A DNA stretch of 64,000 nt from NCBI RefSeq assembly GCF_027214025.1, contig NZ_JAPWHB010000006.1, forward strand, positions 186,001-250,000, read 5' to 3'. Positions 1 through 64,000 of this stretch are shown here, piece after piece. The notes under the pieces are model-generated. The model saw only the letters and a program-made list of their open reading frames with translations, ran no database searches and was not told the origin of the DNA. The position numbers were made by a program, and so were the translations under genes. Source of the stretch: Parahoeflea alexandrii. Its GTDB lineage: Bacteria; Pseudomonadota; Alphaproteobacteria; Rhizobiales; Rhizobiaceae. Numbering within the stretch: the stretch's first letter is position 1; each line of letters opens with the position of its first letter.

Positions 1-1
1 G

Positions 2-1948
2 GACACCGGCATAGGCAAGGTCTACGAAGGCGTCGTCGGCGCCAACATCTTGGACAAGACCGTGTTCGCTGATTATGCGGCCTATCCACCGATCGGCGAC
101 CAGCCGGCGGCTTTTATGGGCCATGCGCTGAATTCGCAGATGGGCCCGGTCGGGGTCATCATCATCCGTGTGCCGAGCGGCAAGATCGCCGACATCATGT
201 CCAACACCTCGGGTCTCGGCGAAACCGGCGAGACGGTTCTGCTCAATTCAGAGGGGTACCTGATCAGCGATTCGATCAGGTCTCCCGAAAACGACATGCT
301 CAGCGTCAAGATTGACAGCGACCTTCTGCAGGAAGCCAAGGGCAGCGCCGTGATCACCGGCACACTCGACGGCTACCGCAACATGCAGGCCGACGTTGCC
401 ATGACGGGCGTCAAGTTCGATGGTGCAGAGTGGTCCGTCGCAGCCCTGATCGACAAGAGCGAAGCCGGCGCCAGCATGGTGATGATGCGCAATGCGATCC
501 TTGGCATTTCGCTGCTGCTTCTGCTTGGCGCCATCGCCGTCTCCACCTGGTTCTCGCGGTCGATGACCAAGCCGATCGAGGCGCTGGTCGAAAACATGCG
601 TCGCCTTGCCGAAGGCGACACCACGATCGAACTGGCCGGCGAAAACCGCAAGGACGAGATCGGTGAAATGGTGCGTTCGGTTGGAGTGTTCCAGAATGCC
701 GCCCTCGACAAGGCCCAGCTCGAGCGCGAGGCTGACGAAACCCGCGTTCAGACCGACAAAAGACGCCATGACCGCGAGGTGGCAAAGGCCGAGGAAACCG
801 CGCAGATGCAGCAGGCGGTCGACGAACTGGCCGACGCCCTGCACAAGCTGGCCGATGGCGACCTGACGATCCGGCTCGAGCGGCCGTTCATGGAAAGCCT
901 CGACAGGCTGCGGGTCGATTTCAATGCGTCGGTTGAAAAGCTCAATTCAACGCTGAGCGATGTCAGCGAGAACATCCTTGGCATCAATGGCGACACCGGA
1001 GAGCTGCGCGCCGCCGCTGACGACTTGTCGCGGCGCACCGAGCAGCAGGCTGCTTCGCTCGAGGAAACCTCCGCGGCGCTCGACGAGATCACCGCCACGG
1101 TCAAGAGCTCTTCCCAGCGTGCCGATGAGGCGACAACCAAGGTCGCCGAGGCCAAGCAGTCGACTGAGACCTCAAGCAAGGTGGTGGGCGAGGCAATCAG
1201 CGCCATGGGCCGGATCGAGGATGCCTCCGTCGAGATTTCCAAGATCATCAACGTCATCGATGAGATCGCCTTCCAGACCAATCTGCTGGCGCTCAACGCC
1301 GGTGTCGAGGCGGCACGCGCCGGCGAGGCCGGGAAAGGCTTTGCCGTTGTCGCCCAGGAAGTGCGCGAACTGGCACAGCGCTCCGCAACCGCGGCGAAGG
1401 ACATCAAGGTCCTGATCAACAAGTCAGGCGACGAGGTCAAGTCCGGCGTGACGCTGGTCCGCGAGACCGGCGAAGCGCTCGGCCTGATCGCGGAGCATGT
1501 CAGCGCCATCAACGATCAGATCAATTCGATCGCGACGGCTGCACGCGAGCAGGCGGGCGGGCTCACCGAGATCAACTCCGCGGTCAACCAGATGGACCAG
1601 GTAACCCAGCAGAACGCCGCCATGGTCGAGGAAACCACAGCCGTCACCCACCGCCTCACGAGCGGCGCGGCATCGCTTGAAAGCCTCGTCAGCCAGTTCA
1701 GGCTGTCTGACAGCCGTCCGGTCTCCGTGCCGGTCCGCACGGCCATGCCGGGCCCGGCCAGGCAGGCTCCGGCCGCTGAACCAGCCCCGCGCGCCAAGCG
1801 TCCGGCAGCCGTCAGCGGCTCCACGTCCGGGTCGCGTCCCGTACAATCGCCGGCCCGAAACATGCTGAAAACCGTCGCCAATGCCTTTGGTGCCGGCAAG
1901 TCCAACAACTCAACCGCAGCGTCACAGGACGACTGGGAGGAATTCTGA
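2..1948 (+). CDS. Methyl-accepting chemotaxis protein (5' end outside window)
   Basis: Membrane chemoreceptor that signals through CheW/CheA. The reading frame is open from base 2, so the N-terminus lies outside the window; the TTG at base 50 is only an internal codon. Visible parts in order: the end of a periplasmic Cache-type sensor ([15 protein letters not shown] at 241 region), a transmembrane helix encoded near 485-555, a HAMP domain, a second HAMP-like linker, and the cytoplasmic methyl-accepting coiled coil with the conserved hairpin tip ([20 protein letters not shown], around 1260-1320). The last residues are D-D-W-E-E-F, matching the C-terminal tether that binds the CheR/CheB adaptation enzymes. 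The stop codon overlaps the cheW start by one base, indicating co-translation. The ligand cannot be deduced. Confidence 0.95.
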
Positions 1949-2424
1949 TGCAAGAATCCGCAAACAACAACGTGGCCAACAACGGCTATCTTGAAATCAT
2001 CTCGTTCCATCTGGGCAAGCAGGTGTTCTGCGTCAACATCATGTCAGTCCGCGAAATCCGCGGCTGGGCGCCGTCGACCACCCTGCCGCACTCGCCGCCG
2101 CATGTGCTGGGCGTGATCAACCTGCGCGGATCGGTAATCCCGGTCATCGACATGGCCATCCGCCTCGGCCTGCCGGCGATTAAGCCGACCGAGCGCTCGG
2201 CGATCATCGTGACCAACATCGCCGGCAAGCTGGTTGGCCTGCTGGTCGAGAACGTGTCCGACATGATCACCGTCAACAATGCCGATTTGCAGCCAGCGCC
2301 TGATGTGCTGCCTGCCGCCGAACGTGCTTTGACCAAGGCGATCATCCCGGTGGACCAGCAGATGATCTGTTATCTCGATCTTGATGCGCTGTTCTCGACA
2401 GCCGATGATGATCTCGCCGCCTGA
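1948..2424 (+). CDS. cheW: Chemotaxis coupling protein CheW
   Basis: A 158-residue CheW, the scaffold joining chemoreceptors to the CheA kinase. It is essentially a single CheW domain: the N-terminal beta strands carry LGKQVFCVNIMSVREI, followed by the conserved LPHSPPHVLGVINLRG segment and the VIPVIDM strand, as in E. coli CheW. The ATG overlaps the TGA of the preceding chemoreceptor, so the two proteins are probably made together from one mRNA. No cheA, cheR or cheB is nearby, so this pair is a satellite locus feeding a chemotaxis core encoded elsewhere. Confidence 0.93.
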   Translation: MQESANNNVANNGYLEIISFHLGKQVFCVNIMSVREIRGWAPSTTLPHSPPHVLGVINLRGSVIPVIDMAIRLGLPAIKPTERSAIIVTNIAGKLVGLLVENVSDMITVNNADLQPAPDVLPAAERALTKAIIPVDQQMICYLDLDALFSTADDDLAA

Positions 2425-2519
2425 TCATCTGCGGCTGGTTCTTGCATCAAGCCATCCCGGTACCGTTCGGATGAACGGCGCTGGGGTGGCTTTTGCATGT
2501 CCGGCCATACCCGGAACGG

Positions 2520-3122
2520 TTAGCTGGTCAGGGCACCGAAGGCGATTTCAGAGATCGTCAGTCCGGCCATTACCATCATCAGGGTGATGAAGATAGAAAT
2601 CATCAGATCACCGTCGAGGCACATCCGGACCACCCTGTAGTAAAGCCAGATGACCACCGCATAGACGCCCAGCGATATGAAGGCGCTGGCGGTGTCGGAG
2701 ACCGGGGTCAAGTAGCGCAGGGCCGCGGGAAAAAAGCCGATATAGGCCGACAGAAGCCCGAACCAGTTGTTGACGACCACCAGCCGCGAAGCTTTGGCCG
2801 AGAGGCCGAAAAGCTGGCAGACGCCGAAGAGCAGCAACGCCGGCAGCACCCATGCCGCGACGTCGAACCCGGTTGAGACGAAAAAGAACCTGAACAGGCC
2901 CTGGGCCGTATCGGGCCGCGTTTCCGCCGCCGCGCGCCACATCCCGGTCCACAGGAAGCATTGCACCGGCCAGGCCCAGAAAAAAGCACCGAACGACCGC
3001 CAGAACCCATCCGGAGAGGTGTCGAACAGGCGCAGGCCGTCGCGGTTCCCAAGGATCAGGTAGAACAGCCCGGCCAGGGACCGGCCGGCCTCCAGCCGTG
3101 TCGGGACGACGTTACCCGCCAA
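2520..3122 (-). CDS. Multi-pass inner-membrane protein, Yip1-like, unknown function
   Basis: A 200-residue hydrophobic protein with about five predicted transmembrane helices (for example AAWVLPALLLFGVCQLFG, FISLGVYAVVIWLYY and a C-terminal ISIFITLMMVMAGLTI). General architecture and the aromatic N-terminal half resemble Yip1-domain membrane proteins of rhizobia, but no diagnostic motif is visible. The start is the TTG at 3122, two bases after the dapE stop, with a GGAGG ten bases upstream; the gene therefore looks translationally coupled to dapE. Function unknown. Confidence 0.7.
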   Translation of the reverse strand: MAGNVVPTRLEAGRSLAGLFYLILGNRDGLRLFDTSPDGFWRSFGAFFWAWPVQCFLWTGMWRAAAETRPDTAQGLFRFFFVSTGFDVAAWVLPALLLFGVCQLFGLSAKASRLVVVNNWFGLLSAYIGFFPAALRYLTPVSDTASAFISLGVYAVVIWLYYRVVRMCLDGDLMISIFITLMMVMAGLTISEIAFGALTS

Positions 3123-3124
3123 GA

Positions 3125-4333
3125 TCAGCGCGCCTCCGTGCCGGAGGCCCGGCGCTCGAACCAGCGCTCGAGGAACAGCTCGTAGATGCCGGTCAGGCTT
3201 TCCAGGTCGCTGAGCGCAACCCGCTCATCGACCATGTGCATGGTCTTGCCGACAAGCCCGAACTCGACGACGGGACAGTAATCCTTGATGAAGCGTGCGT
3301 CAGAGGTGCCGCCGGTGGTCGAAAGCACCGGTGTTTTCCCGGTTGCCTCCGTGACCGCTTCCGACAGCGCATCGATCAGCGCGGTGTCCCGTGTCAGGAA
3401 GGAGGGCGAGGATCGCGCATCGAATTCCACGCTGTAACGCACCGGGCCGCGCCCGGGCCGCAGTCCAGCATCCCCAGCCGCCCGCTCCAGCCGGGAGCGC
3501 AACTCGTTTGCCAGGGTTTCGGCCGTCCAGAAGTCGTTGAAGCGGATGTTGAAGCGCGCGGTCGTCCGCGCCGGGATGACGTTTGTCGCCACGTTGCCGG
3601 TATCGATGCTGGTGATCTCGAGATTGGACGGCGGAAAACGTTCGTTGCCGGCATCAAGCGGTGGATCCAGCAATGCGCCGGCAAGCGCGACCAGTCCGCG
3701 CAGCGGATTGTCGGCAAGATGCGGATAGGCGACATGGCCCTGCACGCCCTCGACCTTCAGCGTGCCCGACAGCGAGCCGCGCCGTCCGATCTTGATCATG
3801 TCCCCCATCCGGTCCGGGTTGGTCGGTTCGCCGACCACCGCCGCATCCCAGCGCTCTCCCTTGGCCGTGGCATAGGCGAGAAGCTTCTCGGTGCCATTGA
3901 TCGACGGGCCTTCCTCGTCGCCGGTGATCAGCAGCGACACCGAGCCTTCGGGCGCGCCGCGGCGTTCGATCAGCCGCGCCAGGGCGGAGACGAAACAGGC
4001 GATGCCGCCCTTCATGTCGACCGCGCCGCGGCCATACATCTCGCCATCGACGATCTCGGCGCCGAACGGCCCTTGCGTCCATGCGGCCTCGTCGCCCACC
4101 GGCACCACGTCGGTGTGCCCGGCAAACATCAGGTGCGGGCCGCTGGACCCCAGCCGCGAGTAGAGATTTTCCACATCCGGCGTACCCTCCTCGGAGAAGG
4201 TCACACGGTCGTTGGCAAAGCCCAGCTGACTCAGCATTTCTGCAAGCGCCGTCAGTGCGCCGCCCTCATCGGGGGTCACGGAAGGACAGCGGATCAACGC
4301 GGCAAGTGTCTGGGTCGGATCGGTAAGCTTCAT
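3125..4333 (-). CDS. dapE: Succinyl-diaminopimelate desuccinylase DapE
   Basis: Hydrolyses N-succinyl-LL-diaminopimelate to succinate and LL-diaminopimelate in the lysine and peptidoglycan precursor pathway. The 402-residue M20-family protein shows the metal and catalytic motifs in order: FAGHTDVVP (metal His, catalytic Asp), GRGAVDMKGGIACF (bridging Asp), DEEGPSINGTEK (general base and metal Glu), a dimerisation domain in the middle, and a C-terminal STTGGTSDARF followed by EFGLVGKTMHMVDE with the last metal His. The ATG at 4333 gives a normal N-terminus. dapD lies upstream on the same strand, separated by two small genes, and the membrane-protein gene follows at two bases. Confidence 0.95.
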   Translation of the reverse strand: MKLTDPTQTLAALIRCPSVTPDEGGALTALAEMLSQLGFANDRVTFSEEGTPDVENLYSRLGSSGPHLMFAGHTDVVPVGDEAAWTQGPFGAEIVDGEMYGRGAVDMKGGIACFVSALARLIERRGAPEGSVSLLITGDEEGPSINGTEKLLAYATAKGERWDAAVVGEPTNPDRMGDMIKIGRRGSLSGTLKVEGVQGHVAYPHLADNPLRGLVALAGALLDPPLDAGNERFPPSNLEITSIDTGNVATNVIPARTTARFNIRFNDFWTAETLANELRSRLERAAGDAGLRPGRGPVRYSVEFDARSSPSFLTRDTALIDALSEAVTEATGKTPVLSTTGGTSDARFIKDYCPVVEFGLVGKTMHMVDERVALSDLESLTGIYELFLERWFERRASGTEAR

Positions 4334-4427
4334 GCGTCGTGATTAGACGATTGCCCCGAGGCTGTCGACTGTTCTGAAGCATCGCCACCGCTTGTTGACC
4401 GCGGCAAGGTGCCGATCCGGGAGGCCT

Positions 4428-4667
4428 CTACTCGCTGTCGGAGTCGTCGTCCTCCTGAACCCCGATTGCCAAAACGCTGCCGCTGCCCGATCCGGTCTCT
4501 ATTCGTCCCTGAAGATTGTTCAGATTTCGCTGTGTGGTTCCCCATTTGGCGCGGAACAGCCAGCAATCATTCTCAAAGCTTATGTTGCTTGCGGGCACCG
4601 CCTTCAGCCCATTGGTAACCTGGTCGGCAGTGGTGCCTGTTTTGAATTTTACCCAGAAATCGTTCAT
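4428..4667 (-). CDS. Small hypothetical protein (79 aa)
   Basis: A short soluble protein starting MNDFWVKFKTGTTADQV and ending in an acidic tail (QEDDDSDSE). The ATG at 4667 is chosen because an AGGAG box lies eight bases upstream; a longer frame upstream has no comparable signal. The sequence has mixed alpha/beta character with a conserved-looking NDCWLFRAKWGTTQ segment. No family is recognised. It sits inside the dapD-dapE interval on the same strand, 94 bases before dapE, but nothing links it to lysine synthesis. Confidence 0.55.
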   Translation of the reverse strand: MNDFWVKFKTGTTADQVTNGLKAVPASNISFENDCWLFRAKWGTTQRNLNNLQGRIETGSGSGSVLAIGVQEDDDSDSE

Positions 4668-4868
4668 CTCGTTCTCTCCTGGTTGCTCGGTCTGGAACAG
4701 ACGCAACCACCAAGAGCACACCGAAAGAGCCGATGAAACCGCAGCCACGGATAATGATGATTGCCGCAAAGAAACAACTAAAGCATGCAGTGACTGCCGC
4801 GCCGATTGCCGCGTAGGCCACGGCCAAGGGCCGCGGCTGTCGCTCGGATACAGTCCGAAGGAGGCGCG

Positions 4869-5249
4869 CTAGTAGCCGGCCTCGTCTGGCGCCGGTCCGT
4901 GCTTGTTCGGGCCTTTGGTGGGCGGCCACAGCATGATGATCAGCAGCATGAAGAAGGACGCGGCGGGAATGACCAGAACGCCCACCAGAATGCCGGGCAG
5001 GCCGGCATCATGCAGCCGCTTGATGCTCATCACTGCAATCGACCATGTAGCCGCCAGAACGGTCAGGATGATGCCGAAACCGGCCATGGTCATGGCATTG
5101 CTGTCGGGTTCGGCGCCGACCGCGGCCGAAACCGGGACCGACACCACCGCCATCCAGAACAGCAGGGCCCAGGCATAGGTCCGGCGCGACAACCGGCCGG
5201 ACACGCTGAACAGAAGCCAGCGCATGCCGGAGCCGGGCCGCCGCGCCAT
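4869..5249 (-). CDS. DUF805 membrane protein
   Basis: A 126-residue inner-membrane protein of the DUF805 family. The family hallmarks are visible: an N-terminal F-S-V-S-G-R-L-S-R-R-T-Y segment, three or four transmembrane helices, the K-R-L-H-D-A-G-L-P motif in the middle, and the C-terminal K-G-P-N-K-H-G-P-A-P ending. The family's function is unknown. The ATG at 5249 lies six bases after the dapD stop; an internal ATG at 5225 (before the RWLLFSVSGR segment) is an alternative start. The 201 bases between this gene and the 79-residue gene downstream hold no supported gene. Confidence 0.82.
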   Translation of the reverse strand: MARRPGSGMRWLLFSVSGRLSRRTYAWALLFWMAVVSVPVSAAVGAEPDSNAMTMAGFGIILTVLAATWSIAVMSIKRLHDAGLPGILVGVLVIPAASFFMLLIIMLWPPTKGPNKHGPAPDEAGY

Positions 5250-5255
5250 TCAGTT

Positions 5256-6110
5256 CTAGTCCCTGAGCAGTTCGTTGATGCCGGTCTTCGACCGGGTCTG
5301 CGCGTCGACCGTCTTGACGATCACGGCGCAATAGAGGTTCGGCGCGGCAGCACCGTTGCCCATTGTGCCCGACGACGGCATCGAGCCAGCGACCACCACC
5401 GAATAGGGCGGCACTTCGCCGTAGCTCACTTCGCCGGTCATCCGATTGACGATCCTGGTCGACTTGCCGATGTAGACGCCCATGCCGAGCACCGACCCTT
5501 CGCGGATGATGCAGCCTTCGACCACCTCCGAGCGGGCGCCGATGAAGCAATTGTCCTCGATGATCGTCGGGCCGGCCTGCAGCGGCTCCAGTACGCCACC
5601 GATGCCGACGCCGCCCGAAAGGTGCACGTTCTTGCCGATCTGGGCGCATGAGCCGACCGTGGCCCATCCGTCGACCATCGAGCCTTCATCGACATAGGCG
5701 CCGAGATTGACGAAGGAGGGCATCAGCACGACGTTCTTGCCGATGAACGAGCCGCGCCGCACGATCGAGCCGGGAACCGCGCGAAAGCCGGCGCGTTCGA
5801 ATTCATTGGCGCTCCAGCCTTCGAATTTCGATGGCACCTTGTCCCACCACACTGCATCGCCGGGGCCGCCCTTGATCACTTCCATCGGGTTCAGCCGGAA
5901 CGACAATAGCACCGCCTTCTTGAGCCACTGATTGACGGTCCATGTGCCGTCGTCGCCGCGAGTTGCCACGCGAGCTTCACCGAGATCGAGCAGATTGAGC
6001 GCCGTTTCAACCGCATCGCGGATTTCTCCGCGGGTCGAGGTGGAGACGGCATCGCGGTTGTCGAATGCGGTTTCGATCGTGCTGGCGAGGGCGGCCAAAT
6101 CATGTTTCAT
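5256..6110 (-). CDS. dapD: Tetrahydrodipicolinate N-succinyltransferase DapD
   Basis: Transfers succinyl from succinyl-CoA to tetrahydrodipicolinate, committing carbon to the succinylase branch of lysine and diaminopimelate synthesis. The 284-residue protein has an N-terminal helical domain, then a left-handed beta-helix built from hexapeptide repeats ([55 protein letters not shown]) and a C-terminal tail with the VVVAGSMPS segment. Length and motifs are normal. Start ATG 6110 has an AAGGA about ten bases upstream. With dapE downstream this is the succinylase arm of the pathway. Confidence 0.96.
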
Positions 6111-6257
6111 CGTGGCGATTCCTTAAGGTTCAACGTCTAGTCTGTTCGGTCATGGCGATATCGAGCCGGGCCGCCAGCGCCGTTGCACTTCTCCTAAGCG
6201 AGGCTGGGCGCGGGGTCAATTCCGGTCGTTTCGCCAACGCCAAACGGGGACATACTG

Positions 6258-7112
6258 ATGAATGCCAAACGTACAAACCAGGTCTGGGATCCGCTTGCCG
6301 ACAGCCGTCAGGACAAGCTTCGGGCCGACCGCCAGCCGAAGACCCCGCAAAGCACGTCGCCGTCCTACCGGCTGGCCTATGCCGACGATGATTTTCTGTG
6401 CCGCGAGGAACTGAGGCCCGTTCGCCTGCAGCTGGAGCTGCTCAAGCCGGAAATGATTCTGATGGAGGCGGGGATCCGCTCCACCGTGGTGATGTTCGGC
6501 GGCGCCCGCATTCCCGAACCCGGCAAGGAGCCATGGGCCGCCAAGAACGAGACCCAGGCGAAGAACCTGACTGCCGCATCCCGCTACTATGACGAGGCTC
6601 GTGCCTTCGCCCGGCTGTGCTCGACCCATTCCCTGGCGACGAAAGGCCAGGAATTCGTGATCTGCACCGGCGGCGGACCGGGCGTGATGGAGGCAGGAAA
6701 CCGTGGCGCTCACGATGTCGGCGCGGCCTCGATCGGGCTCAACGTCGTGTTGCCGCACGAGCAGGCGCCGAATGAATATGTGACGCCCGAGTTCAGCCTG
6801 AATTTCCACTACTTCGCCATCCGCAAGATGCATTTCCTGATGCGCGCCAAGGCGGTCACCATTTTTCCCGGCGGTTTTGGAACCATGGACGAGCTGTTCG
6901 AATCGCTGACCCTGATCCAGACCGGCCGCATGGAACATGTGCCGCTGATCCTGTTCGGTTCGGAATTCTGGCACTCGATCGTGGATTTTCAGGCGCTGGC
7001 TGATTTCGGCACCATCTCGCCGGGTGACCTCGATCTGCTCAATTTCGTCGATACCGCCGACGAAGCCTGGTCGGTCATCGCCGCTCACTATGGCATCGCC
7101 GCCGCCCCGTAA
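6258..7112 (+). CDS. LOG-family protein (TIGR00730-type nucleotide phosphoribohydrolase fold)
   Basis: A 284-residue Rossmann-like protein carrying the LOG-family hallmarks: GGGPGVMEAGNRGA in the first half and PGGFGTMDELFE at residues 204-215. In characterised members these residues bind and cleave nucleoside 5'-monophosphates, including cytokinin riboside monophosphates, so a nucleotide phosphoribohydrolase is likely but the substrate is unknown. This is the longer form with about 80 extra N-terminal residues before the VVMFGGARIPEPG strand. The gene is divergent from dapD across a 147-base gap that must hold both promoters, and ends at a shared bidirectional terminator. Confidence 0.85.
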   Translation: MNAKRTNQVWDPLADSRQDKLRADRQPKTPQSTSPSYRLAYADDDFLCREELRPVRLQLELLKPEMILMEAGIRSTVVMFGGARIPEPGKEPWAAKNETQAKNLTAASRYYDEARAFARLCSTHSLATKGQEFVICTGGGPGVMEAGNRGAHDVGAASIGLNVVLPHEQAPNEYVTPEFSLNFHYFAIRKMHFLMRAKAVTIFPGGFGTMDELFESLTLIQTGRMEHVPLILFGSEFWHSIVDFQALADFGTISPGDLDLLNFVDTADEAWSVIAAHYGIAAAP

Positions 7113-7146
7113 AAAAAAGCCAGGCCGGAAGCAAATCCGGCCTGGC
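7111..7146. terminator. Shared convergent terminator
   Basis: Perfect 11-bp stem GCCAGGCCGGA (7119-7129) / TCCGGCCTGGC (7136-7146) with loop AGCAAA. Eight A residues (7111-7118) precede it on the plus strand, so transcripts of the minus-strand EF-hand gene end with hairpin plus U8, a classic intrinsic terminator. For the LOG gene the hairpin follows the stop codon by six bases but has only a weak U tract. Confidence 0.85.
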
Positions 7147-7179
7147 TTCTGATGTGGGCGACGGGGCGATCCGGCAGGA

Positions 7180-7797
7180 TCAGTTGTTATCGGCAGAGGC
7201 CGGGCGGTAGAAATCGGTGATATCGATCTTCTTGTCGCCGTTGCGGTCGAAGCGCTCGAACATCCTGGTGTCGAGCGAGGTGAATTCCTCGAGGCTGATT
7301 TCACCGTTCTTGTCGGTGTCCAGCCGTTCCATGCGCGGTCCGCCGCGATGATCGCCGCGGCCTTTGCCCCAACCGTCACCCCGGCCTTCGCCCTGACGCT
7401 TGCCGTCATGCTTGCCGGCCATCCGGCCGTCACGATCGCCGTGCTTGCCCATGCGCTGGCCGTCCATCTTGCCTTGGCGTTCGGCGCGGCGCTCTTCGCG
7501 GTTCTGCTGGCGCATTTCCTTGCGCATGTCGCCGAAGGCCTTGAGCTCATCCTTGCTCAGCGAACCGTTCTTGTCGGTGTCGGCGCTTTCGAACATCGCA
7601 AGGCGATGGGCGGAAACCTCCTCGAGCAGAACGGCGCCGTCGCGGTCGGCGTCAAAGCGTTCCATCATCCGTTCGATGCGCGGACCATGGCGCGGGCCGT
7701 CGCCCTTGCCTTGTCCACCGCCCTGCGCGGCCAGCACCGGCGCTGCGGTTGAGGCGATCAGGGCGGCGGCGAGTGTGGCGAGAAGTGTCTTTTTCAT
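7180..7797 (-). CDS. Secreted EF-hand calcium-binding protein
   Basis: A 205-residue exported protein. ATG 7797 is chosen because it begins a clear Sec signal peptide (MKKTLLATLAAALIASTAA, cleavage after V-L-A) and has AAGGAC upstream. Four EF-hand loops follow: DADRDGAVLLEE, DTDKNGSLSKDE, DTDKNGEISLEE and DRNGDKKIDITD. The first two and last two are separated by a strongly basic low-complexity linker rich in G, R, K, D and H (RMAGKHDGKRQGEGRGDG). The first three loops have the oxygen ligands of a canonical site. A periplasmic calcium-binding or signalling role is likely; the partner is unknown. Confidence 0.85.
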   Translation of the reverse strand: MKKTLLATLAAALIASTAAPVLAAQGGGQGKGDGPRHGPRIERMMERFDADRDGAVLLEEVSAHRLAMFESADTDKNGSLSKDELKAFGDMRKEMRQQNREERRAERQGKMDGQRMGKHGDRDGRMAGKHDGKRQGEGRGDGWGKGRGDHRGGPRMERLDTDKNGEISLEEFTSLDTRMFERFDRNGDKKIDITDFYRPASADNN

Positions 7798-7938
7798 GTG
7801 CGGTGTCCTTTGTCGGGGTTGCGTTGCTTTCCACCCCAATGTGGCCGTGTCCGCCGCCAATCACCACTTAAAGCCCTGTAATGTAGATTAAATTTTGGAA
7901 AGGAAGGGACCTGTTCCGATCCCGCCGGATTTGCCTCG

Positions 7939-8646
7939 TCAGGCAACGACCCGGCTCAGGAAGGCCGCAAGGTCGTCGGTGACATGATCGATATGTGCGC
8001 CGTCCTTGCCCTCGTGTTCCCAGACCTCGTCCAGCACCACATCCAGATTGTTGGGCACGATAAGCACGGTCCGCATTCCCAGCGCATGCGGCGCCAGCAG
8101 ATTGCGCGGCAGGTCCTCGAACATCGCCGCCTTGTCCTTGTGTACGCCATGCCTTGAGAGAAACCGGTCATAGGTTTCGGGCGCCGGCTTGGGCAGAAGG
8201 TCCGCGGCGATGATATCGAAGATATCGTCGAAATGATCGAGAATCCCCAGCGCCCGCGCCGTCCGCTCGGCATGCGGCGTGTCGCCATTGGTGAAGATGA
8301 ATTTTCTGCCCGGCAGCGCCTTGATCGCCTCGCCCAGCGCCGGATCCGGCTTGATCCACGTGTAGTCGATGTCGTGCACCTTCTCGAGGAAATCGTTCGG
8401 GTCGATGCCGTGATGCAGCATCAGGCCCTGCAGCGTGGTGCCGTGCTCGCGGTAATACTTCTTCTGGATTCCGCGTGCGGCGTCATGATCGAGGCCGAGA
8501 AGATTGCGGACATACTCGGTCATTTTCTTGTCGATCTGCGAGAACAGGTCGATGTGACGCGGGTAGAGCGTGTTGTCGAGATCGAACACCCATTCGCTGA
8601 CATGGGCAAAGGCCTGGGGATCGGGCAGGGCCGATTTATGGGGCAT
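7939..8646 (-). CDS. HAD-superfamily pyrimidine 5'-nucleotidase-like phosphatase
   Basis: Cytosolic haloacid-dehalogenase-fold phosphohydrolase of the pyrimidine 5'-nucleotidase type (SDT1/YjjG-like). Motif I is WVFDLDNTLYP with the two catalytic Asp residues, motif II is FTNGDTPHAER, and motif III/IV is LLPKPAPETY followed by MFEDLPRNLLAPHALGM. The ATG at 8646 (MPHKSALPDP) is preferred because rhizobial relatives as I know them have only a short lead before WVFDLDNTLYP; a 17-residue extension from ATG 8697 is possible. Such genes often lie beside dapD or argB in rhizobia. Substrate unproven. Confidence 0.85.
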   Translation of the reverse strand: MPHKSALPDPQAFAHVSEWVFDLDNTLYPRHIDLFSQIDKKMTEYVRNLLGLDHDAARGIQKKYYREHGTTLQGLMLHHGIDPNDFLEKVHDIDYTWIKPDPALGEAIKALPGRKFIFTNGDTPHAERTARALGILDHFDDIFDIIAADLLPKPAPETYDRFLSRHGVHKDKAAMFEDLPRNLLAPHALGMRTVLIVPNNLDVVLDEVWEHEGKDGAHIDHVTDDLAAFLSRVVA

Positions 8647-8708
8647 GAAAACTTCAATCCTGTCCTGGAACGGTCGGTATGGTTCAATCTGGAACATCGC
8701 CGTCAATT

Positions 8709-8745
8709 GTAAACAGCAGATTTACCTACTCTGTATACCTGCTGT
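8709..8745. promoter_or_regulatory. Inverted repeat between divergent HAD and diguanylate cyclase genes
   Basis: ACAGCAG at 8713-8719 is mirrored by CTGCTGT at 8739-8745 (19-base spacer), and GTAAA/TTTAC (8709-8713/8721-8725) is nested on the left. The block lies in the divergent intergenic region, so it may be an operator; no regulator can be named. Confidence 0.3.
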
Positions 8746-8796
8746 CAAAACTATCCTGCGATGCATCGCGCGTCACAACACCAGGAAGAGCGATCC

Positions 8797-9612
8797 ATGC
8801 AGCCTACCGGCAAGCCGCCGACGATTTCCCTTGCCCTGTTCAGGAAGATGACCCTGCTCACCGCCTGTTCTGTTGTTCTGTCCCTGTCGATAACGGCTTT
8901 CATCATGGTGTTGACCGGCCAGACGGGGGCCATGACCCTGGCGCTTGCCATTGCCGGCTTTTGCCCGCTGCTGGTAACCCCGCCGGCAACCTATGTGTTT
9001 TGCCGGCAGACCCTGGAGCTCCAGGCCGCGCACAGGGCGCTGGGCGAAGCACACCGCAACCTGTCCGAAATTCACACCAGGCTGAAGGCGGCGCACGAGG
9101 ACCTCGAGCATCGGGCAAGTCACGACGCGATGACCGGGCTTGCCAACCGCGAACGGTTTCTTGCCCACCTGTCGGAACTCAAGCGCCAGTCGGACTCGGG
9201 CTTCCTGCTGATGATCGATGCCGATCATTTCAAGCAGATCAACGATCTGCATGGCCACGACGCGGGAGACCGCGCCCTGCTTGCCGTGGGACAGGCGATC
9301 GCCGGATCGATCAGGAGCACGGATCTCGGCGCCCGCATTGGCGGAGAGGAATTTGCCATCGTCCTTAGGGATTCCAGCGCTGAAGGAGCGGCGCTGATCG
9401 CCGAGCGCGTACGCGCCAATGTCGAGAACATCTCTCTCTCCACCGCTGACGGCAGCCCGCTCAAGGTGACCGTCAGCATTGGCGGGACCGCCTTCGGGCC
9501 GCAGTCGCGCTCCAAGGAAATCATGCGCGAGGCCGACAGCCAGCTTTACCTTGCCAAGCGTGGCGGGCGCAATCGCGTGGTCATGGGCGACAAGGCGACC
9601 CGCGCGGCATAG
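8797..9612 (+). CDS. Membrane diguanylate cyclase (GGDEF)
   Basis: Synthesises cyclic di-GMP from two GTP. The 271-residue protein starts at ATG 8797 with AGGAAG eight bases upstream. Two transmembrane helices (ACSVVLSLSITAFIMVL and LALAIAGFCPLLVTPPAT) are followed by a short coiled coil (LEAAHRALGEAHRNLSEIH region) and one GGDEF domain. The active-site signature reads G-G-E-E-F (182-186), which is catalytically competent, and R-S-T-D (173-176) lies five residues before it, the spacing of an allosteric product-inhibition I-site. There is no EAL domain and no obvious ligand-binding sensor besides the membrane segment. Confidence 0.93.
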   Translation: MQPTGKPPTISLALFRKMTLLTACSVVLSLSITAFIMVLTGQTGAMTLALAIAGFCPLLVTPPATYVFCRQTLELQAAHRALGEAHRNLSEIHTRLKAAHEDLEHRASHDAMTGLANRERFLAHLSELKRQSDSGFLLMIDADHFKQINDLHGHDAGDRALLAVGQAIAGSIRSTDLGARIGGEEFAIVLRDSSAEGAALIAERVRANVENISLSTADGSPLKVTVSIGGTAFGPQSRSKEIMREADSQLYLAKRGGRNRVVMGDKATRAA

Positions 9613-9770
9613 CGCGCGGTTCCTGTCACCGGATTTCCCCTTCACCAGGCTTGTCGCGCCGCGTTCCGGGCTGCTAGACCGTTGATCTTGTTTCGGCCGG
9701 CCCGGCTTTGATAGCCAGGAAGGCGGGACGTGCCGTATCTGCTCCCTGAAACAGGACCTGCCGCATCAAG

Positions 9771-10673
9771 ATGGAAACCTGGGTTCTCATAACCATTGGC
9801 GCTGCGTTCCTGCAGAACATCCGCTCGGTGTTGCAGAAGCACCTCAAGGGTGTGATGGGCACCAGCGGCGCGACCTTTGTCCGCTTCGGCTTCGGGGTGC
9901 CGTTCGCGCTCGCCTTCGTGGCACTGCTTGCCTTTGGCGTCGGATATCCGTTGCCCAGGCTCAATCTTCCGTTTTTCGGATGGGTTGTCCTTGCGGCAGT
10001 GGCCCAGATCACCGCCCAGGCGCTACTGATCCAGATGTTCAGCCACCGCAATTTCACGGTGGGCACTGCCTATTCGCGCACCGAACCGGCACAGGCGGCG
10101 CTGTTCGGACTGATCTTCCTGGGTGACCGCGTCAGCGCCGGAACGCTGGCAGCCATCGCCATCAGCCTGGTCGGCGTGGTGCTGATTTCGATTGCGCGTT
10201 CGGCCTCGGGCGCACCGGCATTGCTGCGCTCGGTGTTCTCCCGAACGGCGGCTCTCGGCCTGGCGTCGGGAACGGTCTTCGGGATCGCGGCCGTCGGCTA
10301 CCGTGCAGCCTCGCTGTCGCTGGGCGGGCCGAATTTCATGATGCAGGCCGCGGTCACACTGCTTGTGGCGATCGTGCTGCAGACGGTCATCATGCTGGTC
10401 TGGATGGGACTGAAATCCCCGGGCGAACTGGCGAGGGTCCGCGCGGCCTGGAAGATCTCGGCGATGGTCGGTCTGGTTGGCGCCACCGCCTCGTTCGGCT
10501 GGTTCATGGCGATGACGCTGCAATCGGCGGCCGCGGTCAAGGCCCTGGCGCAGGTCGAAATGATTTTCACATTCGCCTCGTCGGTGTTAGTCTTCAAGGA
10601 ACACGTCAACAGGCTCGAGATTGCCGGCTGCATCCTTATTGTAGCGGGGATCCTTGTGCTGTTGATGGTCTGA
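9771..10673 (+). CDS. EamA-family (DMT superfamily) transporter
   Basis: A 300-residue inner-membrane protein with about ten transmembrane helices arranged as two EamA repeats: the first ends near the FLGDRVSAGTLAAIAISLVGVVLI segment, the second near VLVFKEHVNRLEIAGCILIVAGILVL. Both repeats end in the E/D-R-x-x-x-x-x-x-x-A/G pattern typical of drug/metabolite exporters. Substrate is unknown. The 158 bases upstream hold no gene, and the next gene begins 81 bases downstream, so the two may be cotranscribed. Confidence 0.85.
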   Translation: METWVLITIGAAFLQNIRSVLQKHLKGVMGTSGATFVRFGFGVPFALAFVALLAFGVGYPLPRLNLPFFGWVVLAAVAQITAQALLIQMFSHRNFTVGTAYSRTEPAQAALFGLIFLGDRVSAGTLAAIAISLVGVVLISIARSASGAPALLRSVFSRTAALGLASGTVFGIAAVGYRAASLSLGGPNFMMQAAVTLLVAIVLQTVIMLVWMGLKSPGELARVRAAWKISAMVGLVGATASFGWFMAMTLQSAAAVKALAQVEMIFTFASSVLVFKEHVNRLEIAGCILIVAGILVLLMV

Positions 10674-10754
10674 ACCGCGGGATGGCGGCGGCGCACGGTC
10701 TGAAGCCGGCCATGGAACGGGAACGGAAACTCTATGCCCGCACGGTGCCTGCAG

Positions 10755-12029
10755 ATGATGAAACTCCCGGTCCTGCGATTGCGGCAACCGGCGCGCGTCG
10801 GCTCCTTGCTGCTTGCGGGGTTTCTGATGAGTTGCGCCAGCCCGCCGGAAGGGGTGTTGTCACCCATTGCGCAGACGGATGCGGACGCGACAGCGGTCTC
10901 GATCATGGTCGCCACCACCCGTGCGCCGTCAGAAAATCCCGGCCTGCTCTACACCGGTGAGCGCGGTGATGCGATCGACTTCAATGAACTGGTGATCTCG
11001 ATCCCGCCCGAAGCCAACCGCAAGGTCGGCGAGGTGCAATGGCCGAAGAAGCTGCCGGCCAACCCGTCGCGCGAGTTTGCCACGCTGTCGGCAAAGCCCT
11101 TCACCACCATCGAAAGTGTGAAGGCCTGGTATCAGCGCAACAGATCATCGACCGGGCGTCTGCTGATCTTCGTGCACGGCTTCAACACCCGCTATGAAAG
11201 CGCCGTCTACCGCTTTGCCCAGATCGCCCATGACAGCAACACCGACGCCGCTCCGGTGATGTTCACCTGGCCGTCGCGCGGCTCCGTGTTCGATTACGGA
11301 TATGACAAGGAAAGCACCAACTATTCCCGCTCGGCGCTGGAGGCGCTTCTGGCCGGCGCTGCCGAAGCGCCGGAAATCAGGGACATCACTATCCTCGCCC
11401 ATTCCATGGGCACCTGGCTGACCATGGAATCGCTGCGCCAGATGGCGATCCGAAACAAGGGCGTGCCCTCCAAGATCAGCAATGTCATCCTCGCATCGCC
11501 CGACCTCGACGTGGATGTCTTCCGCCAGCAATTGGCCGACATGGGGCCGAAGCGGCCGAAATTCACCGTCTTTGTCTCCAAGGATGACCGGGCCCTGACA
11601 CTGTCGCGCCGGATATCCGGCAATGTCGACCGGCTTGGACAGATCGACATTTCCAATCCCGTCTATCGCGACGAGTTCGAAAGCGGAGGCATCACGGTTC
11701 TCGATCTGTCCGCCTTGCAGGTCGGCGACAGTCTCAATCATTCCAAGTTCGCCGAAAGCCCGGAGGTCGTCAAACTTCTGGGACAGCGGCTGATCGATGG
11801 TCAGGCCGTGACGGAGCAGGATCTCGGCCTTGGCGCTGAACTTGGCGCCACAGCCATGTCCGTGTCCAATACGGTGGGCTCGGCCGCAGGCATGGCGATT
11901 TCGGCCCCGATCGCCATTCTCGATCCCAAAGCCCGCGATACGTTCGATGCGCAGTCCCGGCGCTTCGGAACCGGCCTCGGCGACACCATCCTCGGCGTGA
12001 CGACCGGTCTGAGCGTCAGGCCGAGGTAG
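10755..12029 (+). CDS. Lipoprotein alpha/beta hydrolase (DUF900 family)
   Basis: A 424-residue lipoprotein with a serine-hydrolase fold. The N-terminus is a lipoprotein signal with lipobox F-L-M-S-C, so the mature protein is probably anchored in the cell envelope. The hydrolase core shows FVHGFNTRYESAVYRF (oxyanion strand) and ILAHSMGTWL, the nucleophile elbow with S in A-H-S-M-G, then an Asp-bearing VSKDDRALTLS strand and a late His (LNHSKFAESPE). This matches the DUF900 family of envelope esterase-like proteins. Start could instead be ATG 10734 or 10758. The C-terminal 80 residues are A/G-rich and of unknown role. Natural substrate not known. Confidence 0.82.
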   Translation: MMKLPVLRLRQPARVGSLLLAGFLMSCASPPEGVLSPIAQTDADATAVSIMVATTRAPSENPGLLYTGERGDAIDFNELVISIPPEANRKVGEVQWPKKLPANPSREFATLSAKPFTTIESVKAWYQRNRSSTGRLLIFVHGFNTRYESAVYRFAQIAHDSNTDAAPVMFTWPSRGSVFDYGYDKESTNYSRSALEALLAGAAEAPEIRDITILAHSMGTWLTMESLRQMAIRNKGVPSKISNVILASPDLDVDVFRQQLADMGPKRPKFTVFVSKDDRALTLSRRISGNVDRLGQIDISNPVYRDEFESGGITVLDLSALQVGDSLNHSKFAESPEVVKLLGQRLIDGQAVTEQDLGLGAELGATAMSVSNTVGSAAGMAISAPIAILDPKARDTFDAQSRRFGTGLGDTILGVTTGLSVRPR

Positions 12030-12078
12030 CTTCGGCCGCGATGGGCCCGGACAGGCGAAACCTGCCGGCAAGGCAAGG

Positions 12079-12498
12079 TCAGGAGGCCAGAGCGTCCTGC
12101 TCTTCGAACAATTGCATGGCCACGTTCATGCCGTTGATGGCCGCCGGCATGCCGCCGTAAACCGACATCTGCAAGATGACCTCGAGCAGTTCGCGCCGGT
12201 TCGCGCCCGCCGCCAACGCGTGTTCGAGATTGACGCGCAATTGCGGGCCGGTCTGTCCGCCAAGCGCTGTCAGAGCCGCGACCGTGGCGATCTGACGGGT
12301 TTTCAGATCCAGCCCTTCGCGGGCATAAAGCCGGCCATAGGCAAACTCGACCAGGGTTTCGGCGAAGTCCGGAAACAGCGCATCGTATTTGCCGGCCAGC
12401 GCTGCTTCGAGGCCGGGATTGATTTGGGCGACGATAGCGCGGCCGCGCTCGAGCGCGGTTTCGGGCTTGAGTTCGGTGGGGGCGTTTTCCAGGGTCAT
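12079..12498 (-). CDS. Carboxymuconolactone decarboxylase-like (AhpD-fold) protein
   Basis: A 139-residue, all-helical protein of the carboxymuconolactone decarboxylase family (FPDFAETLVEFAYGRLYAR, LKTRQIATVAALTALGG, ELLEVILQMSVYGGMPAAI). It lacks the C-x-x-C pair of AhpD-type peroxidase reductases, so it is closer to the true decarboxylase or gamma-carboxymuconolactone-like branch, though no pathway genes surround it. Its ATG overlaps the TGA of the upstream MerR regulator by four bases, so the two are one operon and the regulator presumably controls it. Confidence 0.8.
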   Translation of the reverse strand: MTLENAPTELKPETALERGRAIVAQINPGLEAALAGKYDALFPDFAETLVEFAYGRLYAREGLDLKTRQIATVAALTALGGQTGPQLRVNLEHALAAGANRRELLEVILQMSVYGGMPAAINGMNVAMQLFEEQDALAS

Positions 12499-12881
12499 TT
12501 CAAATACCTCTTTTTATCATCAAGCTCATGCCTGGCTTCGATCTCGTGGTAATTGGCAATCTTGTACTCAAGCAGCGCCGCGCAGGCGGTGAGCTCCTCG
12601 ATCCGCTCAAGCACCAGCGCATGCTGATTTTCCAGCATGACGCGGCGGTTGGCGGACGTGGCATTGCCCTTGGCTCGCATCAGCGCGTAGCGCTTCATGT
12701 CATCTAGGCTCATGCCGGTCGCCTTGAGCGCCTTCAGGAAATCGATCCAGCGCACGGCGTCGGGGTCGTATAGCCGTTGTCCGCCCTTGCGGAACGGCGG
12801 ATCGATCAACCCGATCTTTTCATAGTATCGCAGCGTATCGATGCTCAGTCCGGTCAGCTCGGACAGCTTTCCGATCTTCAT
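12495..12881 (-). CDS. MerR-family transcriptional regulator
   Basis: A 128-residue DNA-binding protein. The N-terminal winged helix-turn-helix is typical: MKIGKLSELTGLSIDTLRYYEKIGLI, then RLYDPDAVRWIDFLKALKATGMSL, followed by a dimerisation coiled coil (NRRVMLENQHALVLERIEEL). There are no Cys ligands for a metal, so a small organic effector or redox cue is more likely. It is transcribed with the decarboxylase-like gene (four-base overlap). The 242 bases to ogt on the other side hold the divergent promoter region; no clear 19-bp-spaced MerR promoter was identified there. Confidence 0.88.
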   Translation of the reverse strand: MKIGKLSELTGLSIDTLRYYEKIGLIDPPFRKGGQRLYDPDAVRWIDFLKALKATGMSLDDMKRYALMRAKGNATSANRRVMLENQHALVLERIEELTACAALLEYKIANYHEIEARHELDDKKRYLK

Positions 12882-13123
12882 GCCGCCGCGCCGCCTTGCA
12901 TTTTTTTCATCATCAGCTGTTCTCCGATTGCCAGTGTGGACAAAGCCTACGGGCTGGAGTGCGGTTCAGGTCAAGCGCCTTTCTGCATCTTTTCTCGCAA
13001 CGCGCAGATTTCCCGCGGGACAAATTCCGTGCTTGCGAAGGATCGGACGCATCGGGCCGGATTGAGCGCCGTGGCGGATGCGGCTAGCATTCAACGATTC
13101 CGTGTGGCTTCAGGAGAGACGCC

Positions 13124-13636
13124 ATGGACGAACATCGCCCGGAGCATTCTGTGCTGTGGATTGAAACGCCGATCGGCCCGATGCGGGCGGTTGCCGACGA
13201 GACCCATCTGCTCGGGTTGGAATTTCATGACGATAGCGACAAGCCTGAAATGCCGAGGCGTCCGGTCGGAAACGCGCCGCTGATGCAAATCGAGGCCGAG
13301 TTGAAAGCCTATTTTGCCGGCGAGAGCGCCGAATTCCGGACCCCACTCAGGATCGAGGGCAATGCGCTCGAACGCAAGGTCTGGGAGCGGCTGATGCAGG
13401 TGCCGCTCGGCGAGACCTGCTCCTATGGCGATATTGCCCGCGATACGGCCACCATCGAGGCGGTACGCGTGGTCGCCAAATATTGCGGCACCAATCCCAT
13501 TCCGGTGGTCATTCCCTGCCACCGCTGCATCGGTTCGGACGGATCTCTCACCGGCTTCGGCGGCGGGCTGTGGCGCAAGAAATGGCTGCTCAGGCACGAA
13601 GGCCGGATGCGGCCTGTCGGTCTGTTCGCGCTCTGA
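13124..13636 (+). CDS. ogt: Methylated-DNA--protein-cysteine methyltransferase
   Basis: Suicide repair enzyme that transfers alkyl groups from O6-alkylguanine to its own cysteine. The 170-residue protein has the N-terminal ribonuclease-like domain and the C-terminal MGT domain: KVWERLMQVPLGETCSYGDIA, then VVIPCHRCIGSDGSLTGFGGGLWRKKWLL. The acceptor cysteine is C132 in P-C-H-R; the next residue is Cys rather than the usual Val, a minor variation. It lacks the AraC-like Ada domain. Transcribed alone, convergent with argB. Confidence 0.93.
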   Translation: MDEHRPEHSVLWIETPIGPMRAVADETHLLGLEFHDDSDKPEMPRRPVGNAPLMQIEAELKAYFAGESAEFRTPLRIEGNALERKVWERLMQVPLGETCSYGDIARDTATIEAVRVVAKYCGTNPIPVVIPCHRCIGSDGSLTGFGGGLWRKKWLLRHEGRMRPVGLFAL

Positions 13637-13664
13637 CTCCGGAACGGCTCCGGATTGGCCGGGC

Positions 13665-14561
13665 TTACGGAACCAGCAGGGTTCCCGCACCGTGGGCGGT
13701 GAACAGCTCCAGCAGCACCGCATGCGGCGTCTTGCCGTTGAGGATGACCACGCCTTTCACTCCCCGCTCGATCGCCTCGATGCAGGTCTCGACCTTGGGG
13801 ATCATGCCGCCGGAGATCGTGCCATCGGCGATCAGCGCCCTGGCTTCGCTGACCGTCAACTCGTCGATCAGGTTCTTGTCCTTGTCGAGCACGCCCGGAA
13901 CGTCGGTCAGGAACAGCAGCCGCGATGCCTCGCAGGCACCCGCGATGGCGCCGGCGAAAGTGTCGGCGTTGATGTTGTAGGTGTGGCCGTCGCGGCCCGG
14001 CGCCACCGGCGCCAGCACCGGGATCATTTCCGACTTGGCCAGAAGGTCCAAAAGCGTGCGGTCGACTTCCACCGGTTCGCCGACAAAGCCGAGATCGAGC
14101 ACGCGCTCGATATTGGAATCGGGATCGACGAAGGTCTTTTGCGCCTTCTCGGCGTAGACCATGTTGCCGTCCTTGCCGCAGAGCCCGATCGCCCACTCGC
14201 CCTCGGCATTGATCAGCGCGACGATTTCCTTGTTGATCGATCCGGCCAGCACCATCTCGACGATCTCGACGGTCTTCTCGTCGGTGACGCGCAAGCCGCC
14301 CTCGAATTTCGATTCAATGCCCATCTTCGCCAGCATCGCGCCGATTTGCGGGCCGCCGCCATGTACGACGATCGGGTTGACGCCCGATTGCTTCAGCAGC
14401 GCGATGTCCTGCGCGAACGCCTTGCCGAGCGCGGCGTTGCCCATGGCGTGACCGCCATATTTGACCACCACCGTCTTGTTCTCGTAGCGCTGCATGAAAG
14501 GCAGCGCTTCGGCGAGCAGGCGGGCCTGTGTGGCGGCGTCGTCGCTGGAAGTCTCTGACAT
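13665..14561 (-). CDS. argB: Acetylglutamate kinase ArgB
   Basis: Phosphorylates N-acetylglutamate, second step of arginine synthesis. The 298-residue protein matches rhizobial ArgB almost throughout: [19 protein letters not shown] (nucleotide-binding Lys and Gly loop), [26 protein letters not shown], and [14 protein letters not shown] with [14 protein letters not shown] 14561 (MSETSSDD) is preferred over an upstream TTG at 14600. It ends 28 bases from the convergent ogt stop. Arginine feedback depends on an N-terminal helix in some families; the [20 protein letters not shown] segment here is of the hexameric, arginine-sensitive type by resemblance only. Confidence 0.96.
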
Positions 14562-14680
14562 TGGCGTGGCATCCCGGTTTTGATTGCGCACAAGCGGCAA
14601 AAGGTCCGGCGCTGTTTAGCGGCAATCCGCACCGGCTTCAATAACTCCTTCAAACATTGCCCGGACGGACCGGCGAAGCA

Positions 14681-14709
14681 TGCAACCGTTTGGGCAATTT
14701 CTTCGTAAA
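14681..14709 (+). promoter_or_regulatory. Putative ECF-type promoter of the sigma operon
   Basis: TGCAACC (14681-14687), 16-base spacer, CGTAAA (14704-14709), about 64 bases before the sigma-factor ATG. The layout (AAC-containing -35, CGT-containing -10) is that of ECF sigma promoters and resembles the site upstream of the fasciclin gene, suggesting autoregulation. Confidence 0.35.
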
Positions 14710-14772
14710 GGGTTTCAGTCATCGCGGAAGATGATATCTGTTGGGTGAACTTGCGGAGAAACCGAAGCCATT

Positions 14773-15312
14773 ATGAGTCAAGAATTACTCTCTGGACTGA
14801 TCGCGCGCACCGCGCTGGGGGACCGCAAGGCGTTTTCCGCACTTTATGACCAGACCAACGCGAAACTATTCGGCGTGGCGCTCCGTATTCTCAAGGACAG
14901 GGCCCAGGCCGAGGATGCAATCCAGGAGGTTTATGTCCGCATCTGGCGTCGCGCCGGCAGTTTCAGGGTGGACCAGGCCTCAGCCATGGCCTGGCTGGTA
15001 ACGATTGCCCGCAACCAGGCAATCGACCTGATCCGCAGCCGCCAGCCGGCGACGCTGGAATATGACGATGCGCCTGACGTCGCCGATGCGTCGCCAGACC
15101 CGGAGGCGCAGGCATTGATGAGCGGCGAAGCCCGGCGCATCGACCGGTGCCTGGGTGAACTGGAGGAGAACAAGGCCGCGGCAGTTGTGGCGGCCTATGT
15201 GGAGGGATTGAGTTACCAGGAGCTGGCCGACAGGAATGCTGTGCCGCTCAACACGATGCGAACCTGGCTGCGGCGCAGCCTGATCAAACTGAGAGAGTGC
15301 CTGAACCGATGA
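14773..15312 (+). CDS. ECF RNA polymerase sigma factor (SigK-like)
   Basis: A 179-residue group-4 sigma factor that redirects RNA polymerase to stress genes. Region 2 is DRKAFSALYDQTNAKLFGVALRIL through AEDAIQEVYVRIWRRA and AMAWLVTIARNQAIDLIR; region 4 is KAAAVVAAYVEGLSYQELADRNAVPLNTMRTWLRRSLIKLREC. The stop overlaps the ATG of the downstream anti-sigma gene (ATGA), the normal way to keep the pair stoichiometric. Together with the RskA-like anti-sigma and fasciclin protein, the arrangement mirrors the mycobacterial sigK-rskA-mpt70/83 system, so a SigK-like role is inferred. Confidence 0.92.
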   Translation: MSQELLSGLIARTALGDRKAFSALYDQTNAKLFGVALRILKDRAQAEDAIQEVYVRIWRRAGSFRVDQASAMAWLVTIARNQAIDLIRSRQPATLEYDDAPDVADASPDPEAQALMSGEARRIDRCLGELEENKAAAVVAAYVEGLSYQELADRNAVPLNTMRTWLRRSLIKLRECLNR

Positions 15313-16010
15313 GTACCGGTGCGCAAATTCCCGACGACGAGGCCCTGGCCGGCGAATACGTGCTCGGCGTGCTGCCGCTTGCCGAGCGCCGCAGGGTCGA
15401 GGAGCGAATGACCCGCGACAGCGATTTCGCAGCGCTGGTTGCCTCCTGGCAGGCCGATCTCTCAAATCTCGATGAGGCCTATCAACCCGAAACGCCGCAC
15501 AAAGGCGTCAAGGCGCGGATCGACGCCCGATTGTTTGCCGAAGCGGCAAGACCGGCGGGCGGGCTTTGGGGATCGCTGGTCTTCTGGCGCGGGCTGGCGC
15601 TTGCCTCGGTTGCCGCCGCCGCCGCCTTCGGCATCTATACGAGCGATCTGCGCGGTCCGTCGGGTACAGGCCCCGCACCCTCCCTTGTCGCAGAGTTGGG
15701 CGCTCCGGGCAGTTCCGTTGGGCTGATCGCGGCGCTCAACCCGGAGGAGGGCGCCTTCACCATCACGCCGGCGGCATTCTCGCCAGATGACGGCAAGTCG
15801 CTTGAATTGTGGCTGGTACCGGGTGACGGCGTACCGGTGTCGCTGGGCCTCGTTCCCGGCGACGGCGGGCAGCTCAAGCTGGACAAGGACCTCGTCAGGA
15901 AGGTCTCCGACGGCGCCCTGCTTGCCGTCAGCGTCGAGCCTCTCGGCGGCTCGCCCACCGGCGTCGCCACGGGCCCCGTGGTGTTGTCCGGCGCGCTGAC
16001 CAAAAAATAA
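15309..16010 (+). CDS. Anti-sigma factor, RskA-like transmembrane protein
   Basis: A 233-residue membrane anti-sigma factor. The N-terminal cytoplasmic part (DEALAGEYVLGVLPLAERRR) is the anti-sigma domain without a zinc-binding H-x-x-x-C-x-x-C. One transmembrane helix (FWRGLALASVAAAAAFGIY) leads to a periplasmic RskA-type domain with GKSLELWLVPGDGVPVSLG. The usual mode is release of sigma after regulated proteolysis. ATG 15309 is chosen because it overlaps the sigma stop codon. Confidence 0.88.
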   Translation: MSTGAQIPDDEALAGEYVLGVLPLAERRRVEERMTRDSDFAALVASWQADLSNLDEAYQPETPHKGVKARIDARLFAEAARPAGGLWGSLVFWRGLALASVAAAAAFGIYTSDLRGPSGTGPAPSLVAELGAPGSSVGLIAALNPEEGAFTITPAAFSPDDGKSLELWLVPGDGVPVSLGLVPGDGGQLKLDKDLVRKVSDGALLAVSVEPLGGSPTGVATGPVVLSGALTKK

Positions 16011-16021
16011 TTTCGAAAATC

Positions 16022-16050
16022 TGAAACTAATCCCGCAACGCACCCGTCTT
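16022..16050 (+). promoter_or_regulatory. Putative ECF-type promoter of the fasciclin gene
   Basis: TGAAACT (16022-16028), 16-base spacer, CGTCTT (16045-16050), 85 bases before the fasciclin ATG. The same spacing and a similar TGmAACy/CGT pattern occur upstream of the sigma gene. A hairpin CCGCCGC/GCGGCGG (16060-16082) follows in the 5' leader. Confidence 0.35.
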
Positions 16051-16134
16051 CCTCTTTAACCGCCGCAGAACAAACGCGGCGGGTGACGAAGGGCCCGGAT
16101 GATCCGGCCTGACAACACAACAAAGAGGCTGACT

Positions 16135-16701
16135 ATGAAAAATACTCTTCGCTCCATTGCCGCCGCCGCTGTTCTTCTTTCGGGCGCAAGCCTGGCTTTC
16201 GCCGCAAGCCATGGTGGCAACAAGATGGTCGGTGGCGCCGAAATGTTCCCCGACAAGAACATCGTCGAGAACGCCGTCAATTCCGCCGACCACACCACGC
16301 TTGTCGCGGCCGTCCAGGCTGCCGGCCTTGTCGACACGCTGTCGGGTGAAGGTCCGTTCACCGTGTTCGCGCCGACCAACGCAGCTTTCGCGGCCTTGCC
16401 GGATGGCACCGTCGACACACTGCTCAAGCCTGAGAACAAGGACCAGCTGACCAAGGTCCTGACCTGCCATGTCGTCGCCGCGGACGCGATGTCGGATGCA
16501 ATCATGAAGATGGTTGACGATGATGGCGGCGCGCACCCGGTCAAGACCGTTGGCGGCTGCATGCTCAACGTCACCTACAAGGGCGACAAGATCATGATCG
16601 AGGACGAGACCGGCGGCGTGGCCAACGTCACCATCGCCGATGTCGACCAGTCCAATGGCGTCATTCACGTCATCGACAAGGTGCTCCTGCCCAAGGGCTG
16701 A
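16135..16701 (+). CDS. Secreted fasciclin (FAS1) domain protein
   Basis: A 188-residue exported protein with a Sec signal peptide (MKNTLRSIAAAAVLLSGASL, cleavage after A-F-A) and one FAS1 domain. Both family motifs are visible: H1 as GEGPFTVFAPTNAAFAALP and H2 as NGVIHVIDKVLLP. Two cysteines in the mature part (T-C-H and G-G-C-M) may form a disulfide. In mycobacteria the FAS1 proteins MPT70/MPT83 are the main targets of SigK; the position directly downstream of a sigma/RskA pair suggests the same relation here. ATG 16135 has an AGAGG box upstream. Confidence 0.9.
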   Translation: MKNTLRSIAAAAVLLSGASLAFAASHGGNKMVGGAEMFPDKNIVENAVNSADHTTLVAAVQAAGLVDTLSGEGPFTVFAPTNAAFAALPDGTVDTLLKPENKDQLTKVLTCHVVAADAMSDAIMKMVDDDGGAHPVKTVGGCMLNVTYKGDKIMIEDETGGVANVTIADVDQSNGVIHVIDKVLLPKG

Positions 16702-16840
16702 GCCTGACAGCCGGTCCCCCGTGACTGGCATCATGTCCGGGCACGCCGCGCCCCCTGCATCGAAATGCCGGCGTGCCGTATCGGACAGCCTCCCGCTCTC
16801 TATGGGCGGGGGGCGCTCACGGGCAAGTGAAGACATGTGC

Positions 16841-16869
16841 TTGGCGCTTTGCCGCCCGATCACCTAGAT
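16841..16869 (+). promoter_or_regulatory. Putative sigma-70-type promoter of msrB
   Basis: TTGGCG (16841-16846), 17-base spacer, CTAGAT (16864-16869), 25 bases before the msrB ATG. Matches the alphaproteobacterial housekeeping pattern moderately well. The rest of the 193-base gap after the fasciclin gene holds no gene. Confidence 0.4.
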
Positions 16870-16894
16870 TCCAACAACCAAAAGGAGACACACG

Positions 16895-17401
16895 ATGACA
16901 ACCAGGACAGAAATGAGCCGCCGCGCGCTTTTGACTGCCGGTGTTGCCGGCGTGGCCCTGTCGGTGTTTGGCCGCCTGGCGCCCGCCCGTGCATCGGAAG
17001 GAACGTTTGAAATCATGCTGAGCGAAGCGGAATGGAAGGCGAAGCTTTCACCGAAGCAGTTTGCGGTTCTGCGCCAGGAAGCCACCGAGCGTGCGTTCAC
17101 CAGCCCGCTCAACGAGGAAAAGCGCAAGGGCATGTTCCATTGCGCCGGCTGCGACCTGCCGGTCTATTCGTCGGAAGCGAAGTTCGACAGCGGCACCGGA
17201 TGGCCGAGCTTCTGGCAGGCCGAAGACAATGCCGTCCGCACCAAGGAGGACAGGTCGTTGTTCTCCACGCGCACGGAAGTCCATTGCCGCCGCTGCGGCG
17301 GTCACTTCGGTCACATTTTCGATGATGGCCCGCCGCCCACGGGCAAGCGTCATTGCCTCAACGGCGTTGCCTTGACTTTCAAGCCGGCGGAAAACGCCTG
17401 A
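16895..17401 (+). CDS. msrB: Tat-exported peptide-methionine (R)-S-oxide reductase MsrB
   Basis: Reduces methionine-R-sulfoxide in proteins. The 168-residue protein starts with a twin-arginine signal (S-R-R-A-L-L then a hydrophobic stretch and A-R-A cleavage site), so it should act in the periplasm after folding. The MsrB core shows the zinc Cys pairs C-A-G-C and C-R-R-C, GTGWPSFWQ, GGHFGHIFDDG, and the catalytic C154 in G-K-R-H-C-L-N-G. Position after the sigma/anti-sigma/fasciclin genes suggests repair of oxidised envelope proteins as one output of that stress response, though it may have its own promoter. Confidence 0.93.
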   Translation: MTTRTEMSRRALLTAGVAGVALSVFGRLAPARASEGTFEIMLSEAEWKAKLSPKQFAVLRQEATERAFTSPLNEEKRKGMFHCAGCDLPVYSSEAKFDSGTGWPSFWQAEDNAVRTKEDRSLFSTRTEVHCRRCGGHFGHIFDDGPPPTGKRHCLNGVALTFKPAENA

Positions 17402-17420
17402 TCAGCGGATTGCCTGGCCG

Positions 17421-18098
17421 TTACAGCGTGATGGCCAGTGCGATCGCAACCCTCAGGTCTGCGATCCCCGAACCTTTTTCCGAAGACGTCGCAATGATCT
17501 CCGGATAGGCAGCCGGCCGGCGCTTCAGCGCGGCCACGGTCTCCGACATCAGCCGCGGCACGCCCGCTTCCTTGATCTTGTCGGTCTTGGTCAGCACCAC
17601 CTGGTAGGACATCGCAGCCTTGTCCAGCAGGTCCATGACGTCTTCGTCATTCTTCTTGATGCCGTGCCGGCTGTCGATCAGCAGATAGACCCGCTTCAGC
17701 GTCGAGCGCCCGCGCATGTAGTCGAACACCAGCTTGGTCCACAGATCGACCTGGTCCTTCGGCGCCTTGGCATAGCCGTAACCCGGCATGTCGACCAGCG
17801 CCATCGGCGGCAGATCGCCTTCGTCGCCTGAATAACCCGACGGCACGAAATAGTTCAGTTCCTGGGTTCGTCCCGGCGTGTTCGAGGTCCGCGCCAGGCC
17901 ATGGGATCCGACAAGCGCGTTGATCAGCGAGGATTTGCCGACATTCGAGCGGCCGGCAAAGGCGATTTCCGGCGGCCCTTCCGGTGGCAGGAACTTCAAC
18001 GACGGCACACCGCGGATAAACACCCACGGCTTGGAAAACAGCGCCGCCGCCAGTTCCTTGGCGGCCTGCTCGGCCGGATCCGCGGACAGTTGGGTCAT
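17421..18098 (-). CDS. engB: Ribosome biogenesis GTPase EngB (YihA/YsxC)
   Basis: Essential GTPase of the TrmE-Era-EngA-YihA class involved in large ribosomal subunit assembly and cell division. The 225-residue protein has G1 [17 protein letters not shown]2 S-N-T-P-G-R-T, G3 [12 protein letters not shown]4 T-K-T-D-K and G5 [10 protein letters not shown]. It follows yidC by 22 bases in the conserved alphaproteobacterial order rpmH-rnpA-yidC-engB. Confidence 0.95.
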
Positions 18099-18120
18099 TG
18101 TGCCGCCTCCAGTTTGCCGG

Positions 18121-19941
18121 TCAGGTTTTCTTGGCTTTGGGCTTGAACAGGGCTGCGAGATTGTCCCACAACTCGATCTTCGCGCCCTGGCGTTTCATGA
18201 TCACGCCCTGCTGGAGTACCGAAAGCGTGTTGTTCCAGGCCCAGTAGATCACCAGACCGGCCGGGAAGGTCGCCAGCATGAAGGTGAAGACAACCGGCAT
18301 CCAGGTGAAGATCATCGCCTGGGTCGGGTCCGGAGGGGTCGGGTTCATGCGCATCTGGATGAACATGGTGATGCCCATGATCAACGGCCAGACGCCGATC
18401 ATCAGGAATGAAGGCACGTCATAGGGCAACAGGCCGAACAGGTTGAAAAGCGAGGTCGGATCCGGCGCCGAAAGGTCCTGGATCCAGCCGAAGAACGGCG
18501 CGTGGCGCATTTCGATGGTGATGTAGAGCACCTTGTAGAGCGAGAAGAACACCGGGATCTGCAACAGCACCGGCCAGCAGCCGGCCACAGGGTTGATCTT
18601 CTCTTTCTTGTAGAGTTCCATCATGCCCTGCTGCAGCGCCATCTTGTCGTCGCCATGCTTGGCCTTAAGCTCCTCAAGCTTGGGCTGCACCTTCTTCATG
18701 TTGGCCATCGACACGTAGGACTTGTTGGCCAGCGGGAAGAAGATCAGCTTGACGATCACGGTGGTGACCAGGATCGAAACACCGAAATTGCCGAACATCT
18801 TGTAGAGATAGTCGATCAGCCAGAACATCGGCTTGGTCAGGAAGTAGAACCATCCCCAGTCGATCATTAGGTCGAAATTGAGAATGTTGTACTGATCCTT
18901 GTATTCGCCAATGACCGGAACTTCCTTGGCGCCGGCAAACACCAGGGTCTTGGATGTCACGCTGCCGCCCGGCGCGATCGCCATTGCGTCGGTCTTGAAG
19001 TCGGACTGGTAGCGCGCCCGGCCATCGGTGAAATGGGCAAAGCGGGTCTCAAAGCCCGCGCCCTGTGGCGGCACAAGCGCGGCAGCCCAGTATTTGTCGG
19101 TAATTCCCATCCAGCCCGCGGTCGCCTTGGCGACGCTGATGACGGGAGTGTCCTCGACATCGGAGTAATCGACCTCCTGCAGGCCGTCCTCGCCGATCAC
19201 ACCGATCAGTCCTTCGTGCAGCACGTAGATGCCCTGGGTCTTGGGCTTGAAGAACCGGGTAACGCGGCCGTAGCCGGCGACGGATGCGGCCGCGTCGCCG
19301 GAATTGGCGATCGTGTCCTCGAAGCTGAACATGTAATGCTCATCAACGGAGATGACGCGGGTGAAGATCAGGCCCTGGCCATTGTCGAAGGTCAGCGTGA
19401 CCGGAGTTGTTGGAGTGAGGGTCTGGCCCGGGGCGGCAGTCCAGACGGTGTTGGGGCCGGGAGCCGGGCCGGATTGCGCATCGGCGATGAAACCGACTTC
19501 CGCGAAATAACCATTGGCCATTGCCGCGGGGCTGAACAACGTGATGTTGGCGCTCGCCGGGTCTATGGTCTCGCGATATTCCTTCAGGAGGAGGTCGTCG
19601 ATGCGAGCGCCGGAAAGATTGATGGACCCGGAAAGCGACGGGGTATCGATGGTGATCCGGCCAGTCTGGGCGACGGCGTCTTCGCGCGAAAGGCTGCCCG
19701 CCGGCGCAACGGCAGCGCCGGGAAGCGCCGAATCGCCGCCGGGCGCCGATCCACTCACCGCGCCTGGAGCCGCGGCATCGCCGGTCGCGGCCGCAGGCGC
19801 CTGCGCAGCCTGCTGGGCCTGCAGTGCTTCGGCGGCCACGCGTTCCCGCTCGATCTTCGGGCTGACATAGAGGAATTGCCAGGCGACAAGCACAAGCACC
19901 GACAAGAGAATTGCGACGAAATAATTGCGATTGTTTTCCAT
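18121..19941 (-). CDS. yidC: Membrane protein insertase YidC
   Basis: Inserts and folds inner-membrane proteins, alone or with Sec. The 606-residue protein is the Gram-negative long form: N-terminal transmembrane anchor ([21 protein letters not shown] minus ends), an A/G/P-rich linker, a large periplasmic beta-super-sandwich P1 domain (roughly residues 80-350), then the conserved five-helix insertase domain containing [40 protein letters not shown] and a C-terminal basic tail (KPKAKKT). ATG 19941 is preferred; a GTG directly before it is also possible. It starts within a few bases of the rnpA stop. Confidence 0.96.
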
Positions 19942-19944
19942 CAC

Positions 19945-20388
19945 TCAATCCTGATGTTCAGGCGCCGATTGCCTGGTGTTCTGGTGTTGTCCGGTGCGCC
20001 GATCGGTCTCGGGACGCGTGTGTTGGGGCCGTTTCTGTCTGTCGGCATCTTTCACCCGCTCGGTGAGCGCGGCGATCAGTCCGTCAAACGGCGCGCTCAG
20101 CGTATCCCTGCGCGCGACCACCACATAGTCATGTCCGGGCTTGAATGGAACCCCTGCCATTTGACGCACGACTTCCCTGAGGCGTCGGCGCATCCGGTTG
20201 CGCTCGACCGAATTTCCCTGCTTTTTCGTCACCGTGAAGCCGATGCGCGGGGCCTGGTCGGGTTCGCCCCGGTCGAGGGTTTCGAGTAAGAAATATGGTC
20301 CGCGCAGACGTTTTCCCTTCTGCACGGCGAGGAAATCCGGCCGGTTTTTAAGCCGCCCGGGTTTCTTGATGGTATCGTCCTGTGCCAC
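19945..20388 (-). CDS. rnpA: Ribonuclease P protein component RnpA
   Basis: Protein subunit of RNase P, which matures tRNA 5' ends. The 147-residue protein has [46 protein letters not shown] (the RNR signature) and the C-terminal [20 protein letters not shown] strand-helix, then a hydrophilic tail of about 35 residues ([20 protein letters not shown]) longer than in E. coli but common in alphaproteobacteria. The start is the GTG at 20388, 34 bases after rpmH; there is no in-frame ATG before the core. Confidence 0.94.
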
Positions 20389-20422
20389 GCGATCGTAGTC
20401 CTTCGCGGGCCGTCGTCAGCGC

Positions 20423-20560
20423 TTAAGCCGACAAACGATTGCGCCCGCGGGCGCGGCGAGCCTGGATGACCTTGCGGCCGCCCTTGGTAGCCATACGTGC
20501 ACGGAAGCCGTGACGCCGCTTGCGAACAAGCTTGGATGGTTGGTAAGTACGCTTTGGCAT
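20423..20560 (-). CDS. rpmH: Ribosomal protein bL34 (45 aa)
   Basis: Large-subunit ribosomal protein. Translating the minus strand from ATG 20560 gives [20 protein letters not shown], continuing [12 protein letters not shown] and ending G-R-N-R-L-S-A at a TAA, a perfect bL34. It is first in the rpmH-rnpA-yidC-engB operon, and a good promoter lies about 107 bases upstream. Confidence 0.98.
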
Positions 20561-20666
20561 TTATTTTAATACCGCGGTGTGCGGCCCTTCTTGGAACATC
20601 TTGGTTTGGGTGTTCAGTCCGTCAAAACACACTCCCGGAAACCGGAAGCTTCCACGGACGAGCGGC

Positions 20667-20695
20667 TTATAGGCGCGATCCCGGTCAAAAGTCAA
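20667..20695 (-). promoter_or_regulatory. Promoter of the rpmH operon
   Basis: On the minus strand: TTGACT (20695-20690), 17-base spacer, CTATAA (20672-20667), close to the alphaproteobacterial housekeeping consensus. It implies a 5' leader of about 100 bases before rpmH. The rest of the 361-base interval to the DUF547 gene (20561-20921) must hold that gene's own promoter; no other gene is seen. Confidence 0.65.
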
Positions 20696-20921
20696 TGAGC
20701 CAGACTGCCTCGCCTTGAGCCGGATCAGCGGTCGGCGCGCGGCCGGGGCCCTGCTTTGCCAGGCTCCTTTGCCCCACTCAAACGGCCCGGAACGGGAAAG
20801 TCCGGTCACGTCCGTTCACAAGCCGGTGACATCGCCTGCGCGACGGTTGCCGCGAGCGCCGCCCTGCGCCAATTCCTGGTTCGACAGGCAAAGACACATC
20901 GAGCCGAGGATAGCAGAAGCC

Positions 20922-21731
20922 ATGAAATTTGACCGCCGTACCCTTGTCGCCGGATCCTTCGGCTTTGCAGCCGCAACAGCGCTCCGGCCTCTGCCCGCAG
21001 TCGCCGCCTTGAGCAGCTTTCGTCCCAAGGGCGGGGCCGGCTTCGATCATTCCGCCTATGACGCGCTTCTCAAGGCTCATGTCAGGCCGGACGCCGAGGG
21101 CTACAACAGGGTCGATTATCGCGGCGTGAAGGCAAATCTGGGGTCGCTGCGCGCCTACATTGCCTCCCTTGAAGCAGCCGATCCGGTCTCGTTGTCGCGC
21201 AACGAGGCCCACGCCTACTGGATCAACCTCTACAACGCCAGGACACTTGAGGTCGTGGCCGAAGCCTATCCGGTGACTTCGATCAAGAAGATCAATCTTG
21301 GAGGCTCCTTCCTGTTTGGCGCCGGCCCGTGGAAAGCGAAGATCATGCGCGTCAACGGCACCGAGCTGTCGCTTGACGATGTCGAGCACGAGATCGTCCG
21401 CGCCCTTTTCAAGGACCCGATGTCCCATTACGGGCTCAACTGCGCCTCCTATTCCTGCCCCAATCTCGCCGCCCGCGCCTTCACCGGCGCCAATGTCGAC
21501 GCCCTTCTCCGCCAGAACGGCGTCGAATATGTCCACCATCCTCGCGGCGTCAAAGTGGAGAACGGCCGCATCACCGCCTCGACGATCTATTCCTGGTATG
21601 CCGGTGATTTCGGCGGCAAGGGCAGGCTCAAGGACCACTGGATGTCGCTTGCCGAACCTGGCAAGGCTGGGCGGATCGCCTCCGCTTCGATTTCAGGTTA
21701 TGAATACGACTGGAGCATCAACGCGCTCTAA
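20922..21731 (+). CDS. DUF547 protein with Tat signal
   Basis: A 269-residue probably periplasmic protein. ATG 20922 (GCCGAGGA upstream) begins a twin-arginine signal (F-D-R-R-T-L-V-A-G-S, hydrophobic stretch, cleavage near A-V-A). The DUF547 core includes NRVDYRGVKANLGSLRAYIA, NEAHAYWINLYNARTLEVVA and DPMSHYGLNCASYSCPNLAA with conserved Cys residues. Family members are thought to be thioredoxin- or peptidase-related, but no activity is established. Alone in its transcription unit. Confidence 0.82.
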   Translation: MKFDRRTLVAGSFGFAAATALRPLPAVAALSSFRPKGGAGFDHSAYDALLKAHVRPDAEGYNRVDYRGVKANLGSLRAYIASLEAADPVSLSRNEAHAYWINLYNARTLEVVAEAYPVTSIKKINLGGSFLFGAGPWKAKIMRVNGTELSLDDVEHEIVRALFKDPMSHYGLNCASYSCPNLAARAFTGANVDALLRQNGVEYVHHPRGVKVENGRITASTIYSWYAGDFGGKGRLKDHWMSLAEPGKAGRIASASISGYEYDWSINAL

Positions 21732-21934
21732 TGCATGTCGCGCTCAACTGGATGCGCGGCTGTAGGGCTGATGACACCGTCCTCACGCCGCCGTGAGCTT
21801 TGTGTACTCGGGGTTCACGCGAGTTTGGGAAATAGCGAGGGATTGTCATTGGCGTCGGGAGGCGCATCCTTCTATTCATTCTTCGGAGCGATACTGCGGC
21901 GGCCGAACGGCTGCAACCAATCTGGAGATCCGGC

Positions 21935-22714
21935 ATGACCTCGCAATTCCCGACAGGGCAGATGGAAAAAGCCATGGCATGCAATGCGGAGCAGGACCCA
22001 GACGCGGGCAGGAAACCGGCGTGGCGGCGCTATCTGCCGCTGGCGATCATTGCCACCGGTCTGGCGGCCGCCTATGCGGCGGGCCTTCAGGACTACATTT
22101 CGCTTACGGTTCTGGCCGAGCATCGCGATACGCTCAAGCAATTCGTCGCCGAGCACCGTGTTGCTTCGGCCCTGGGCTATTTCGTGCTCTATGCACTGGC
22201 CGTCGCCTTTGCCTTTCCCGCGGCCTCGATCCTGACGATCTTCGCGGGCTTCGTGTTCGGATGGTTCATCGCCGGCACCCTGACGGTCTTTGCCGCCACC
22301 ACCGGCGCCGCCGCCATCTTCCTTGCCGCGAGGTCCGCCTTTGGCGATGTGCTGCGCAGGCGCGCCGGACCCTTCGCCGCCAGGCTCGCCGACGGTTTTT
22401 CAAAGGATGCGTTCAGCTATCTGCTGGTCTTGCGCCTGGCCCCGGTATTTCCGTTCTTCATCATCAACATCGCACCGGCCTTTTTCGACATCAGGCTGCG
22501 CACCTATGTCGCCGCGACCTTCCTCGGCATCATCCCCGGTACCTTTGCTTACACATGGCTGGGGCAGGGGCTGGACAGCGTCATTGTCGCTGCCGCCGGG
22601 CGCGAGATCTCGATTTCAGACCTTGTGACGCCCGAGATCACCATCGCATTTCTGGGACTTGCAATCGTCGCGGCAATCCCCACCATAGTGCGCAAGTTTC
22701 GCGCGCGATCCTGA
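21935..22714 (+). CDS. TVP38/TMEM64 (VTT-domain, DedA superfamily) membrane protein
   Basis: A 259-residue inner-membrane protein with the VTT/SNARE-associated domain. Helices include RYLPLAIIATGLAAAYAAG and SALGYFVLYALAVAFAFPAA; the signature F-A-G-F-V-F-G-W-F and the re-entrant-loop segment LRLAPVFPFFIINIAPAFF are as in TMEM64/YdjX-like proteins. Members are linked to lipid scrambling or transport in general. It is followed at 52 bases by an FAD disulfide oxidoreductase; the two families are often paired or fused in bacteria, so a joint function is plausible. Confidence 0.85.
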   Translation: MTSQFPTGQMEKAMACNAEQDPDAGRKPAWRRYLPLAIIATGLAAAYAAGLQDYISLTVLAEHRDTLKQFVAEHRVASALGYFVLYALAVAFAFPAASILTIFAGFVFGWFIAGTLTVFAATTGAAAIFLAARSAFGDVLRRRAGPFAARLADGFSKDAFSYLLVLRLAPVFPFFIINIAPAFFDIRLRTYVAATFLGIIPGTFAYTWLGQGLDSVIVAAAGREISISDLVTPEITIAFLGLAIVAAIPTIVRKFRARS

Positions 22715-22766
22715 AAAGAACCGGAATCATCGCCCGCCAGCGGTCAAAGCATACGGAAGACAGCCC

Positions 22767-24197
22767 ATGAGCAGCCCATTGACACCTGATATCTGCATCA
22801 TTGGCGGGGGCTCCGGCGGGCTCTCGGTCGCCGCCGCCGCCGCCGCCTTCGGCGTCGATGTGGTGCTTGTCGAAAAGGGCAAGATGGGTGGAGACTGCCT
22901 CAATTACGGCTGTGTGCCGTCCAAGGCGATGATCGCCGCCGGAAAACACGCCCATGCCATTGCCGAAGCGCCTGAATTCGGTGTGACGGCGGGCGAGGCC
23001 AAGGTCAATTTCCGCAAGGTCCGTGATCACGTCCATTCGGTGATCGGTGCTATCGCCCCCAACGATTCCGTTGAACGGTTCCGCGCCATGGGCGTCAACG
23101 TGATCGAGGCCGAGGCCCGCTTTGTCGACAAGTCCACGCTGATGGCCGGCGGCACCGAGATCCGCGCCCGGCGTTATGTCATTGCCACCGGATCTTCGGC
23201 CTTCGTGCCGCCGATTCCGGGCCTGGATACGGTCGATTACCTGACCAATGAAACCCTGTTCGAGCGCACCCGCGCGCCCAGGCACCTCATCGTCATCGGC
23301 GGTGGTCCGATCGGCATGGAAATGGCGCAGGCGCACCGCAGGCTTGGCGCCGAGGTCACCGTGGTCGAGGGTATGAAGGCGCTCGGCAAGGACGATCCGG
23401 AGCTCGCCGCGATCGTGCTCGAGAACATCCGGGCCGAAGGCGTGACCATTCACGAGGGCTCGAAGGTGACCTCGGTCGAAAAGCGCGGCAAAACCGGCAT
23501 CCGGGTCAATTATGAAACCCAGTCCGGTGAAGGCTTCGTCGACGGCACCGATCTGCTGGTTGCCGTCGGCCGCCTCGCCAATGTCGAGGGGCTGGGGCTC
23601 GATGCCGCCGGTGTCGAGCATGACCGCCGCGGCATCAAGGTCGGCGCCAATCTCAGATCAAGCAACAAGCGCATCTATGCCATCGGCGATGTCGCCGGCG
23701 GGCTGCAATTCACCCATGTCGCGGGCTACCATGCCGGTCTCGTGGTGCAGCAGATCCTGTTCCGTGTGCCTGCCAGGGAAAACCGCGACATCATTCCCTG
23801 GGTGACCTACACCGATCCCGAACTCGCCCATGTCGGACTGACCGAGGAAGAGGCGGCGAAGCGGCATGGCGGCAGGATCTCGATCCTGCGCTGGCCCTAC
23901 GCCGAAAACGACCGCGCCCAGGCCGAGCGCAAGACCACCGGGCTGATCAAGCTGGTGGTCGACCGCAAGGCCCGCATTCTCGGCGTCTCCATCGCCGGCG
24001 CTGGGGCCGGCGAAATGATCAACATGTGGGCGCTGGCCGTCACCAACCAGATGACGCTCAAGGATGTGCGCGGCTATGTTCCGCCCTATCCGACGATGGC
24101 TGAGATTGGAAAACGCGCTGCGGTTTCCTATTATACACCTTTGACCCGCAAGCCGCTTGTGCGCTGGCTCGTGCGCTTTTTGAGGCGGTTCGGCTAA
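22767..24197 (+). CDS. FAD-dependent pyridine nucleotide-disulfide oxidoreductase
   Basis: A 476-residue flavoprotein of the dihydrolipoamide dehydrogenase / mercuric reductase superfamily. N-terminal FAD motif IIGGGSGGLSVAAAAAAFG, redox-active disulfide C44/C49 in G-G-D-C-L-N-Y-G-C-V-P-S, NAD(P) motif IVIGGGPIGMEMAQAHRRLG, second FAD motif R-I-Y-A-I-G-D-V-A-G. The C-terminal dimer interface, where glutathione reductase and Lpd have H-x-H-P-T-x-x-E, reads Y-V-P-P-Y-P-T-M-A-E (437-446): the catalytic-base His is replaced by Tyr441 while the Glu remains. It is therefore unlikely to be a normal Lpd and more like uncharacterised partners of TVP38 proteins. The next gene starts 26 bases downstream. 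Confidence 0.88.
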   Translation: MSSPLTPDICIIGGGSGGLSVAAAAAAFGVDVVLVEKGKMGGDCLNYGCVPSKAMIAAGKHAHAIAEAPEFGVTAGEAKVNFRKVRDHVHSVIGAIAPNDSVERFRAMGVNVIEAEARFVDKSTLMAGGTEIRARRYVIATGSSAFVPPIPGLDTVDYLTNETLFERTRAPRHLIVIGGGPIGMEMAQAHRRLGAEVTVVEGMKALGKDDPELAAIVLENIRAEGVTIHEGSKVTSVEKRGKTGIRVNYETQSGEGFVDGTDLLVAVGRLANVEGLGLDAAGVEHDRRGIKVGANLRSSNKRIYAIGDVAGGLQFTHVAGYHAGLVVQQILFRVPARENRDIIPWVTYTDPELAHVGLTEEEAAKRHGGRISILRWPYAENDRAQAERKTTGLIKLVVDRKARILGVSIAGAGAGEMINMWALAVTNQMTLKDVRGYVPPYPTMAEIGKRAAVSYYTPLTRKPLVRWLVRFLRRFG

Positions 24198-24223
24198 GGG
24201 ATATCGAGATCAGGGGCAGGAAC

Positions 24224-25702
24224 ATGGCGGACACCGATCCATCGCAAACCGATCCGGCCTGCGCCGTGCATGTCCGCCGCGGTATGAGTCTTTCCTCGCG
24301 GCTGTTGTGGCTGACCATCCTGTTCGTGATGATCGCCGAAGTGCTGATCTTCGTGCCGTCGGTGGCCAACACCAGGGTCCGCTGGCTGCAGGACCGGCTC
24401 AACACCGCCGCCGCCGCCGCCGTTGTCATTGACGGCGTCAACGAGATGGAACTGCCCCAGTCGATCCAGAACGACGCCCTGATGGCCACCGGCACCAAGG
24501 CCATCGTGCTGCACAAGGCCGGCTCTGCGCGCATGATCGCCAGCGCCGACATGCCTCCGGTCGTCACCCATTATTACGATCTCTCGGCTGTCACGCCGCT
24601 CAGTGCGGTACGCGACGCTTTCGACACCATACTGTTTGGCGGCGACCGGGTGATCCGCGTCGAGGGGCTGGTCGCCGACGACCCGGGCATGATCATCGAG
24701 CTGGTGCTCGAGGATACGCAGCTGCGTCATGCCATGCTGATTTACGGGCGCAACGTGTTCCTGCTGTCGGTGCTGATCTCGCTGATCACCGCGAGCCTTG
24801 TGTTCTTTTCCATCTCCCGCATGCTGATCCGCCCGGTCCACCGGGTGACCGAGAACATGAAGGCCTTCGCCGAGGATCCCGAAAACCCCAGCAAGATCAT
24901 CGTGCCGAGCCCGGCTGTCGATGAGCTGAGCGCCGCCGAAGGTCACCTTGCCGACATGCAGACGCGGCTTCAGCAGACGCTCAAGGAGCAGCGCCATCTG
25001 GCCGATCTCGGTCTCGCCGTTTCCAAGATCAACCACGACATGCGCAACATCCTCACCTCGGCGCAGCTGATGTCCGATCGCCTGGCAATGATCGACGATC
25101 CGATGGTCAAGCGCTTCGCGCCCAAGCTCTTGCGCACCATCGACCGGGCGGTGAGCTATTCCAGCGAGGTTCTGGCCTATGGCAAGGCGCGCGAGGCCAA
25201 GCCGCGCCGCCGTTTCCTCAATTTCGCGGCTCTTGCCCGGGAGGTCACCGAGATCGTCGCCGAGGAAACCGAGGCCGACATCAACTACGTGCTTGATATC
25301 GATGAGGCCCTCGAGATCGAGGCCGACAGCGACCAGCTGTTCCGGGTGATCTACAATCTGGTGCGCAACGCCGTGCAGGCCTTCGCCGCCGATCCGTCGG
25401 ATGACCCGGTGCTTGTCCGCCGCATCACCCTGTCGGCGCGCCGCACCGGTTCGGTGGTGGAGATCCGGGTGACCGACACCGGGCCGGGCCTGCCGGCCAG
25501 GGCGCGCGAGAACCTGTTCCAGCCGTTCCGCGGCTCGGCCCGCTCCGGCGGCACCGGTCTCGGGCTGGCGATTGCCCGCGAGCTGGTGCTTGCCCATGGT
25601 GGCTCGATTGCCCTCGACGAGGCGGTTTCGCAGGGCACGTCCTTCTGCATCGAACTGCCCGATCAGCCGGTGCCGCTCGACGGATATCGCGCAAGGGCCT
25701 GA
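24224..25702 (+). CDS. Membrane sensor histidine kinase (no adjacent response regulator)
   Basis: A 492-residue two-component kinase. Two transmembrane helices (LLWLTILFVMIAEVLIFVPS near residue 25 and VFLLSVLISLITASLVFF near 180) flank a periplasmic domain of about 135 residues. A HAMP-like linker (ISRMLIRPVHRVTENMKAFA) leads to a dimerisation helix with the phosphoacceptor H271 in S-K-I-N-H-D-M-R-N, then an HATPase domain: N box LVRNAVQAF, G1 DTGPGLP, G2 SGGTGLGLAIARELV. No response regulator is adjacent, so the partner is elsewhere. It lies 26 bases after the oxidoreductase and may share its transcript. Confidence 0.92.
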   Translation: MADTDPSQTDPACAVHVRRGMSLSSRLLWLTILFVMIAEVLIFVPSVANTRVRWLQDRLNTAAAAAVVIDGVNEMELPQSIQNDALMATGTKAIVLHKAGSARMIASADMPPVVTHYYDLSAVTPLSAVRDAFDTILFGGDRVIRVEGLVADDPGMIIELVLEDTQLRHAMLIYGRNVFLLSVLISLITASLVFFSISRMLIRPVHRVTENMKAFAEDPENPSKIIVPSPAVDELSAAEGHLADMQTRLQQTLKEQRHLADLGLAVSKINHDMRNILTSAQLMSDRLAMIDDPMVKRFAPKLLRTIDRAVSYSSEVLAYGKAREAKPRRRFLNFAALAREVTEIVAEETEADINYVLDIDEALEIEADSDQLFRVIYNLVRNAVQAFAADPSDDPVLVRRITLSARRTGSVVEIRVTDTGPGLPARARENLFQPFRGSARSGGTGLGLAIARELVLAHGGSIALDEAVSQGTSFCIELPDQPVPLDGYRARA

Positions 25703-25853
25703 GTCCCGCCGGCGGGCCGGAGACGGTCCGCCGGCGGCAGCGGCAGGGTGGCGCGGATGACTGCGTGATGCTCTGGAAGACCACCGGATGCGGGTCCGGT
25801 TTTTGCCGGCCGTGCGACAATTGTGCGACAATCGCTTTTTTCGCCAAATCCGC

Positions 25854-25882
25854 TTGCAATCCCCCGCAGTCCGTTTTAGGAG
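25854..25882 (+). promoter_or_regulatory. Possible promoter of tRNA-Arg
   Basis: TTGCAA (25854-25859), 17-base spacer, TAGGAG (25877-25882); a start near 25889 would give a 26-base leader to the tRNA. The -10 match is weak. Confidence 0.3.
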
Positions 25883-25914
25883 AACGCCTCGCAGGCGAAA
25901 GACACCTGCAGCGC

Positions 25915-25991
25915 GCGCCCGTAGCTCAGCTGGATAGAGCACCAGACTACGAATCTGGGGGTCAGAGGTTCGAATCCTTTCGGGCGCGCCA
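25915..25991 (+). tRNA. tRNA-Arg (anticodon ACG)
   Basis: A 77-base cloverleaf including an encoded CCA. Acceptor stem GCGCCCG (25915-25921) pairs with CGGGCGC (25981-25987), discriminator G then CCA (25989-25991). D arm GCTC/GAGC, anticodon stem CCAGA/TCTGG around loop CTACGAA with anticodon ACG at 25949-25951, T arm AGAGG/CCTTT with TTCGAAT loop (one G-T pair). It reads CGU, and CGC/CGA once A34 is deaminated to inosine. The 168 bases after it contain no gene or strong terminator. Confidence 0.96.
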
Positions 25992-26159
25992 TTTGTTCTG
26001 CATGCATGATGAGCTGCCCGAGATTGGGTAGGCGGCTTCCCTTATCGTCCAGCCATCGACGAGTCCTCCGCTCCGGTCGCCGTGACGGCGTTTGCCCATG
26101 CTTTGTCGAATGCGGCGCGGCCAAACCCATGCTCACGCATTCCGGTGTCGCGGCGTGCT

Positions 26160-28106
26160 TCAGTCGGCAAAGAGCGCTTCGAGTCTGAGGGCTATATGCA
26201 TCTCCAGCGCCCTGGCCGGATCGTCCCAGCCGCCTGTCAATTGCTGCAGCGAGTCGAGCCGCTGGCGGACGGTGTTGACATGCACGCCGAGTGCTGCCGC
26301 GGTCTTGCTGATGCTGTACTGGCTCTCAAGGTAGCACAGCAGGGTTTTCTTCAGCTCCGCGCTCTGGCGCGGCGCCCTGGCCGCGATCGGGCTCAGCACA
26401 TCCTGCATGTAGCGCGCGAGCCGTGCGGTGTCTCCGGTCTCGAACAATTTGGCTATGAAGTCCAGGTCCGAACAGGCGATGAAACGGTGCAGCGGCCTGA
26501 TCTTGCGGACGACCTGCAGCGCGCGGTTCACGCGGACGTATTCGGCCGAGATCTCCGAGAGATCGAGAAGCGGGCCTGAAACGATTCCGCCGACCTGCCA
26601 GTCCTTGCCGCCTGCCGTCAGGTGATGCAGGAATTCGTCCACCGCGTCACGCGCGCCGAAGCCGACATAGGCGTCGTCAAACAGGTCGACAAGGACATTG
26701 GACCGCCTCGCCGCCTCGCGGATCACAGTGGTCTGGGAGGCGCGGTCGAGACCGGCGACGGCGATCAGCGCGAGCACCACGGGCTTGTCGGCGTGCAGGC
26801 CGAGCCGCTCGCGCACCGCCGACAGCGTCGACGGATCAGGCGGCGTGACCAGAACCAGATGACGCAGCAGCGTCGACGAGGCGATCAGCTTTTCGGTTTC
26901 ATGCTTCTCGTTCCACAGCCGGGCGATTGACAGGGCCACGGCGCTGCGTTCCAGGTTGCGGATCTCGATGGGGTCGAGCTCGCCCTCGTGGCAGATGACG
27001 AGACATTCGCCGCGGCCGCGGCCGCCGCCGCCATGCAGGGCAATAACCCGGCACTGTTCTTCCTGCGTGGTGGTCACGATCACCGACCGGCCGGTGTGGC
27101 GCGACTGTGACAGCGCCGTAATAAGCGGGGCGACATCCAGATCCCCGGCCCGGATGTCGCCGGCTATCCGGCCGCGATAGGCGGTGGCGACGAATTCGTC
27201 GGCGACGTTGAGATCGTCGACAAGGAGGAAGACCGCGCCGCCGATCTGATTGGCCACGCGTTGCAGAAATTTCTGCATCTCGCCGCCCGAGGCGAGCAGC
27301 GAGGTCATTTCGTCATGGGCCGCCGCCGAGGCTTCGACATGCTGGATGTGCTCGATCAGCGCATTGCGGTTTCGCTGGGCCTCGTTGAGCGCTTCCGACA
27401 GAAGCCGGAAGGCGTTGGCGTTGCGCATGGCGATGCCGGCATGCAGCGCGAAGGAGCCGAGCACGGAGATCTCGCGCCCGCTGAGCTTGCGGGCGTAGCG
27501 GTCGGCGATGAAAAGAAAGCCGTGCACCTCGCCGTCGGACAGGATCGGGAACCCGGCGAGTGACACGATGTTCTCGGTCTCGAAGGTTCGGTCGAGTTCC
27601 GGCAGGTGGCGGAAACGTTTGTCGTTGAGATAGTCCTGGGTGTCGAAGAAGGTCTTGGTCTCCATGATCAGGCTGACTGCGCCGTATTCGAAGCGGCTGG
27701 TCATCTGCGGGGTCATCGGCGACAGGTGGCCTTCGGCGGCGACGGTGCGAAAGATCCCGACCTCGTCGTCGAGGATCGTCACCCAGGCGAGATTGGCGCC
27801 GACGAGGTTGCGCGCGCGGCTGACGATGGTCCGGAACAGGCCTTTGAGTTCGAGTGTCTTGGACAGGTCGTGCGTGGTGTCGATGAAGAGGCTCAAGCCC
27901 TTCTCCGACAGCACGCTGTCGCGCAGCGACTGCCGGATCAGGGCGAGAGCCGACTGCAGCGCGCCGAAGTCGTGGGCGCGGCCGGCGCGCGCGGCAGCAG
28001 CGGCGATCTCGCCGAGCAAGGCCTCGATTTCCGGTTCGGCGGCGTCATGGCCGATCTTGACCAGCAGCTCTACCGTCGCGCGAAACATGTCGTCCATCAC
28101 TCCCAT
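26160..28106 (-). CDS. GAF / PucR-type transcriptional regulator of the divergent operon
   Basis: A 648-residue regulator. An N-terminal helical region is followed by a GAF-like sensor domain (LELKGLFRTIVSRARNLVGA through SLAGFPILSDGEVHGFLFIA, about residues 75-215), a coiled coil, a central region of PucR/CdaR type, and a C-terminal PucR helix-turn-helix: LLCYLESQYSISKTAAALGV then HVNTVRQRLDSLQQL. Such proteins sense catabolic substrates and control adjacent operons. It is divergent from the 28,248-44,096 operon across a gap containing an 8-bp inverted repeat, so it is the likely activator or repressor of that operon. Confidence 0.88.
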   Translation of the reverse strand: MGVMDDMFRATVELLVKIGHDAAEPEIEALLGEIAAAAARAGRAHDFGALQSALALIRQSLRDSVLSEKGLSLFIDTTHDLSKTLELKGLFRTIVSRARNLVGANLAWVTILDDEVGIFRTVAAEGHLSPMTPQMTSRFEYGAVSLIMETKTFFDTQDYLNDKRFRHLPELDRTFETENIVSLAGFPILSDGEVHGFLFIADRYARKLSGREISVLGSFALHAGIAMRNANAFRLLSEALNEAQRNRNALIEHIQHVEASAAAHDEMTSLLASGGEMQKFLQRVANQIGGAVFLLVDDLNVADEFVATAYRGRIAGDIRAGDLDVAPLITALSQSRHTGRSVIVTTTQEEQCRVIALHGGGGRGRGECLVICHEGELDPIEIRNLERSAVALSIARLWNEKHETEKLIASSTLLRHLVLVTPPDPSTLSAVRERLGLHADKPVVLALIAVAGLDRASQTTVIREAARRSNVLVDLFDDAYVGFGARDAVDEFLHHLTAGGKDWQVGGIVSGPLLDLSEISAEYVRVNRALQVVRKIRPLHRFIACSDLDFIAKLFETGDTARLARYMQDVLSPIAARAPRQSAELKKTLLCYLESQYSISKTAAALGVHVNTVRQRLDSLQQLTGGWDDPARALEMHIALRLEALFAD

Positions 28107-28130
28107 CCTCCCAGTTTGCCTCCGCTAGTT

Positions 28131-28171
28131 TGGATAATACATATAATTTTTGATTTTATGGACATTATCCA
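28131..28171. promoter_or_regulatory. Inverted repeat, probable operator of the divergent catabolic operon
   Basis: TGGATAAT (28131-28138) and ATTATCCA (28164-28171) form a perfect 8-bp inverted repeat with a 25-base very A/T-rich centre, between the PucR-type regulator and the operon it faces. The symmetry and place fit a dimeric regulator's site; the A/T-rich centre probably holds promoter elements. Confidence 0.5.
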
Positions 28172-28247
28172 CATAGCTAAGCCATTTCTGACCGACTAGC
28201 GTCTTTTCAGCGGGCCTGCAGAAGAGGGCAGTCCGTGGGAGGAAATC

Positions 28248-28373
28248 ATGAAAAGCGTCGATGGGTCGCGTTGCCCGGAGGCAGGAGTGCCTGCGTCCGG
28301 ATCCCGGAATGATGTCGGCTTGGCCGTGAAGATGCCGTGGCGCGTTTTGTCCGGCCGCCGGTCAGCGCCATGA
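28248..28373 (+). CDS. Possible 41-aa leader peptide ORF coupled to the BKACE gene
   Basis: ATG 28248 has an excellent ribosome-binding site (GGGAGGAA, seven bases upstream) and opens a 41-codon frame beginning M-K-S-V-D-G-S-R-C-P-E-A and ending V-L-S-G-R-R-S-A-P. Its TGA overlaps the ATG of the BKACE gene (ATGA), a strong sign of translational coupling. The peptide has no recognised family and no signal or membrane segment. It may be a leader that only brings ribosomes to the first enzyme gene, or a true small protein. Without it the BKACE gene has no good ribosome-binding site of its own. Confidence 0.45.
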   Translation: MKSVDGSRCPEAGVPASGSRNDVGLAVKMPWRVLSGRRSAP

Positions 28374-29284
28374 CGGGTGGGGCGCGCAAGGTCATCATTT
28401 CCTGCGCCGTGACAGGGCGCGCACACACCCCGTCCATGTCGGACTTTCTGCCCTTTACGCCGGAGCGGATCGCAGAGCAGGCCGTGGAGGCGGCACGGGC
28501 GGGCGCCGCCGTGCTGCATCTCGACGCGCGCAACCCGGCCGACGGAAGCCCGGCGCCGAGCACGGGCATCCTCGAGGGGATCGCCGCGTCGATCCGCCAG
28601 CAGACCGACGCGATCATCGCAGCGCCTGCGGGCGAGCCGGCAGGGGACATCCAGACCCTCAGCATGGGCGCGGTCAGCCACTCCTACCGCAAGGCTTTCC
28701 GCGGCATCTCGGACTGGAAATTCGACTGGGAGAAAAGTTTCGTCGACGAGTCGGAAAACCTGTTTCTGGGCAACACGCTCGGCGCCATCAAGGCCATTCT
28801 CGCGCGACCGGTCAGCGACGGTCGCGGCGCGCCCTTTCTCTATGAGTGTCACGATCCGAGCCATCTCTACAACCTTGCCTATTGCGCCGAAGAAGGGCTG
28901 GCGAGCGGGCCGTTCTTCATCCAGTTCCATATCGGGATGGTCGGCGGCCTTGGCTCCGACCCGGAGAACGTCTCGCTGATGCGGAGCACGGCCGACCGGC
29001 TGTTCGGCCGCGAGAATTACGCGTTTTCCGTCGCCGCCCATGGCAGGCGGCAGATCCCGTTGGCGGCGCTCGCGGCGATCGCCGGCGGACATGTCCGTGT
29101 CGGGCTGGCCGACAGCCTGTATCTGGGCAAGGGCCTGCTCGCCGAGTCCTGCGCCGCGCAAGTGCTGAAAATCCGCCGCATCCTGGAGGATCTTTCGTTC
29201 GCTGTCGCGAGCGCCAGCGAGGCACGGGAAATCCTGGGGGCACACCGGTCCGCGAACCCGGAACGAATGACAGGGGAGGCCTGA
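28370..29284 (+). CDS. BKACE / DUF849 family protein with altered metal-binding residues
   Basis: A 304-residue TIM-barrel protein of the beta-keto acid cleavage enzyme family (DUF849); characterised members condense a beta-keto acid with acetyl-CoA and cleave it, using Zn held by an H-x-H pair and a Glu. Family marks: KVIISCAVTGRAHTPSMS, AGAAVLHLDARNP, FIQFHIGMVGGLGSDP, GGHVRVGLADSLYLGKG. Two metal ligands differ: the usual H-L-H-A-R reads H50-L-D52-A-R, and the usual V-G-x-E-D reads V-G-L-A247-D. The enzyme may bind metal differently or have another activity. ATG 28370 gives the normal family N-terminus; GTG 28337 is possible. The first permease starts four bases downstream. Confidence 0.85.
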   Translation: MTGGARKVIISCAVTGRAHTPSMSDFLPFTPERIAEQAVEAARAGAAVLHLDARNPADGSPAPSTGILEGIAASIRQQTDAIIAAPAGEPAGDIQTLSMGAVSHSYRKAFRGISDWKFDWEKSFVDESENLFLGNTLGAIKAILARPVSDGRGAPFLYECHDPSHLYNLAYCAEEGLASGPFFIQFHIGMVGGLGSDPENVSLMRSTADRLFGRENYAFSVAAHGRRQIPLAALAAIAGGHVRVGLADSLYLGKGLLAESCAAQVLKIRRILEDLSFAVASASEAREILGAHRSANPERMTGEA

Positions 29285-29288
29285 CCCC

Positions 29289-30296
29289 ATGGCTGAGGTT
29301 GTGGCAAGAGCGGGCGTGCCTGGGCCGCGCGGCAGGCTGCTGGAGATGATCGTGGTGGGTGCCGCAGCGGCGCTCATCATCATCTTCTCGGTCGCGGTCG
29401 ACGGCTTCGCCACGGCCGGTAACCTCGGGGTCATGCTGTCGAATTCGGCATCGCTGGTGATCCTGAGCTGCGGCATGGCGGTGGTGATCATCTCGCGCGG
29501 GCTTGACCTGTCGCTGATCGCGGCGATGATCGCCGGCGCGACCACCTTCAGCACATTGATTGCCGCCGGCGTCCCGGCCCCGGTCGCGCTTCTCGTGACG
29601 ATCGCAGTCATGATCGCCATCGGCCTGGCGAACGCATGGCTGATCGCCTATGTCGAGATCCCCGCACTTCTGGCGACACTCGCCTCGGCGATGTTCATCA
29701 CCGGGCTGTTCCGCTTCGCCATCCTGCGCGGCGAGTACCTGCTGCTGTTGCCGAAATCCAACCCTGCGGTGGTGTTCCTGTCAGGCGAACTGATGCCGGG
29801 CGTCCCGACCCCGGTGGTGCTGATGCTCGTGACCGTGGCGGCCAGCTGGATCCTGATGCGCTATTCGACCGCCGGCAGGACCATCCAGGCGATGGGCGAC
29901 AATTTTCAGGCCGCGAGGCTCACGGGTCTGCCGGTGCGCACGACGACCATCGTCGTCTATGTCTTTGCCGCGCTGACGGCGCTGCTTGCCGGCCTCGTCA
30001 TGTCCGCGGCGAGCGGCACTGTGGACTTCCGCACCGTCACCAATGGAACGCTGCTGTTTGACGTCATTTTGGTGGTCGTGCTCGGCGGCATTCCGTTGCG
30101 CGGCGGGCATGGTGGCATCCGCAACATCGTCATCGGCATCGCGCTGATTGCGGTCCTGCGCAACGGCATGACGCTCATGAACGTCACCACGCAGATGCAG
30201 GACGTGATCAAGGGGCTGGTGCTGCTGACCGCGATCGTCGCCGACAAATACTTCAACCCGCGCGACGCCGAGACCGACACAATCGGGGATCTTTGA
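29289..30296 (+). CDS. ABC transporter permease, ribose/xylose type (RbsC-like)
   Basis: A 335-residue inner-membrane permease of the BPD_transp_2 family with eight to ten helices. The conserved SRGLDLSLIAAMIAGATT (loop after the third helix) and the VVLGGIPLRGGHGGIRNIVIG segment near the C-terminus are the usual marks of sugar-type permeases. It follows the BKACE gene by four bases and precedes the binding-protein gene, forming a complete importer with the genes at 30325, 31392 and 34564. Confidence 0.9.
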   Translation: MAEVVARAGVPGPRGRLLEMIVVGAAAALIIIFSVAVDGFATAGNLGVMLSNSASLVILSCGMAVVIISRGLDLSLIAAMIAGATTFSTLIAAGVPAPVALLVTIAVMIAIGLANAWLIAYVEIPALLATLASAMFITGLFRFAILRGEYLLLLPKSNPAVVFLSGELMPGVPTPVVLMLVTVAASWILMRYSTAGRTIQAMGDNFQAARLTGLPVRTTTIVVYVFAALTALLAGLVMSAASGTVDFRTVTNGTLLFDVILVVVLGGIPLRGGHGGIRNIVIGIALIAVLRNGMTLMNVTTQMQDVIKGLVLLTAIVADKYFNPRDAETDTIGDL

Positions 30297-30324
30297 GAAG
30301 ACACAAGCAACACAGGAGGAGAAA

Positions 30325-31314
30325 ATGATGTTCAGGCTTGGAATGGAAACGGGACGCGCCATCGCCGCAGCCGCTATCGGCATGTGCATCGCCACCGGCT
30401 TCGCGCCAACGGCGCAGGCGGAGTCCGACATCGCCGGCAAGAAGGTGATCTTCGTGCCGATCTCGATGGGTATTTCGCTCACGGAGGGCTGGGCGCGGCG
30501 GATGAAGCAGCATGCCGATATCTACGGCTACACGCTGGAGATCCGCGACGCCGCCTTCAACACGGGCGTGATGGCGGAGCTGCTGGCCAAGGCGATCAGC
30601 GACAAGCCCGACGTGCTGGTCGTGCACAATCCGACGGTCCAGCTGCTGGCGCGACAGATCAAGCAAGCCGAATCCCAGGGCATCAAAGTGCTGCAGATCA
30701 ATCTGCAGTCCAACCAGCTGTCGACGGCCTTTGTCGGCGCCAACTGGGAGCGGATCGGCCGGGAAATCGCCGAGGACATCGTCAAGGAATGCGGCGAAGG
30801 CAGCGGCAAGTCGGGCAAGGTGGCGATCATCCCCGGCCAGCTCACCGCGGCCGACAGCGTGATGATGAACGATGCCGCGTTCAAGGTGTTCGACGCGCAT
30901 CCGGAGATCCAGGTGGTATCCAACCAGGCCTCGGACTGGGAGCCGGAAAAGGCCCGCCAGATTACCGCGACGGTGCTGCAGCAACACCCGGATCTCTGCG
31001 CGATCTTCGGCCACTGGGACGTTCACACCATGGGTGCCGGCAACGCTGTCAAGGACGCCGGCAAGGCCGATGGCGTTCTGGTCTATTCGACCGGCGGCGG
31101 CGGCGAGGTGGCGTGCAAGGCCGTCGAGGACGGCATCCAGGACCGGATCTGGAGCTATGACGCCGACGGCCAGGGCCGCGACGCCGGCACCGTGATCGAC
31201 CTTATGCTGCAGGGAGCGGCGGCCTCGGACGGTTCGATGCTGACGATCGAATCGCCGATGAAGATCATCAAGGCCGGCGAAACCTACGATCCGGGCCTGT
31301 GCTGGAAGATGTGA
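30325..31314 (+). CDS. ABC transporter sugar-type periplasmic binding protein
   Basis: A 329-residue exported binding protein (Peripla_BP_4, RbsB-like). The signal peptide spans the first 33 or so residues and ends A-Q-A. The mature part has two Rossmann-like lobes: KKVIFVPISMGISLTEGWAR, KPDVLVVHNPTVQLLARQIK, GKVAIIPGQLTAADSV, DLCAIFGHWDVHTMGAGNAV. The ligand cannot be read from sequence; the surrounding esterase and lactonase-like genes suggest an ester or lactone rather than a plain sugar. A strong hairpin follows the stop codon. Confidence 0.9.
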   Translation: MMFRLGMETGRAIAAAAIGMCIATGFAPTAQAESDIAGKKVIFVPISMGISLTEGWARRMKQHADIYGYTLEIRDAAFNTGVMAELLAKAISDKPDVLVVHNPTVQLLARQIKQAESQGIKVLQINLQSNQLSTAFVGANWERIGREIAEDIVKECGEGSGKSGKVAIIPGQLTAADSVMMNDAAFKVFDAHPEIQVVSNQASDWEPEKARQITATVLQQHPDLCAIFGHWDVHTMGAGNAVKDAGKADGVLVYSTGGGGEVACKAVEDGIQDRIWSYDADGQGRDAGTVIDLMLQGAAASDGSMLTIESPMKIIKAGETYDPGLCWKM

Positions 31315-31344
31315 CCGGCCGGGCGCCCGGCGTCCAGGAAAACG

Positions 31345-31366
31345 GCTCCGCGGCCCGCCGCGGAGC
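31345..31366 (+). terminator. Intercistronic hairpin after the binding-protein gene
   Basis: GCTCCGCGG (31345-31353), loop CCCG, CCGCGGAGC (31358-31366): a perfect 9-bp G+C-rich stem with no U tract, 30 bases after the binding-protein stop. Such stems usually protect or attenuate so that the binding protein is made in excess over its permease. Confidence 0.6.
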
Positions 31367-31391
31367 TCCACCCCCAACAATTGCGAGCGTC

Positions 31392-33521
31392 ATGCCTGGT
31401 TCCTTCACCTTTTCCAGCCTGCCCAAGCAGCCGGTGCCGCTCGTCGTGGTTTCGCCGCGGCGGATCCTGGCCGACCTGCTGTCGAAGGGATGGGTGGAAA
31501 ATGCGATCCCGTTCATCGCTTTCGTGCTGGTGGCTGGCGGCATAATGCTGACCACGCGGGACTATTTCGGCGCGACTAACCTTCTGAACCTGGCGCAATA
31601 CGCGACCGACGGCGGTCTGCTGGTGCTGGCGTTGCTGATCGTCGTCGCGGTGGGCGGCATCGACCTGTCGGTGGGCTCGAACTTTGCCATGTCGGCGTTC
31701 GTGGCGCTCTACTGCTTTCACATTCTCGGCCTGCCGACGCCCGTTATCCTCGCGGCAAGCCTTGCAGCCGGCGGGCTGACCGGCGCGGTCAACGGCGTGC
31801 TGGCTGGCCTGATCGGTTGCGGTGCGCTGCTGGCGACGCTCGGAACCATGATCACCGTGCGCGGGCTCTACACCCTGGCTTCGCAAGCGCGGCTGGTGGA
31901 AATCTCGACCAGCGCGCGGGTGGACGATCTGTGGGACTGGATCGGCTTCGAACGGTGGCTCGGGCTGCCTGTCGGATTCTGGGCGCTGCTGATCGTGGCC
32001 GCCTGTGTCTTCGTCATGTTCCGCCAGTCGCGCTTCGGCTGGCACATCCTCGCCGTCGGCGGCAACCGCAAGGCGGCGCGTCACGGCGGCATCCAGGTCA
32101 AGCTGACGATCTTCCTGGCCTATCTGCTGGGCGGCCTGGTCGTGGGGCTTGCCGGCTTTCTTTATGCCGCGCGGCAGAACAGCGTCGGCTCTGACACCGG
32201 CGTCGGCATGGAGTTCTTCGCGCTGACCGCGCTGGTCGTCGGCCTCGGCGGCTTCGTGCCCGGCCGCGGCGCGGTGCTCTCGGTGCTGGTCGGCTTCGCG
32301 ACGGTCTATCTATTCAACAATGCGATGATCAACGCCGGCTACCGGGGCGATTTCGTCCAACTCAGCATGGGTGCGATCCTGATCGTGATCCTCGCCGCCG
32401 ACGTGAAGTTCCGCAAGAACCGTCACCGGCTGCTGGCATCAACCTACCTCGATCCGGTGCGCGTCGACATCGACGGGGTCAAGGGCATGGACGGCCTGAT
32501 GCCGCACGAGATCCGGCCGAAACTGCGCGAGGCCGAGATCCTCGCGCCGGGCAAGCTCGACGGTCCGGAGGACGTCATCCTCGACGCCGACGGCAATCTT
32601 TATTGCGGCAACCGCGACGGGCGTCTGCTGCGGCTGCGACCGCCGGACTATTCGCGGGTCGAGGTGGTCGCCAAGATCGGCGGACGGCCGCTCGGTCTGG
32701 CCTTCGATCCGGAGGGCCGGATCGTCACCTGCGTCGCCGGCATGGGCCTGCTCAGGGTGACGATGGACGGTGCGGTTGAGCTTCTTACCGACCAGACCGG
32801 GCGCAGCCTGTTGAGCGTGCAGGACGACACCACGATCCGGATGGCCGACGACCTCGACATCGCGCCGGACGGAACCATCTATTTCACCGACGCCACCAAG
32901 CGCTACGACATCGAGAACTGGGGACTGGACCTGCTCGAGGGGCGTCCCAACGGGCGGCTGCTCAGCTACGATCCGAGGACGCGGAAAACGCGAACGGTCT
33001 GCGACAACCTGGTCTTTCCCAACGGCGTCTGCGTGACGCATGACGGCAAGTTCCTGCTGGTCGCGAGCACCTGGAGCTGCTCGATCCTGATCTTCGACCT
33101 TGCCAATGCCGCCGCCGGCCCGCGCGTGTTTCTGAGCGGGCTGCCTGGCTATCCCGACAACATCAACCGGGCATCGGACGGCGGCTACTGGGTGGCGCTC
33201 GCCGGCATGCGCAACCCGATCATCGACCAGTCGATGAAATATCCGGCGTTGCGGCGGCGGATGACGCGACGGGTGCCGCCGACCAATTGGCTGTTCGGCA
33301 ATCTCAACATCGGCGGCGTCCTGAAGCTCGATGGCGACGGCAGGATCGCCGACGCACTGTGGGACGCGCCGGGCGGTCCGCTCTACATGATCACCTCGAT
33401 GCGCGAGCACGAGGGATCGCTCTTCATGGGCGGCGTCACCAACAACAAGATCGGTCGGCTGCGACTGGAGAACGCCGACAACGGCTGGACGGGCCCGAAA
33501 AGCTACTGGGGGGAGGGATAG
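31392..33521 (+). CDS. ABC permease fused to a strictosidine synthase-like beta-propeller
   Basis: A 709-residue two-part protein. Residues about 40-370 form an RbsC-type permease (NAIPFIAFVLVAGGIMLTTR, VGGIDLSVGSNFAMSAFVAL, LGGFVPGRGAVLSVLVGFAT). After a short linker, about 390-700 form a six-bladed propeller of the SMP-30/strictosidine synthase-like group (LDGPEDVILDADGNLYCGNR, DDLDIAPDGTIYFTDATKRY, GLPGYPDNINRASDGGYWVA). Because the permease C-terminus is cytoplasmic in this family, the propeller should face the cytoplasm and could act on the imported compound as a lactonase or esterase. ATG 31392 avoids overlap with the previous gene; GTG 31299 is less likely. Confidence 0.88.
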   Translation: MPGSFTFSSLPKQPVPLVVVSPRRILADLLSKGWVENAIPFIAFVLVAGGIMLTTRDYFGATNLLNLAQYATDGGLLVLALLIVVAVGGIDLSVGSNFAMSAFVALYCFHILGLPTPVILAASLAAGGLTGAVNGVLAGLIGCGALLATLGTMITVRGLYTLASQARLVEISTSARVDDLWDWIGFERWLGLPVGFWALLIVAACVFVMFRQSRFGWHILAVGGNRKAARHGGIQVKLTIFLAYLLGGLVVGLAGFLYAARQNSVGSDTGVGMEFFALTALVVGLGGFVPGRGAVLSVLVGFATVYLFNNAMINAGYRGDFVQLSMGAILIVILAADVKFRKNRHRLLASTYLDPVRVDIDGVKGMDGLMPHEIRPKLREAEILAPGKLDGPEDVILDADGNLYCGNRDGRLLRLRPPDYSRVEVVAKIGGRPLGLAFDPEGRIVTCVAGMGLLRVTMDGAVELLTDQTGRSLLSVQDDTTIRMADDLDIAPDGTIYFTDATKRYDIENWGLDLLEGRPNGRLLSYDPRTRKTRTVCDNLVFPNGVCVTHDGKFLLVASTWSCSILIFDLANAAAGPRVFLSGLPGYPDNINRASDGGYWVALAGMRNPIIDQSMKYPALRRRMTRRVPPTNWLFGNLNIGGVLKLDGDGRIADALWDAPGGPLYMITSMREHEGSLFMGGVTNNKIGRLRLENADNGWTGPKSYWGEG

Positions 33522-33523
33522 CG

Positions 33524-34567
33524 ATGCTGTTTGCGACCCGACGGAGCGACCCGCCGGCGATGACGCTGGAAGGCGTGCTCGGACCCAATACGCGGCTTGA
33601 CGATGCGGCGGGCATCGCGGTGGATGCACCCAACGCCGTGTGCGTGATCGAGGGGCTGGGGCTGCTGTTCAGCTCGGGGAGCGCGGTGCTGGCGATCGAG
33701 GCCTGGGACGCCCGGCCGACGCCGTGGGCGGTGTTCGATGACACGGTCACCGCGATCGGTGGCGGACCGGACGGCCTGGTCGCCGTCGGCCTCGCTGGTG
33801 GCGGTCTCGCAGTGTGTGACCGCAATGGCGCCGCGGCTGGATGGACGGCGCCAGCTGCCGGTCCGGCGGCCATTGCCGATCTCGCCTTCCTGCCGGATGG
33901 CGCCGTAGCGGCCGTTGACAGCGGCTACGGGCCTGGCGACGACATGTTCGCGCGGGCGCCGTGGGACGACCGGGCGCGGGGCAGCGTCACCTCGGTGCGC
34001 AGGGACGGCGCAACGCGGCAGCTCGCGTCCGGGCTGCATTGCCCGACCGGGATCGCGCTCGATGGCTCCGGCGCGCCGCTGGTGACGCTGTTCGAAAGGG
34101 CGGCGGTCGCCGAGCTTTCCGGCCAGCTCAGGCAATCCGGCTATCCCGCCTATCCCGGCCGCATCCGAAGGACGGACACCGGCTACCTGATCGCCTGCCT
34201 GGCCCGCCGCGACCCGCTGATCGAGTTCCTCAAGACCGAGAGGGACTTCGTCGCCGAGATGAAACAATCGATCGAGCCCCGCTACTGGATTTCGCCGCGG
34301 ATGCATCCGGAGTTCAGCCATGATTTCCCGATCGAGGCCGGCGCGACGCGGCTGTTCGGCGAGATCAAGCCGTGGGCGCCGTCGTTTTCCTACGGGCTGG
34401 TGATCGAGACCGACGAGCGGCTTGTCCCGACCGCGTCTGCCCATTCGCGCGCCAACGGCCTGCGCCATGCGATCAGTGACGCGGTGTGCTGGAACGGCGA
34501 CATCATTGCCGTCAGCCGGGCCAGCGGCGAAGTGCTGCGCATCGGTGCGGGGGGCACGGTCCAATGA
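33524..34567 (+). CDS. Stand-alone strictosidine synthase-like beta-propeller protein
   Basis: A 347-residue soluble protein starting two bases after the permease-propeller fusion. Propeller-type repeats can be seen (GPNTRLDDAAGIAVDAPNAV, AIADLAFLPDGAVAAVDSGY, LHCPTGIALDGSGAPLVTLF, YPAYPGRIRRTDTGYLIACL); the Y-P-x-Y-P-G-R-I-R segment corresponds to the L-P-G-Y-P-D-N-I segment of its neighbour. It lacks a signal peptide, so it is cytoplasmic. A lactone or ester hydrolase, or a scaffold for the fused propeller, is possible. Its stop overlaps the ATPase start (ATGA). Confidence 0.75.
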   Translation: MLFATRRSDPPAMTLEGVLGPNTRLDDAAGIAVDAPNAVCVIEGLGLLFSSGSAVLAIEAWDARPTPWAVFDDTVTAIGGGPDGLVAVGLAGGGLAVCDRNGAAAGWTAPAAGPAAIADLAFLPDGAVAAVDSGYGPGDDMFARAPWDDRARGSVTSVRRDGATRQLASGLHCPTGIALDGSGAPLVTLFERAAVAELSGQLRQSGYPAYPGRIRRTDTGYLIACLARRDPLIEFLKTERDFVAEMKQSIEPRYWISPRMHPEFSHDFPIEAGATRLFGEIKPWAPSFSYGLVIETDERLVPTASAHSRANGLRHAISDAVCWNGDIIAVSRASGEVLRIGAGGTVQ

Positions 34568-36060
34568 GCGCCGATCCGATCATCCGCCTTGAGAAGGTGG
34601 CCAAGAGCTATGGCGGCATCAACGCGCTGGAGGAGGCCGATTTCGAGCTGTTTCCGGGCGAGATTCACGCGCTGGCCGGAGAGAACGGGGCGGGCAAATC
34701 GACACTGTGCAAACTGATCGCCGGTGTCATCGCGCCAACCGCCGGCGCGGTGTGGATCGACGGCAGGCAGGTCACCCTGTCGGCGCCGAAGGACGCCAGC
34801 CGGCTCGGCATTTCCATGGTTTACCAGGAGACCAGCCTGGTGCCGCAATTGACCGTGGCGCAGAACATGGTGCTCGGCCGCGAGCGCATGTTCAACTCGG
34901 TGCGCAAGGTGCGCAATGCCGCGCGCCAGGTTTTGCAGCGGCTGAACTTCAAGGTCGACCCGTCACAGCTTGCCGGTTCGTTGTCGACCGCCAAGCGGCA
35001 GATGGTGGAAATCGCGCGTGCCGTGCTCAACGAGGCGCGGGTGATCATTCTGGACGAGCCGACCGCCGCGCTGACGCCCGAAGAGACCGATCACCTGTTC
35101 GATCTGATGAAGTCGCTGCAGCGCAGCGGCGTGGCGATGATCTTCATCAGCCACGCGTTGGAGGAGGCGCTCAACCACGCCGACCGGATCTCGGTGCTGC
35201 GCAACGGTCGCCTGACGGTGACAGGACCGGCGCGGGACTTCGACCGCAACCGGCTGATCAGCTCGATGATCGGCTCGGAACTCAAGCAGGATACGAGCGC
35301 GGCGAAGGCGGTGCGGGCCGTGCACTCGGCGCTGCCGGTGCTGCGGGTGGAAAACATCCGCATGGGCAGCATGGTCAACAACATGTCCTTCTCGGTATTT
35401 CCAGGGCAGGTCACCGGTATCGCGGGGCTGATCGGCTCCGGCCGCAGCGAGGTCGCCAAGGTGATCATGGGCCACACCAAGCGCAATTTCGGCGGCGGAC
35501 GGATCTGGTTCGAAGGGCGCGAGGTGCGTTACAACGTGCCCGCGCAGGCGATTGCCGACGGCATCGCCTATGTCAGCGAGGATCGGAAATTCGACGGTTT
35601 CTTCGAGACAATGAGCATCGCCGACAATATCGGACTCGGCTGGCTCGCCAAGTTCGGACGCCGCCGCCGGCTGGCGCCGCTCAGCCGGATGCGGCAGATT
35701 TCGCAGGACTGGGAAAAGCGGCTGTCGATCCGCTGCACCGACGTCGACCAGCTGGTGCTTCATCTTTCGGGCGGCAACCAGCAGAAGGTGGTGATCGCCA
35801 AGTCGCTGGCACAGGAGCCGAAGCTGGTGATCTTCGACGAGCCGACGCGAGGTGTCGATGTCGGGGCGATCGCGGAAATCCGCCAGATCGTCCGCAACTT
35901 TGCCGAAAGCGGCGCCGGCGTTATCCTGATCTCGTCCTACCTGCCGGAAATCCTGGATTTGTCGGACCGCATTCTCGTCGCCAAAAGCGGCACGATCGTC
36001 GCCGAATTCGCCCGCAACGAAGCAACAGCGGAAAGAATACTCCATGCCGCGATCCACTGA
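34564..36060 (+). CDS. ABC transporter ATPase, double-NBD sugar type (RbsA-like)
   Basis: A 498-residue cytoplasmic energy subunit with two nucleotide-binding domains. NBD1: Walker A GENGAGKST, Q-loop MVYQETSLVPQLT, L-S-T-A-K-R-Q signature, Walker B VIILDEPTAAL. NBD2: GLIGSGRSEVAK (the degenerate Walker A usual in this family), LSGGNQQKVVIAKSL, Walker B LVIFDEPTRGVDVGA. ATG 34564 overlaps the propeller stop; the longer frame upstream has no support. It completes the importer of this operon. The downstream esterase gene overlaps its 3' end by 17 bases. Confidence 0.94.
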   Translation: MSADPIIRLEKVAKSYGGINALEEADFELFPGEIHALAGENGAGKSTLCKLIAGVIAPTAGAVWIDGRQVTLSAPKDASRLGISMVYQETSLVPQLTVAQNMVLGRERMFNSVRKVRNAARQVLQRLNFKVDPSQLAGSLSTAKRQMVEIARAVLNEARVIILDEPTAALTPEETDHLFDLMKSLQRSGVAMIFISHALEEALNHADRISVLRNGRLTVTGPARDFDRNRLISSMIGSELKQDTSAAKAVRAVHSALPVLRVENIRMGSMVNNMSFSVFPGQVTGIAGLIGSGRSEVAKVIMGHTKRNFGGGRIWFEGREVRYNVPAQAIADGIAYVSEDRKFDGFFETMSIADNIGLGWLAKFGRRRRLAPLSRMRQISQDWEKRLSIRCTDVDQLVLHLSGGNQQKVVIAKSLAQEPKLVIFDEPTRGVDVGAIAEIRQIVRNFAESGAGVILISSYLPEILDLSDRILVAKSGTIVAEFARNEATAERILHAAIH

Positions 36061-37648
36061 CACGGCCGTGCTGAAAGACGGGGCAGACAGGCCCCTGGTC
36101 CGCTGCCCCGCCGGCGCGCTCTGCGGTACGGCGCGTGACGGGATCCGTGTCTTCAAGGGCATCGCCTACGCGCTGCCGCCCGCGGGTGCGAACCGATGGA
36201 TGCCGCCGCGGCCGCATCCGCAATGGTCCGGTATCCGCGAGGCGGCGGATTTCGGTCGTGCCTGCCCGCAGCCGCCGCGGCGGCGCGGGAGCATTTATGC
36301 GGGCGACATGGCGGGGATGGGCGAGGACTGCCTCACTCTCAATGTCTGGGCTCCGGACGACGCCAAAGCCATGCCTGTGCTCGTCTGGCTGCATGGCGGC
36401 TCGCTGATCTGGGGTGGCAGTTCGGAGCCGCTTTATGACGGCATGCACCTGGCCAGCCGAGCAGTCGTGGTCGTCTCGATTAATTACCGGCTCGGCGTTT
36501 TCGGGTATCTCGCCCACCCGGAACTCAGCGCGGAGTCTGCCGACGGCGTTTCGGGCAATTACGGGCTGCTCGACCAGATCGCCGCACTCGAATGGGTGCG
36601 GGACAATATCGCCAGCTTCGGCGGTGATCCGGACAATGTCACGCTCGCGGGCGAATCCGCGGGCGCGCTGAGCGTGCTGTACCTGATGTGCGCGCCGCGC
36701 GCGCGCGGCCTGTTCCACAAGGCGATCGCGCAAAGCAGCTATGCGGTCTCGATGCCGGAGCTCACGCAGTCCCGCTTTGGCGAGGAACCGGCGGAAGCGC
36801 GCGGGGTCCGGCTTCTGGCGGCGCTCGGCGCGCGCTCCATCGCGGAGCTGCGGTCGAGGGACAGTGCGGAGCTTGCCGCGGCGGCGCTGGAGGCCGGATA
36901 TATGCCCAGCGGGATCGTTGACGGGCATGTGCTGCCGCGCCAGATCGTCGAGACCTTCGAGCGCGGCGAACAGGCCCCGGTGCCGTTGCTCGCCGGGTTC
37001 AACAGCGGCGAGGTCCGGTCGCTGCCTTTCCTGATACCCCCGGCTCCCGACAGCGCGGAGACCTACGAAGGCGAAATCCGGGCCCGCTACGGCGACCTGG
37101 CGGACCGGTTCCTTGCCCTTTATCCCTCCGGCGACATGCGGGAGAGCATGCTGGCGGCGCTGCGCGACGGGCTCTACGGTTGGACGGCGGGCATGGCGGC
37201 AGCCGGCCAGGCGAAGGCTGGCGTTCCGGCCTTTCTCTACCTGTTCGATCACGGTTATCCGGTGGCCGCGCAGGCCGGACTTCACGCCTTTCACGCAGGC
37301 GAGATCCCCTACATGTTCGGCACGCTGGACCGGACGCCGCCGCACTGGCCCGAAATTCCGGCGACCGCGGCGGAACGGGGGCTGTCGGATGCAATGATGG
37401 ACTATTGGGCATCTTTTGCCGCTTCGGGCGTGCCGGCATCGGCCGGCCGGCCGCAGTGGCCGGCGCATGCGGAGAGCGCGTTTTGGATGCGGTTCGACGA
37501 AGCGCCGAAGCCGGGTACGGATCGGTTCCCGGGCGCATGCGTCTTGCATGACGAGGTGGTGCGTCGGCGCCGCGCCGCGGGTGGCATTCCGTGGAACTGG
37601 AATGTTGGCATCGCATCGCCGCCGCTTCCTCCGAAGAGTTCGAATTGA
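36044..37648 (+). CDS. Type-B carboxylesterase
   Basis: A 534-residue alpha/beta-hydrolase of the carboxylesterase/cholinesterase family. Oxyanion-hole segment VLVWLHGGSLIWGG, nucleophile elbow LAGESAGALS (Ser in G-E-S-A-G), acidic residue region LLAGFNSGEVRSL, and catalytic-His region HAFHAGEIPYMFG. E-D-C-L-T-L-N-V-W is the family's N-terminal motif. No signal peptide, so it is cytoplasmic and could hydrolyse an ester delivered by the ABC importer. The gene begins inside the ATPase 3' end. Confidence 0.92.
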   Translation: MPRSTDTAVLKDGADRPLVRCPAGALCGTARDGIRVFKGIAYALPPAGANRWMPPRPHPQWSGIREAADFGRACPQPPRRRGSIYAGDMAGMGEDCLTLNVWAPDDAKAMPVLVWLHGGSLIWGGSSEPLYDGMHLASRAVVVVSINYRLGVFGYLAHPELSAESADGVSGNYGLLDQIAALEWVRDNIASFGGDPDNVTLAGESAGALSVLYLMCAPRARGLFHKAIAQSSYAVSMPELTQSRFGEEPAEARGVRLLAALGARSIAELRSRDSAELAAAALEAGYMPSGIVDGHVLPRQIVETFERGEQAPVPLLAGFNSGEVRSLPFLIPPAPDSAETYEGEIRARYGDLADRFLALYPSGDMRESMLAALRDGLYGWTAGMAAAGQAKAGVPAFLYLFDHGYPVAAQAGLHAFHAGEIPYMFGTLDRTPPHWPEIPATAAERGLSDAMMDYWASFAASGVPASAGRPQWPAHAESAFWMRFDEAPKPGTDRFPGACVLHDEVVRRRRAAGGIPWNWNVGIASPPLPPKSSN

Positions 37649-37667
37649 AGACAGGAAAGACAGGAAA

Positions 37668-38034
37668 ATGAGAGAAGCAGTCATCGTCAGCACCGCGCGC
37701 ACCGGGATCGGCAAGGCCTATCGCGGCAGCCTCAACGCCATCAAGTCGCCGACGCTTGCCGGGCATGTCCTCGGGCACGCGATAATACGCGCCGGGATCG
37801 ATGCCGGCGAGATCGAGGATTTCGTGCTCGGCACAGTGCTGGGCGCGGGCACTGCAGGCATGAATCTGGCGCGCAACGCGGTGTTCGCGGCGGGAGCGCC
37901 GTCGACCGTCTCCGGCCAGACCATGGACTGGCCATGCGCTGATCGAAGGCCGCCGCCGCGGCGCGAAATACGTGGTGGTGACCATGTGCATCGGCGGCGG
38001 CATGGGCGCGGCCGGGCTGTTCGAGGTTCACTGA
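37668..38034 (+). pseudogene. Thiolase (acetyl-CoA acyltransferase) with large internal deletion
   Basis: The first 87 codons are a normal thiolase start (MREAVIVSTARTGIGKAYRG, then [20 protein letters not shown] and a T-V-S-G-Q-T-M-D close). At about 37928-37930 the sequence jumps to the last 34 codons of a thiolase in another frame: [10 protein letters not shown], then [20 protein letters not shown] and TGA. The middle, about 270 residues including the acyl-accepting Cys and the H-P-x-G motif, is missing and the join is out of frame, so no thiolase activity can come from this gene. Its place between an esterase and an SDR suggests the intact operon once had a beta-oxidation-like thiolysis step. 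Confidence 0.88.
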
Positions 38035-38074
38035 TGGGCAAGTGGAACCCCATGAGGCAAGGAGACTGGATGTG

Positions 38075-38968
38075 ATGGAACTGGGCAATCGAACCGCGAT
38101 CGTCACCGGCGCCGGCAGGGGGCTGGGCAGAAGCCACGCGCTGGCGCTCGCCCGGCTTGGCGCCCGCGTCGTCGTCAATGACATGAGCGCGGAGAATGCG
38201 ACCAGCGTCGCCCAAGAGATCGAGGTTGTGGGTGGCAAGGCGCTGGCATTCGGCGGCTCGGTCACGGACCCGGCGCGCATGGGCGAAATGGTCGCCGCCG
38301 CGACGAAGGTCTTCGGCAGCGTCGACATCCTGGTCAACAATGCCGGCATCCTGCGTGACAAGACCTTCGCCAAGATGGATCTCGATGATTTCCGTCTTGT
38401 CGTAGAGACCCACCTCATGGGCTCGGTGATCTGCACCAAGGCCGTCTGGGACATCATGCGCGACCAGGGCTACGGCCGTATCGTCATGACGACGTCCTCA
38501 TCCGGCCTTTACGGCAATTTCGGCCAGTCGAATTACAGCGCGGCGAAGATGGCGCTGGTAGGCCTGATGCAGACGCTGGCAATCGAGGGCCGCAAGTACG
38601 ACATCCGGGTCAATTGCCTGGCGCCGACGGCGGCGACGCAGATGACGGAAGGCGTGCTGTCGCCCGATGCGATGCGGGATCTCTCGCCGGATTTCGTCTC
38701 GGAGGGGTTGCTGGCGCTGGTCGGCGCCGACGCGCCGACGCGGGCGATCCTGTGCGCCGGCGCCGGGCATTTCGCGCGGGCCAACATTACCCTGACCAAG
38801 GGCATTCATATCGGCAGCGGCGAGGGGGCCGCCCACCGGGTCGTGGATGCCTGGGAGAGGATCGGCGACCGGACCGGGGAAACGGTCCCGGAGAACTGTT
38901 TCGCGCAGTCCGAACAAGAGCTTGCCGGCGCGGGGGAGAATGCCCCGGCGGCCGGGGCGAAGCCATAG
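38075..38968 (+). CDS. SDR-family dehydrogenase (HSD17B4-like 3-hydroxyacyl-CoA type)
   Basis: A 297-residue short-chain dehydrogenase. Cofactor motif TGAGRGLGRSHALALARLG, N-N-A-G-I-L-R-D, catalytic S-Y-K in TTSSSGLYGNFGQSNYSAAK; the G-N-F-G-Q-x-N-Y-x-A-A-K form and the L-R-D-K-T-F-A-K-M loop are those of the HSD17B4 N-terminal dehydrogenase group, which oxidises (3R)-hydroxyacyl-CoA with NAD. About 45 C-terminal residues (VVDAWERIGDRTGETVPENC) extend beyond the Rossmann domain. ATG 38075 has AAGGAG upstream. A role in breaking down an acyl-CoA intermediate is inferred; the thiolase that would follow is broken. Confidence 0.88.
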   Translation: MELGNRTAIVTGAGRGLGRSHALALARLGARVVVNDMSAENATSVAQEIEVVGGKALAFGGSVTDPARMGEMVAAATKVFGSVDILVNNAGILRDKTFAKMDLDDFRLVVETHLMGSVICTKAVWDIMRDQGYGRIVMTTSSSGLYGNFGQSNYSAAKMALVGLMQTLAIEGRKYDIRVNCLAPTAATQMTEGVLSPDAMRDLSPDFVSEGLLALVGADAPTRAILCAGAGHFARANITLTKGIHIGSGEGAAHRVVDAWERIGDRTGETVPENCFAQSEQELAGAGENAPAAGAKP

Positions 38969-39050
38969 CCGGCCGTGTGGCCGGTTTGAAGGGCGGAAAC
39001 GCCAAGTTGAAGGCAGCGGATGATCCGCTGTCGTGATCGGGAGGAAGATC

Positions 39051-40301
39051 ATGAAGAAGCATCTGTTTTCGACAGCCATCGCGTTGTCGCTACTGGGAGC
39101 AACCGCGATGCACGCGGTGGCCGAGGACACTTTCAAGATCGGTTATGTCGATCCGCTCTCGGGCGGTGGCGCGGCCGCCGGCCAGATCGGTCTCAATCAG
39201 CTCAAATACATCGCCGACGAGATCAACGGCAAAGGCGGGGTGCTCGGCAAGCAAGTCGAGATCATTCCCTACGACAACAAGCTCGATCCTCAGGTCAGCC
39301 TGCTGCAGGTACAGAAGGCCATCGACCAGGGCGTGCGCGTCATCGTGCAGGGCAACGGCTCCTCCGTGGCAGCGGCTGTCGAGAGTTTCGTGACCAAGTT
39401 CAACTCGCGCAATCCCGGCAAGGAGGTGGTGCATATCAACCACGCCGCCATCGACCCGTCGCTGACCAACGACAATTGCAGCTACTGGCACTTCGCCTTC
39501 GACGCCAATGTCAACATCAAGGTCGAGGCGATGACCAACTTCATGAAGGCCAACGACGCCATCAAGAAGGTCTACCTGATCAGCCAGGACTACTCGTTCG
39601 GCCATTCGGTGGCAGATGCGGCCGCCAAGAAGCTCGGCGCGGAAGGGTCGGGCATCGAGGTTGTGGGCAACGAGTTCGTACCGCTGCAGAAAGTGACTGA
39701 TTTCTCGCCCTACATCGCCAAGATCCAGGCGTCCGGGGCGGACTCGGTGATGACCGCCAACTGGGGCAATGATCTCCAATTGCTGATCAAGGCCGCCGGC
39801 GACGCCGGGCTTGGCGTCAACTGGTATACCTTCTACGCGGGCCTCGCCGGCACGCCGACCGCGATCAAGCAGGCGGGACTGGAAGACAAGGTTTTCCAGA
39901 TCACCGAAGGTGTGAACAACATCGACTACCAGCCGATGCAGGAGAAGGTGAAGGACTACATCTCCAAGCACAAGGATGCGCCGATCTACTATCCGCGCCT
40001 GTTCAACGCGATGGGCATGGTCTTCAAGGCGGTCGAGGAAGCCAACTCCGAGGATCCGGTCAAGTTCGTGCCCAAGCTTGAAGGCATGCGCTACGCCGAC
40101 TTCATCGACGGCAAGGAAGGCTTCATGCGCAAGGACGACCACCAGTACTTCCAGACGATGTATATTTCCGGTCTCGGCGCGCTCGGCGCCAACCAGCCCT
40201 TCGACGAGGAAGGCACGGGCTGGGGCTGGAAGGTGGCGGCGACGGTTCCCGTCGACGAAACCATCGTTCCGACGACCTGCGACATGGAACGGCCGAACTG
40301 A
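39051..40301 (+). CDS. Branched-chain amino acid-type ABC binding protein (LivJ/K-like)
   Basis: A 416-residue exported Peripla_BP_6 protein. ATG 39051 has GGAGGAAG upstream and starts a Sec signal (KKHLFSTAIALSLLGATAM, cleavage near A-V-A). The mature protein begins FKIGYVDPLSGGGAAAGQIG and includes EIINGKGGVLGKQVEI-like DEINGKGGVLGKQVEIIPYD and RVIVQGNGSSVAAAVESF. This subfamily is used for amino acids, amides and aromatic acids, so the ligand is open. It opens a second importer within the same operon and is followed by a strong hairpin. Confidence 0.93.
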   Translation: MKKHLFSTAIALSLLGATAMHAVAEDTFKIGYVDPLSGGGAAAGQIGLNQLKYIADEINGKGGVLGKQVEIIPYDNKLDPQVSLLQVQKAIDQGVRVIVQGNGSSVAAAVESFVTKFNSRNPGKEVVHINHAAIDPSLTNDNCSYWHFAFDANVNIKVEAMTNFMKANDAIKKVYLISQDYSFGHSVADAAAKKLGAEGSGIEVVGNEFVPLQKVTDFSPYIAKIQASGADSVMTANWGNDLQLLIKAAGDAGLGVNWYTFYAGLAGTPTAIKQAGLEDKVFQITEGVNNIDYQPMQEKVKDYISKHKDAPIYYPRLFNAMGMVFKAVEEANSEDPVKFVPKLEGMRYADFIDGKEGFMRKDDHQYFQTMYISGLGALGANQPFDEEGTGWGWKVAATVPVDETIVPTTCDMERPN

Positions 40302-40314
40302 CAGACGGCTACAA

Positions 40315-40342
40315 GACGGCGCCGGGGTCATCCGGCGCCGTC
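40315..40342 (+). terminator. Intercistronic hairpin after the second binding-protein gene
   Basis: GACGGCGCCGG (40315-40325), loop GGTCAT, CCGGCGCCGTC (40332-40342): perfect 11-bp stem without a U tract, 13 bases after the stop. Probably sets higher expression of the binding protein than of the permease genes. Confidence 0.65.
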
Positions 40343-40400
40343 CCTCGCTATCGGTGTTTGACCCGCATAAACTCAATCATGCGGGAAGGGGGAGACCTTC

Positions 40401-41351
40401 ATGCTCGAGATCGTTCTCATTTCTAGTCTCAACGGCGTCCTGTTCGGGATGCTGCTGTTTCTCATGGCCAGCGGCCTGACGGTCATCTTCTCGATGATGG
40501 GCGTTCTCAATTTCGCCCATGCCAGCTTCTACATGCTTGGCGCCTTTTTCGGCTTCGAGATCAGCCGCCATGTCGGGTTCTGGCCGGGTCTGGTGGTGGC
40601 GCCGGTTCTGGTCGGGATGATCGGCATGCTGGTCGAGCGCTACGGGCTGCGCACCGTGCACAAGCACGGCCACGTTGCCGAACTGCTGTTCACCTTCGGG
40701 CTGACCTTCATCATCCAGGAGCTGGTGCAGATGATCTGGGGCAAGCTGGCGGTCGACTACCGGGTGCCGCCGATCCTGGACTTTCCCGCCTTCACGATCT
40801 TCTCGACGGAATATCCCGCCTACAAGATTTTTGAATTGCTGACGGCGATCGCGATCTTCCTGGCGTTGCTGCTCGTCATCAAGCGCACTCGCATCGGCCT
40901 CGTCGTCCAGGCCTCGCTGAGCCATCCCGAGATGGTGGGCATGCTCGGGCACAATGTCGACCGCGTCTTCATGCTGGTCTTCGGCGTCGGCGCCGGGCTG
41001 GCGGCGGTCGCAGGCGTGATCGCCGGACCCGCGCTGGTCACGCAGTCCAACATGGCGCACTCGCTCGGGCCGATCCTGTTCGTGGTCGTCGTGGTAGGCG
41101 GGCTCGGGTCGCTTGGCGGCGCCTTTATCGCCTCGTTGCTGATCGGGCTTTTGCAGACCTTCGCCGTCGCCTCCAATGCCTCGCTGGCCGATGCCTTCGG
41201 CGAGCTGACCGGCACCGGCCCGCTTGCGGCCTACCTGGGCGACATCTGGAACGTCACGGTGGCGCAGCTGTCCGCCGTCATGCCTTACCTGCTGCTGGTG
41301 CTGATCCTGATCTTCAGGCCGCGTGGACTGATGGGGACCCGGGAAACATGA
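40401..41351 (+). CDS. Branched-chain amino acid-type ABC permease LivH-like
   Basis: A 316-residue inner-membrane permease with about eight helices. Typical features are SSLNGVLFGMLLFLMASGLTVI at the N-terminus, GVLNFAHASFYMLGAFFGF, and the cytoplasmic coupling-loop region VVVVVGGLGSLGGAFIASLL. It overlaps the LivM-like gene by four bases (ATGA). Pairs with the next gene to form the transmembrane part of the second importer. Confidence 0.93.
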   Translation: MLEIVLISSLNGVLFGMLLFLMASGLTVIFSMMGVLNFAHASFYMLGAFFGFEISRHVGFWPGLVVAPVLVGMIGMLVERYGLRTVHKHGHVAELLFTFGLTFIIQELVQMIWGKLAVDYRVPPILDFPAFTIFSTEYPAYKIFELLTAIAIFLALLLVIKRTRIGLVVQASLSHPEMVGMLGHNVDRVFMLVFGVGAGLAAVAGVIAGPALVTQSNMAHSLGPILFVVVVVGGLGSLGGAFIASLLIGLLQTFAVASNASLADAFGELTGTGPLAAYLGDIWNVTVAQLSAVMPYLLLVLILIFRPRGLMGTRET

Positions 41352-42652
41352 GCGACATGACACATACACGCCCTGCCGGGCCGCCTTCGGGTGGCGGCGG
41401 CTTCGTTGCGACCTACGGCGTCTGGATCCTCGCCGCCATCGTGCTTGCGCTGCTGCCGCAGGTGTTCAGTTCGGGGCTCCTGATCTCCACCATGTGCCTG
41501 ATGGGGATCATGATCATCTTTGCGCTGTCCTACAACATGCTGCTCGGCCAGACCGGACTGTTGTCGTTCGGGCACGCGGTGTTCTTCGGTCTCGGCGGTT
41601 ACCTGACGGCGCATGCCATGAATGCTGCACGGGCCGCGCATGCGCCGCTGCCGCTCGAAGTCTTCCCGCTCGCGGGTGGCGCGACAGGCCTGGTCTTCGG
41701 GCTTATCTTCGGCGCGGTGGCGACGCGGCGCTCGGGCACCGCCTTCGCGATGATCACGCTGGGCATCGGCGAACTGGTCTCGTCGAGCGCGCTGTTGCTG
41801 CACCACGTCTTCGGCGGCGAGGAGGGCATCTCTCTCGACCGCACCCGGGCGCTGCACCTGTTCGGCGTGACGTTCGGCCCGCAGGAACAGGTCTATTACC
41901 TGATCGCCGGATGGGGCTTTATCTCGGCGGCGGCGATGTACGCGATCACCCGCACGCCATTCGGGCGCATCTGCAACGCGGTGCGCGACAACCCCGACCG
42001 TGCGAGCTTCATCGGCTACGATACCACGACCGTCCGCTTCATTGCGTTTGCCATGGCCGGGCTGTTCGCGGGAATAGCCGGCGGACTGGTTGCGCTCAAT
42101 TTCGAGATCGTGACGTCGTCGGCCATGGGTGCCGCGCAATCGGGCACAGTCGTGCTGATGACCTTCATCGGCGGGGTAGGCAATTTCGCCGGCCCGATCA
42201 TCGGCGCGATTCTGGTCACCTATCTGCAGGTGATGCTCAGCGACATCACCGGGGCCTGGCAGCTTTATTTCGGCCTGCTGTTCATCGGCATGGTGATGTT
42301 TGCGCCGACCGGCATCGCCGGCCTGCTGGCAATGCAGGCGCCGCTGGTGCGGGCAGGGCAGTTCCACCGCGTGCTGCCCTGGTATGTGCTGGCGCTGGCG
42401 CCGGGTCTGGTCGCGCTGGCCGGCCTCAGCCTGGTGATCGAGATGTGCTTTCAGCTGACGGTCAACGCGCCGGAAGGCCCGCAAATGTCGCTGGCCGGCA
42501 TTGCATTCAACGCGACGTCGCCGGTTCCGTGGCTCGTCGCCGGGGTGCTGATGATTGCCGGTTTCTGGGGTTTCAGGATCGCGGGGCGCAGGGCGCTTGA
42601 CGCCTATGGCTCCGCGCTGGAGGCGATCCGCTCGCCAAGGAGTGCACAATGA
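41348..42652 (+). CDS. Branched-chain amino acid-type ABC permease LivM-like
   Basis: A 434-residue permease, longer than most LivM proteins (about 320-360). The core has LSYNMLLGQTGLLSFGHAVF, GTAFAMITLGIGELV, AGGLVALNFEIVTSSAM and FIGGVGNFAGPIIGAILVTY. About 90 extra residues after the core add one or two helices (WYVLALAPGLVALAGLSLVI, VPWLVAGVLMIAGFWGF). ATGA overlaps join it to both neighbours. Confidence 0.92.
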   Translation: MSDMTHTRPAGPPSGGGGFVATYGVWILAAIVLALLPQVFSSGLLISTMCLMGIMIIFALSYNMLLGQTGLLSFGHAVFFGLGGYLTAHAMNAARAAHAPLPLEVFPLAGGATGLVFGLIFGAVATRRSGTAFAMITLGIGELVSSSALLLHHVFGGEEGISLDRTRALHLFGVTFGPQEQVYYLIAGWGFISAAAMYAITRTPFGRICNAVRDNPDRASFIGYDTTTVRFIAFAMAGLFAGIAGGLVALNFEIVTSSAMGAAQSGTVVLMTFIGGVGNFAGPIIGAILVTYLQVMLSDITGAWQLYFGLLFIGMVMFAPTGIAGLLAMQAPLVRAGQFHRVLPWYVLALAPGLVALAGLSLVIEMCFQLTVNAPEGPQMSLAGIAFNATSPVPWLVAGVLMIAGFWGFRIAGRRALDAYGSALEAIRSPRSAQ

Positions 42653-43401
42653 CTACGCCCGCGTTCGAACTGACTGGGCTTCGCAAGAGTTTTGGCCCCC
42701 TGGAGATCATCAAGGGCGTCGACCTGGCGGTTCCCGCCGGGGAGCGGCATGCCATCATCGGGCCGAACGGCGCCGGGAAATCGACGCTGTTCCATCTGAT
42801 CAGCGGCCGCTACCGCCCCAACGCCGGCAGTATCCGGATGCGCGGCGAGGAGATCGCCGGCATGGCGCCACAGCTGATCAACCGCCGCGGCCTGTCGCGC
42901 AGCTTCCAGATCACCAACGTCTTCCCGAAACTGAGCGTCTGGGAGAACGTGCGGTGCGCGACGCTGTGGGCGCTTGGATACCGTTACGCCTTCTGGCTCG
43001 GCATCGAGCGCCTTGCCGATGTCCGCGACCGCACCGAGCAGATCCTCAGGGAGATCAACCTGCTCGACCGCTGGCAAATGCCGGCCGGCATGCTGAGCTA
43101 TGCCGAGCAGCGGGCTCTGGAGATCGGGCTGACGATCGCCGGCAATGCCGACATCCTGCTTCTCGATGAGCCGACGGCGGGGATGAGCCGCGCCGAAACC
43201 GATCACATGGTGGATCTGATCCGGCGGGTGACCGAGGGCCGGACGCTGGTGATGATCGAGCATGACATGGGCGTCGTCTTCGACCTCGCCGACCGCATCA
43301 CGGTGCTGGTCTATGGCGAGGTCATCGCCTCCGATACGCCGGAGCGGGTCAAGGCCAGCGCCGCGGTGCAACAGGCTTATCTTGGCGAGGAGGCGGAATG
43401 A
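42649..43401 (+). CDS. Branched-chain amino acid-type ABC ATPase LivG-like
   Basis: A 250-residue ATPase with an intact Walker A (GPNGAGKSTLFHLISG), Q-loop R-S-F-Q-I-T-N-V-F-P, signature L-S-Y-A-E-Q-R-A-L-E-I-G (Ala where Gly is usual), Walker B ADILLLDEPTAGMSRAE and the switch His in MIEHDMGVVF. The family C-terminus (VLVYGEVIASDTPERVKASA, then A-Y-L-G) is complete. Works as a heterodimer with the following LivF-like subunit. Confidence 0.93.
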   Translation: MTTPAFELTGLRKSFGPLEIIKGVDLAVPAGERHAIIGPNGAGKSTLFHLISGRYRPNAGSIRMRGEEIAGMAPQLINRRGLSRSFQITNVFPKLSVWENVRCATLWALGYRYAFWLGIERLADVRDRTEQILREINLLDRWQMPAGMLSYAEQRALEIGLTIAGNADILLLDEPTAGMSRAETDHMVDLIRRVTEGRTLVMIEHDMGVVFDLADRITVLVYGEVIASDTPERVKASAAVQQAYLGEEAE

Positions 43402-44096
43402 TGCTGACGGTACGCGATCTTCACGCCTATTACGGCAAGAGCCACATCCTGCATGGCGTCAACCTGACGGTCGGCGACAACGAAATCGTCTCCATTCTCG
43501 GACGCAATGGCGTCGGACGCTCGACCACGCTCAAGGCGATCATGGGCGATCCGGCACCTCAGGGCGAGGTCGTCTTCAGGGACCGGCCGATCGCCGGGCT
43601 GAAGCCGCACGCCATCGCCCGGACGGGGATCGGCTACGTGCCCGAGGAACGGACGATCTTTCCGTCGCTGACGGTTGAGCAGAACCTGCTCCTGGGCCTG
43701 AAGCCGGGTCAGAAGACCGGGCGCTGGAGCATCGAGGAGACCTGGCGGCTGTTTCCGCAATTGCGCGAGCGGGCAGATGCGCCCGGCGGGGCGCTATCGG
43801 GCGGCGAGCAGCAGATGCTGACCATCTGCCGGACCCTGATGGGCGATCCCGACCTGATCATGATCGACGAACCCACCGAAGGCCTGGCGCCGCAGATGGT
43901 CGCGCGGATCGGCGAGCTGCTGCAGGAAATCGCCAGGCGCGGCATCTCGATCCTGCTCGTCGAGCAAAGGCTGATGATCGCGATGCGGGTGTCGCACCGG
44001 GTCTATGTCATGGGACATGGGCAGATGGTCTTCGAGGGAACGCCGGATGAATTGCTGGCCAATGAGAAGATCAGGCAGGAGTGGCTGGAGGTTTAG
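43398..44096 (+). CDS. Branched-chain amino acid-type ABC ATPase LivF-like with Walker A Lys to Arg
   Basis: A 232-residue ATPase. Walker A reads G-R-N-G-V-G-R41-S-T-T: the invariant phosphate-binding Lys is Arg (codon CGC). The other motifs are normal: LSGGEQQMLTICRTLMG, Walker B DLIMIDEPTEGLAPQM and the switch region LLVEQRLMIAMRVS, where His is replaced (E-Q-R in LivF proteins is common). The R41 change usually blocks or strongly weakens ATP hydrolysis, so this site may be inactive and the importer may run on the LivG site, or the transporter may be decaying. Last gene of the operon; a rhizobial palindrome lies 45 bases downstream. Confidence 0.92.
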   Translation: MMLTVRDLHAYYGKSHILHGVNLTVGDNEIVSILGRNGVGRSTTLKAIMGDPAPQGEVVFRDRPIAGLKPHAIARTGIGYVPEERTIFPSLTVEQNLLLGLKPGQKTGRWSIEETWRLFPQLRERADAPGGALSGGEQQMLTICRTLMGDPDLIMIDEPTEGLAPQMVARIGELLQEIARRGISILLVEQRLMIAMRVSHRVYVMGHGQMVFEGTPDELLANEKIRQEWLEV

Positions 44097-44140
44097 GGGC
44101 GAGGTTCAATCAAGCCCACCAGTTGAAGATGGCGGCAATC

Positions 44141-44198
44141 TAGAGCAATTCCAGCGAAAGTGGGAACCGGTTTCGCGTCCGGAATTGCGTGAAAACAA
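44141..44198. repeat. Rhizobial-type intergenic palindromic repeat
   Basis: Starts TAGAGCAATTCC; GCAATTCC (44145-44152) mirrors GGAATTGC (44181-44188), and GCGAAA (44154-44159) mirrors TTTCGC (44171-44176), giving a long imperfect hairpin, followed by GTGAAAACAA. Repeats of this form are abundant between genes in Rhizobiales. The first 11 bases equal the flank and left end of the IS630-like element at 62577. Confidence 0.7.
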
Positions 44199-44314
44199 TA
44201 AGATATAGCCCTTTCGGGGGCTCCGTTTTCACCGGAAACGCTCCAGGCCGTGAACCCATAAGCAGGGCTCACAGGTTTCAGCGGCATGATTCAACCTCCG
44301 GGCCGGAGGTATTG

Positions 44315-44962
44315 ATGAGCCGTTATGGTCTGACCGAATTCGAATGGCGTGTGATCGCACCGCTTCTCCCCAACAAACCTCGCGGTGTGCCGCGTGTAGA
44401 TGACCGGCGCGTGCTGAACGGCATCTTCTGGGTGTTGCGTTCCGGGGCGCCATGACGCAACCTGACGGAGCGCTATGAGTCGCACACAACCTGCTGCAGC
44501 CGCATCCGGCGCTGGACCAAGGCTGGCGTCTGGGACCGGATCATGGATGCGGTTACAGAGGCTTACGATGACGGCGTGCGGATGAGCGATGGCACCTCCG
44601 TGCGTGTCCATCATGCTGCAGCGACTTTAAAAACCACCCGGGGATCGATGTCTTGGACGAAGCTTGGGTGGTCTTGCTACAAGAATTCATGCTCTGACCG
44701 ACGGCGACGGCCTGCCGGTAAAGCTCACCATCACACCAGGCCAGACCCATAATATCCAGGCCGCGACCCGGATTGCTTGAGGGTATCAGCAAGGGTTGGA
44801 TGGTGCTCGCCGACAAGGCCGATGATGCCGGCTGGCTGAGCGATCTGGTTTCCAGACAAGGCGGCTGGGCAAACATCCCGCCGAAATCCAACCGCGCAAG
44901 CCCGATCCGTTTCTCGCCATGGCTCTGCAAGCGGCGCAATCTGACTGAGCGGTTCTTCAACA
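44315..44962 (+). pseudogene. Decayed IS5-family transposase
   Basis: Opens as an intact IS5-type transposase (MSRYGLTEFEWRVIAPLLPN, RVLNGIFWVLRSGAP) then hits a stop where a normal element has W-R-D-L-P-E-R. The rest is present in pieces in shifted frames: RRWTKAGVWDRIMDAVTEAY, LTDGDGLPVKLTITPGQTHN, MVLADKADDAGWLSDLV, GGWANIPPKSNR, then NLTERFFNK at 44939-44962 where the match ends. At least three frameshifts, so the element is dead. The C-terminal end and right inverted repeat are missing. Confidence 0.85.
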
Positions 44963-45426
44963 AACTCCACCCTTTGTGGGCTTTTGCTCAGTCTGAACAA
45001 ACGGCTGCTGTCGGGAAGAATGCTGTTGATCGCGAACGACGGACTTGGGGACGCATTGCCGCCTTGTCGGTTTGGGGCCGATTGTTGTCCGGCAGGTTCC
45101 AGCTTGCCGTTCAACTGAAGCGGACGTTCGTCAGTAGTCCGCCGCACGGCGCAAGCAGCCAATACAACACTCAACTGCACTGACATGCCAGGCTGAGGAA
45201 GCACCCAAGGCCAATCGATGTGTACAATGGCGAGTGGCCGCACTCATCATCCGGTCGCTAACGCCGACAGAGTTTGTATCAGTCTTCGCACGACGACGGA
45301 TATCGGCACCAAGCAATATGGGTTGCTCCGCGTCACCGCCCGCCTGTCAGGAAAAACCCACGCCGGTAACGAATTCCCAGCCGGATAGAACTTGGGGCTA
45401 AGCTCTGAAAGCTTGGAAGTTAATCC
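44963..45426. other. Unassigned DNA after the IS5 relic
   Basis: About 460 bases between the broken transposase and the IclR gene. Short frames exist on both strands but none has a ribosome-binding site, recognisable motif or steady codon use. Probably debris of mobile elements. Confidence 0.6.
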
Positions 45427-46248
45427 TTATGGCATGCGGGCGCGATCCAGGTCTGCGCCCATGCGGGCAGACAGACGGGTGGCAATCCGCCGGATATTGG
45501 CGATGATCTCCTCGCGTTCGCTCTGGGTCACCTCCTCCGCCAGCAGGCTGACGGCGACGCCGGCGATAGGCATATTGCGTGAATCCAGCACAGAAGCGCC
45601 GAAGCAGATGATCCCCTCCGCGACCTCCTGGTTGTCGATAGAGTAGCCGCGCTGACGGGTGTCGTGCAGCTGCTTTAGGAGGTCATCGACAGTTCCCACG
45701 GAATGGGGCGTCCTCGGCTGCGGCAGCCCTTTTGAATAGAGCCGCTTGACCTCGAAGTCGCTCAAGTAACTGAGGAACGATTTGCCCGTTGCGGTGAAGG
45801 CGGCGGGCAGACGCATGCCGGCGCGGAAGTCGATGAGAGAGTGGCTGACTTCCGAATTTCGGGCAGCGATGTAGACGACTTCACCGCCATCCAGGACCGT
45901 GAGGGTGATCGTGGCCCCCGGCATGCCGGTTTCCTTGTCCCAAAGCGATGCGAATTCTGTTGCAACGTCCGATTGTTGCGCGAATGCATTTGACCAACGC
46001 ATCAGGTGCGGGCCGAGTTGGTAGGTCTGGTCCGGTCTGCGGATCAAGAGGTCGAGTTCGACGAGTGTGCGGCACAAAGTATGGACCGAACTCTTCGCAA
46101 TTCCGAGTTCCCGGGCCAGATCGGACAGGCCCGGATAGGTTTTTGTTCGTGCGACGTAATCGAGGATGCGTGTCGCTCTTTCAACCGCAGGTACAAGTTT
46201 CGAACCGGACGGCTTCGCTTGAGTATCGGGATCGGCCAGCTTTTTCAA
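45427..46248 (-). CDS. IclR-family regulator, BlcR (AttJ)-like
   Basis: A 273-residue IclR-type repressor. N-terminal winged helix: VPAVERATRILDYVARTKTY, LSDLARELGIAKSSVHTLCR, LDLLIRRPDQTYQLG. C-terminal effector domain: GGEVVYIAARNSEVSHSLID, RLPAAFTATGKSFLSYL, EGIICFGASVLDSRNMPIAG. In Agrobacterium the IclR protein BlcR represses the butyrolactone operon until succinate semialdehyde or gamma-butyrolactone binds. Here the regulator is divergent from an operon containing BlcC-, BlcB- and BlcA-type genes, so the same role is inferred; candidate operators lie in the shared promoter region. Confidence 0.9.
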   Translation of the reverse strand: MKKLADPDTQAKPSGSKLVPAVERATRILDYVARTKTYPGLSDLARELGIAKSSVHTLCRTLVELDLLIRRPDQTYQLGPHLMRWSNAFAQQSDVATEFASLWDKETGMPGATITLTVLDGGEVVYIAARNSEVSHSLIDFRAGMRLPAAFTATGKSFLSYLSDFEVKRLYSKGLPQPRTPHSVGTVDDLLKQLHDTRQRGYSIDNQEVAEGIICFGASVLDSRNMPIAGVAVSLLAEEVTQSEREEIIANIRRIATRLSARMGADLDRARMP

Positions 46249-46294
46249 AAATCACCTTGACAGTCTGGAGCTCACATAGATACGGTTTCACATA

Positions 46295-46347
46295 CTGAAT
46301 TGCGTTCAGCATATAGAACACCTGCCAGAAAACTGAATTGGTTTCAA
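46295..46347. promoter_or_regulatory. Two imperfect copies of a 15-bp palindrome, candidate IclR operators
   Basis: CTGAATTGCGTTCAG (46295-46309) is a perfect inverted repeat of five bases about a five-base centre; CTGAATTGGTTTCAA (46333-46347) is a 12-of-15 copy 38 bases downstream. A 15-bp palindrome is the usual IclR-family site, and paired sites fit a tetramer. The first copy overlaps a possible -10 element TATAGA (46312-46317 adjacent). Confidence 0.5.
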
Positions 46348-46405
46348 GGCTGAGACTCAAGCGAAACGCAGTTCTCCGAATAACATGTGGCTTGGGAGGA
46401 GACGC

Positions 46406-46795
46406 ATGGTTATGAGTGTGAGGGACTGGGCCGTCAGGTTCAGCGAAGCCTCTGATCGTGACCCGACGATTGGCGCCATGGCCCGCTATTTCACGTGCAC
46501 CTATCTGTGGGACATGGGGCTGGCGAAGGTCATCGTCCGCATGGTCGACGGCAAGGTCCACGAGATCAACATCGATCCGGGCCCGATGGACTCCTACGAC
46601 TTCGCATTGCGGGCGAGCCCCGAGACGTGGCGCGAATTCGCGCGCCCCGTTCCGGAGCCGATGTATCACGGAATCTGGTCGGCGAGCTTCCGCCGCGACC
46701 TCAAGCTCGAGGGCAACCACCTCGTGCTGATGCAGAATCTCCGAAATTTCACCGTCCAGTTTGAACTGCTTCGCAAGGTCGGCGTGCCGGTCTGA
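46406..46795 (+). CDS. SCP2-like sterol/lipid-binding domain protein
   Basis: A 129-residue soluble protein with an SCP2-like pattern: VIVRMVDGKVHEINIDPG, DFALRASPETWREFARPVPE and YHGIWSASFRRDLKLEGNHL followed by a helix (LMQNLRNFTVQFELLRKVG). SCP2 domains bind acyl chains, acyl-CoA or other hydrophobic ligands. ATG 46406 has GGAGGA upstream; ATG 46412 is an alternative. First gene of the operon divergent from the IclR regulator, followed by a hydrolase at 61 bases; it may present a hydrophobic ester or lactone to that enzyme. Confidence 0.65.
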   Translation: MVMSVRDWAVRFSEASDRDPTIGAMARYFTCTYLWDMGLAKVIVRMVDGKVHEINIDPGPMDSYDFALRASPETWREFARPVPEPMYHGIWSASFRRDLKLEGNHLVLMQNLRNFTVQFELLRKVGVPV

Positions 46796-46856
46796 TCCGG
46801 CGCGTTTGAATGTTCGGCGTCGATGAGGCGCCCCCGCAAATGTCACGGAGTTCCCC

Positions 46857-47705
46857 ATGGCCAAGCATTCGCCGGTAATCGGGCGTTATGTCACCATCGA
46901 AGTCGATGGCTACGAGTACAAGGTCTTCTATCTGCGCAACGGCGAGGGCATTCCGCTGGTCTGCCAGCACACCGCAGGCTGCCATAACCATCAGTGGCGC
47001 GATTTGCTCGAGGATCCGGAAATCACTGCCAATTACGACGTGATCGCCTATGACCTTGCCCGCCACGGCAAGTCCGACCCGCCGCTCAACAAGGAATGGT
47101 GGAAGGAAGAGTACCGGCTGACCGCCGAGCATTACATGAACTTCATCAATGCTTTCTGCGAAGCGCTCGAGCTCGACGATCCGATCTTCATGGGATCCTC
47201 CTTCGGCGGCAATGTCGCGCTGCAGCTGGCGCTGCACTATCCGGACCGCTACCGCGCCGTGATTCCGGTGGAAGCCGCCGAGCATGCACCCGGTTTCTTT
47301 CTCGACTGGTGGCGTCATCCCCATGCCAATGCGGCCCAGGTCTGCGCCTCAGGCGTCTGGGATTTGATGGCGCCGCAGAGCCCGGACAAGGATCGCTGGC
47401 TGACCTGGCACTACTACACGCAAGGTTCGGAAGTGTTCAAAGGCGACCTCTATTTCTATTCTGTCGACCACGATCTGCGCGGCAAGCTCGGCAACATCGA
47501 TACCAGCCGCTGCCCTGTCATCATGATGACCGGTACCTACGACTACCTGACGCCGCCGGAAGCGACCGAGGCAACCGCCCGGCAGATACCGGGCGGCATC
47601 TACATCGAAATGGAGGACATCGGCCACTTCCCGATGTCCGAAAACTATCCGCTCTTCGCCGTCTATCTGAAGGAAGCCCTCCGTCTCATCGACGAACGGA
47701 CATGA
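46857..47705 (+). CDS. Alpha/beta-fold hydrolase
   Basis: A 282-residue soluble serine hydrolase. Catalytic triad by motif: S115 in G-S-S-F-G-G, Asp in MMTGTYDYLTPPE, His in MEDIGHFPMSENY. The N-terminal GIPLVCQHTAGCHNHQWRDL contains the oxyanion region, with H-T-A in place of the common H-G. No signal peptide. It sits between the SCP2-like and BlcC-like genes and so probably opens an ester or lactone feeding the same pathway; resemblance to aliphatic-ester or haloperoxidase-like hydrolases is general only. Confidence 0.88.
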   Translation: MAKHSPVIGRYVTIEVDGYEYKVFYLRNGEGIPLVCQHTAGCHNHQWRDLLEDPEITANYDVIAYDLARHGKSDPPLNKEWWKEEYRLTAEHYMNFINAFCEALELDDPIFMGSSFGGNVALQLALHYPDRYRAVIPVEAAEHAPGFFLDWWRHPHANAAQVCASGVWDLMAPQSPDKDRWLTWHYYTQGSEVFKGDLYFYSVDHDLRGKLGNIDTSRCPVIMMTGTYDYLTPPEATEATARQIPGGIYIEMEDIGHFPMSENYPLFAVYLKEALRLIDERT

Positions 47706-47749
47706 CGCTTGCCGACGGGATGCGGGAAATGGGAACCGGGGATATTTGA

Positions 47750-48688
47750 ATGAAGATCATCGAATTCGACGACAAGGGACAACGCGTTGAATCGGACTCG
47801 AAATCGGTCCGCTCCGATTCGGGTACCAGCAGCCTGGCGCAGCGCCCCCGGTTCTCGATGGCCCGCGAGGAGCCGGTGCGCCGCAAGCGCGGCAACTCCT
47901 CCGGTATCGAGCTTCACATGTTCCAGACCGGAACGCTGAGAACCAAGCTCAAATACATCAAGATGAACCAGGGCGAGAGCGACTTCGAGATCCCGGTGCC
48001 GTGGTTCCTGATCAAACATCCCGCCGGGAACGTGGTGATCGACGGCGGCAACGCCGTGGAAGCCGCCATCGACAAGCGCGGTCATTGGGGAGCGGTCGTC
48101 GATGCCTATGATCCGGTGATGCAGGTTTCTGAGAACTGTGTCGACCAGCTCAAGTCGGTGGGGGTCGACCCGCATTCCGTGCGCTATGTTCTGCAGTCGC
48201 ATCTGCATCTCGATCATACCGGCGCCATCGGCCATTTCCCGAAGGCGCAGATCATCTGTCAGCGCGCCGAATACGAATATGCCTTCAAGCCGCACTGGTT
48301 CTCCGCCGGCGCCTATATCCGCGCCGACTTCGACCGGCCGGGGCTCGACTGGAAGTTCCTCGGTGGCGAGTACACCGACAATTACGATCTCTTCGGCGAC
48401 GGCGTCATCCGGATGATCTTCACGCCGGGCCATGCGCCGGGGCACCAGTCCTTCCTTGTCACGCTGCCGCGCACGGGCCCGGTGCTCCTGACCATCGATG
48501 CCGCATATACAATCGATCACTGGGAGAACAAGGCTCTGCCGGGACTCGTCCATTCGTCGGCTGATGCCGCCAATTCGGTCGCCAAGCTGCGACGCATTGC
48601 CAGCGACACCAACGCCATGGTCGTGACCGGTCACGATCCGGTCAACTGGGAGACCTTCCGCAAGGCTCCCGGCGATTTCTACGACTGA
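47750..48688 (+). CDS. blcC: BlcC/AttM-type gamma-butyrolactone (and N-acylhomoserine) lactonase with N-terminal extension
   Basis: Metallo-beta-lactamase-fold lactonase that opens gamma-butyrolactone to 4-hydroxybutyrate; relatives also open acyl-homoserine lactones. From residue about 53 the protein follows Agrobacterium AttM/BlcC closely: GTLRTKLKYIKMNQGESDFE, HPAGNVVIDGGNAVEAAIDK, the dinuclear zinc motif Q-S-H151-L-H153-L-D155-H156, FTPGHAPGHQSFLV, LLTIDAAYTIDHWENKALPG, VTGHDPVNWE. A basic, Ser/Arg-rich extension of about 52 residues precedes it, beginning M-K-I-I-E-F-D-D-K-G; a similar I-V-E-F-D-R-E-K-G occurs at the C-terminus of the ABC ATPase of this operon, supporting the start at 47750. 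Confidence 0.9.
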   Translation: MKIIEFDDKGQRVESDSKSVRSDSGTSSLAQRPRFSMAREEPVRRKRGNSSGIELHMFQTGTLRTKLKYIKMNQGESDFEIPVPWFLIKHPAGNVVIDGGNAVEAAIDKRGHWGAVVDAYDPVMQVSENCVDQLKSVGVDPHSVRYVLQSHLHLDHTGAIGHFPKAQIICQRAEYEYAFKPHWFSAGAYIRADFDRPGLDWKFLGGEYTDNYDLFGDGVIRMIFTPGHAPGHQSFLVTLPRTGPVLLTIDAAYTIDHWENKALPGLVHSSADAANSVAKLRRIASDTNAMVVTGHDPVNWETFRKAPGDFYD

Positions 48689-48816
48689 CCGGTCCCCGGG
48701 GGACCGCGAGAAGGGGAGGAAAGGCGAATGTGGGAGGAACGGGCGCCGGCAACATTGCGACGCCCCGCGGCGACAAGCCGCTTGAAGGTTGAATTTCCAT
48801 CGAGAGGAGACAGGAA

Positions 48817-49986
48817 ATGAAGTATCTTAAATCAATGGCACTGGCCGCGGGCATGATTGCCTTCGGCGCGATCGCCGCCCAGGCCGAAGGCGTGGACGAG
48901 ATCAATCCGGACGTCGCCAAGCGTCTCTACAATCCCGAAATGCTCGATCCGTCACAGCCGGTCGGGCCGAGCCCCTTGCGCGACTTCAAGGCGAAGAACC
49001 CGCCGCCGTGGAAGATCGGCTATGCGTCGTCCTATGCCGGCAACACCTGGCGCGCCAACGCCATGGATCCGCTGCAGAACGAGATCATTCCCAAGTGGAA
49101 GGAACTCGGCCTGATCAGCGAGGTCATCGTCACGCAGTCGAACCTCAACGATTCGACGCAGATCCAGCAGATGCGCCAGCTTGTCGATCAGGGCGTTGAC
49201 GCGATCTTCGTGTGCTGCTCGAACCCGACGGCGCTGAACCAGACGGTCCAGTACGCCTATGACAAGGGTGTCCCGGTCTTCTCGATGACCGGTTACCTCA
49301 CGGCGCCGACCGCGGTGAACTCCTCGGTCAACTATCAGGTGGCCGGCTTCGAAATCGGCAAGCGCATGGCCGAGGAACTTGGCGGCGAAGGCAATGTTCT
49401 CGTTGTCGAGGGCATTCCCGGCACGTCCGGTTCGGACAGCCAGGATCGTGGCGTGAAGGCCGGTCTGGCCACAGCACCCGGCATCAAGATTGTCGGCTCG
49501 ATCGCTGGTATGTGGACCGACCAGGTGGCTCAGGGCGAAGTGCAGAAGTGGCTTGCCACTCACCCTGGCAAGCTCGACGGCATCGTCGTCCAGTCGGCGG
49601 CCGAAATGGGCGTGCTGCGTGCGCTCAAGCAGTCCGGCCGTGAAGGCGTCAAGGTTGCCGTTGGCGGCGAGCTGGGTGCGCTCTGCACCTGGCGCAAGAA
49701 CCCGGACCTGATCTCGGCCGCCGTCCAGACCTGGCCGCCCGCCGACGACATCAACCTGATCTGGCGCATCATGATGCGTACGCTTCAGGGCCAGGGTCCC
49801 AAGGTGCAGTCGGTTCTCGTCGATCCGGTGGTCATCACCTATGACGATCTGAAGGACATCGTCCCCGAGGATTGCGATGAGAACGCCCAGAACTGGTACA
49901 ATGTCGGCCAGGAGAAGTGGGGCTCGACGGAGTACCTCAACCAGTTCTTCGTCAACCCGGCAGACCCGACCCAGTACAAGCGGTAA
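48817..49986 (+). CDS. Ribose-type ABC periplasmic binding protein
   Basis: A 389-residue exported binding protein, larger than RbsB. Sec signal (KYLKSMALAAGMIAFGAIAA, cleavage after A-Q-A), then about 45 residues rich in P before the first lobe: KIGYASSYAGNTWRANAMDP, VDQGVDAIFVCCSNPTALNQ, GNVLVVEGIPGTSGSDSQDR. The ATG has GAGAGGAGA upstream. In the context of lactone-opening and hydroxyacid-oxidising enzymes its ligand may be a hydroxyacid conjugate, lactone or sugar ester. A 7-bp stem (near 48691-48707) precedes the gene and a 9-bp stem follows it. Confidence 0.92.
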   Translation: MKYLKSMALAAGMIAFGAIAAQAEGVDEINPDVAKRLYNPEMLDPSQPVGPSPLRDFKAKNPPPWKIGYASSYAGNTWRANAMDPLQNEIIPKWKELGLISEVIVTQSNLNDSTQIQQMRQLVDQGVDAIFVCCSNPTALNQTVQYAYDKGVPVFSMTGYLTAPTAVNSSVNYQVAGFEIGKRMAEELGGEGNVLVVEGIPGTSGSDSQDRGVKAGLATAPGIKIVGSIAGMWTDQVAQGEVQKWLATHPGKLDGIVVQSAAEMGVLRALKQSGREGVKVAVGGELGALCTWRKNPDLISAAVQTWPPADDINLIWRIMMRTLQGQGPKVQSVLVDPVVITYDDLKDIVPEDCDENAQNWYNVGQEKWGSTEYLNQFFVNPADPTQYKR

Positions 49987-50003
49987 TCCCCCCAAGGAAA
50001 CTG

Positions 50004-50031
50004 CTCCGGGCCGCTCACGGGTGGCCCGGAG
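50004..50031 (+). terminator. Intercistronic hairpin after the third binding-protein gene
   Basis: CTCCGGGCC (50004-50012), 10-base loop, GGCCCGGAG (50023-50031); no U tract; 17 bases after the stop. Same type and place as the hairpins after the other two binding-protein genes in the window. Confidence 0.6.
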
Positions 50032-50072
50032 ACACCCTTCAACACAATATCTTGCCAGGATCCGAGCCGAGA

Positions 50073-51950
50073 ATGTCGACCGCAACCGCAGAAAATTCAC
50101 AGACAGCGCAGGGTCGCGAGACGATCATCGTGCGCAATGTGAAGAAGTTCTTCGGGCCGACCCGGGCGCTCGATGGCGTGAACTTCACCGCGCGCGCCGG
50201 CGAGATCCACGCGGTTGTCGGCGGAAACGGGTGCGGCAAGAGCACCATGGCCAAGGTGGTATCAGGCATCCTGCCGGTTGACGGCGGAACGGTCTCCATC
50301 CTCGGCGAAACCCCCTCGACGCCCGCGGAAAGCAAGGCCATCGGCATTTCCACGGTCTATCAGGAAGTCCTCGTCGCCGACGAGAGCACCGTGGTCGACA
50401 ACATTTTCATGGGCTCTGACGCCCTGTTTTCCAAATCCATGTCGCAGGAGCACAAGGTCGTCCGTGCCGCGGAACTGATGCGGGAACTGGCCGGAGAACC
50501 GGTCGATCCCTTTGCCATCGCCGGCACGCTGCCGCTCGGCCTCAAGCAGTGGATCACGATCGCCCGTGCGCTGGTCAGCGATCCGCGCATTCTCATCCTC
50601 GACGAAAGCTCCGCCGCGCTCGACTTCGATTCCACCGAGCGGCTGTTTGCCAAGATGCGCAGCCTGCGCGATCAGGGCACGACCATCCTGATTGTTACCC
50701 ACCGCATCGCCGAACTGATCAGGATCTCCGACCGCGCCACGGTGTTGCGCGACGGCCGCGACGTCGGCGTGCTGGAGAAGGAACAGATCACCGAGAAGAA
50801 CCTCCTGGCGCTGATGACCGGCGACGAGAATGCCGGAAAGTCACACAGCAACGAGGCGCCGCAGCCGCGTGACGGCAGCATCGCCCTGCGCGGCGAGAAG
50901 GTGACGGTGTGGGCGGATACCGAGCCGTTCGACTTCGAAATCCGGCGCGGCGAGATCGTCGGCATCGCCGGTCTCGATGGCCAGGGACAGGATGCCTTCG
51001 TCCGCGCCGTTGCCGGTGTCGAACCGGCCAGATCCGGGCTGATCCAGGTGACGGACCGCCACGGAGAATATCACGCAGTGCGCAATCTTGCCGACGCGGT
51101 GGAAGGCAAGATTTCCTATGTCTCCGGCGACCGGAAGCGCGAGGGCATCTTCGCCTCGATGTCGATCTTCGAGAACATGGTCATGCCGCTCTATCGCGAA
51201 AAGAAGCGCGCCGGCATCCTCTCGATCATCGACTGGCCGACGCTCGGGACCATTTTCAAGCGCGAGGCTGACAATCTTCTCATCAAGTTCGGCATGCGCG
51301 AGGACCGCATCACCTCGCTGTCGGGCGGCAACCAGCAGAAAGTGCTGATTGGCCGCGGTTTCGCGATGCGGCCCGACGTCATCGTTCTCAACGATCCCGC
51401 GCGCGGCATCGACGTCGGCGCCAAGACCGAACTCTACAAGCATCTGCGGACATTTGCCGGCGAGGGCAAGTCGGTGGTCTACATGTCCTCTGAACTCGAG
51501 GAATTCATCGGCTTTGCCACCCGGGTGATCGTCTTCCGCGACGGCAAGCCCTTCGATGCCTTCGACGGCCGCTCGCTCGATCCGAAACGGGTGCTGGAAG
51601 CCATGTTCGGCCAGACCGACGGCAGCGGGCTGGAAAGCGCCTGGGGGCTGAAGCCCGTTACCGGCACTTCCTCCGCGCAAGGCGAGCCGCGCGGCGCCAG
51701 AACCGAAAGCGATGGCGTCAAGGTTGCCGTCGAGGTGCCGAAAGACATCCGCGAGGCAATGGAGCGGCGCAACCGCGCGGCCGCTATCGCTCGTGCGACA
51801 GACGTCGCGGAGACCGAACGGCCTGTTGCCGCTCACCGGAAGGACTCGCGGCCCGCGGTGCCGTCGATGCCGAAATCGATCCGCATTGTGGAGTTCGACC
51901 GTGAAAAGGGCGAGGCGCGGGAGATCGGGCAGGGGGGCGGCGGACGATGA
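50073..51950 (+). CDS. Ribose-type double-NBD ABC ATPase with degenerate motifs and long tail
   Basis: A 625-residue ATPase, about 120 longer than RbsA. NBD1 has a good Walker A (GGNGCGKSTMAK) and Walker B (ILILDESSAAL), but the signature is L-P-L-G-L-K-Q instead of L-S-x-G-x-x-Q. NBD2 has the usual degenerate Walker A (GLDGQGQDAF), an intact LSGGNQQKVLIG, but Walker B V-L-N-D-P-A-R-G-I-D lacks the catalytic Glu. After residue about 510 a tail rich in A, R and E (VPKDIREAMERRNRAAAIA) ends with S-I-R-I-V-E-F-D-R-E-K-G. ATG 50073 is chosen as the start of the conserved domain. The stop overlaps the permease start (ATGA). Confidence 0.92.
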   Translation: MSTATAENSQTAQGRETIIVRNVKKFFGPTRALDGVNFTARAGEIHAVVGGNGCGKSTMAKVVSGILPVDGGTVSILGETPSTPAESKAIGISTVYQEVLVADESTVVDNIFMGSDALFSKSMSQEHKVVRAAELMRELAGEPVDPFAIAGTLPLGLKQWITIARALVSDPRILILDESSAALDFDSTERLFAKMRSLRDQGTTILIVTHRIAELIRISDRATVLRDGRDVGVLEKEQITEKNLLALMTGDENAGKSHSNEAPQPRDGSIALRGEKVTVWADTEPFDFEIRRGEIVGIAGLDGQGQDAFVRAVAGVEPARSGLIQVTDRHGEYHAVRNLADAVEGKISYVSGDRKREGIFASMSIFENMVMPLYREKKRAGILSIIDWPTLGTIFKREADNLLIKFGMREDRITSLSGGNQQKVLIGRGFAMRPDVIVLNDPARGIDVGAKTELYKHLRTFAGEGKSVVYMSSELEEFIGFATRVIVFRDGKPFDAFDGRSLDPKRVLEAMFGQTDGSGLESAWGLKPVTGTSSAQGEPRGARTESDGVKVAVEVPKDIREAMERRNRAAAIARATDVAETERPVAAHRKDSRPAVPSMPKSIRIVEFDREKGEAREIGQGGGGR

Positions 51951-53377
51951 GCGATGCAGCCACCAATGCCGGTCTCGATACCGCCCGCCCGGGACAGGGC
52001 GGTCGTGCGAACCCGTTCCTTCTCGTTCCGATCACGCTGTTCTTCCTGCTGCTCGGGCTCGCCGTCCTGCGCTCGCCCAGCCTGATGTCGAGCGCCGGCA
52101 TCGGCAGCGCCATCATCGTGGCGACGCCGCTGATCCTCGCCACCTACGCGCTGATGGCTTCGGTGATGTCCGGCCGCGGCACGGTGGATCTCTCGATCGG
52201 TCCGCTGATTGGGTTCATCAACGTGACGCTGATCCAGCTCCATGGCGCCGGCATCCTCACCAATCCGATCGCCATTTTCGCCTATGCGATCCTCATCGGC
52301 GCTCTCTACCAGTTCCTGTTCTCGCTGATCGTGATCTATGTCCGCGTGCAGCCGATCATCGTCTCGCTGTCGGGCTACCTGGCCTTGTCGGGGATGAATC
52401 TTGTCATCCTGCCGCGGCCGGGCGGCGTGGCGCCGCAGTTCATGGCCGACTGGGGCCTTGGAACCTCGATCTTCTCGCCGGTCTTCGCCATTCTGGTAAT
52501 CGCTTCCATTGCCTGGTTGCTGTTCACCCGGACCGCCTTCTACACGCATCTCCGCCTGATGGGATCGGACGAGCGCGCGGCCTACACCAGCGGCGTGCCG
52601 ATCTATATCGTGCGCACCGGTGCGCATCTGATTTCGGGTGCTTTCGCCGGACTGGCGGCGATTACCTTCACTGCACTGATCTCGTCGGGGGACCCTTCGC
52701 AGGGCACGACCTACACATTGATCGCGGTTACCGCGCTGGTTCTCGGTGGAGCCTCGCTTGCCGGTGGACGCGGCGGCGTGTTCGGCTCCTTCCTGGGAGC
52801 GAGCAACCTCTACCTGATCACCTTCGTGCTGGCGACGTTCAACTTCGGCGCGGTGCAGAGTTTTGTGACCAATCTCGCCTACGGTTCGATCCTGGTGATC
52901 TCGCTGTTGCTGACGCTGATCATCCCCTTCATCCAGCGCCACATCCACAACTTCTCGCCGGTTCTTTACTTTGTCGTTCTTGGCGCGGTTGCGATGGGCG
53001 TGATCCTGCACGCCACCAATGACCGCGACCCGCGGGCGCGTTCGGTACCGGCGGAGGAAGTGGTCGTGATGCAGCCGCTCGAACCGATCGCGTCCGAAAC
53101 ACTCTATGTCGCACCACTCGAAGTGGGTGTTGCCGATGCTGCGGATCGGCAATTGAGCGCCGAGGCCGGCCCGCTGGTGCTTTCGGCGCTGCTGCTGATC
53201 GTGATTGCGGTCTTCGTCCGCGTCGCTGTCAGCCAGTCCGACCGCAAGACGATTGCGCCGGCCGTGGTCGTGGTCATCGCGGCGCTGGTGCTTCTCGGCG
53301 CCTATCTGATGCGCGCCCAGGGTCCGCTCGCGCCCGCAGCAGTCAGCAGTCCAAGCGATACGGAGGAGAGCCAGTGA
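51947..53377 (+). CDS. Ribose-type ABC permease with extra C-terminal membrane domain
   Basis: A 476-residue permease. The core (to about residue 335) is RbsC-like: MSGRGTVDLSIGPLIGFINV, VRVQPIIVSLSGYLALSGMN, LVLGGASLAGGRGGVFGSFL. Unlike ordinary 320-340-residue permeases it goes on for about 140 residues with further helices (LYFVVLGAVAMGVILHAT, LVLSALLLIVIAVFVRVAV, APAVVVVIAALVLLGAYLM) separated by a hydrophilic loop. ATGA overlaps on both sides show tight coupling with the ATPase and the second permease. Confidence 0.9.
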   Translation: MSDAATNAGLDTARPGQGGRANPFLLVPITLFFLLLGLAVLRSPSLMSSAGIGSAIIVATPLILATYALMASVMSGRGTVDLSIGPLIGFINVTLIQLHGAGILTNPIAIFAYAILIGALYQFLFSLIVIYVRVQPIIVSLSGYLALSGMNLVILPRPGGVAPQFMADWGLGTSIFSPVFAILVIASIAWLLFTRTAFYTHLRLMGSDERAAYTSGVPIYIVRTGAHLISGAFAGLAAITFTALISSGDPSQGTTYTLIAVTALVLGGASLAGGRGGVFGSFLGASNLYLITFVLATFNFGAVQSFVTNLAYGSILVISLLLTLIIPFIQRHIHNFSPVLYFVVLGAVAMGVILHATNDRDPRARSVPAEEVVVMQPLEPIASETLYVAPLEVGVADAADRQLSAEAGPLVLSALLLIVIAVFVRVAVSQSDRKTIAPAVVVVIAALVLLGAYLMRAQGPLAPAAVSSPSDTEESQ

Positions 53378-54747
53378 CCATGCTCGCCGAACCGCCGAAA
53401 CTTGGATTGCCTGCCACGATCATCGGACTTGCCGTCGGGGTCATTCTTACCGCCATCGGTGTTGTCTTCGGCTTCCTCCAGGGGCTTTCGATCCAGCTGA
53501 TCATCCTCTCGGCAATTGCCACACTTGCCGCCTTCGTCTGGGGATGGCGCTTTGTGCTTGGCCAGTTCGTGTCGGACACGCCGGCGCGGGCGGAAGGCGA
53601 GATCGGCGAAGGCCGGAAGACCTGGCAGCAGTTCCGTCCGGCAATCTACGGGCTGATCGCGATCCTGGCGCTGTTCCTGGTTCTGTCGCTGACAATTGAG
53701 GGGTTCTTCAACGTCTGGAACATCGTCTCGTTGCTGATCATCCTGACCATCATCGTTCTCACCCGGACGCTTGGCCGACACTTTCAGGAAAACCGGTCGG
53801 CCTTCATCGGCATCATGGTTCTGTGCGGCTTGTTCTCGATCGGCTCGATGAACATTGAAGGTTTTGCCTCGGCCAACAACATCAAGTCCATGCTGCTGTT
53901 TGCGGCCTTCCTCGGGATAGCTTCCGTCGGACAGACGCTGGTGGCGCTGCTCGGCGGGCTTGACCTGTCGATCCCCTTCATTATCGGCGCCGCCAATGTC
54001 GGGCTTCTCTATCTCATCAGCCTTGGCGTACCGCCCTGGCTTGCCACCCTCATCGTGCTCGGCATCGGCGCCCTGCTTGGCGTGATCAACGGTTTGCTGA
54101 GTTACCGGCTGCAGGGACAGGCGCTGATCGTCACGTTGGGGACGGGGTTTGCCATCTCCGGCGGGGTGCAGATCGTCACTTCAATCGGCACCGCCTATGG
54201 CGGCAATGTCTTCGGAACGGTGCCGGACTGGCTGTCCAATCTGGCTGCCATGAACGGCTCGACCTTTGGCCTGCCGGTTCCGCCGGTGATCGTCATCTGG
54301 GGTCTGATCGTCATCGTGCTGATCGCTGGCATGCGGTTGACGGTCTATGGACGTTATCTTTACGCGCTCGGGGTCAACCGGACCTCGGCCAAGCGGGTTA
54401 TGATCTCCGAGCTCACCTATTGGGTGATGATGTACGCGATCTCCGGGTTTTTCGCGGCGTTGACCGGCAGTCTGCTGCTCGGCTGGTCTGGCGGAGGTTT
54501 CATCGGAGTTGGTGACCAGTACCTCTTTCTTACGCTGGCGGCTGTCGTGGTCGGCGGGACATCGCTTCTGGGCGGTCAGGGCGGCTACGGGTTTACCGTC
54601 ATCGGCGTCTTGGTGCTGCAGGTCCTGTCCTCCTTTCTCATCGGCATCGGCCTCGATTTCGAATGGCAACAATTCATTTTCGGTCTGCTGATCCTGCCCA
54701 TGGTGGCGCTGTATGCGCGCTCGCCGCACATCAGGACGCAAATCTAG
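53374..54747 (+). CDS. Ribose-type ABC permease with extra N-terminal membrane domain
   Basis: A 457-residue permease. The first 70 residues carry two extra helices (GLPATIIGLAVGVILTAIGV, QLIILSAIATLAAFVWGW) and a charged linker before the RbsC-like core: LFLVLSLTIEGFFNVWNIVS, ALLGGLDLSIPFIIGAANVG, VVVGGTSLLGGQGGYGFTVI. The extension mirrors the C-terminal extension of its partner, so the two may pack together. Last gene of the ABC set; the opsin-like gene follows at 63 bases on the same strand. Confidence 0.9.
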   Translation: MTMLAEPPKLGLPATIIGLAVGVILTAIGVVFGFLQGLSIQLIILSAIATLAAFVWGWRFVLGQFVSDTPARAEGEIGEGRKTWQQFRPAIYGLIAILALFLVLSLTIEGFFNVWNIVSLLIILTIIVLTRTLGRHFQENRSAFIGIMVLCGLFSIGSMNIEGFASANNIKSMLLFAAFLGIASVGQTLVALLGGLDLSIPFIIGAANVGLLYLISLGVPPWLATLIVLGIGALLGVINGLLSYRLQGQALIVTLGTGFAISGGVQIVTSIGTAYGGNVFGTVPDWLSNLAAMNGSTFGLPVPPVIVIWGLIVIVLIAGMRLTVYGRYLYALGVNRTSAKRVMISELTYWVMMYAISGFFAALTGSLLLGWSGGGFIGVGDQYLFLTLAAVVVGGTSLLGGQGGYGFTVIGVLVLQVLSSFLIGIGLDFEWQQFIFGLLILPMVALYARSPHIRTQI

Positions 54748-54810
54748 AAAGGTCAGACATGAACGGCTTGGGTTTCTTCAGGTTCAATATCGACGGCGGG
54801 AGAGAGTAGC

Positions 54811-55512
54811 ATGGCGGTGTTCCAAACAGCTGATCTGACAGCGGCGAGCTATTCCACAGCCCTGCTGGGACTGGTTGCGACAAGCGTGCTGCTTCTGCTT
54901 GGCACAAGTTGGGTGAAAAACGGCTGGAAACTGCCGGTGACACTCTGCGCGCTGGCTGCCCTTGTCGGTGTCGGCGCGGTCTATGAGGCGCGCGAGGCCT
55001 GGGCAGTCAAACAGTCGGTTCCGGTGGTCTATCATTATGTCGGCTGGGCGATCTCTATGCCATTGCAGGTGCTGGCGCTGTTCTTCTTCGCCAGCCTGTT
55101 CGGCAAGCTCGGCATGGGGCTGTTCTGGCGGCTCGTCGTGGTGTCGATCCTGATGGTCTTTGTCCGGTATCTTGGCGAGGCGGGCTTCATGCATGCGACA
55201 CTCGCCTTCCTGATCGGGCTCGTCTTCTGGCTCTACATTCTCGGTGAACTGTTCTTCGGCCAGATGGACGAGGCGGTGCGCGGCTCGCTCAACGAACCGG
55301 TTCAGCACGGCTATTTCTGGCTTCGGCTGATCGTCACCATCGGCTGGGCGATCTATCCTTTGGGCAACTTCATCACCTCATTCGGCGGCTATGTCGACGA
55401 CGGGGCCCTGTCGGTTGCCTACAATATTGCAGATTTTCTCAACCGGATGGCATTCGGCGTCGCGGTGCTCGCGACCGCCATGCTCGACAGCGAGGCAAAG
55501 CGGCATGACTGA
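54811..55512 (+). CDS. Microbial-rhodopsin homologue lacking the retinal-binding lysine
   Basis: A 233-residue, seven-helix membrane protein clearly related to proteorhodopsin. Helix C: V-Y74-H75-Y-V-G78-W-A-I-S82-M-P-L-Q86; helix D/E region: RYLGEAGFMHATLAFLIGLV and WLYILGELFFG; helix F: T-I-G-W-A-I-Y-P-L-G-N-F; helix G: A-Y-N-I-A-D208-F-L-N211-R212-M-A-F-G. Proteorhodopsin has Y-N-L-A-D-F-V-N-K at this place, so the Schiff-base Lys is Arg212 (codon CGG). The pump residues are also gone: the helix-C Arg is His75, proton acceptor Asp is Gly78, Thr is Ser82, donor Glu is Ala89. It cannot hold retinal in the normal way and is not a light-driven pump. Start ATG 54811 has GGAGAG upstream. A flotillin gene follows at 69 bases. 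A structural, ligand-sensing or transport-partner role is inferred. Confidence 0.88.
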   Translation: MAVFQTADLTAASYSTALLGLVATSVLLLLGTSWVKNGWKLPVTLCALAALVGVGAVYEAREAWAVKQSVPVVYHYVGWAISMPLQVLALFFFASLFGKLGMGLFWRLVVVSILMVFVRYLGEAGFMHATLAFLIGLVFWLYILGELFFGQMDEAVRGSLNEPVQHGYFWLRLIVTIGWAIYPLGNFITSFGGYVDDGALSVAYNIADFLNRMAFGVAVLATAMLDSEAKRHD

Positions 55513-55581
55513 CCTGCGTTGCCTCCCGGCGGCCTTGCCGACAATCCGAACCAACGAATTCAAAAGTAAGGGAACATTCCA

Positions 55582-57288
55582 ATGAAGGGTGCAGATTTCA
55601 TTGCCATCATCATTCTGGCGGCGATCGTCATCGCCGTCTGCGCCTATCTGTTGCATTGGCTCTATCGCCGTTCGACGAAGGACATCTCCTTCGTGCGCAC
55701 AGGCTTTGGTGGCGAGAAGGTGGTCATGGGCGGCGGCGCCTTTGTGTTGCCGATCCTGCATGACATCACCGAGGTGAACATGAATACCCTGCGGCTGGAG
55801 ATCCTCCGGGCCCGGGAAAAATCCCTGATTACCAAGGACCGGATGCGTGTCGAGTTGACCGTCGAGTTTTATGTCCGGGTTCAGCCCAATGATGAAGCGG
55901 TGGCGACAGCCGCCCGGTCGCTCGGCAACCGCACCATGCATGCCGAGCAGCTCAAGGATCTCATCCAGGGCCGGTTTGTCGACGCGATGGGCGGTGCGGC
56001 TGCAACGATGACCCTGGAGCAAATCCACGAACACCGTCAGGATTTCGTCAAGGAAGTCCGCAAGGAGGTGGCGGACAGTCTGGCGCTCGATGGCCTTGAG
56101 CTTGAATCGGTGTCGCTGACATCGCTGGATCAGACCGACATTTCGCTGTTCAACCCATCCAACACCTTCGATGCGGAGGGTCTGACGATCCTCACGGAAC
56201 AGATCGAGAGCCGCAAGAAAAAACGCAACGACATCGAAAAGGACACGATGATTGCGGTACGGGTGAAAAACCTGGAAGCCGAAAAGCGCTCGCTCGAGAT
56301 CCAGCGCGATACCGAATATGCGAAGTTGTCGCACGAGGCGGAAGTCGCCATCCAGCGTGCCCAGCGCAAGGCCGAGATCGCCAATGAGAACGCCACACGC
56401 GAACGCGAGATCGAGATCATCAAGCTGAAAGAGCGTGAATCCGTCGAGCGCGCGCGCATCGAGATGGAGCAGGAGATCGAGCGCATCGACATCAAGCGCA
56501 AGGAAGCCCTGCAGATCGAAGAGCAGATCCGCGAGATCGCCGTAGCCGGAAAATCGAAGGAGCGTTCGGAAGCCCAGGCTGTCGCCGAGGGCGCCCGCGC
56601 CAAGATGATCGAGGCGCAGGAGAAGGTCCAGACCATCCGCGACACCGAGATCGCCACACGCCAGAAGGCCATCGAGTTGCTCGAAGCCCAGAAGGTCGCA
56701 GAGGCCGAGGGGGCGCGCACCCGGATCCTGGCAGAGGCCGAGAAGGACGCGGCGCAGGATCGCGCCGATGCCGACAGGATAGCGGTTGCGGCTCTGGCTG
56801 AACGTTACAAGGTCGAGGCCGAGGGCAAGCAAAAGCTCAACGAGGCCGAGAACATCCGCTCCGACGCCAGCCGTCGCAGCGGTCTGCACAAGGCGCTGGT
56901 CGAGAACCTGCCGGCAATCATCCGCGAAAGCGTCAAGCCGATGGAGAAGATCGAAGGCATCAAGATCCTGCATGTCGACGGCATGCCGGGATTCTCCGGC
57001 GGTGGCTTCTCGTCAGGTCCGGGCGGCGATGGCGACGGGGCAGGCCCACGGGATGGAAACCTGGCCGACCAGGTGGTTTCTTCGGCGCTGAGGTACCGTT
57101 CGCAGGCACCTTTCGTTGACCAGCTTCTTGGCGAGATCGGCATGAGCGCGGACAATGTGCATCGCACACACACGCTCCAGGATCTCTCCAAGATCGTCTA
57201 CAGCGAACCGAACGCTCCGGACACGAAACCCGCCAAGGGCACGTCTGCGGGCAAAGGTAAGTCGGCCGGCAAATCACCGGCGGAATAA
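55582..57288 (+). CDS. Flotillin-like SPFH protein (YqiK type)
   Basis: A 568-residue membrane-microdomain scaffold. One N-terminal helix (FIAIIILAAIVIAVCAYLLHW), an SPFH domain (FVRTGFGGEKVVMGGGAFVL through LTVEFYVRVQPNDEAVATAA, about residues 30-215), a long coiled coil rich in E, A, R and K (about 220-445: RAQRKAEIANENATREREIE), then a C-terminal region with a Gly-rich stretch (GMPGFSGGGFSSGPGGDGDG) and a basic tail (KGTSAGKGKSAGKSPAE). Flotillins form oligomeric lipid domains that gather membrane proteins. Lying between the opsin-like gene and the symporter genes, it may organise these proteins. Confidence 0.93.
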   Translation: MKGADFIAIIILAAIVIAVCAYLLHWLYRRSTKDISFVRTGFGGEKVVMGGGAFVLPILHDITEVNMNTLRLEILRAREKSLITKDRMRVELTVEFYVRVQPNDEAVATAARSLGNRTMHAEQLKDLIQGRFVDAMGGAAATMTLEQIHEHRQDFVKEVRKEVADSLALDGLELESVSLTSLDQTDISLFNPSNTFDAEGLTILTEQIESRKKKRNDIEKDTMIAVRVKNLEAEKRSLEIQRDTEYAKLSHEAEVAIQRAQRKAEIANENATREREIEIIKLKERESVERARIEMEQEIERIDIKRKEALQIEEQIREIAVAGKSKERSEAQAVAEGARAKMIEAQEKVQTIRDTEIATRQKAIELLEAQKVAEAEGARTRILAEAEKDAAQDRADADRIAVAALAERYKVEAEGKQKLNEAENIRSDASRRSGLHKALVENLPAIIRESVKPMEKIEGIKILHVDGMPGFSGGGFSSGPGGDGDGAGPRDGNLADQVVSSALRYRSQAPFVDQLLGEIGMSADNVHRTHTLQDLSKIVYSEPNAPDTKPAKGTSAGKGKSAGKSPAE

Positions 57289-57346
57289 CAAGCAACCGGA
57301 CAACGGGGCGCAGCATGCCCTGTTGTCTTGAACCGGAGAGCGTTGA

Positions 57347-57772
57347 ATGTCCAAGCCAGCGATGGTCGAGCGCGACCTGCTTGTCTTCTCGATCTGGGCG
57401 GTGCTCGGCTTTGGGGGACTGGCCCTGCTAGTGGAAGGTTTCTCGCGGGATTCCTATGTCATCTCGCTTGCGGCGACACTCACGATCATTTTGGGTTTCA
57501 TCGCCCACATCGTGGTCAATGCCGTGTTTGATTGCGGCTTCAAGCCCGGCGAGACGGCGCTCGGCATCTCGGCTTTCGGTGCTGTGGCCCTCGCTTTCAT
57601 CATCGGTTGGGCTATGGGTGGCTTGTCGGCGGCTGATTACTGGTCGGGATTGACGCTGCTGGCGGCGCTCGGCTTCGGACTGCCGATCTACCTTTCCACC
57701 CGCTACGGCATGAGGGGCGCTTTCTCGAGTTTCCATGTCCGGCATGTAGACGATGGAAAGCCCGGGGCATGA
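57347..57772 (+). CDS. Four-helix membrane protein preceding the symporter, unknown family
   Basis: A 141-residue protein with four predicted transmembrane helices (LLVFSIWAVLGFGGLALLVE, VISLAATLTIILGFIAHIVV, GISAFGAVALAFIIGWAMGG, LTLLAALGFGLPIYLSTRYG) and a short hydrophilic C-terminus. The stop overlaps the symporter ATG (ATGA). Small membrane proteins (DUF485, DUF4212) precede sodium:solute symporters in other bacteria; position fits such a partner but I see no sequence match. It could also serve the flotillin, since flotillin genes are often next to small membrane proteins. Confidence 0.75.
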   Translation: MSKPAMVERDLLVFSIWAVLGFGGLALLVEGFSRDSYVISLAATLTIILGFIAHIVVNAVFDCGFKPGETALGISAFGAVALAFIIGWAMGGLSAADYWSGLTLLAALGFGLPIYLSTRYGMRGAFSSFHVRHVDDGKPGA

Positions 57773-59718
57773 CAGGCATGGCGTATTCGGTCTGGCTCCC
57801 GCTCTTCGCGCTCTTCTATGTCGCGGTGATGCTCTACTGGGTGCGTGTGGCAGCCAGCGAGACCGGGGCGGACGACGGTTTCTTTTCCGCCGGCCATGCA
57901 CTCGCCCCCTGGATAACTGCGCTGGTCATCGGCGGCGCCAGTATGAGCAGTTGGTTCGTGCTCGGTGGCAGTCAGCAGATCGTCGCCCAGGGTTTCCAGA
58001 TGCCTGCATTGATCGTCGGCGGCGTGCTTCTGGCCTTGCCCGGAACACTGTTCTTCAAGCGGCTCTGGTTCGTGGCCGAACGGATGCGGGTTTCTTCGCA
58101 GGCCGACATATTCCGTGTCTATTATGGCAGCCCGTTCCTCGTCACGGCCTCGGTAACGGTCGCGCTTCTGTTTGCGATCGGGTTCTGCGGATTGCAGATC
58201 CGGGCGATTTCCGACCTGACCGAGCTGATGACCGGCGGGGCGGTATCCAGATTCACCGCCAGCGTGGTGCTTGGCTTCGTCCTGTTTGCGGGGGCCGGGA
58301 TCGGCGGCATGCGCGCGATTGGATATTTCGGCGTTGTCCAGACGGTTCTCGCCTTTGCCGGCATCGTGGCGTTGTCCGGTTTCGCACTGATCTGGAGCGG
58401 TGGTTTCGCGGCGCTCAATGCGGGCCTCCTCCAATTGTCGGCGATTGAGGGGTCAGCCGGGCTGTTCACCGTCAATGGCGTCATCCACTTTACATCCGGT
58501 CTCGGCCGCGGCGGGGAGCTGGCGGACGCCAATACCGCGCTCGCCAATCTCAGCTTCGCCTTCGCGCTTATGGGCTTCCAGGCCAGCCCGCTCATCATCA
58601 AGCTTGTCCTCTCTACCCGCAGCCCCAACGGCATCGCGGCGGGGCAGACATGGGTGACAGCCGGTTTCTTCGGCGCAGTCATAGCCTTCTGTATCGCACT
58701 CACCGGGGCCGCAGGCCTCGTTGACCGCGACCTCGCGCTTGACGGTTTGCTATCGGCACTGCAGACCGGTTCGCCCTGGTTTGCCGCATGGATCTTCATC
58801 GGGATCGCCGCCGGTGTGCAACTGTTGGCGGGTCTGGCGCTCTTTGTCGCCGGCGAAGGCCTGGTGAGGCACATTTACCGGCCCTATTTCAATTCGCGCC
58901 TGAGCAAGCATGGCGCTGTGACGTTGACCCGCATCATCATTGCGGTTCTAGCGGCGGTTGCCATGTTGATGGAGAACCTGGCTCCGGTCGCGCTGTCGGC
59001 GCTGTCGGCGCTTGCCTTGCCGATGGCCTTTCAACTCTGGACTCCGCTTCTGGGGGTGACGTGGCTGTCCTGGATCACCCGTCCGGCGGCGGCTGCCGGC
59101 GTCGGATTCGGCCTCGCCGGCGTGTTGCTTACCGAGCCGCTCGGATACCAGGTCTTGTCATTCTTCGGTCTGGAACTTCCCTGGGGCCGCTGGCCCTGGA
59201 CGATTCATTCGGCGCTCTGGGGCATGGCCGCCAACGTAGCGGCTGTCCTGATCATCTCCGCGATCACCAACCGCAATGCGCTGGGCACCGAAGCGCGCGA
59301 AATCCGCCGGCTCTTTTCCGGCCTGCTTTCGACGTCGGGCAAGGCGCAGAAATTACGGTCCACCGCCTGGTCGGTGACGCTCGCCTGGTTCTTCCTTGCC
59401 GTCGGCCCGGGACTGATCTTTGGCAATTCCGCCTTTGTAGCGACGGGCGAAAGCGGGCCGATCTGGCTTCTCGGCATGCCCTCGCTCTGGGCCTGGTCAC
59501 TCGCCGCCTGGGTCTCAGGTCTCGGACTGATCTGGTTTCTCTCCTACAAGATGGAAATGGCGAGCCCCCTCCATGTCACCATTCCACCTTACGAGCCACC
59601 GTTGCGGCTGAAGAAGGACACGTCCGCCGAGGAGCAGGAGCGGCTGCGCGTTCTCATTCTCACGGGCGCTGTCGGCTTTGCGCTGGCGGTGCTGATCGCA
59701 TTCAGTTTCGGGGGCTGA
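57769..59718 (+). CDS. Sodium:solute symporter (SSS) family transporter
   Basis: A 649-residue transporter with about 13-15 helices. SSS features include the N-terminal FFSAGHALAPWITALVIGGA (the G-R-x-x-x-x-W type motif), GASMSSWFVLGGSQQIVAQG, SQADIFRVYYGSPFLVTASV and a central GFQASPLIIKLVLSTRSPNG. Length is above the usual 480-550, with about 100 extra C-terminal residues including two helices. Substrates of the family include monocarboxylates, so 4-hydroxybutyrate or a related acid is a reasonable guess from the downstream dehydrogenases. Overlaps the four-helix gene; Fe-ADH follows at 25 bases. Confidence 0.88.
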   Translation: MTGMAYSVWLPLFALFYVAVMLYWVRVAASETGADDGFFSAGHALAPWITALVIGGASMSSWFVLGGSQQIVAQGFQMPALIVGGVLLALPGTLFFKRLWFVAERMRVSSQADIFRVYYGSPFLVTASVTVALLFAIGFCGLQIRAISDLTELMTGGAVSRFTASVVLGFVLFAGAGIGGMRAIGYFGVVQTVLAFAGIVALSGFALIWSGGFAALNAGLLQLSAIEGSAGLFTVNGVIHFTSGLGRGGELADANTALANLSFAFALMGFQASPLIIKLVLSTRSPNGIAAGQTWVTAGFFGAVIAFCIALTGAAGLVDRDLALDGLLSALQTGSPWFAAWIFIGIAAGVQLLAGLALFVAGEGLVRHIYRPYFNSRLSKHGAVTLTRIIIAVLAAVAMLMENLAPVALSALSALALPMAFQLWTPLLGVTWLSWITRPAAAAGVGFGLAGVLLTEPLGYQVLSFFGLELPWGRWPWTIHSALWGMAANVAAVLIISAITNRNALGTEAREIRRLFSGLLSTSGKAQKLRSTAWSVTLAWFFLAVGPGLIFGNSAFVATGESGPIWLLGMPSLWAWSLAAWVSGLGLIWFLSYKMEMASPLHVTIPPYEPPLRLKKDTSAEEQERLRVLILTGAVGFALAVLIAFSFGG

Positions 59719-59743
59719 CGGGCCCGCAATATCGGAGAAGACG

Positions 59744-60901
59744 ATGAATCCATTCACCTTCAACACCTCGAAGTCGATCCAGTTCGGCGCTGGCGCCCTC
59801 GACAGGATCGGCGATCTGGTCAAGGCGCAGATCGGCGAGCGGGTGATGCTCGTCACCGACCCCGGCATGATGTCGACCGGCATCGTCGACCGTGCGCTGC
59901 AGATTCTCGCCTCGGCGGGGATTTCGGTGGAACTGTTCAAGGATGTCGAGGCCGATCCGCCGGAATCTGTCATCCTGAAAGCGGTCGAGCAGGCCAAGGC
60001 TGCTGATATCGCCGGGGTTATCGGTCTGGGCGGCGGGTCTTCGCTGGATGTTGCCAAGCTGGTGTCGCTTCTGGCGCTCGGCAGGGAAAGCATCAAGGAT
60101 GTCTACGGTGTCGGAAATGCCAAGGGGCCGCGTCTGCCGCTCATCCTGGTGCCGACAACGTCCGGCACCGGATCCGAAGTCACGCCGATATCTATCGTTA
60201 CGACCGGAACCAACGAGAAAATGGGCGTGGTCTCGCCGGTGATCCTGCCCGATATCGCGCTTCTCGATCCGGAACTCACCTACGGGCTGCCGGCCCATGT
60301 GACGGCAGCAACCGGCATCGACGCCATGGTGCATGCCATCGAGGCCTATGCGTCGGCGAGCGCCAACAACAATCCGCTTTCGCGCATGCTGGCCACCCAG
60401 GCGCTGACGCTGATGGGGCGATCGATCCTTAGGGCGGTGCATGAGGGGTCGGACACCGAAGCGCGGTCGGACATGCTGCTCGGCTCCATGCTCGCCGGGC
60501 AGGCCTTCGCCAATTCCCCGGTGGCGGCCGTCCATGCGCTCGCCTATCCGCTGGGCGGGCATTTCCATATCCCGCATGGTTTGTCGAACGCGCTGGTTCT
60601 GCCGCATGTGCTGCGCTTCAACATCGTCACGTCGCCGCAACCCTATGCCGAACTGGCCCCTTACGCCTTTCCGGAACTGTCGAAATTCGAGGGTCAGGAG
60701 CGCGCGGCCGCTTTCTGCGAGAAGCTTGCGGAGCTCTCGCGCGACTGCGGCCTTCAGCCCAATCTGCGGGCGATGAACATTCCCGAGGACATTCTCCCCA
60801 AACTAGCATCGGATGCGATGAACCAGACCCGGCTTCTGGTCAACAATCCCCGCCCGGTGACCGAAGCAGACGCATTGGCAATCTACCGCGCCGCCTACTG
60901 A
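59744..60901 (+). CDS. Iron-containing alcohol dehydrogenase (probable 4-hydroxybutyrate dehydrogenase, BlcB role)
   Basis: A 385-residue group-III dehydrogenase. NAD-binding G-G-G-S-S-L-D-V-A-K, then VPTTSGTGSEVTPISIVTTG; metal ligands in G-I-D-A-M-V-H-A-I-E-A-Y and in HALAYPLGGHFHIPHGLSNA. In the Agrobacterium blc operon BlcB of this family oxidises 4-hydroxybutyrate to succinate semialdehyde. Here it is directly followed (26 bases) by a succinate-semialdehyde dehydrogenase and shares an operon with a BlcC-like lactonase, so the same reaction is inferred; sequence alone does not fix the alcohol. Confidence 0.9.
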   Translation: MNPFTFNTSKSIQFGAGALDRIGDLVKAQIGERVMLVTDPGMMSTGIVDRALQILASAGISVELFKDVEADPPESVILKAVEQAKAADIAGVIGLGGGSSLDVAKLVSLLALGRESIKDVYGVGNAKGPRLPLILVPTTSGTGSEVTPISIVTTGTNEKMGVVSPVILPDIALLDPELTYGLPAHVTAATGIDAMVHAIEAYASASANNNPLSRMLATQALTLMGRSILRAVHEGSDTEARSDMLLGSMLAGQAFANSPVAAVHALAYPLGGHFHIPHGLSNALVLPHVLRFNIVTSPQPYAELAPYAFPELSKFEGQERAAAFCEKLAELSRDCGLQPNLRAMNIPEDILPKLASDAMNQTRLLVNNPRPVTEADALAIYRAAY

Positions 60902-60927
60902 CAGACGGCTGAAGAAAGGACCCAGTC

Positions 60928-62379
60928 ATGACACTCAACCTGTCCGATCCGTCCCTGCTCGAAACCCGCGGTCTTCTCGGCGGGGAGTGGGTCTCGGGAT
61001 CGAAGACCTTCGCGGTCACCAATCCGGCGACCGGCGAGACAATCGCCGATGTCGCGGACCTGACCGCAGAGGACACCAGGAAGGCGATCGACATTGCCTA
61101 TGAGGCGCAGAAGGCCTGGCGGGCGAAGATTGCCAAGGAGCGCTGCGCGATCTTGCTCAAGTGGAACGACCTGATGCTGGAAAATCAGGACGATCTGGGC
61201 AAGATCCTGACCGCCGAGATGGGCAAGCCGCTGGCCGAGGCCAAGGGCGAGATCGCCTATGGCGCGTCGTTCATCCAGTGGTTTGCCGAGGAAGGCCGCC
61301 GCGTCTATGGCGATGTCATCCCCGGCCATCAGGCCGACAAGCGTATCGTTGTCATCAAGCAGCCGATCGGTGTCGTCGCCTCGATCACGCCATGGAACTT
61401 CCCCAACGCCATGATTGCCCGCAAGGTGGCGCCAGCGCTCGCCTCGGGGTGCACCTTCGTGGCGCGGCCGGCCAAGGAAACGCCCCTTTCGGCCATCGCC
61501 ATGGCGGTGCTCGGCGAGCGCGCCGGCATCCCCAAGGGGGTCCTGTCGATGATCCCGGGCACCGATTCCAAGGGTATCGGCGGCGAGATGTGCTCGAACC
61601 CGAAAGTGCGCAAGCTCACCTTCACCGGTTCGACCGAAGTGGGCCGCATCCTGATGAAACAGTGCGCCCACGACATCAAGAAACTGTCGCTGGAACTCGG
61701 CGGCAACGCCCCGTTCCTCGTCTTCGACGATGCCGATCTCGACAAGGCGGTCGAGGGAGCGATGATCGCCAAATACCGCAATTCAGGCCAGACCTGCGTT
61801 TGCGCCAATCGCATCTTCGTCCAAAGCGGCGTGGCCGCCGCCTTCGCCGAGAAGCTCGCTGCCGCCACCGCGAAGCTCAAGGTCGGAGACGGCATGGACG
61901 ATGGTGTTCAGATCGGCCCGCTGATCGACGCGGCGGGACTCGAGAAGGTCGAGGATCACGTCCAGGATGCGGTCAGCAAGGGAGCCAAGGTGATTGTCGG
62001 CGGCAAGCGCTCGGACCTGGGCGGCACCTTCTTCCAGCCAACTGTGCTGACCGGGGTGGCCAAGGGGATGAAGGTTCTCTCTGAAGAGACTTTCGGACCG
62101 GTGGCGCCGATCATCACCTTCGACACGATCGACGAGGGCATCGCGCTCGCCAATGACACCGAGTTCGGTCTCGCCGCCTATTTCTACGCGCGCGATATCT
62201 CCACCGTCTGGAAGGTGGCGGAAGAGATCGAAAGCGGCATGGTCGGCATCAACACCGGTCTGGTTTCGACCGCCGAGGCGCCGTTTGGCGGCATCAAGTC
62301 CTCCGGTCTCGGACGCGAGGGCTCGAAATACGGCATCGAGGACTTCCTTGAGATCAAGTATCTCTGCATGAGTGTCTGA
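60928..62379 (+). CDS. gabD: Succinate-semialdehyde dehydrogenase (BlcA role)
   Basis: A 483-residue aldehyde dehydrogenase that fits the GabD group: LLGGEWVSGSKTFAVTNPAT, KPLAEAKGEIAYGASFIQWF, GVVASITPWNFPNAMIARKV, FTGSTEVGRILM, catalytic Glu in L-E-L-G-G-N-A-P, nucleophilic Cys in N-S-G-Q-T-C-V-C-A-N-R, and EAPFGGIKSSGLGREGSKYG. Oxidises succinate semialdehyde to succinate, linking the pathway to the TCA cycle. Last gene of the 46,406-62,379 operon. The 197 bases to the IS element hold no gene and no obvious terminator. Confidence 0.93.
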   Translation: MTLNLSDPSLLETRGLLGGEWVSGSKTFAVTNPATGETIADVADLTAEDTRKAIDIAYEAQKAWRAKIAKERCAILLKWNDLMLENQDDLGKILTAEMGKPLAEAKGEIAYGASFIQWFAEEGRRVYGDVIPGHQADKRIVVIKQPIGVVASITPWNFPNAMIARKVAPALASGCTFVARPAKETPLSAIAMAVLGERAGIPKGVLSMIPGTDSKGIGGEMCSNPKVRKLTFTGSTEVGRILMKQCAHDIKKLSLELGGNAPFLVFDDADLDKAVEGAMIAKYRNSGQTCVCANRIFVQSGVAAAFAEKLAAATAKLKVGDGMDDGVQIGPLIDAAGLEKVEDHVQDAVSKGAKVIVGGKRSDLGGTFFQPTVLTGVAKGMKVLSEETFGPVAPIITFDTIDEGIALANDTEFGLAAYFYARDISTVWKVAEEIESGMVGINTGLVSTAEAPFGGIKSSGLGREGSKYGIEDFLEIKYLCMSV

Positions 62380-62577
62380 TGGTTAAAGGCTGCCCGAAGC
62401 GGTTAAGTTGCATATTTGGGATATGGTTGAGAAAGAGCCGTTTCGGATACGTTGACAGAAGGCTGCTGCCAGAGTGTGGAGTTGTTCAGCAAGCGTTATC
62501 GTGGCGCTTGAGAAAGACGTGGCCCGGGGAAACGGTATAGCAGGGGGTAAATGGAGTTTCTGCCCGAATTTGGCTTA

Positions 62578-63607
62578 GAGCAATTCATGTTCTAACGGAA
62601 GCATACCCAGCGTTGGTGAGATAATTGGCACATTCGTGTGGTTGGATTGTTTCGACCAGCCTGCCGATATGAGGCCACGTCTCGTCGATGGTTCGCTTTT
62701 GTGCGAGGCGCATCCAGTGCTTGATCCTGGAAAAGGCCTGTTCGATCGGATTGAGATCGGGTGAGTACGGCGCCAGGAGCCACAGCCTCGCACCGGCGGC
62801 TTTGATGCTCTGTTGGACAGCCGCGCCTTGTGGCTGCCGAGATTGTCCATGACGGCGATGTCGCCCGGCTTGAGGATGGGGACGAGTTGCTGCTCGACAT
62901 AGGCTCGAAAGCACTGGCCGTTGATCGGCCCGTCGAAGACGCACGGCGCCGTCAGCCGATCGTTCCTCAGCGCCCCGAGAAATGTCAGCGTGCACCTGTG
63001 GCCGTGCGGCGCACACGCCCGCAGACGCTTGCCTTTTGGTCCCCAGCCCCTGATGGGCGTCATGTTGGTCTTGATCCAGGTCTCATCGATAAAGACGAGG
63101 CGTTAGGATCAAGATGATGTTGCAAGGCCTTCCATCACTCTCGTCGGCGCGCGCCTGTTCAAGGGCGAACAGTGTTTTTCGAAGCGCAGCCCCTCGCTGA
63201 GGATGAAGTCCCAGATCGTGTTGCGGGAGACGGCAATGCCCCGTGATGCCAGCTCAGTCTTCAGGCCATGCAGCGTCAGATGCGGGTTTTGATTGAGCCG
63301 CTCGGCAATGAAGCCGCGGTGCGGCTCAAGAATGCGCCTGCGATGGCCTCCCATCTTGCCAGGGCAAACCGATCCGGTCGCGCGATAGCGCCGCGACCAT
63401 TTCACCACCGAAGAGACGGCAATATTGAAACGAGCCGCGACAGCTCGACTGCTTTCGTCGTTCAACACCGCTGCAACCACACGCTCACGAAGATCATTCG
63501 ATCAAGGTGCGGTCATGAGATGCTGGCCTCCATCCAGCCAGCATCGGTCAATCAGTACAAAGCTGATCTGGGAATCCGGTCCGACTAAGAAAAGGACGGA
63601 AATGCTC
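62578..63607 (-). mobile_element. IS630-family insertion sequence, decayed
   Basis: 1,030 bases flanked by TA on both sides (62576-62577 and 63608-63609), the target duplication of IS630/Tc1 elements. The ends are inverted: GAGCAATTCATGTTCT at the left and GAGCATTTCCGTCC (reverse strand) at the right, similar but not identical. It contains one broken transposase gene on the minus strand. Confidence 0.8.
62585..63516 (-). pseudogene. IS630-family transposase, broken
   Basis: From ATG 63516: M-T-A-P, a TGA, then SNDLRERVVAAVLNDESSRA and a helix-turn-helix half (VVKWSRRYRATGSVCPGKMG, HLTLHGLKTELASRGIAVSR) that runs to stops near 63105-63111. The DDE half continues as RLVFIDETWIKTNM, GDIAVMDNLGSHKA and, after another frameshift near 62830, LWLLAPYSPDLNPIEQAFSR. 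All three acidic residues (D in F-I-D-E-T, D in V-M-D-N, E in N-P-I-E) are still readable, but the nonsense codon and shifts make it inactive. Confidence 0.85.
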
Positions 63608-63648
63608 TAGATTGATGTTTTATCGATATCCTTGGAAGTGGCGCTGCA

Positions 63649-64000
63649 TCAATCCCCTTTCACCGCCGCATGGTACGCCTCGACCAGAAGGGCGACGTTT
63701 TCGCTTTTCACGTCAAGCTTTCCCGCCTCGATCTCCATGGCGATCTCCACAACGCGCCGGTTTACCGGAGCATCGCGCCCTTTCTCGCGCAATGTCTCGA
63801 CAACCCGGCCATTGACATCGTCAACCTCGGCGCGACGTCCCTTGCGCCAGTCCTGGAGCGAAGTGGTGAGCGTGTCATCCTCGGAATAGGTGCTCAGGAC
63901 TTTTTCGAAGATCTCGTCGACATAACGCTCGGGATGGTTGCTCATCACCGGCGGCATGCCGATGATCGGCATGATGGTCGCCCCGTCCGCCAGCGCGGCC
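63649..64000 (-). CDS. Ketopantoate reductase-like (PanE/ApbA) C-terminal part, runs off window
   Basis: The minus-strand frame is open to base 64000, so the N-terminal NADP-binding domain lies outside. The visible 116 or so residues match the helical C-terminal domain of 2-dehydropantoate 2-reductase-like proteins: S-L-Q-D-W-R-K-G-R-R-A-E-V-D-D-V-N-G followed by APVNRRVVEIAMEIEAGKL. The Ser-x-x-x-D and Glu of that motif bind ketopantoate in PanE. Many paralogues act on other 2-keto acids, so panE itself is not assured. Confidence 0.75.
   Translation of the reverse strand, partial: AALADGATIMPIIGMPPVMSNHPERYVDEIFEKVLSTYSEDDTLTTSLQDWRKGRRAEVDDVNGRVVETLREKGRDAPVNRRVVEIAMEIEAGKLDVKSENVALLVEAYHAAVKGD

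Follow-up and report, generated by a model that had tools for sequence, protein, structure and literature searches.

Gene organization of the locus

The window, the 64,000-nucleotide stretch of the Parahoeflea alexandrii genome that was analyzed, carries an opsin gene among genes for transport and catabolism. Its genes and features are collected in Table 1. The gene order runs from an IclR-type regulator through an alpha/beta hydrolase, a lactonase, an ABC importer (binding protein, ATPase, permeases 1 and 2), the opsin, a flotillin, a 141-amino acid protein and an SSF symporter to two dehydrogenases. The lactonase scores 431.9 bits against the NCBIfam AttM model NF045700 (cut-off 390) in a match that begins at residue 53, and the succinate-semialdehyde dehydrogenase (SSADH) scores 715.8 bits against an SSADH subfamily cut-off of 646.35. 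The iron-containing alcohol dehydrogenase (Fe-ADH) is below the cut-off in all 17 models listed. Judged by gene content, the operon likely serves lactone catabolism. The Agrobacterium attKLM/blcABC operon for gamma-butyrolactone has a lactonase, an alcohol dehydrogenase, an SSADH and an IclR-type regulator, and the window has the same four. In contrast to attKLM/blcABC, the window has the importer, opsin, flotillin and symporter between the lactonase and the dehydrogenases, and its lactonase carries an N-terminal tag. A branched-chain amino acid type ABC importer lies upstream of the IclR gene (39033-44096), and a DDE-type transposase piece directly follows the SSADH gene (62575-63063, minus strand).

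Table 1. Features of the opsin locus (positions in the window; FAR, flotillin-associated rhodopsin).
Feature	Position	Strand	Remarks
IclR-type regulator, divergent	45427..46248	-	
Alpha/beta hydrolase	46857..47705	+	same fold in the other 3 FAR clusters scanned (L094, L098, L142)
AttM-type lactonase, 53-aa N-terminal extension	47750..48688	+	
N-terminal tag MKIIEFD of lactonase	47750..47770	+	
Periplasmic substrate-binding protein (Peripla_BP_4)	48817..49986	+	
ABC ATPase, variable C-terminal extension	50073..51950	+	
C-terminal tag IRIVEFD of ATPase	51879..51899	+	
ABC permease 1, extra C-terminal stretch after residue ~325	51947..53377	+	
ABC permease 2, extra N-terminal membrane module, residues 1 to ~135	53374..54747	+	
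Lysine-less FArhodopsin (opsin-like 7TM protein)	54811..55512	+	233 aa, ATG start
Glu59 codon, candidate Arg212 partner	54985..54987	+	alignment
Arg119 codon, PsFAR Glu120 position	55165..55167	+	alignment
Arg212 codon CGG at retinal-lysine position	55444..55446	+	Arg in 32/32 Arg-subclade sequences
Flotillin (SPFH + Flot domains)	55582..57288	+	
141-aa membrane protein, 3 hydrophobic segments, no Pfam family	57347..57772	+	
SSF-type sodium:solute symporter	57769..59718	+	
Fe-ADH (putatively AttL-like)	59744..60901	+	
SSADH (putatively AttK-like)	60928..62379	+	

An opsin fold is maintained without the retinal lysine

The opsin reading frame reads as an earlier note on this DNA described it, and its product matches PF01036 with an E value of 6e-21 (75 bits, cut-off 24.6). 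The note had reported the loss of the retinal lysine and of the pump residues. This was confirmed by alignment with 33 proteorhodopsins, where H75, G78, S82, A89 and R212 stand in place of Arg, Asp, Thr, Glu and Lys, a comparison in which only the Arg, Thr and Glu count as free observations because the 33 were selected by script for K212, D78, N205 and G150. The Schiff-base Lys, the Asp acceptor and the Glu donor of the proton pump are all replaced (R212, G78 and A89). Codon 212 is CGG, so a Lys would need two base changes and, as the note had argued, one sequencing error does not account for the Arg. Position 212 is Arg in all 32 sequences of the Arg subclade and Lys in none. This conservation and the purifying selection described below rule out chance or an artefact at this position.

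An AlphaFold2 model computed from a 16-sequence alignment shows seven long helices plus one short helix (pLDDT 81.9, pTM 0.81). Its best PDB matches are the PsFAR structures 9r23 and 9r21 with a TM score of 0.91, and PsFAR is also the top PDB match by sequence. The median dN/dS of the opsin is 0.12, from the 48 of 91 pairs at 14 loci with dS < 1.2. Values for the neighbors are 0.10 (flotillin), 0.12 (lactonase) and 0.22 (symporter). The opsin is under purifying selection, and relaxed selection was not seen. These data bear out the view that the gene is not decaying, and they support the description of a maintained opsin fold, without a chromophore link, inside a catabolic operon.

The opsin is a lysine-less flotillin-associated rhodopsin

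FArhodopsins (flotillin-associated rhodopsins) were published in 2023 (Haro-Moreno et al., PMC10308929). According to that paper, lysine-less freshwater members have Gln, Thr, Leu or Arg at the lysine site, and the retinal pocket is proposed to be reduced or absent. A scan of one genome per species yielded 16 loci at 68-94% identity. PF01036 matches were present in 23 of 297 same-family genomes, which alignment divides into 16 of Arg type, 4 of Leu type and 3 with ordinary Lys rhodopsins. Searches of the order (24/297 genomes positive) and the phylum (9/398) gave further matches, some of which are outside the FAR type. The tree was built with 70 rows out of 88 sequences, with a midpoint root for drawing. 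A FAR clade of 37 rows (support 100/98) stands among the proteorhodopsins and holds Lys-, Arg- and Leu-type rows, all flotillin-linked, including a HIMB59-like second rhodopsin. The lysine-less clade within it has 33 rows (100/100). The Arg subclade (26 rows, 100/95) and the Leu subclade (7 rows, 100/100) each sit on a single branch, and the whole tree has two changes of state at the lysine position. The tree program warned of long branches that come together at the Leu group.

The flotillin gene adjoins the opsin on the same strand at 33/33 Arg-type, 8/8 Leu-type and 7/7 Lys-type loci, and the membrane translocator, sodium symporter and Fe-ADH of the published clusters are all present in the window. 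Marine FArhodopsins have a second, pumping rhodopsin and a streamlined genome, whereas the window belongs to a 5.5 Mb genome whose one PF01036 match is the window opsin. The second rhodopsin marks the marine group only, since it is untestable for the freshwater members in PMC10308929, and the missing lysine is not decisive because that paper includes lysine-less members. The window opsin is a lysine-less FArhodopsin in a mostly Hyphomicrobiales branch. The hosts have genomes of 3-7 Mb and are mostly Hyphomicrobiales, with one MAG titled Roseovarius, and some of the loci are on plasmids. Named isolates among them include Hoeflea sp. IMCC20628, Martelella sp. AD-3 and Rhizobium terricola S-51. 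Genome G671 has a second rhodopsin on a very long branch (L095:10261-11010) with Arg-Thr-Ala-Thr at the helix-C positions.

Conservation of the gene cluster

Among 33 Arg-type loci, a set in which one locus appears twice (L009 and L073) and two stop at contig ends (L017 and L147), permease 2, opsin, flotillin, the 141-amino acid protein and the symporter were present in 33/33 and permease 1 in 32/33. The binding protein, ATPase and AttM-type lactonase were found in 31/33 each, two loci being cut by contig ends. Fe-ADH (25/33) and SSADH (18/33) were less frequent in a count that scores locus ends as absence. The eight Leu-type loci all have flotillin, permease 2, ATPase, the 141-amino acid protein and the symporter, seven have permease 1 and the binding protein, and none has the lactonase or Fe-ADH. 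At the seven Lys-type loci, two of them HIMB59-like, flotillin was present in 7/7, the permeases, ATPase and symporter in 6/7, the binding protein in 5/7 and a metallo-beta-lactamase-fold gene (32-72% identity) in 6/7. The 141-amino acid protein and Fe-ADH were each found in 0/7. The counts for all three types include near-identical species. The substrate must therefore differ between subclades. Permease 2, opsin and flotillin are contiguous on one strand at 33/33 Arg-type and 8/8 Leu-type loci. Opsin and flotillin are adjacent at 7/7 Lys-type loci, and permease 2 adjoins the opsin in the six that contain it. At the Leu-type locus L142 the ABC ATPase carries a fused PEBP domain (PF01161; L142:14838-17024, minus strand), and the ends of four other Leu-type ATPases are similar to it.

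The flotillin and a permease module accompany the opsin

Flotillins of 78-100% identity to the window protein were found in 16 of the 297 family genomes, precisely those 16 that have an Arg-type opsin. The idea that this cognate flotillin is a general one was rejected, as the six next-best flotillin loci have neither opsin nor permease; the sole trace at them is one ATPase match of 27% (L185). The window's own genome holds further flotillin-like genes at G000:C10:509845-510852 (50% identity) and G000:C2:57701-59161 (31%).

A search for permease 2 across 257 family genomes (E <= 1e-70, no more than six candidates scored in any one genome) gave 27 places. The alignment starts at residue 1-17 in the 20 opsin-adjacent places (16 Arg, 4 Leu) and at residue 136-139 in the other seven, one of which comes from a genome that has an opsin at another place (G178). 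These opsin-less relatives lack the permease 2 N-terminal module in 7/7 cases. Their loci, where neither opsin nor flotillin was found, also have a shorter permease 1 (323-330 residues), which lacks the extra C-terminal stretch, and ATPase matches that end at residue 516-523. An SSADH-like neighbor (33-61% identity) is present at six of the seven, three of which are near-identical. At five Lys-type loci the permease 2 alignment begins at residue 17-47, which means that most of the N-terminal module, if not all of it, is present. The permease 1 frames of these five loci have 735-796 residues, two of them (L098, L100) look unreliable, and they align to the window's only up to residue 362-400. 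The permease 1 C-terminal stretch aligns outside the Arg subclade only to residue 355-424 and thus may not be one module. These alignments indicate that the permease 2 N-terminal module goes with the opsin and flotillin; the extensions of permease 1 and the ATPase appear clearly tied to the opsin only in lysine-less loci.

The lactonase and the importer ATPase share a heptapeptide

The lactonase begins with MKIIEFD followed by a variable linker, and 17 solved relatives match it from residue 54 at the earliest. The ATPase ends in a variable linker, IRIVEFD and approximately 16 further residues. The consensus of the tag is [IM]-[KR]-[IV]-[IVL]-E-F-[DENG]. It was present in 29/29 lactonases and 29/29 ATPases of the Arg-type loci examined, and pairwise column identity was 0.89 in the tag compared to 0.40 in the linker for the lactonase and 0.83 compared to 0.22 for the ATPase. 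Differences in the lactonase extension fall mostly at third codon positions (20/34 and 20/33), in keeping with its translation. The PLSDB annotation of attM in Hoeflea sp. IMCC20628 (L210, NZ_CP011481.1 13461-14231) begins downstream of the conserved tag, and the annotated start codon is probably misplaced. A model of the lactonase from AlphaFold was too poor to judge the tag (pLDDT 48.8).

A degenerate DNA pattern of the tag had two matches in the window's own genome, both within the operon. Over 10 genomes there were 16 matches, 15 of them inside the cluster by coordinates, compared to 0 for a reversed control pattern; the one off-cluster match (G121) is at the start of a protein that is quinone-oxidoreductase-like by sequence. 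A stricter regular expression, which detects the ATPase tag and misses the lactonase tag because of its initial Met, matched once in the 12 window proteins, compared to 0.028 matches per shuffle, and not at all in 72,756 residues of open frames at the seven opsin-less loci. A relaxed expression gave two internal matches in 120,903 residues of ten other loci and two further internal matches within FAR loci (L013, L138). A chance origin of the tag was rejected on the shuffle and control-locus counts.

In the scan of five Lys-type loci, the ATPases of L093, L098 and L141 carry the motif at the end; the L094 locus is cut, and L100 ends in a variant. The motif also stands at the end of a biotin carboxylase (L093, L094), a hydantoinase B and a 231-residue protein (L141), often paired. 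Lys-type clusters also encode a protein of 110-111 residues that consists of five IKIVEFD-like copies with short linkers (L098:5688-6020, L100:5190-5525 and L099:14453-14788), and no Pfam family was found for the L098 copy. The tag was found in 0/5 Leu-type loci scanned. The Leu subclade has opsin, flotillin and the extended permease 2, which means that not every opsin locus needs the tag.

Proposed function of the opsin

The reading that we prefer, and to which we give an even chance, is that the opsin is a retinal-free membrane subunit of a flotillin-based transport and catabolism complex (metabolon). Flotillin would organize a membrane patch containing the ABC importer, and the extra membrane stretches of both permeases could be the docking sites. 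The opsin, which like the related proteorhodopsins is probably oligomeric, would pack against the permeases and may stabilize or gate the importer. The shared heptapeptide would keep the lactonase and the importer ATPase at the flotillin patch. An incoming lactone or ester, the presumed substrate, would then be opened and oxidized on entry by the alpha/beta hydrolase, lactonase, Fe-ADH and SSADH. Physical docking of opsin, permeases and flotillin is what we infer, and the opsin and flotillin might also work as a pair, independently of the importer.

We propose more tentatively, as a view that may well prove wrong, that FAR clusters in general encode a tag-assembled metabolon. A beta-strand-like heptapeptide at the ends of proteins would bring soluble enzymes, together with the ABC ATPase, onto a platform of flotillin, where a former light-driven pump, now a transport subunit free of retinal, would dock on the permease modules. 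The recruited enzymes would be the lactonase here and hydantoinase B, biotin carboxylase and the five-repeat linker protein in the Lys-bearing relatives.

The former retinal pocket and alternative functions

R212, R119, G78 and S82 are invariant in the 32 Arg-type sequences, E59 is kept in 31/32 and H75 and N186 in 30/32 each. R119 is invariant in the eight Leu-type sequences too, which gives Arg in 40/40 lysine-less sequences at a position that is Gly in 33/33 proteorhodopsins and Ala, Gly or Glu in seven Lys-type FARs. Position 59 is Tyr in 33/33 proteorhodopsins. Trp79, Trp179, Tyr182 and Pro183 of the pocket are kept, whereas Arg119, Asn186, Glu59 and Arg212 are new and conserved. We take position 119 to lie on the retinal-pocket wall by equivalence to bacteriorhodopsin Gly122. 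Position 59 presumably corresponds to bacteriorhodopsin Tyr57, near the Schiff base, which makes a Glu59-Arg212 bridge plausible. In an ungapped alignment the window's Arg119 pairs with PsFAR Glu120 and its Met83 with PsFAR His84; these are the two residues altered by the authors of structure 9r23, titled as the variant H84V/E120G. Most likely, the opsin fold no longer binds retinal.

The main rival to the metabolon subunit is ligand sensing, and the two may overlap. The opsin would be a chemoreceptor that signals to the importer or flotillin. Its old pocket would hold the operon substrate, the corresponding hydroxy acid or a fatty acid, and Arg212 and Arg119 would contact the carboxylate. The kept aromatic and proline residues and the four new, conserved ones are consistent with such a pocket. 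In a retinal-free proteoopsin the lysine is described as binding decanoate by a salt bridge (8cnk; PMC11322631), and non-light sensing has been proposed for other lysine-less opsins (Becker 2016, PMC4915679). One Leu-type locus (L142) has a sensor histidine kinase gene on the opposite strand, separated from the importer genes by approximately 340 bases. However, Glu59 may neutralize Arg212, Arg119 may fill the pocket, and the window genes scanned near the opsin include no transducer gene, of the HAMP/MCP kind or other. We consider a chemoreceptor rather unlikely. The earlier suggestion of a non-light function is supported as probable.

Retinal supply bears on the next alternative, a cryptic photoreceptor in which retinal or some other chromophore would be bound noncovalently. 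Blh (PF15461) was found in 0/31 lysine-less genomes (16 Arg and 4 Leu from the family, 7 Arg and 4 Leu from the order), a few of which are 74-88% complete. It was also found in 0/5 Lys-type FAR genomes where a second rhodopsin was not found, and it is present in 13 of the 16 remaining genomes with Lys rhodopsins. An RPE65-type oxygenase was detected in 0/3 genomes tried. Matches to the lycopene cyclase family PF05834 were short and unspecific, and 10/14 control genomes match it as well. Retinal could be environmental, and the aromatic pocket residues are partly kept, but these searches and the Arg in 40/40 sequences at the position of PsFAR Glu120, which the structure authors changed to Gly (9r23 title), leave a photoreceptor very improbable. 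The small genomes G315 and G447, where Blh was not found, carry divergent Lys-bearing rhodopsins (L096, L097).

Another possibility, put forward for marine FArhodopsins, is that the opsin assists a proteorhodopsin proton pump of the same cell when light is dim; marine FAR genomes are described as always having a second rhodopsin that pumps (PMC10308929). In the family, the 16 Arg-type genomes have one PF01036 match apiece and no Blh, which argues against this idea. For these 16 genomes we reject it as having hardly any likelihood, barring a rhodopsin that escapes PF01036 or the assembly. Decay of a proteorhodopsin gene would explain the loss of every pump residue, but a dN/dS like that of most neighbors and the 1:1 co-occurrence with the cognate flotillin rule it out, and its chance is virtually nil.

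Relation to known systems

The earlier note took the links to flotillin and to lactone catabolism to be undescribed. The first claim was wrong, because the flotillin link is published for FArhodopsins including lysine-less members (PMC10308929), and PsFAR structures exist. The second stands in part: the kind of cluster is known, and a lactonase link was found in no paper. Our search of open-licence papers found none that joins rhodopsin, flotillin and lactonase, or a lysine-less rhodopsin and flotillin in Rhizobiales. The main text of PMC10308929 is without "Rhizobi-", "lactonase" and "ABC transporter", and its Tables S2 and S4 may list homologues of the importer and the lactonase. Like the window opsin, the FArhodopsins of that paper belong to the same proteorhodopsin-family clade, have flotillin as the next gene and a translocator, sodium symporter and Fe-ADH nearby, and most freshwater members have lost the Lys. 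The window type differs in its larger genomes, in having Arg119 at the pocket position and, in the same-family genomes, in having no second rhodopsin. The main text of the paper names only an inner membrane translocator, whereas the window has a whole ABC importer and a lactonase. The opsin type is thus already known, and the signs of a tag-assembled membrane complex look unreported, in a literature search that covered the rhodopsin-flotillin-lactonase link.

These FArhodopsins are in genomes without a detected Blh or other rhodopsin, and the hosts include named isolates, so a light-independent role is testable. Concrete candidate partners are provided by the importer modules together with the shared tag, and they point to a bacterial route for a flotillin-based membrane metabolon.

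Two other groups of lysine-less opsins resemble the window protein. Haloarchaeal ORPs (Becker et al. 2016, PMC4915679) have also lost the Lys (Arg in group A, Leu or another hydrophobic residue in group B), have altered pocket residues and include hosts without retinal synthesis. They are described as branching with haloarchaeal sensory opsins, and many adjoin HAMP/MCP transducers, whereas the window opsin is in the proteorhodopsin/FAR clade, in a tree built without ORP rows, and lies with transport genes. Rh-noK of betaproteobacteria, as described in PMC10308929, is likewise a lysine-less bacterial rhodopsin, but it is xanthorhodopsin-related and stands in tandem with a proteorhodopsin.
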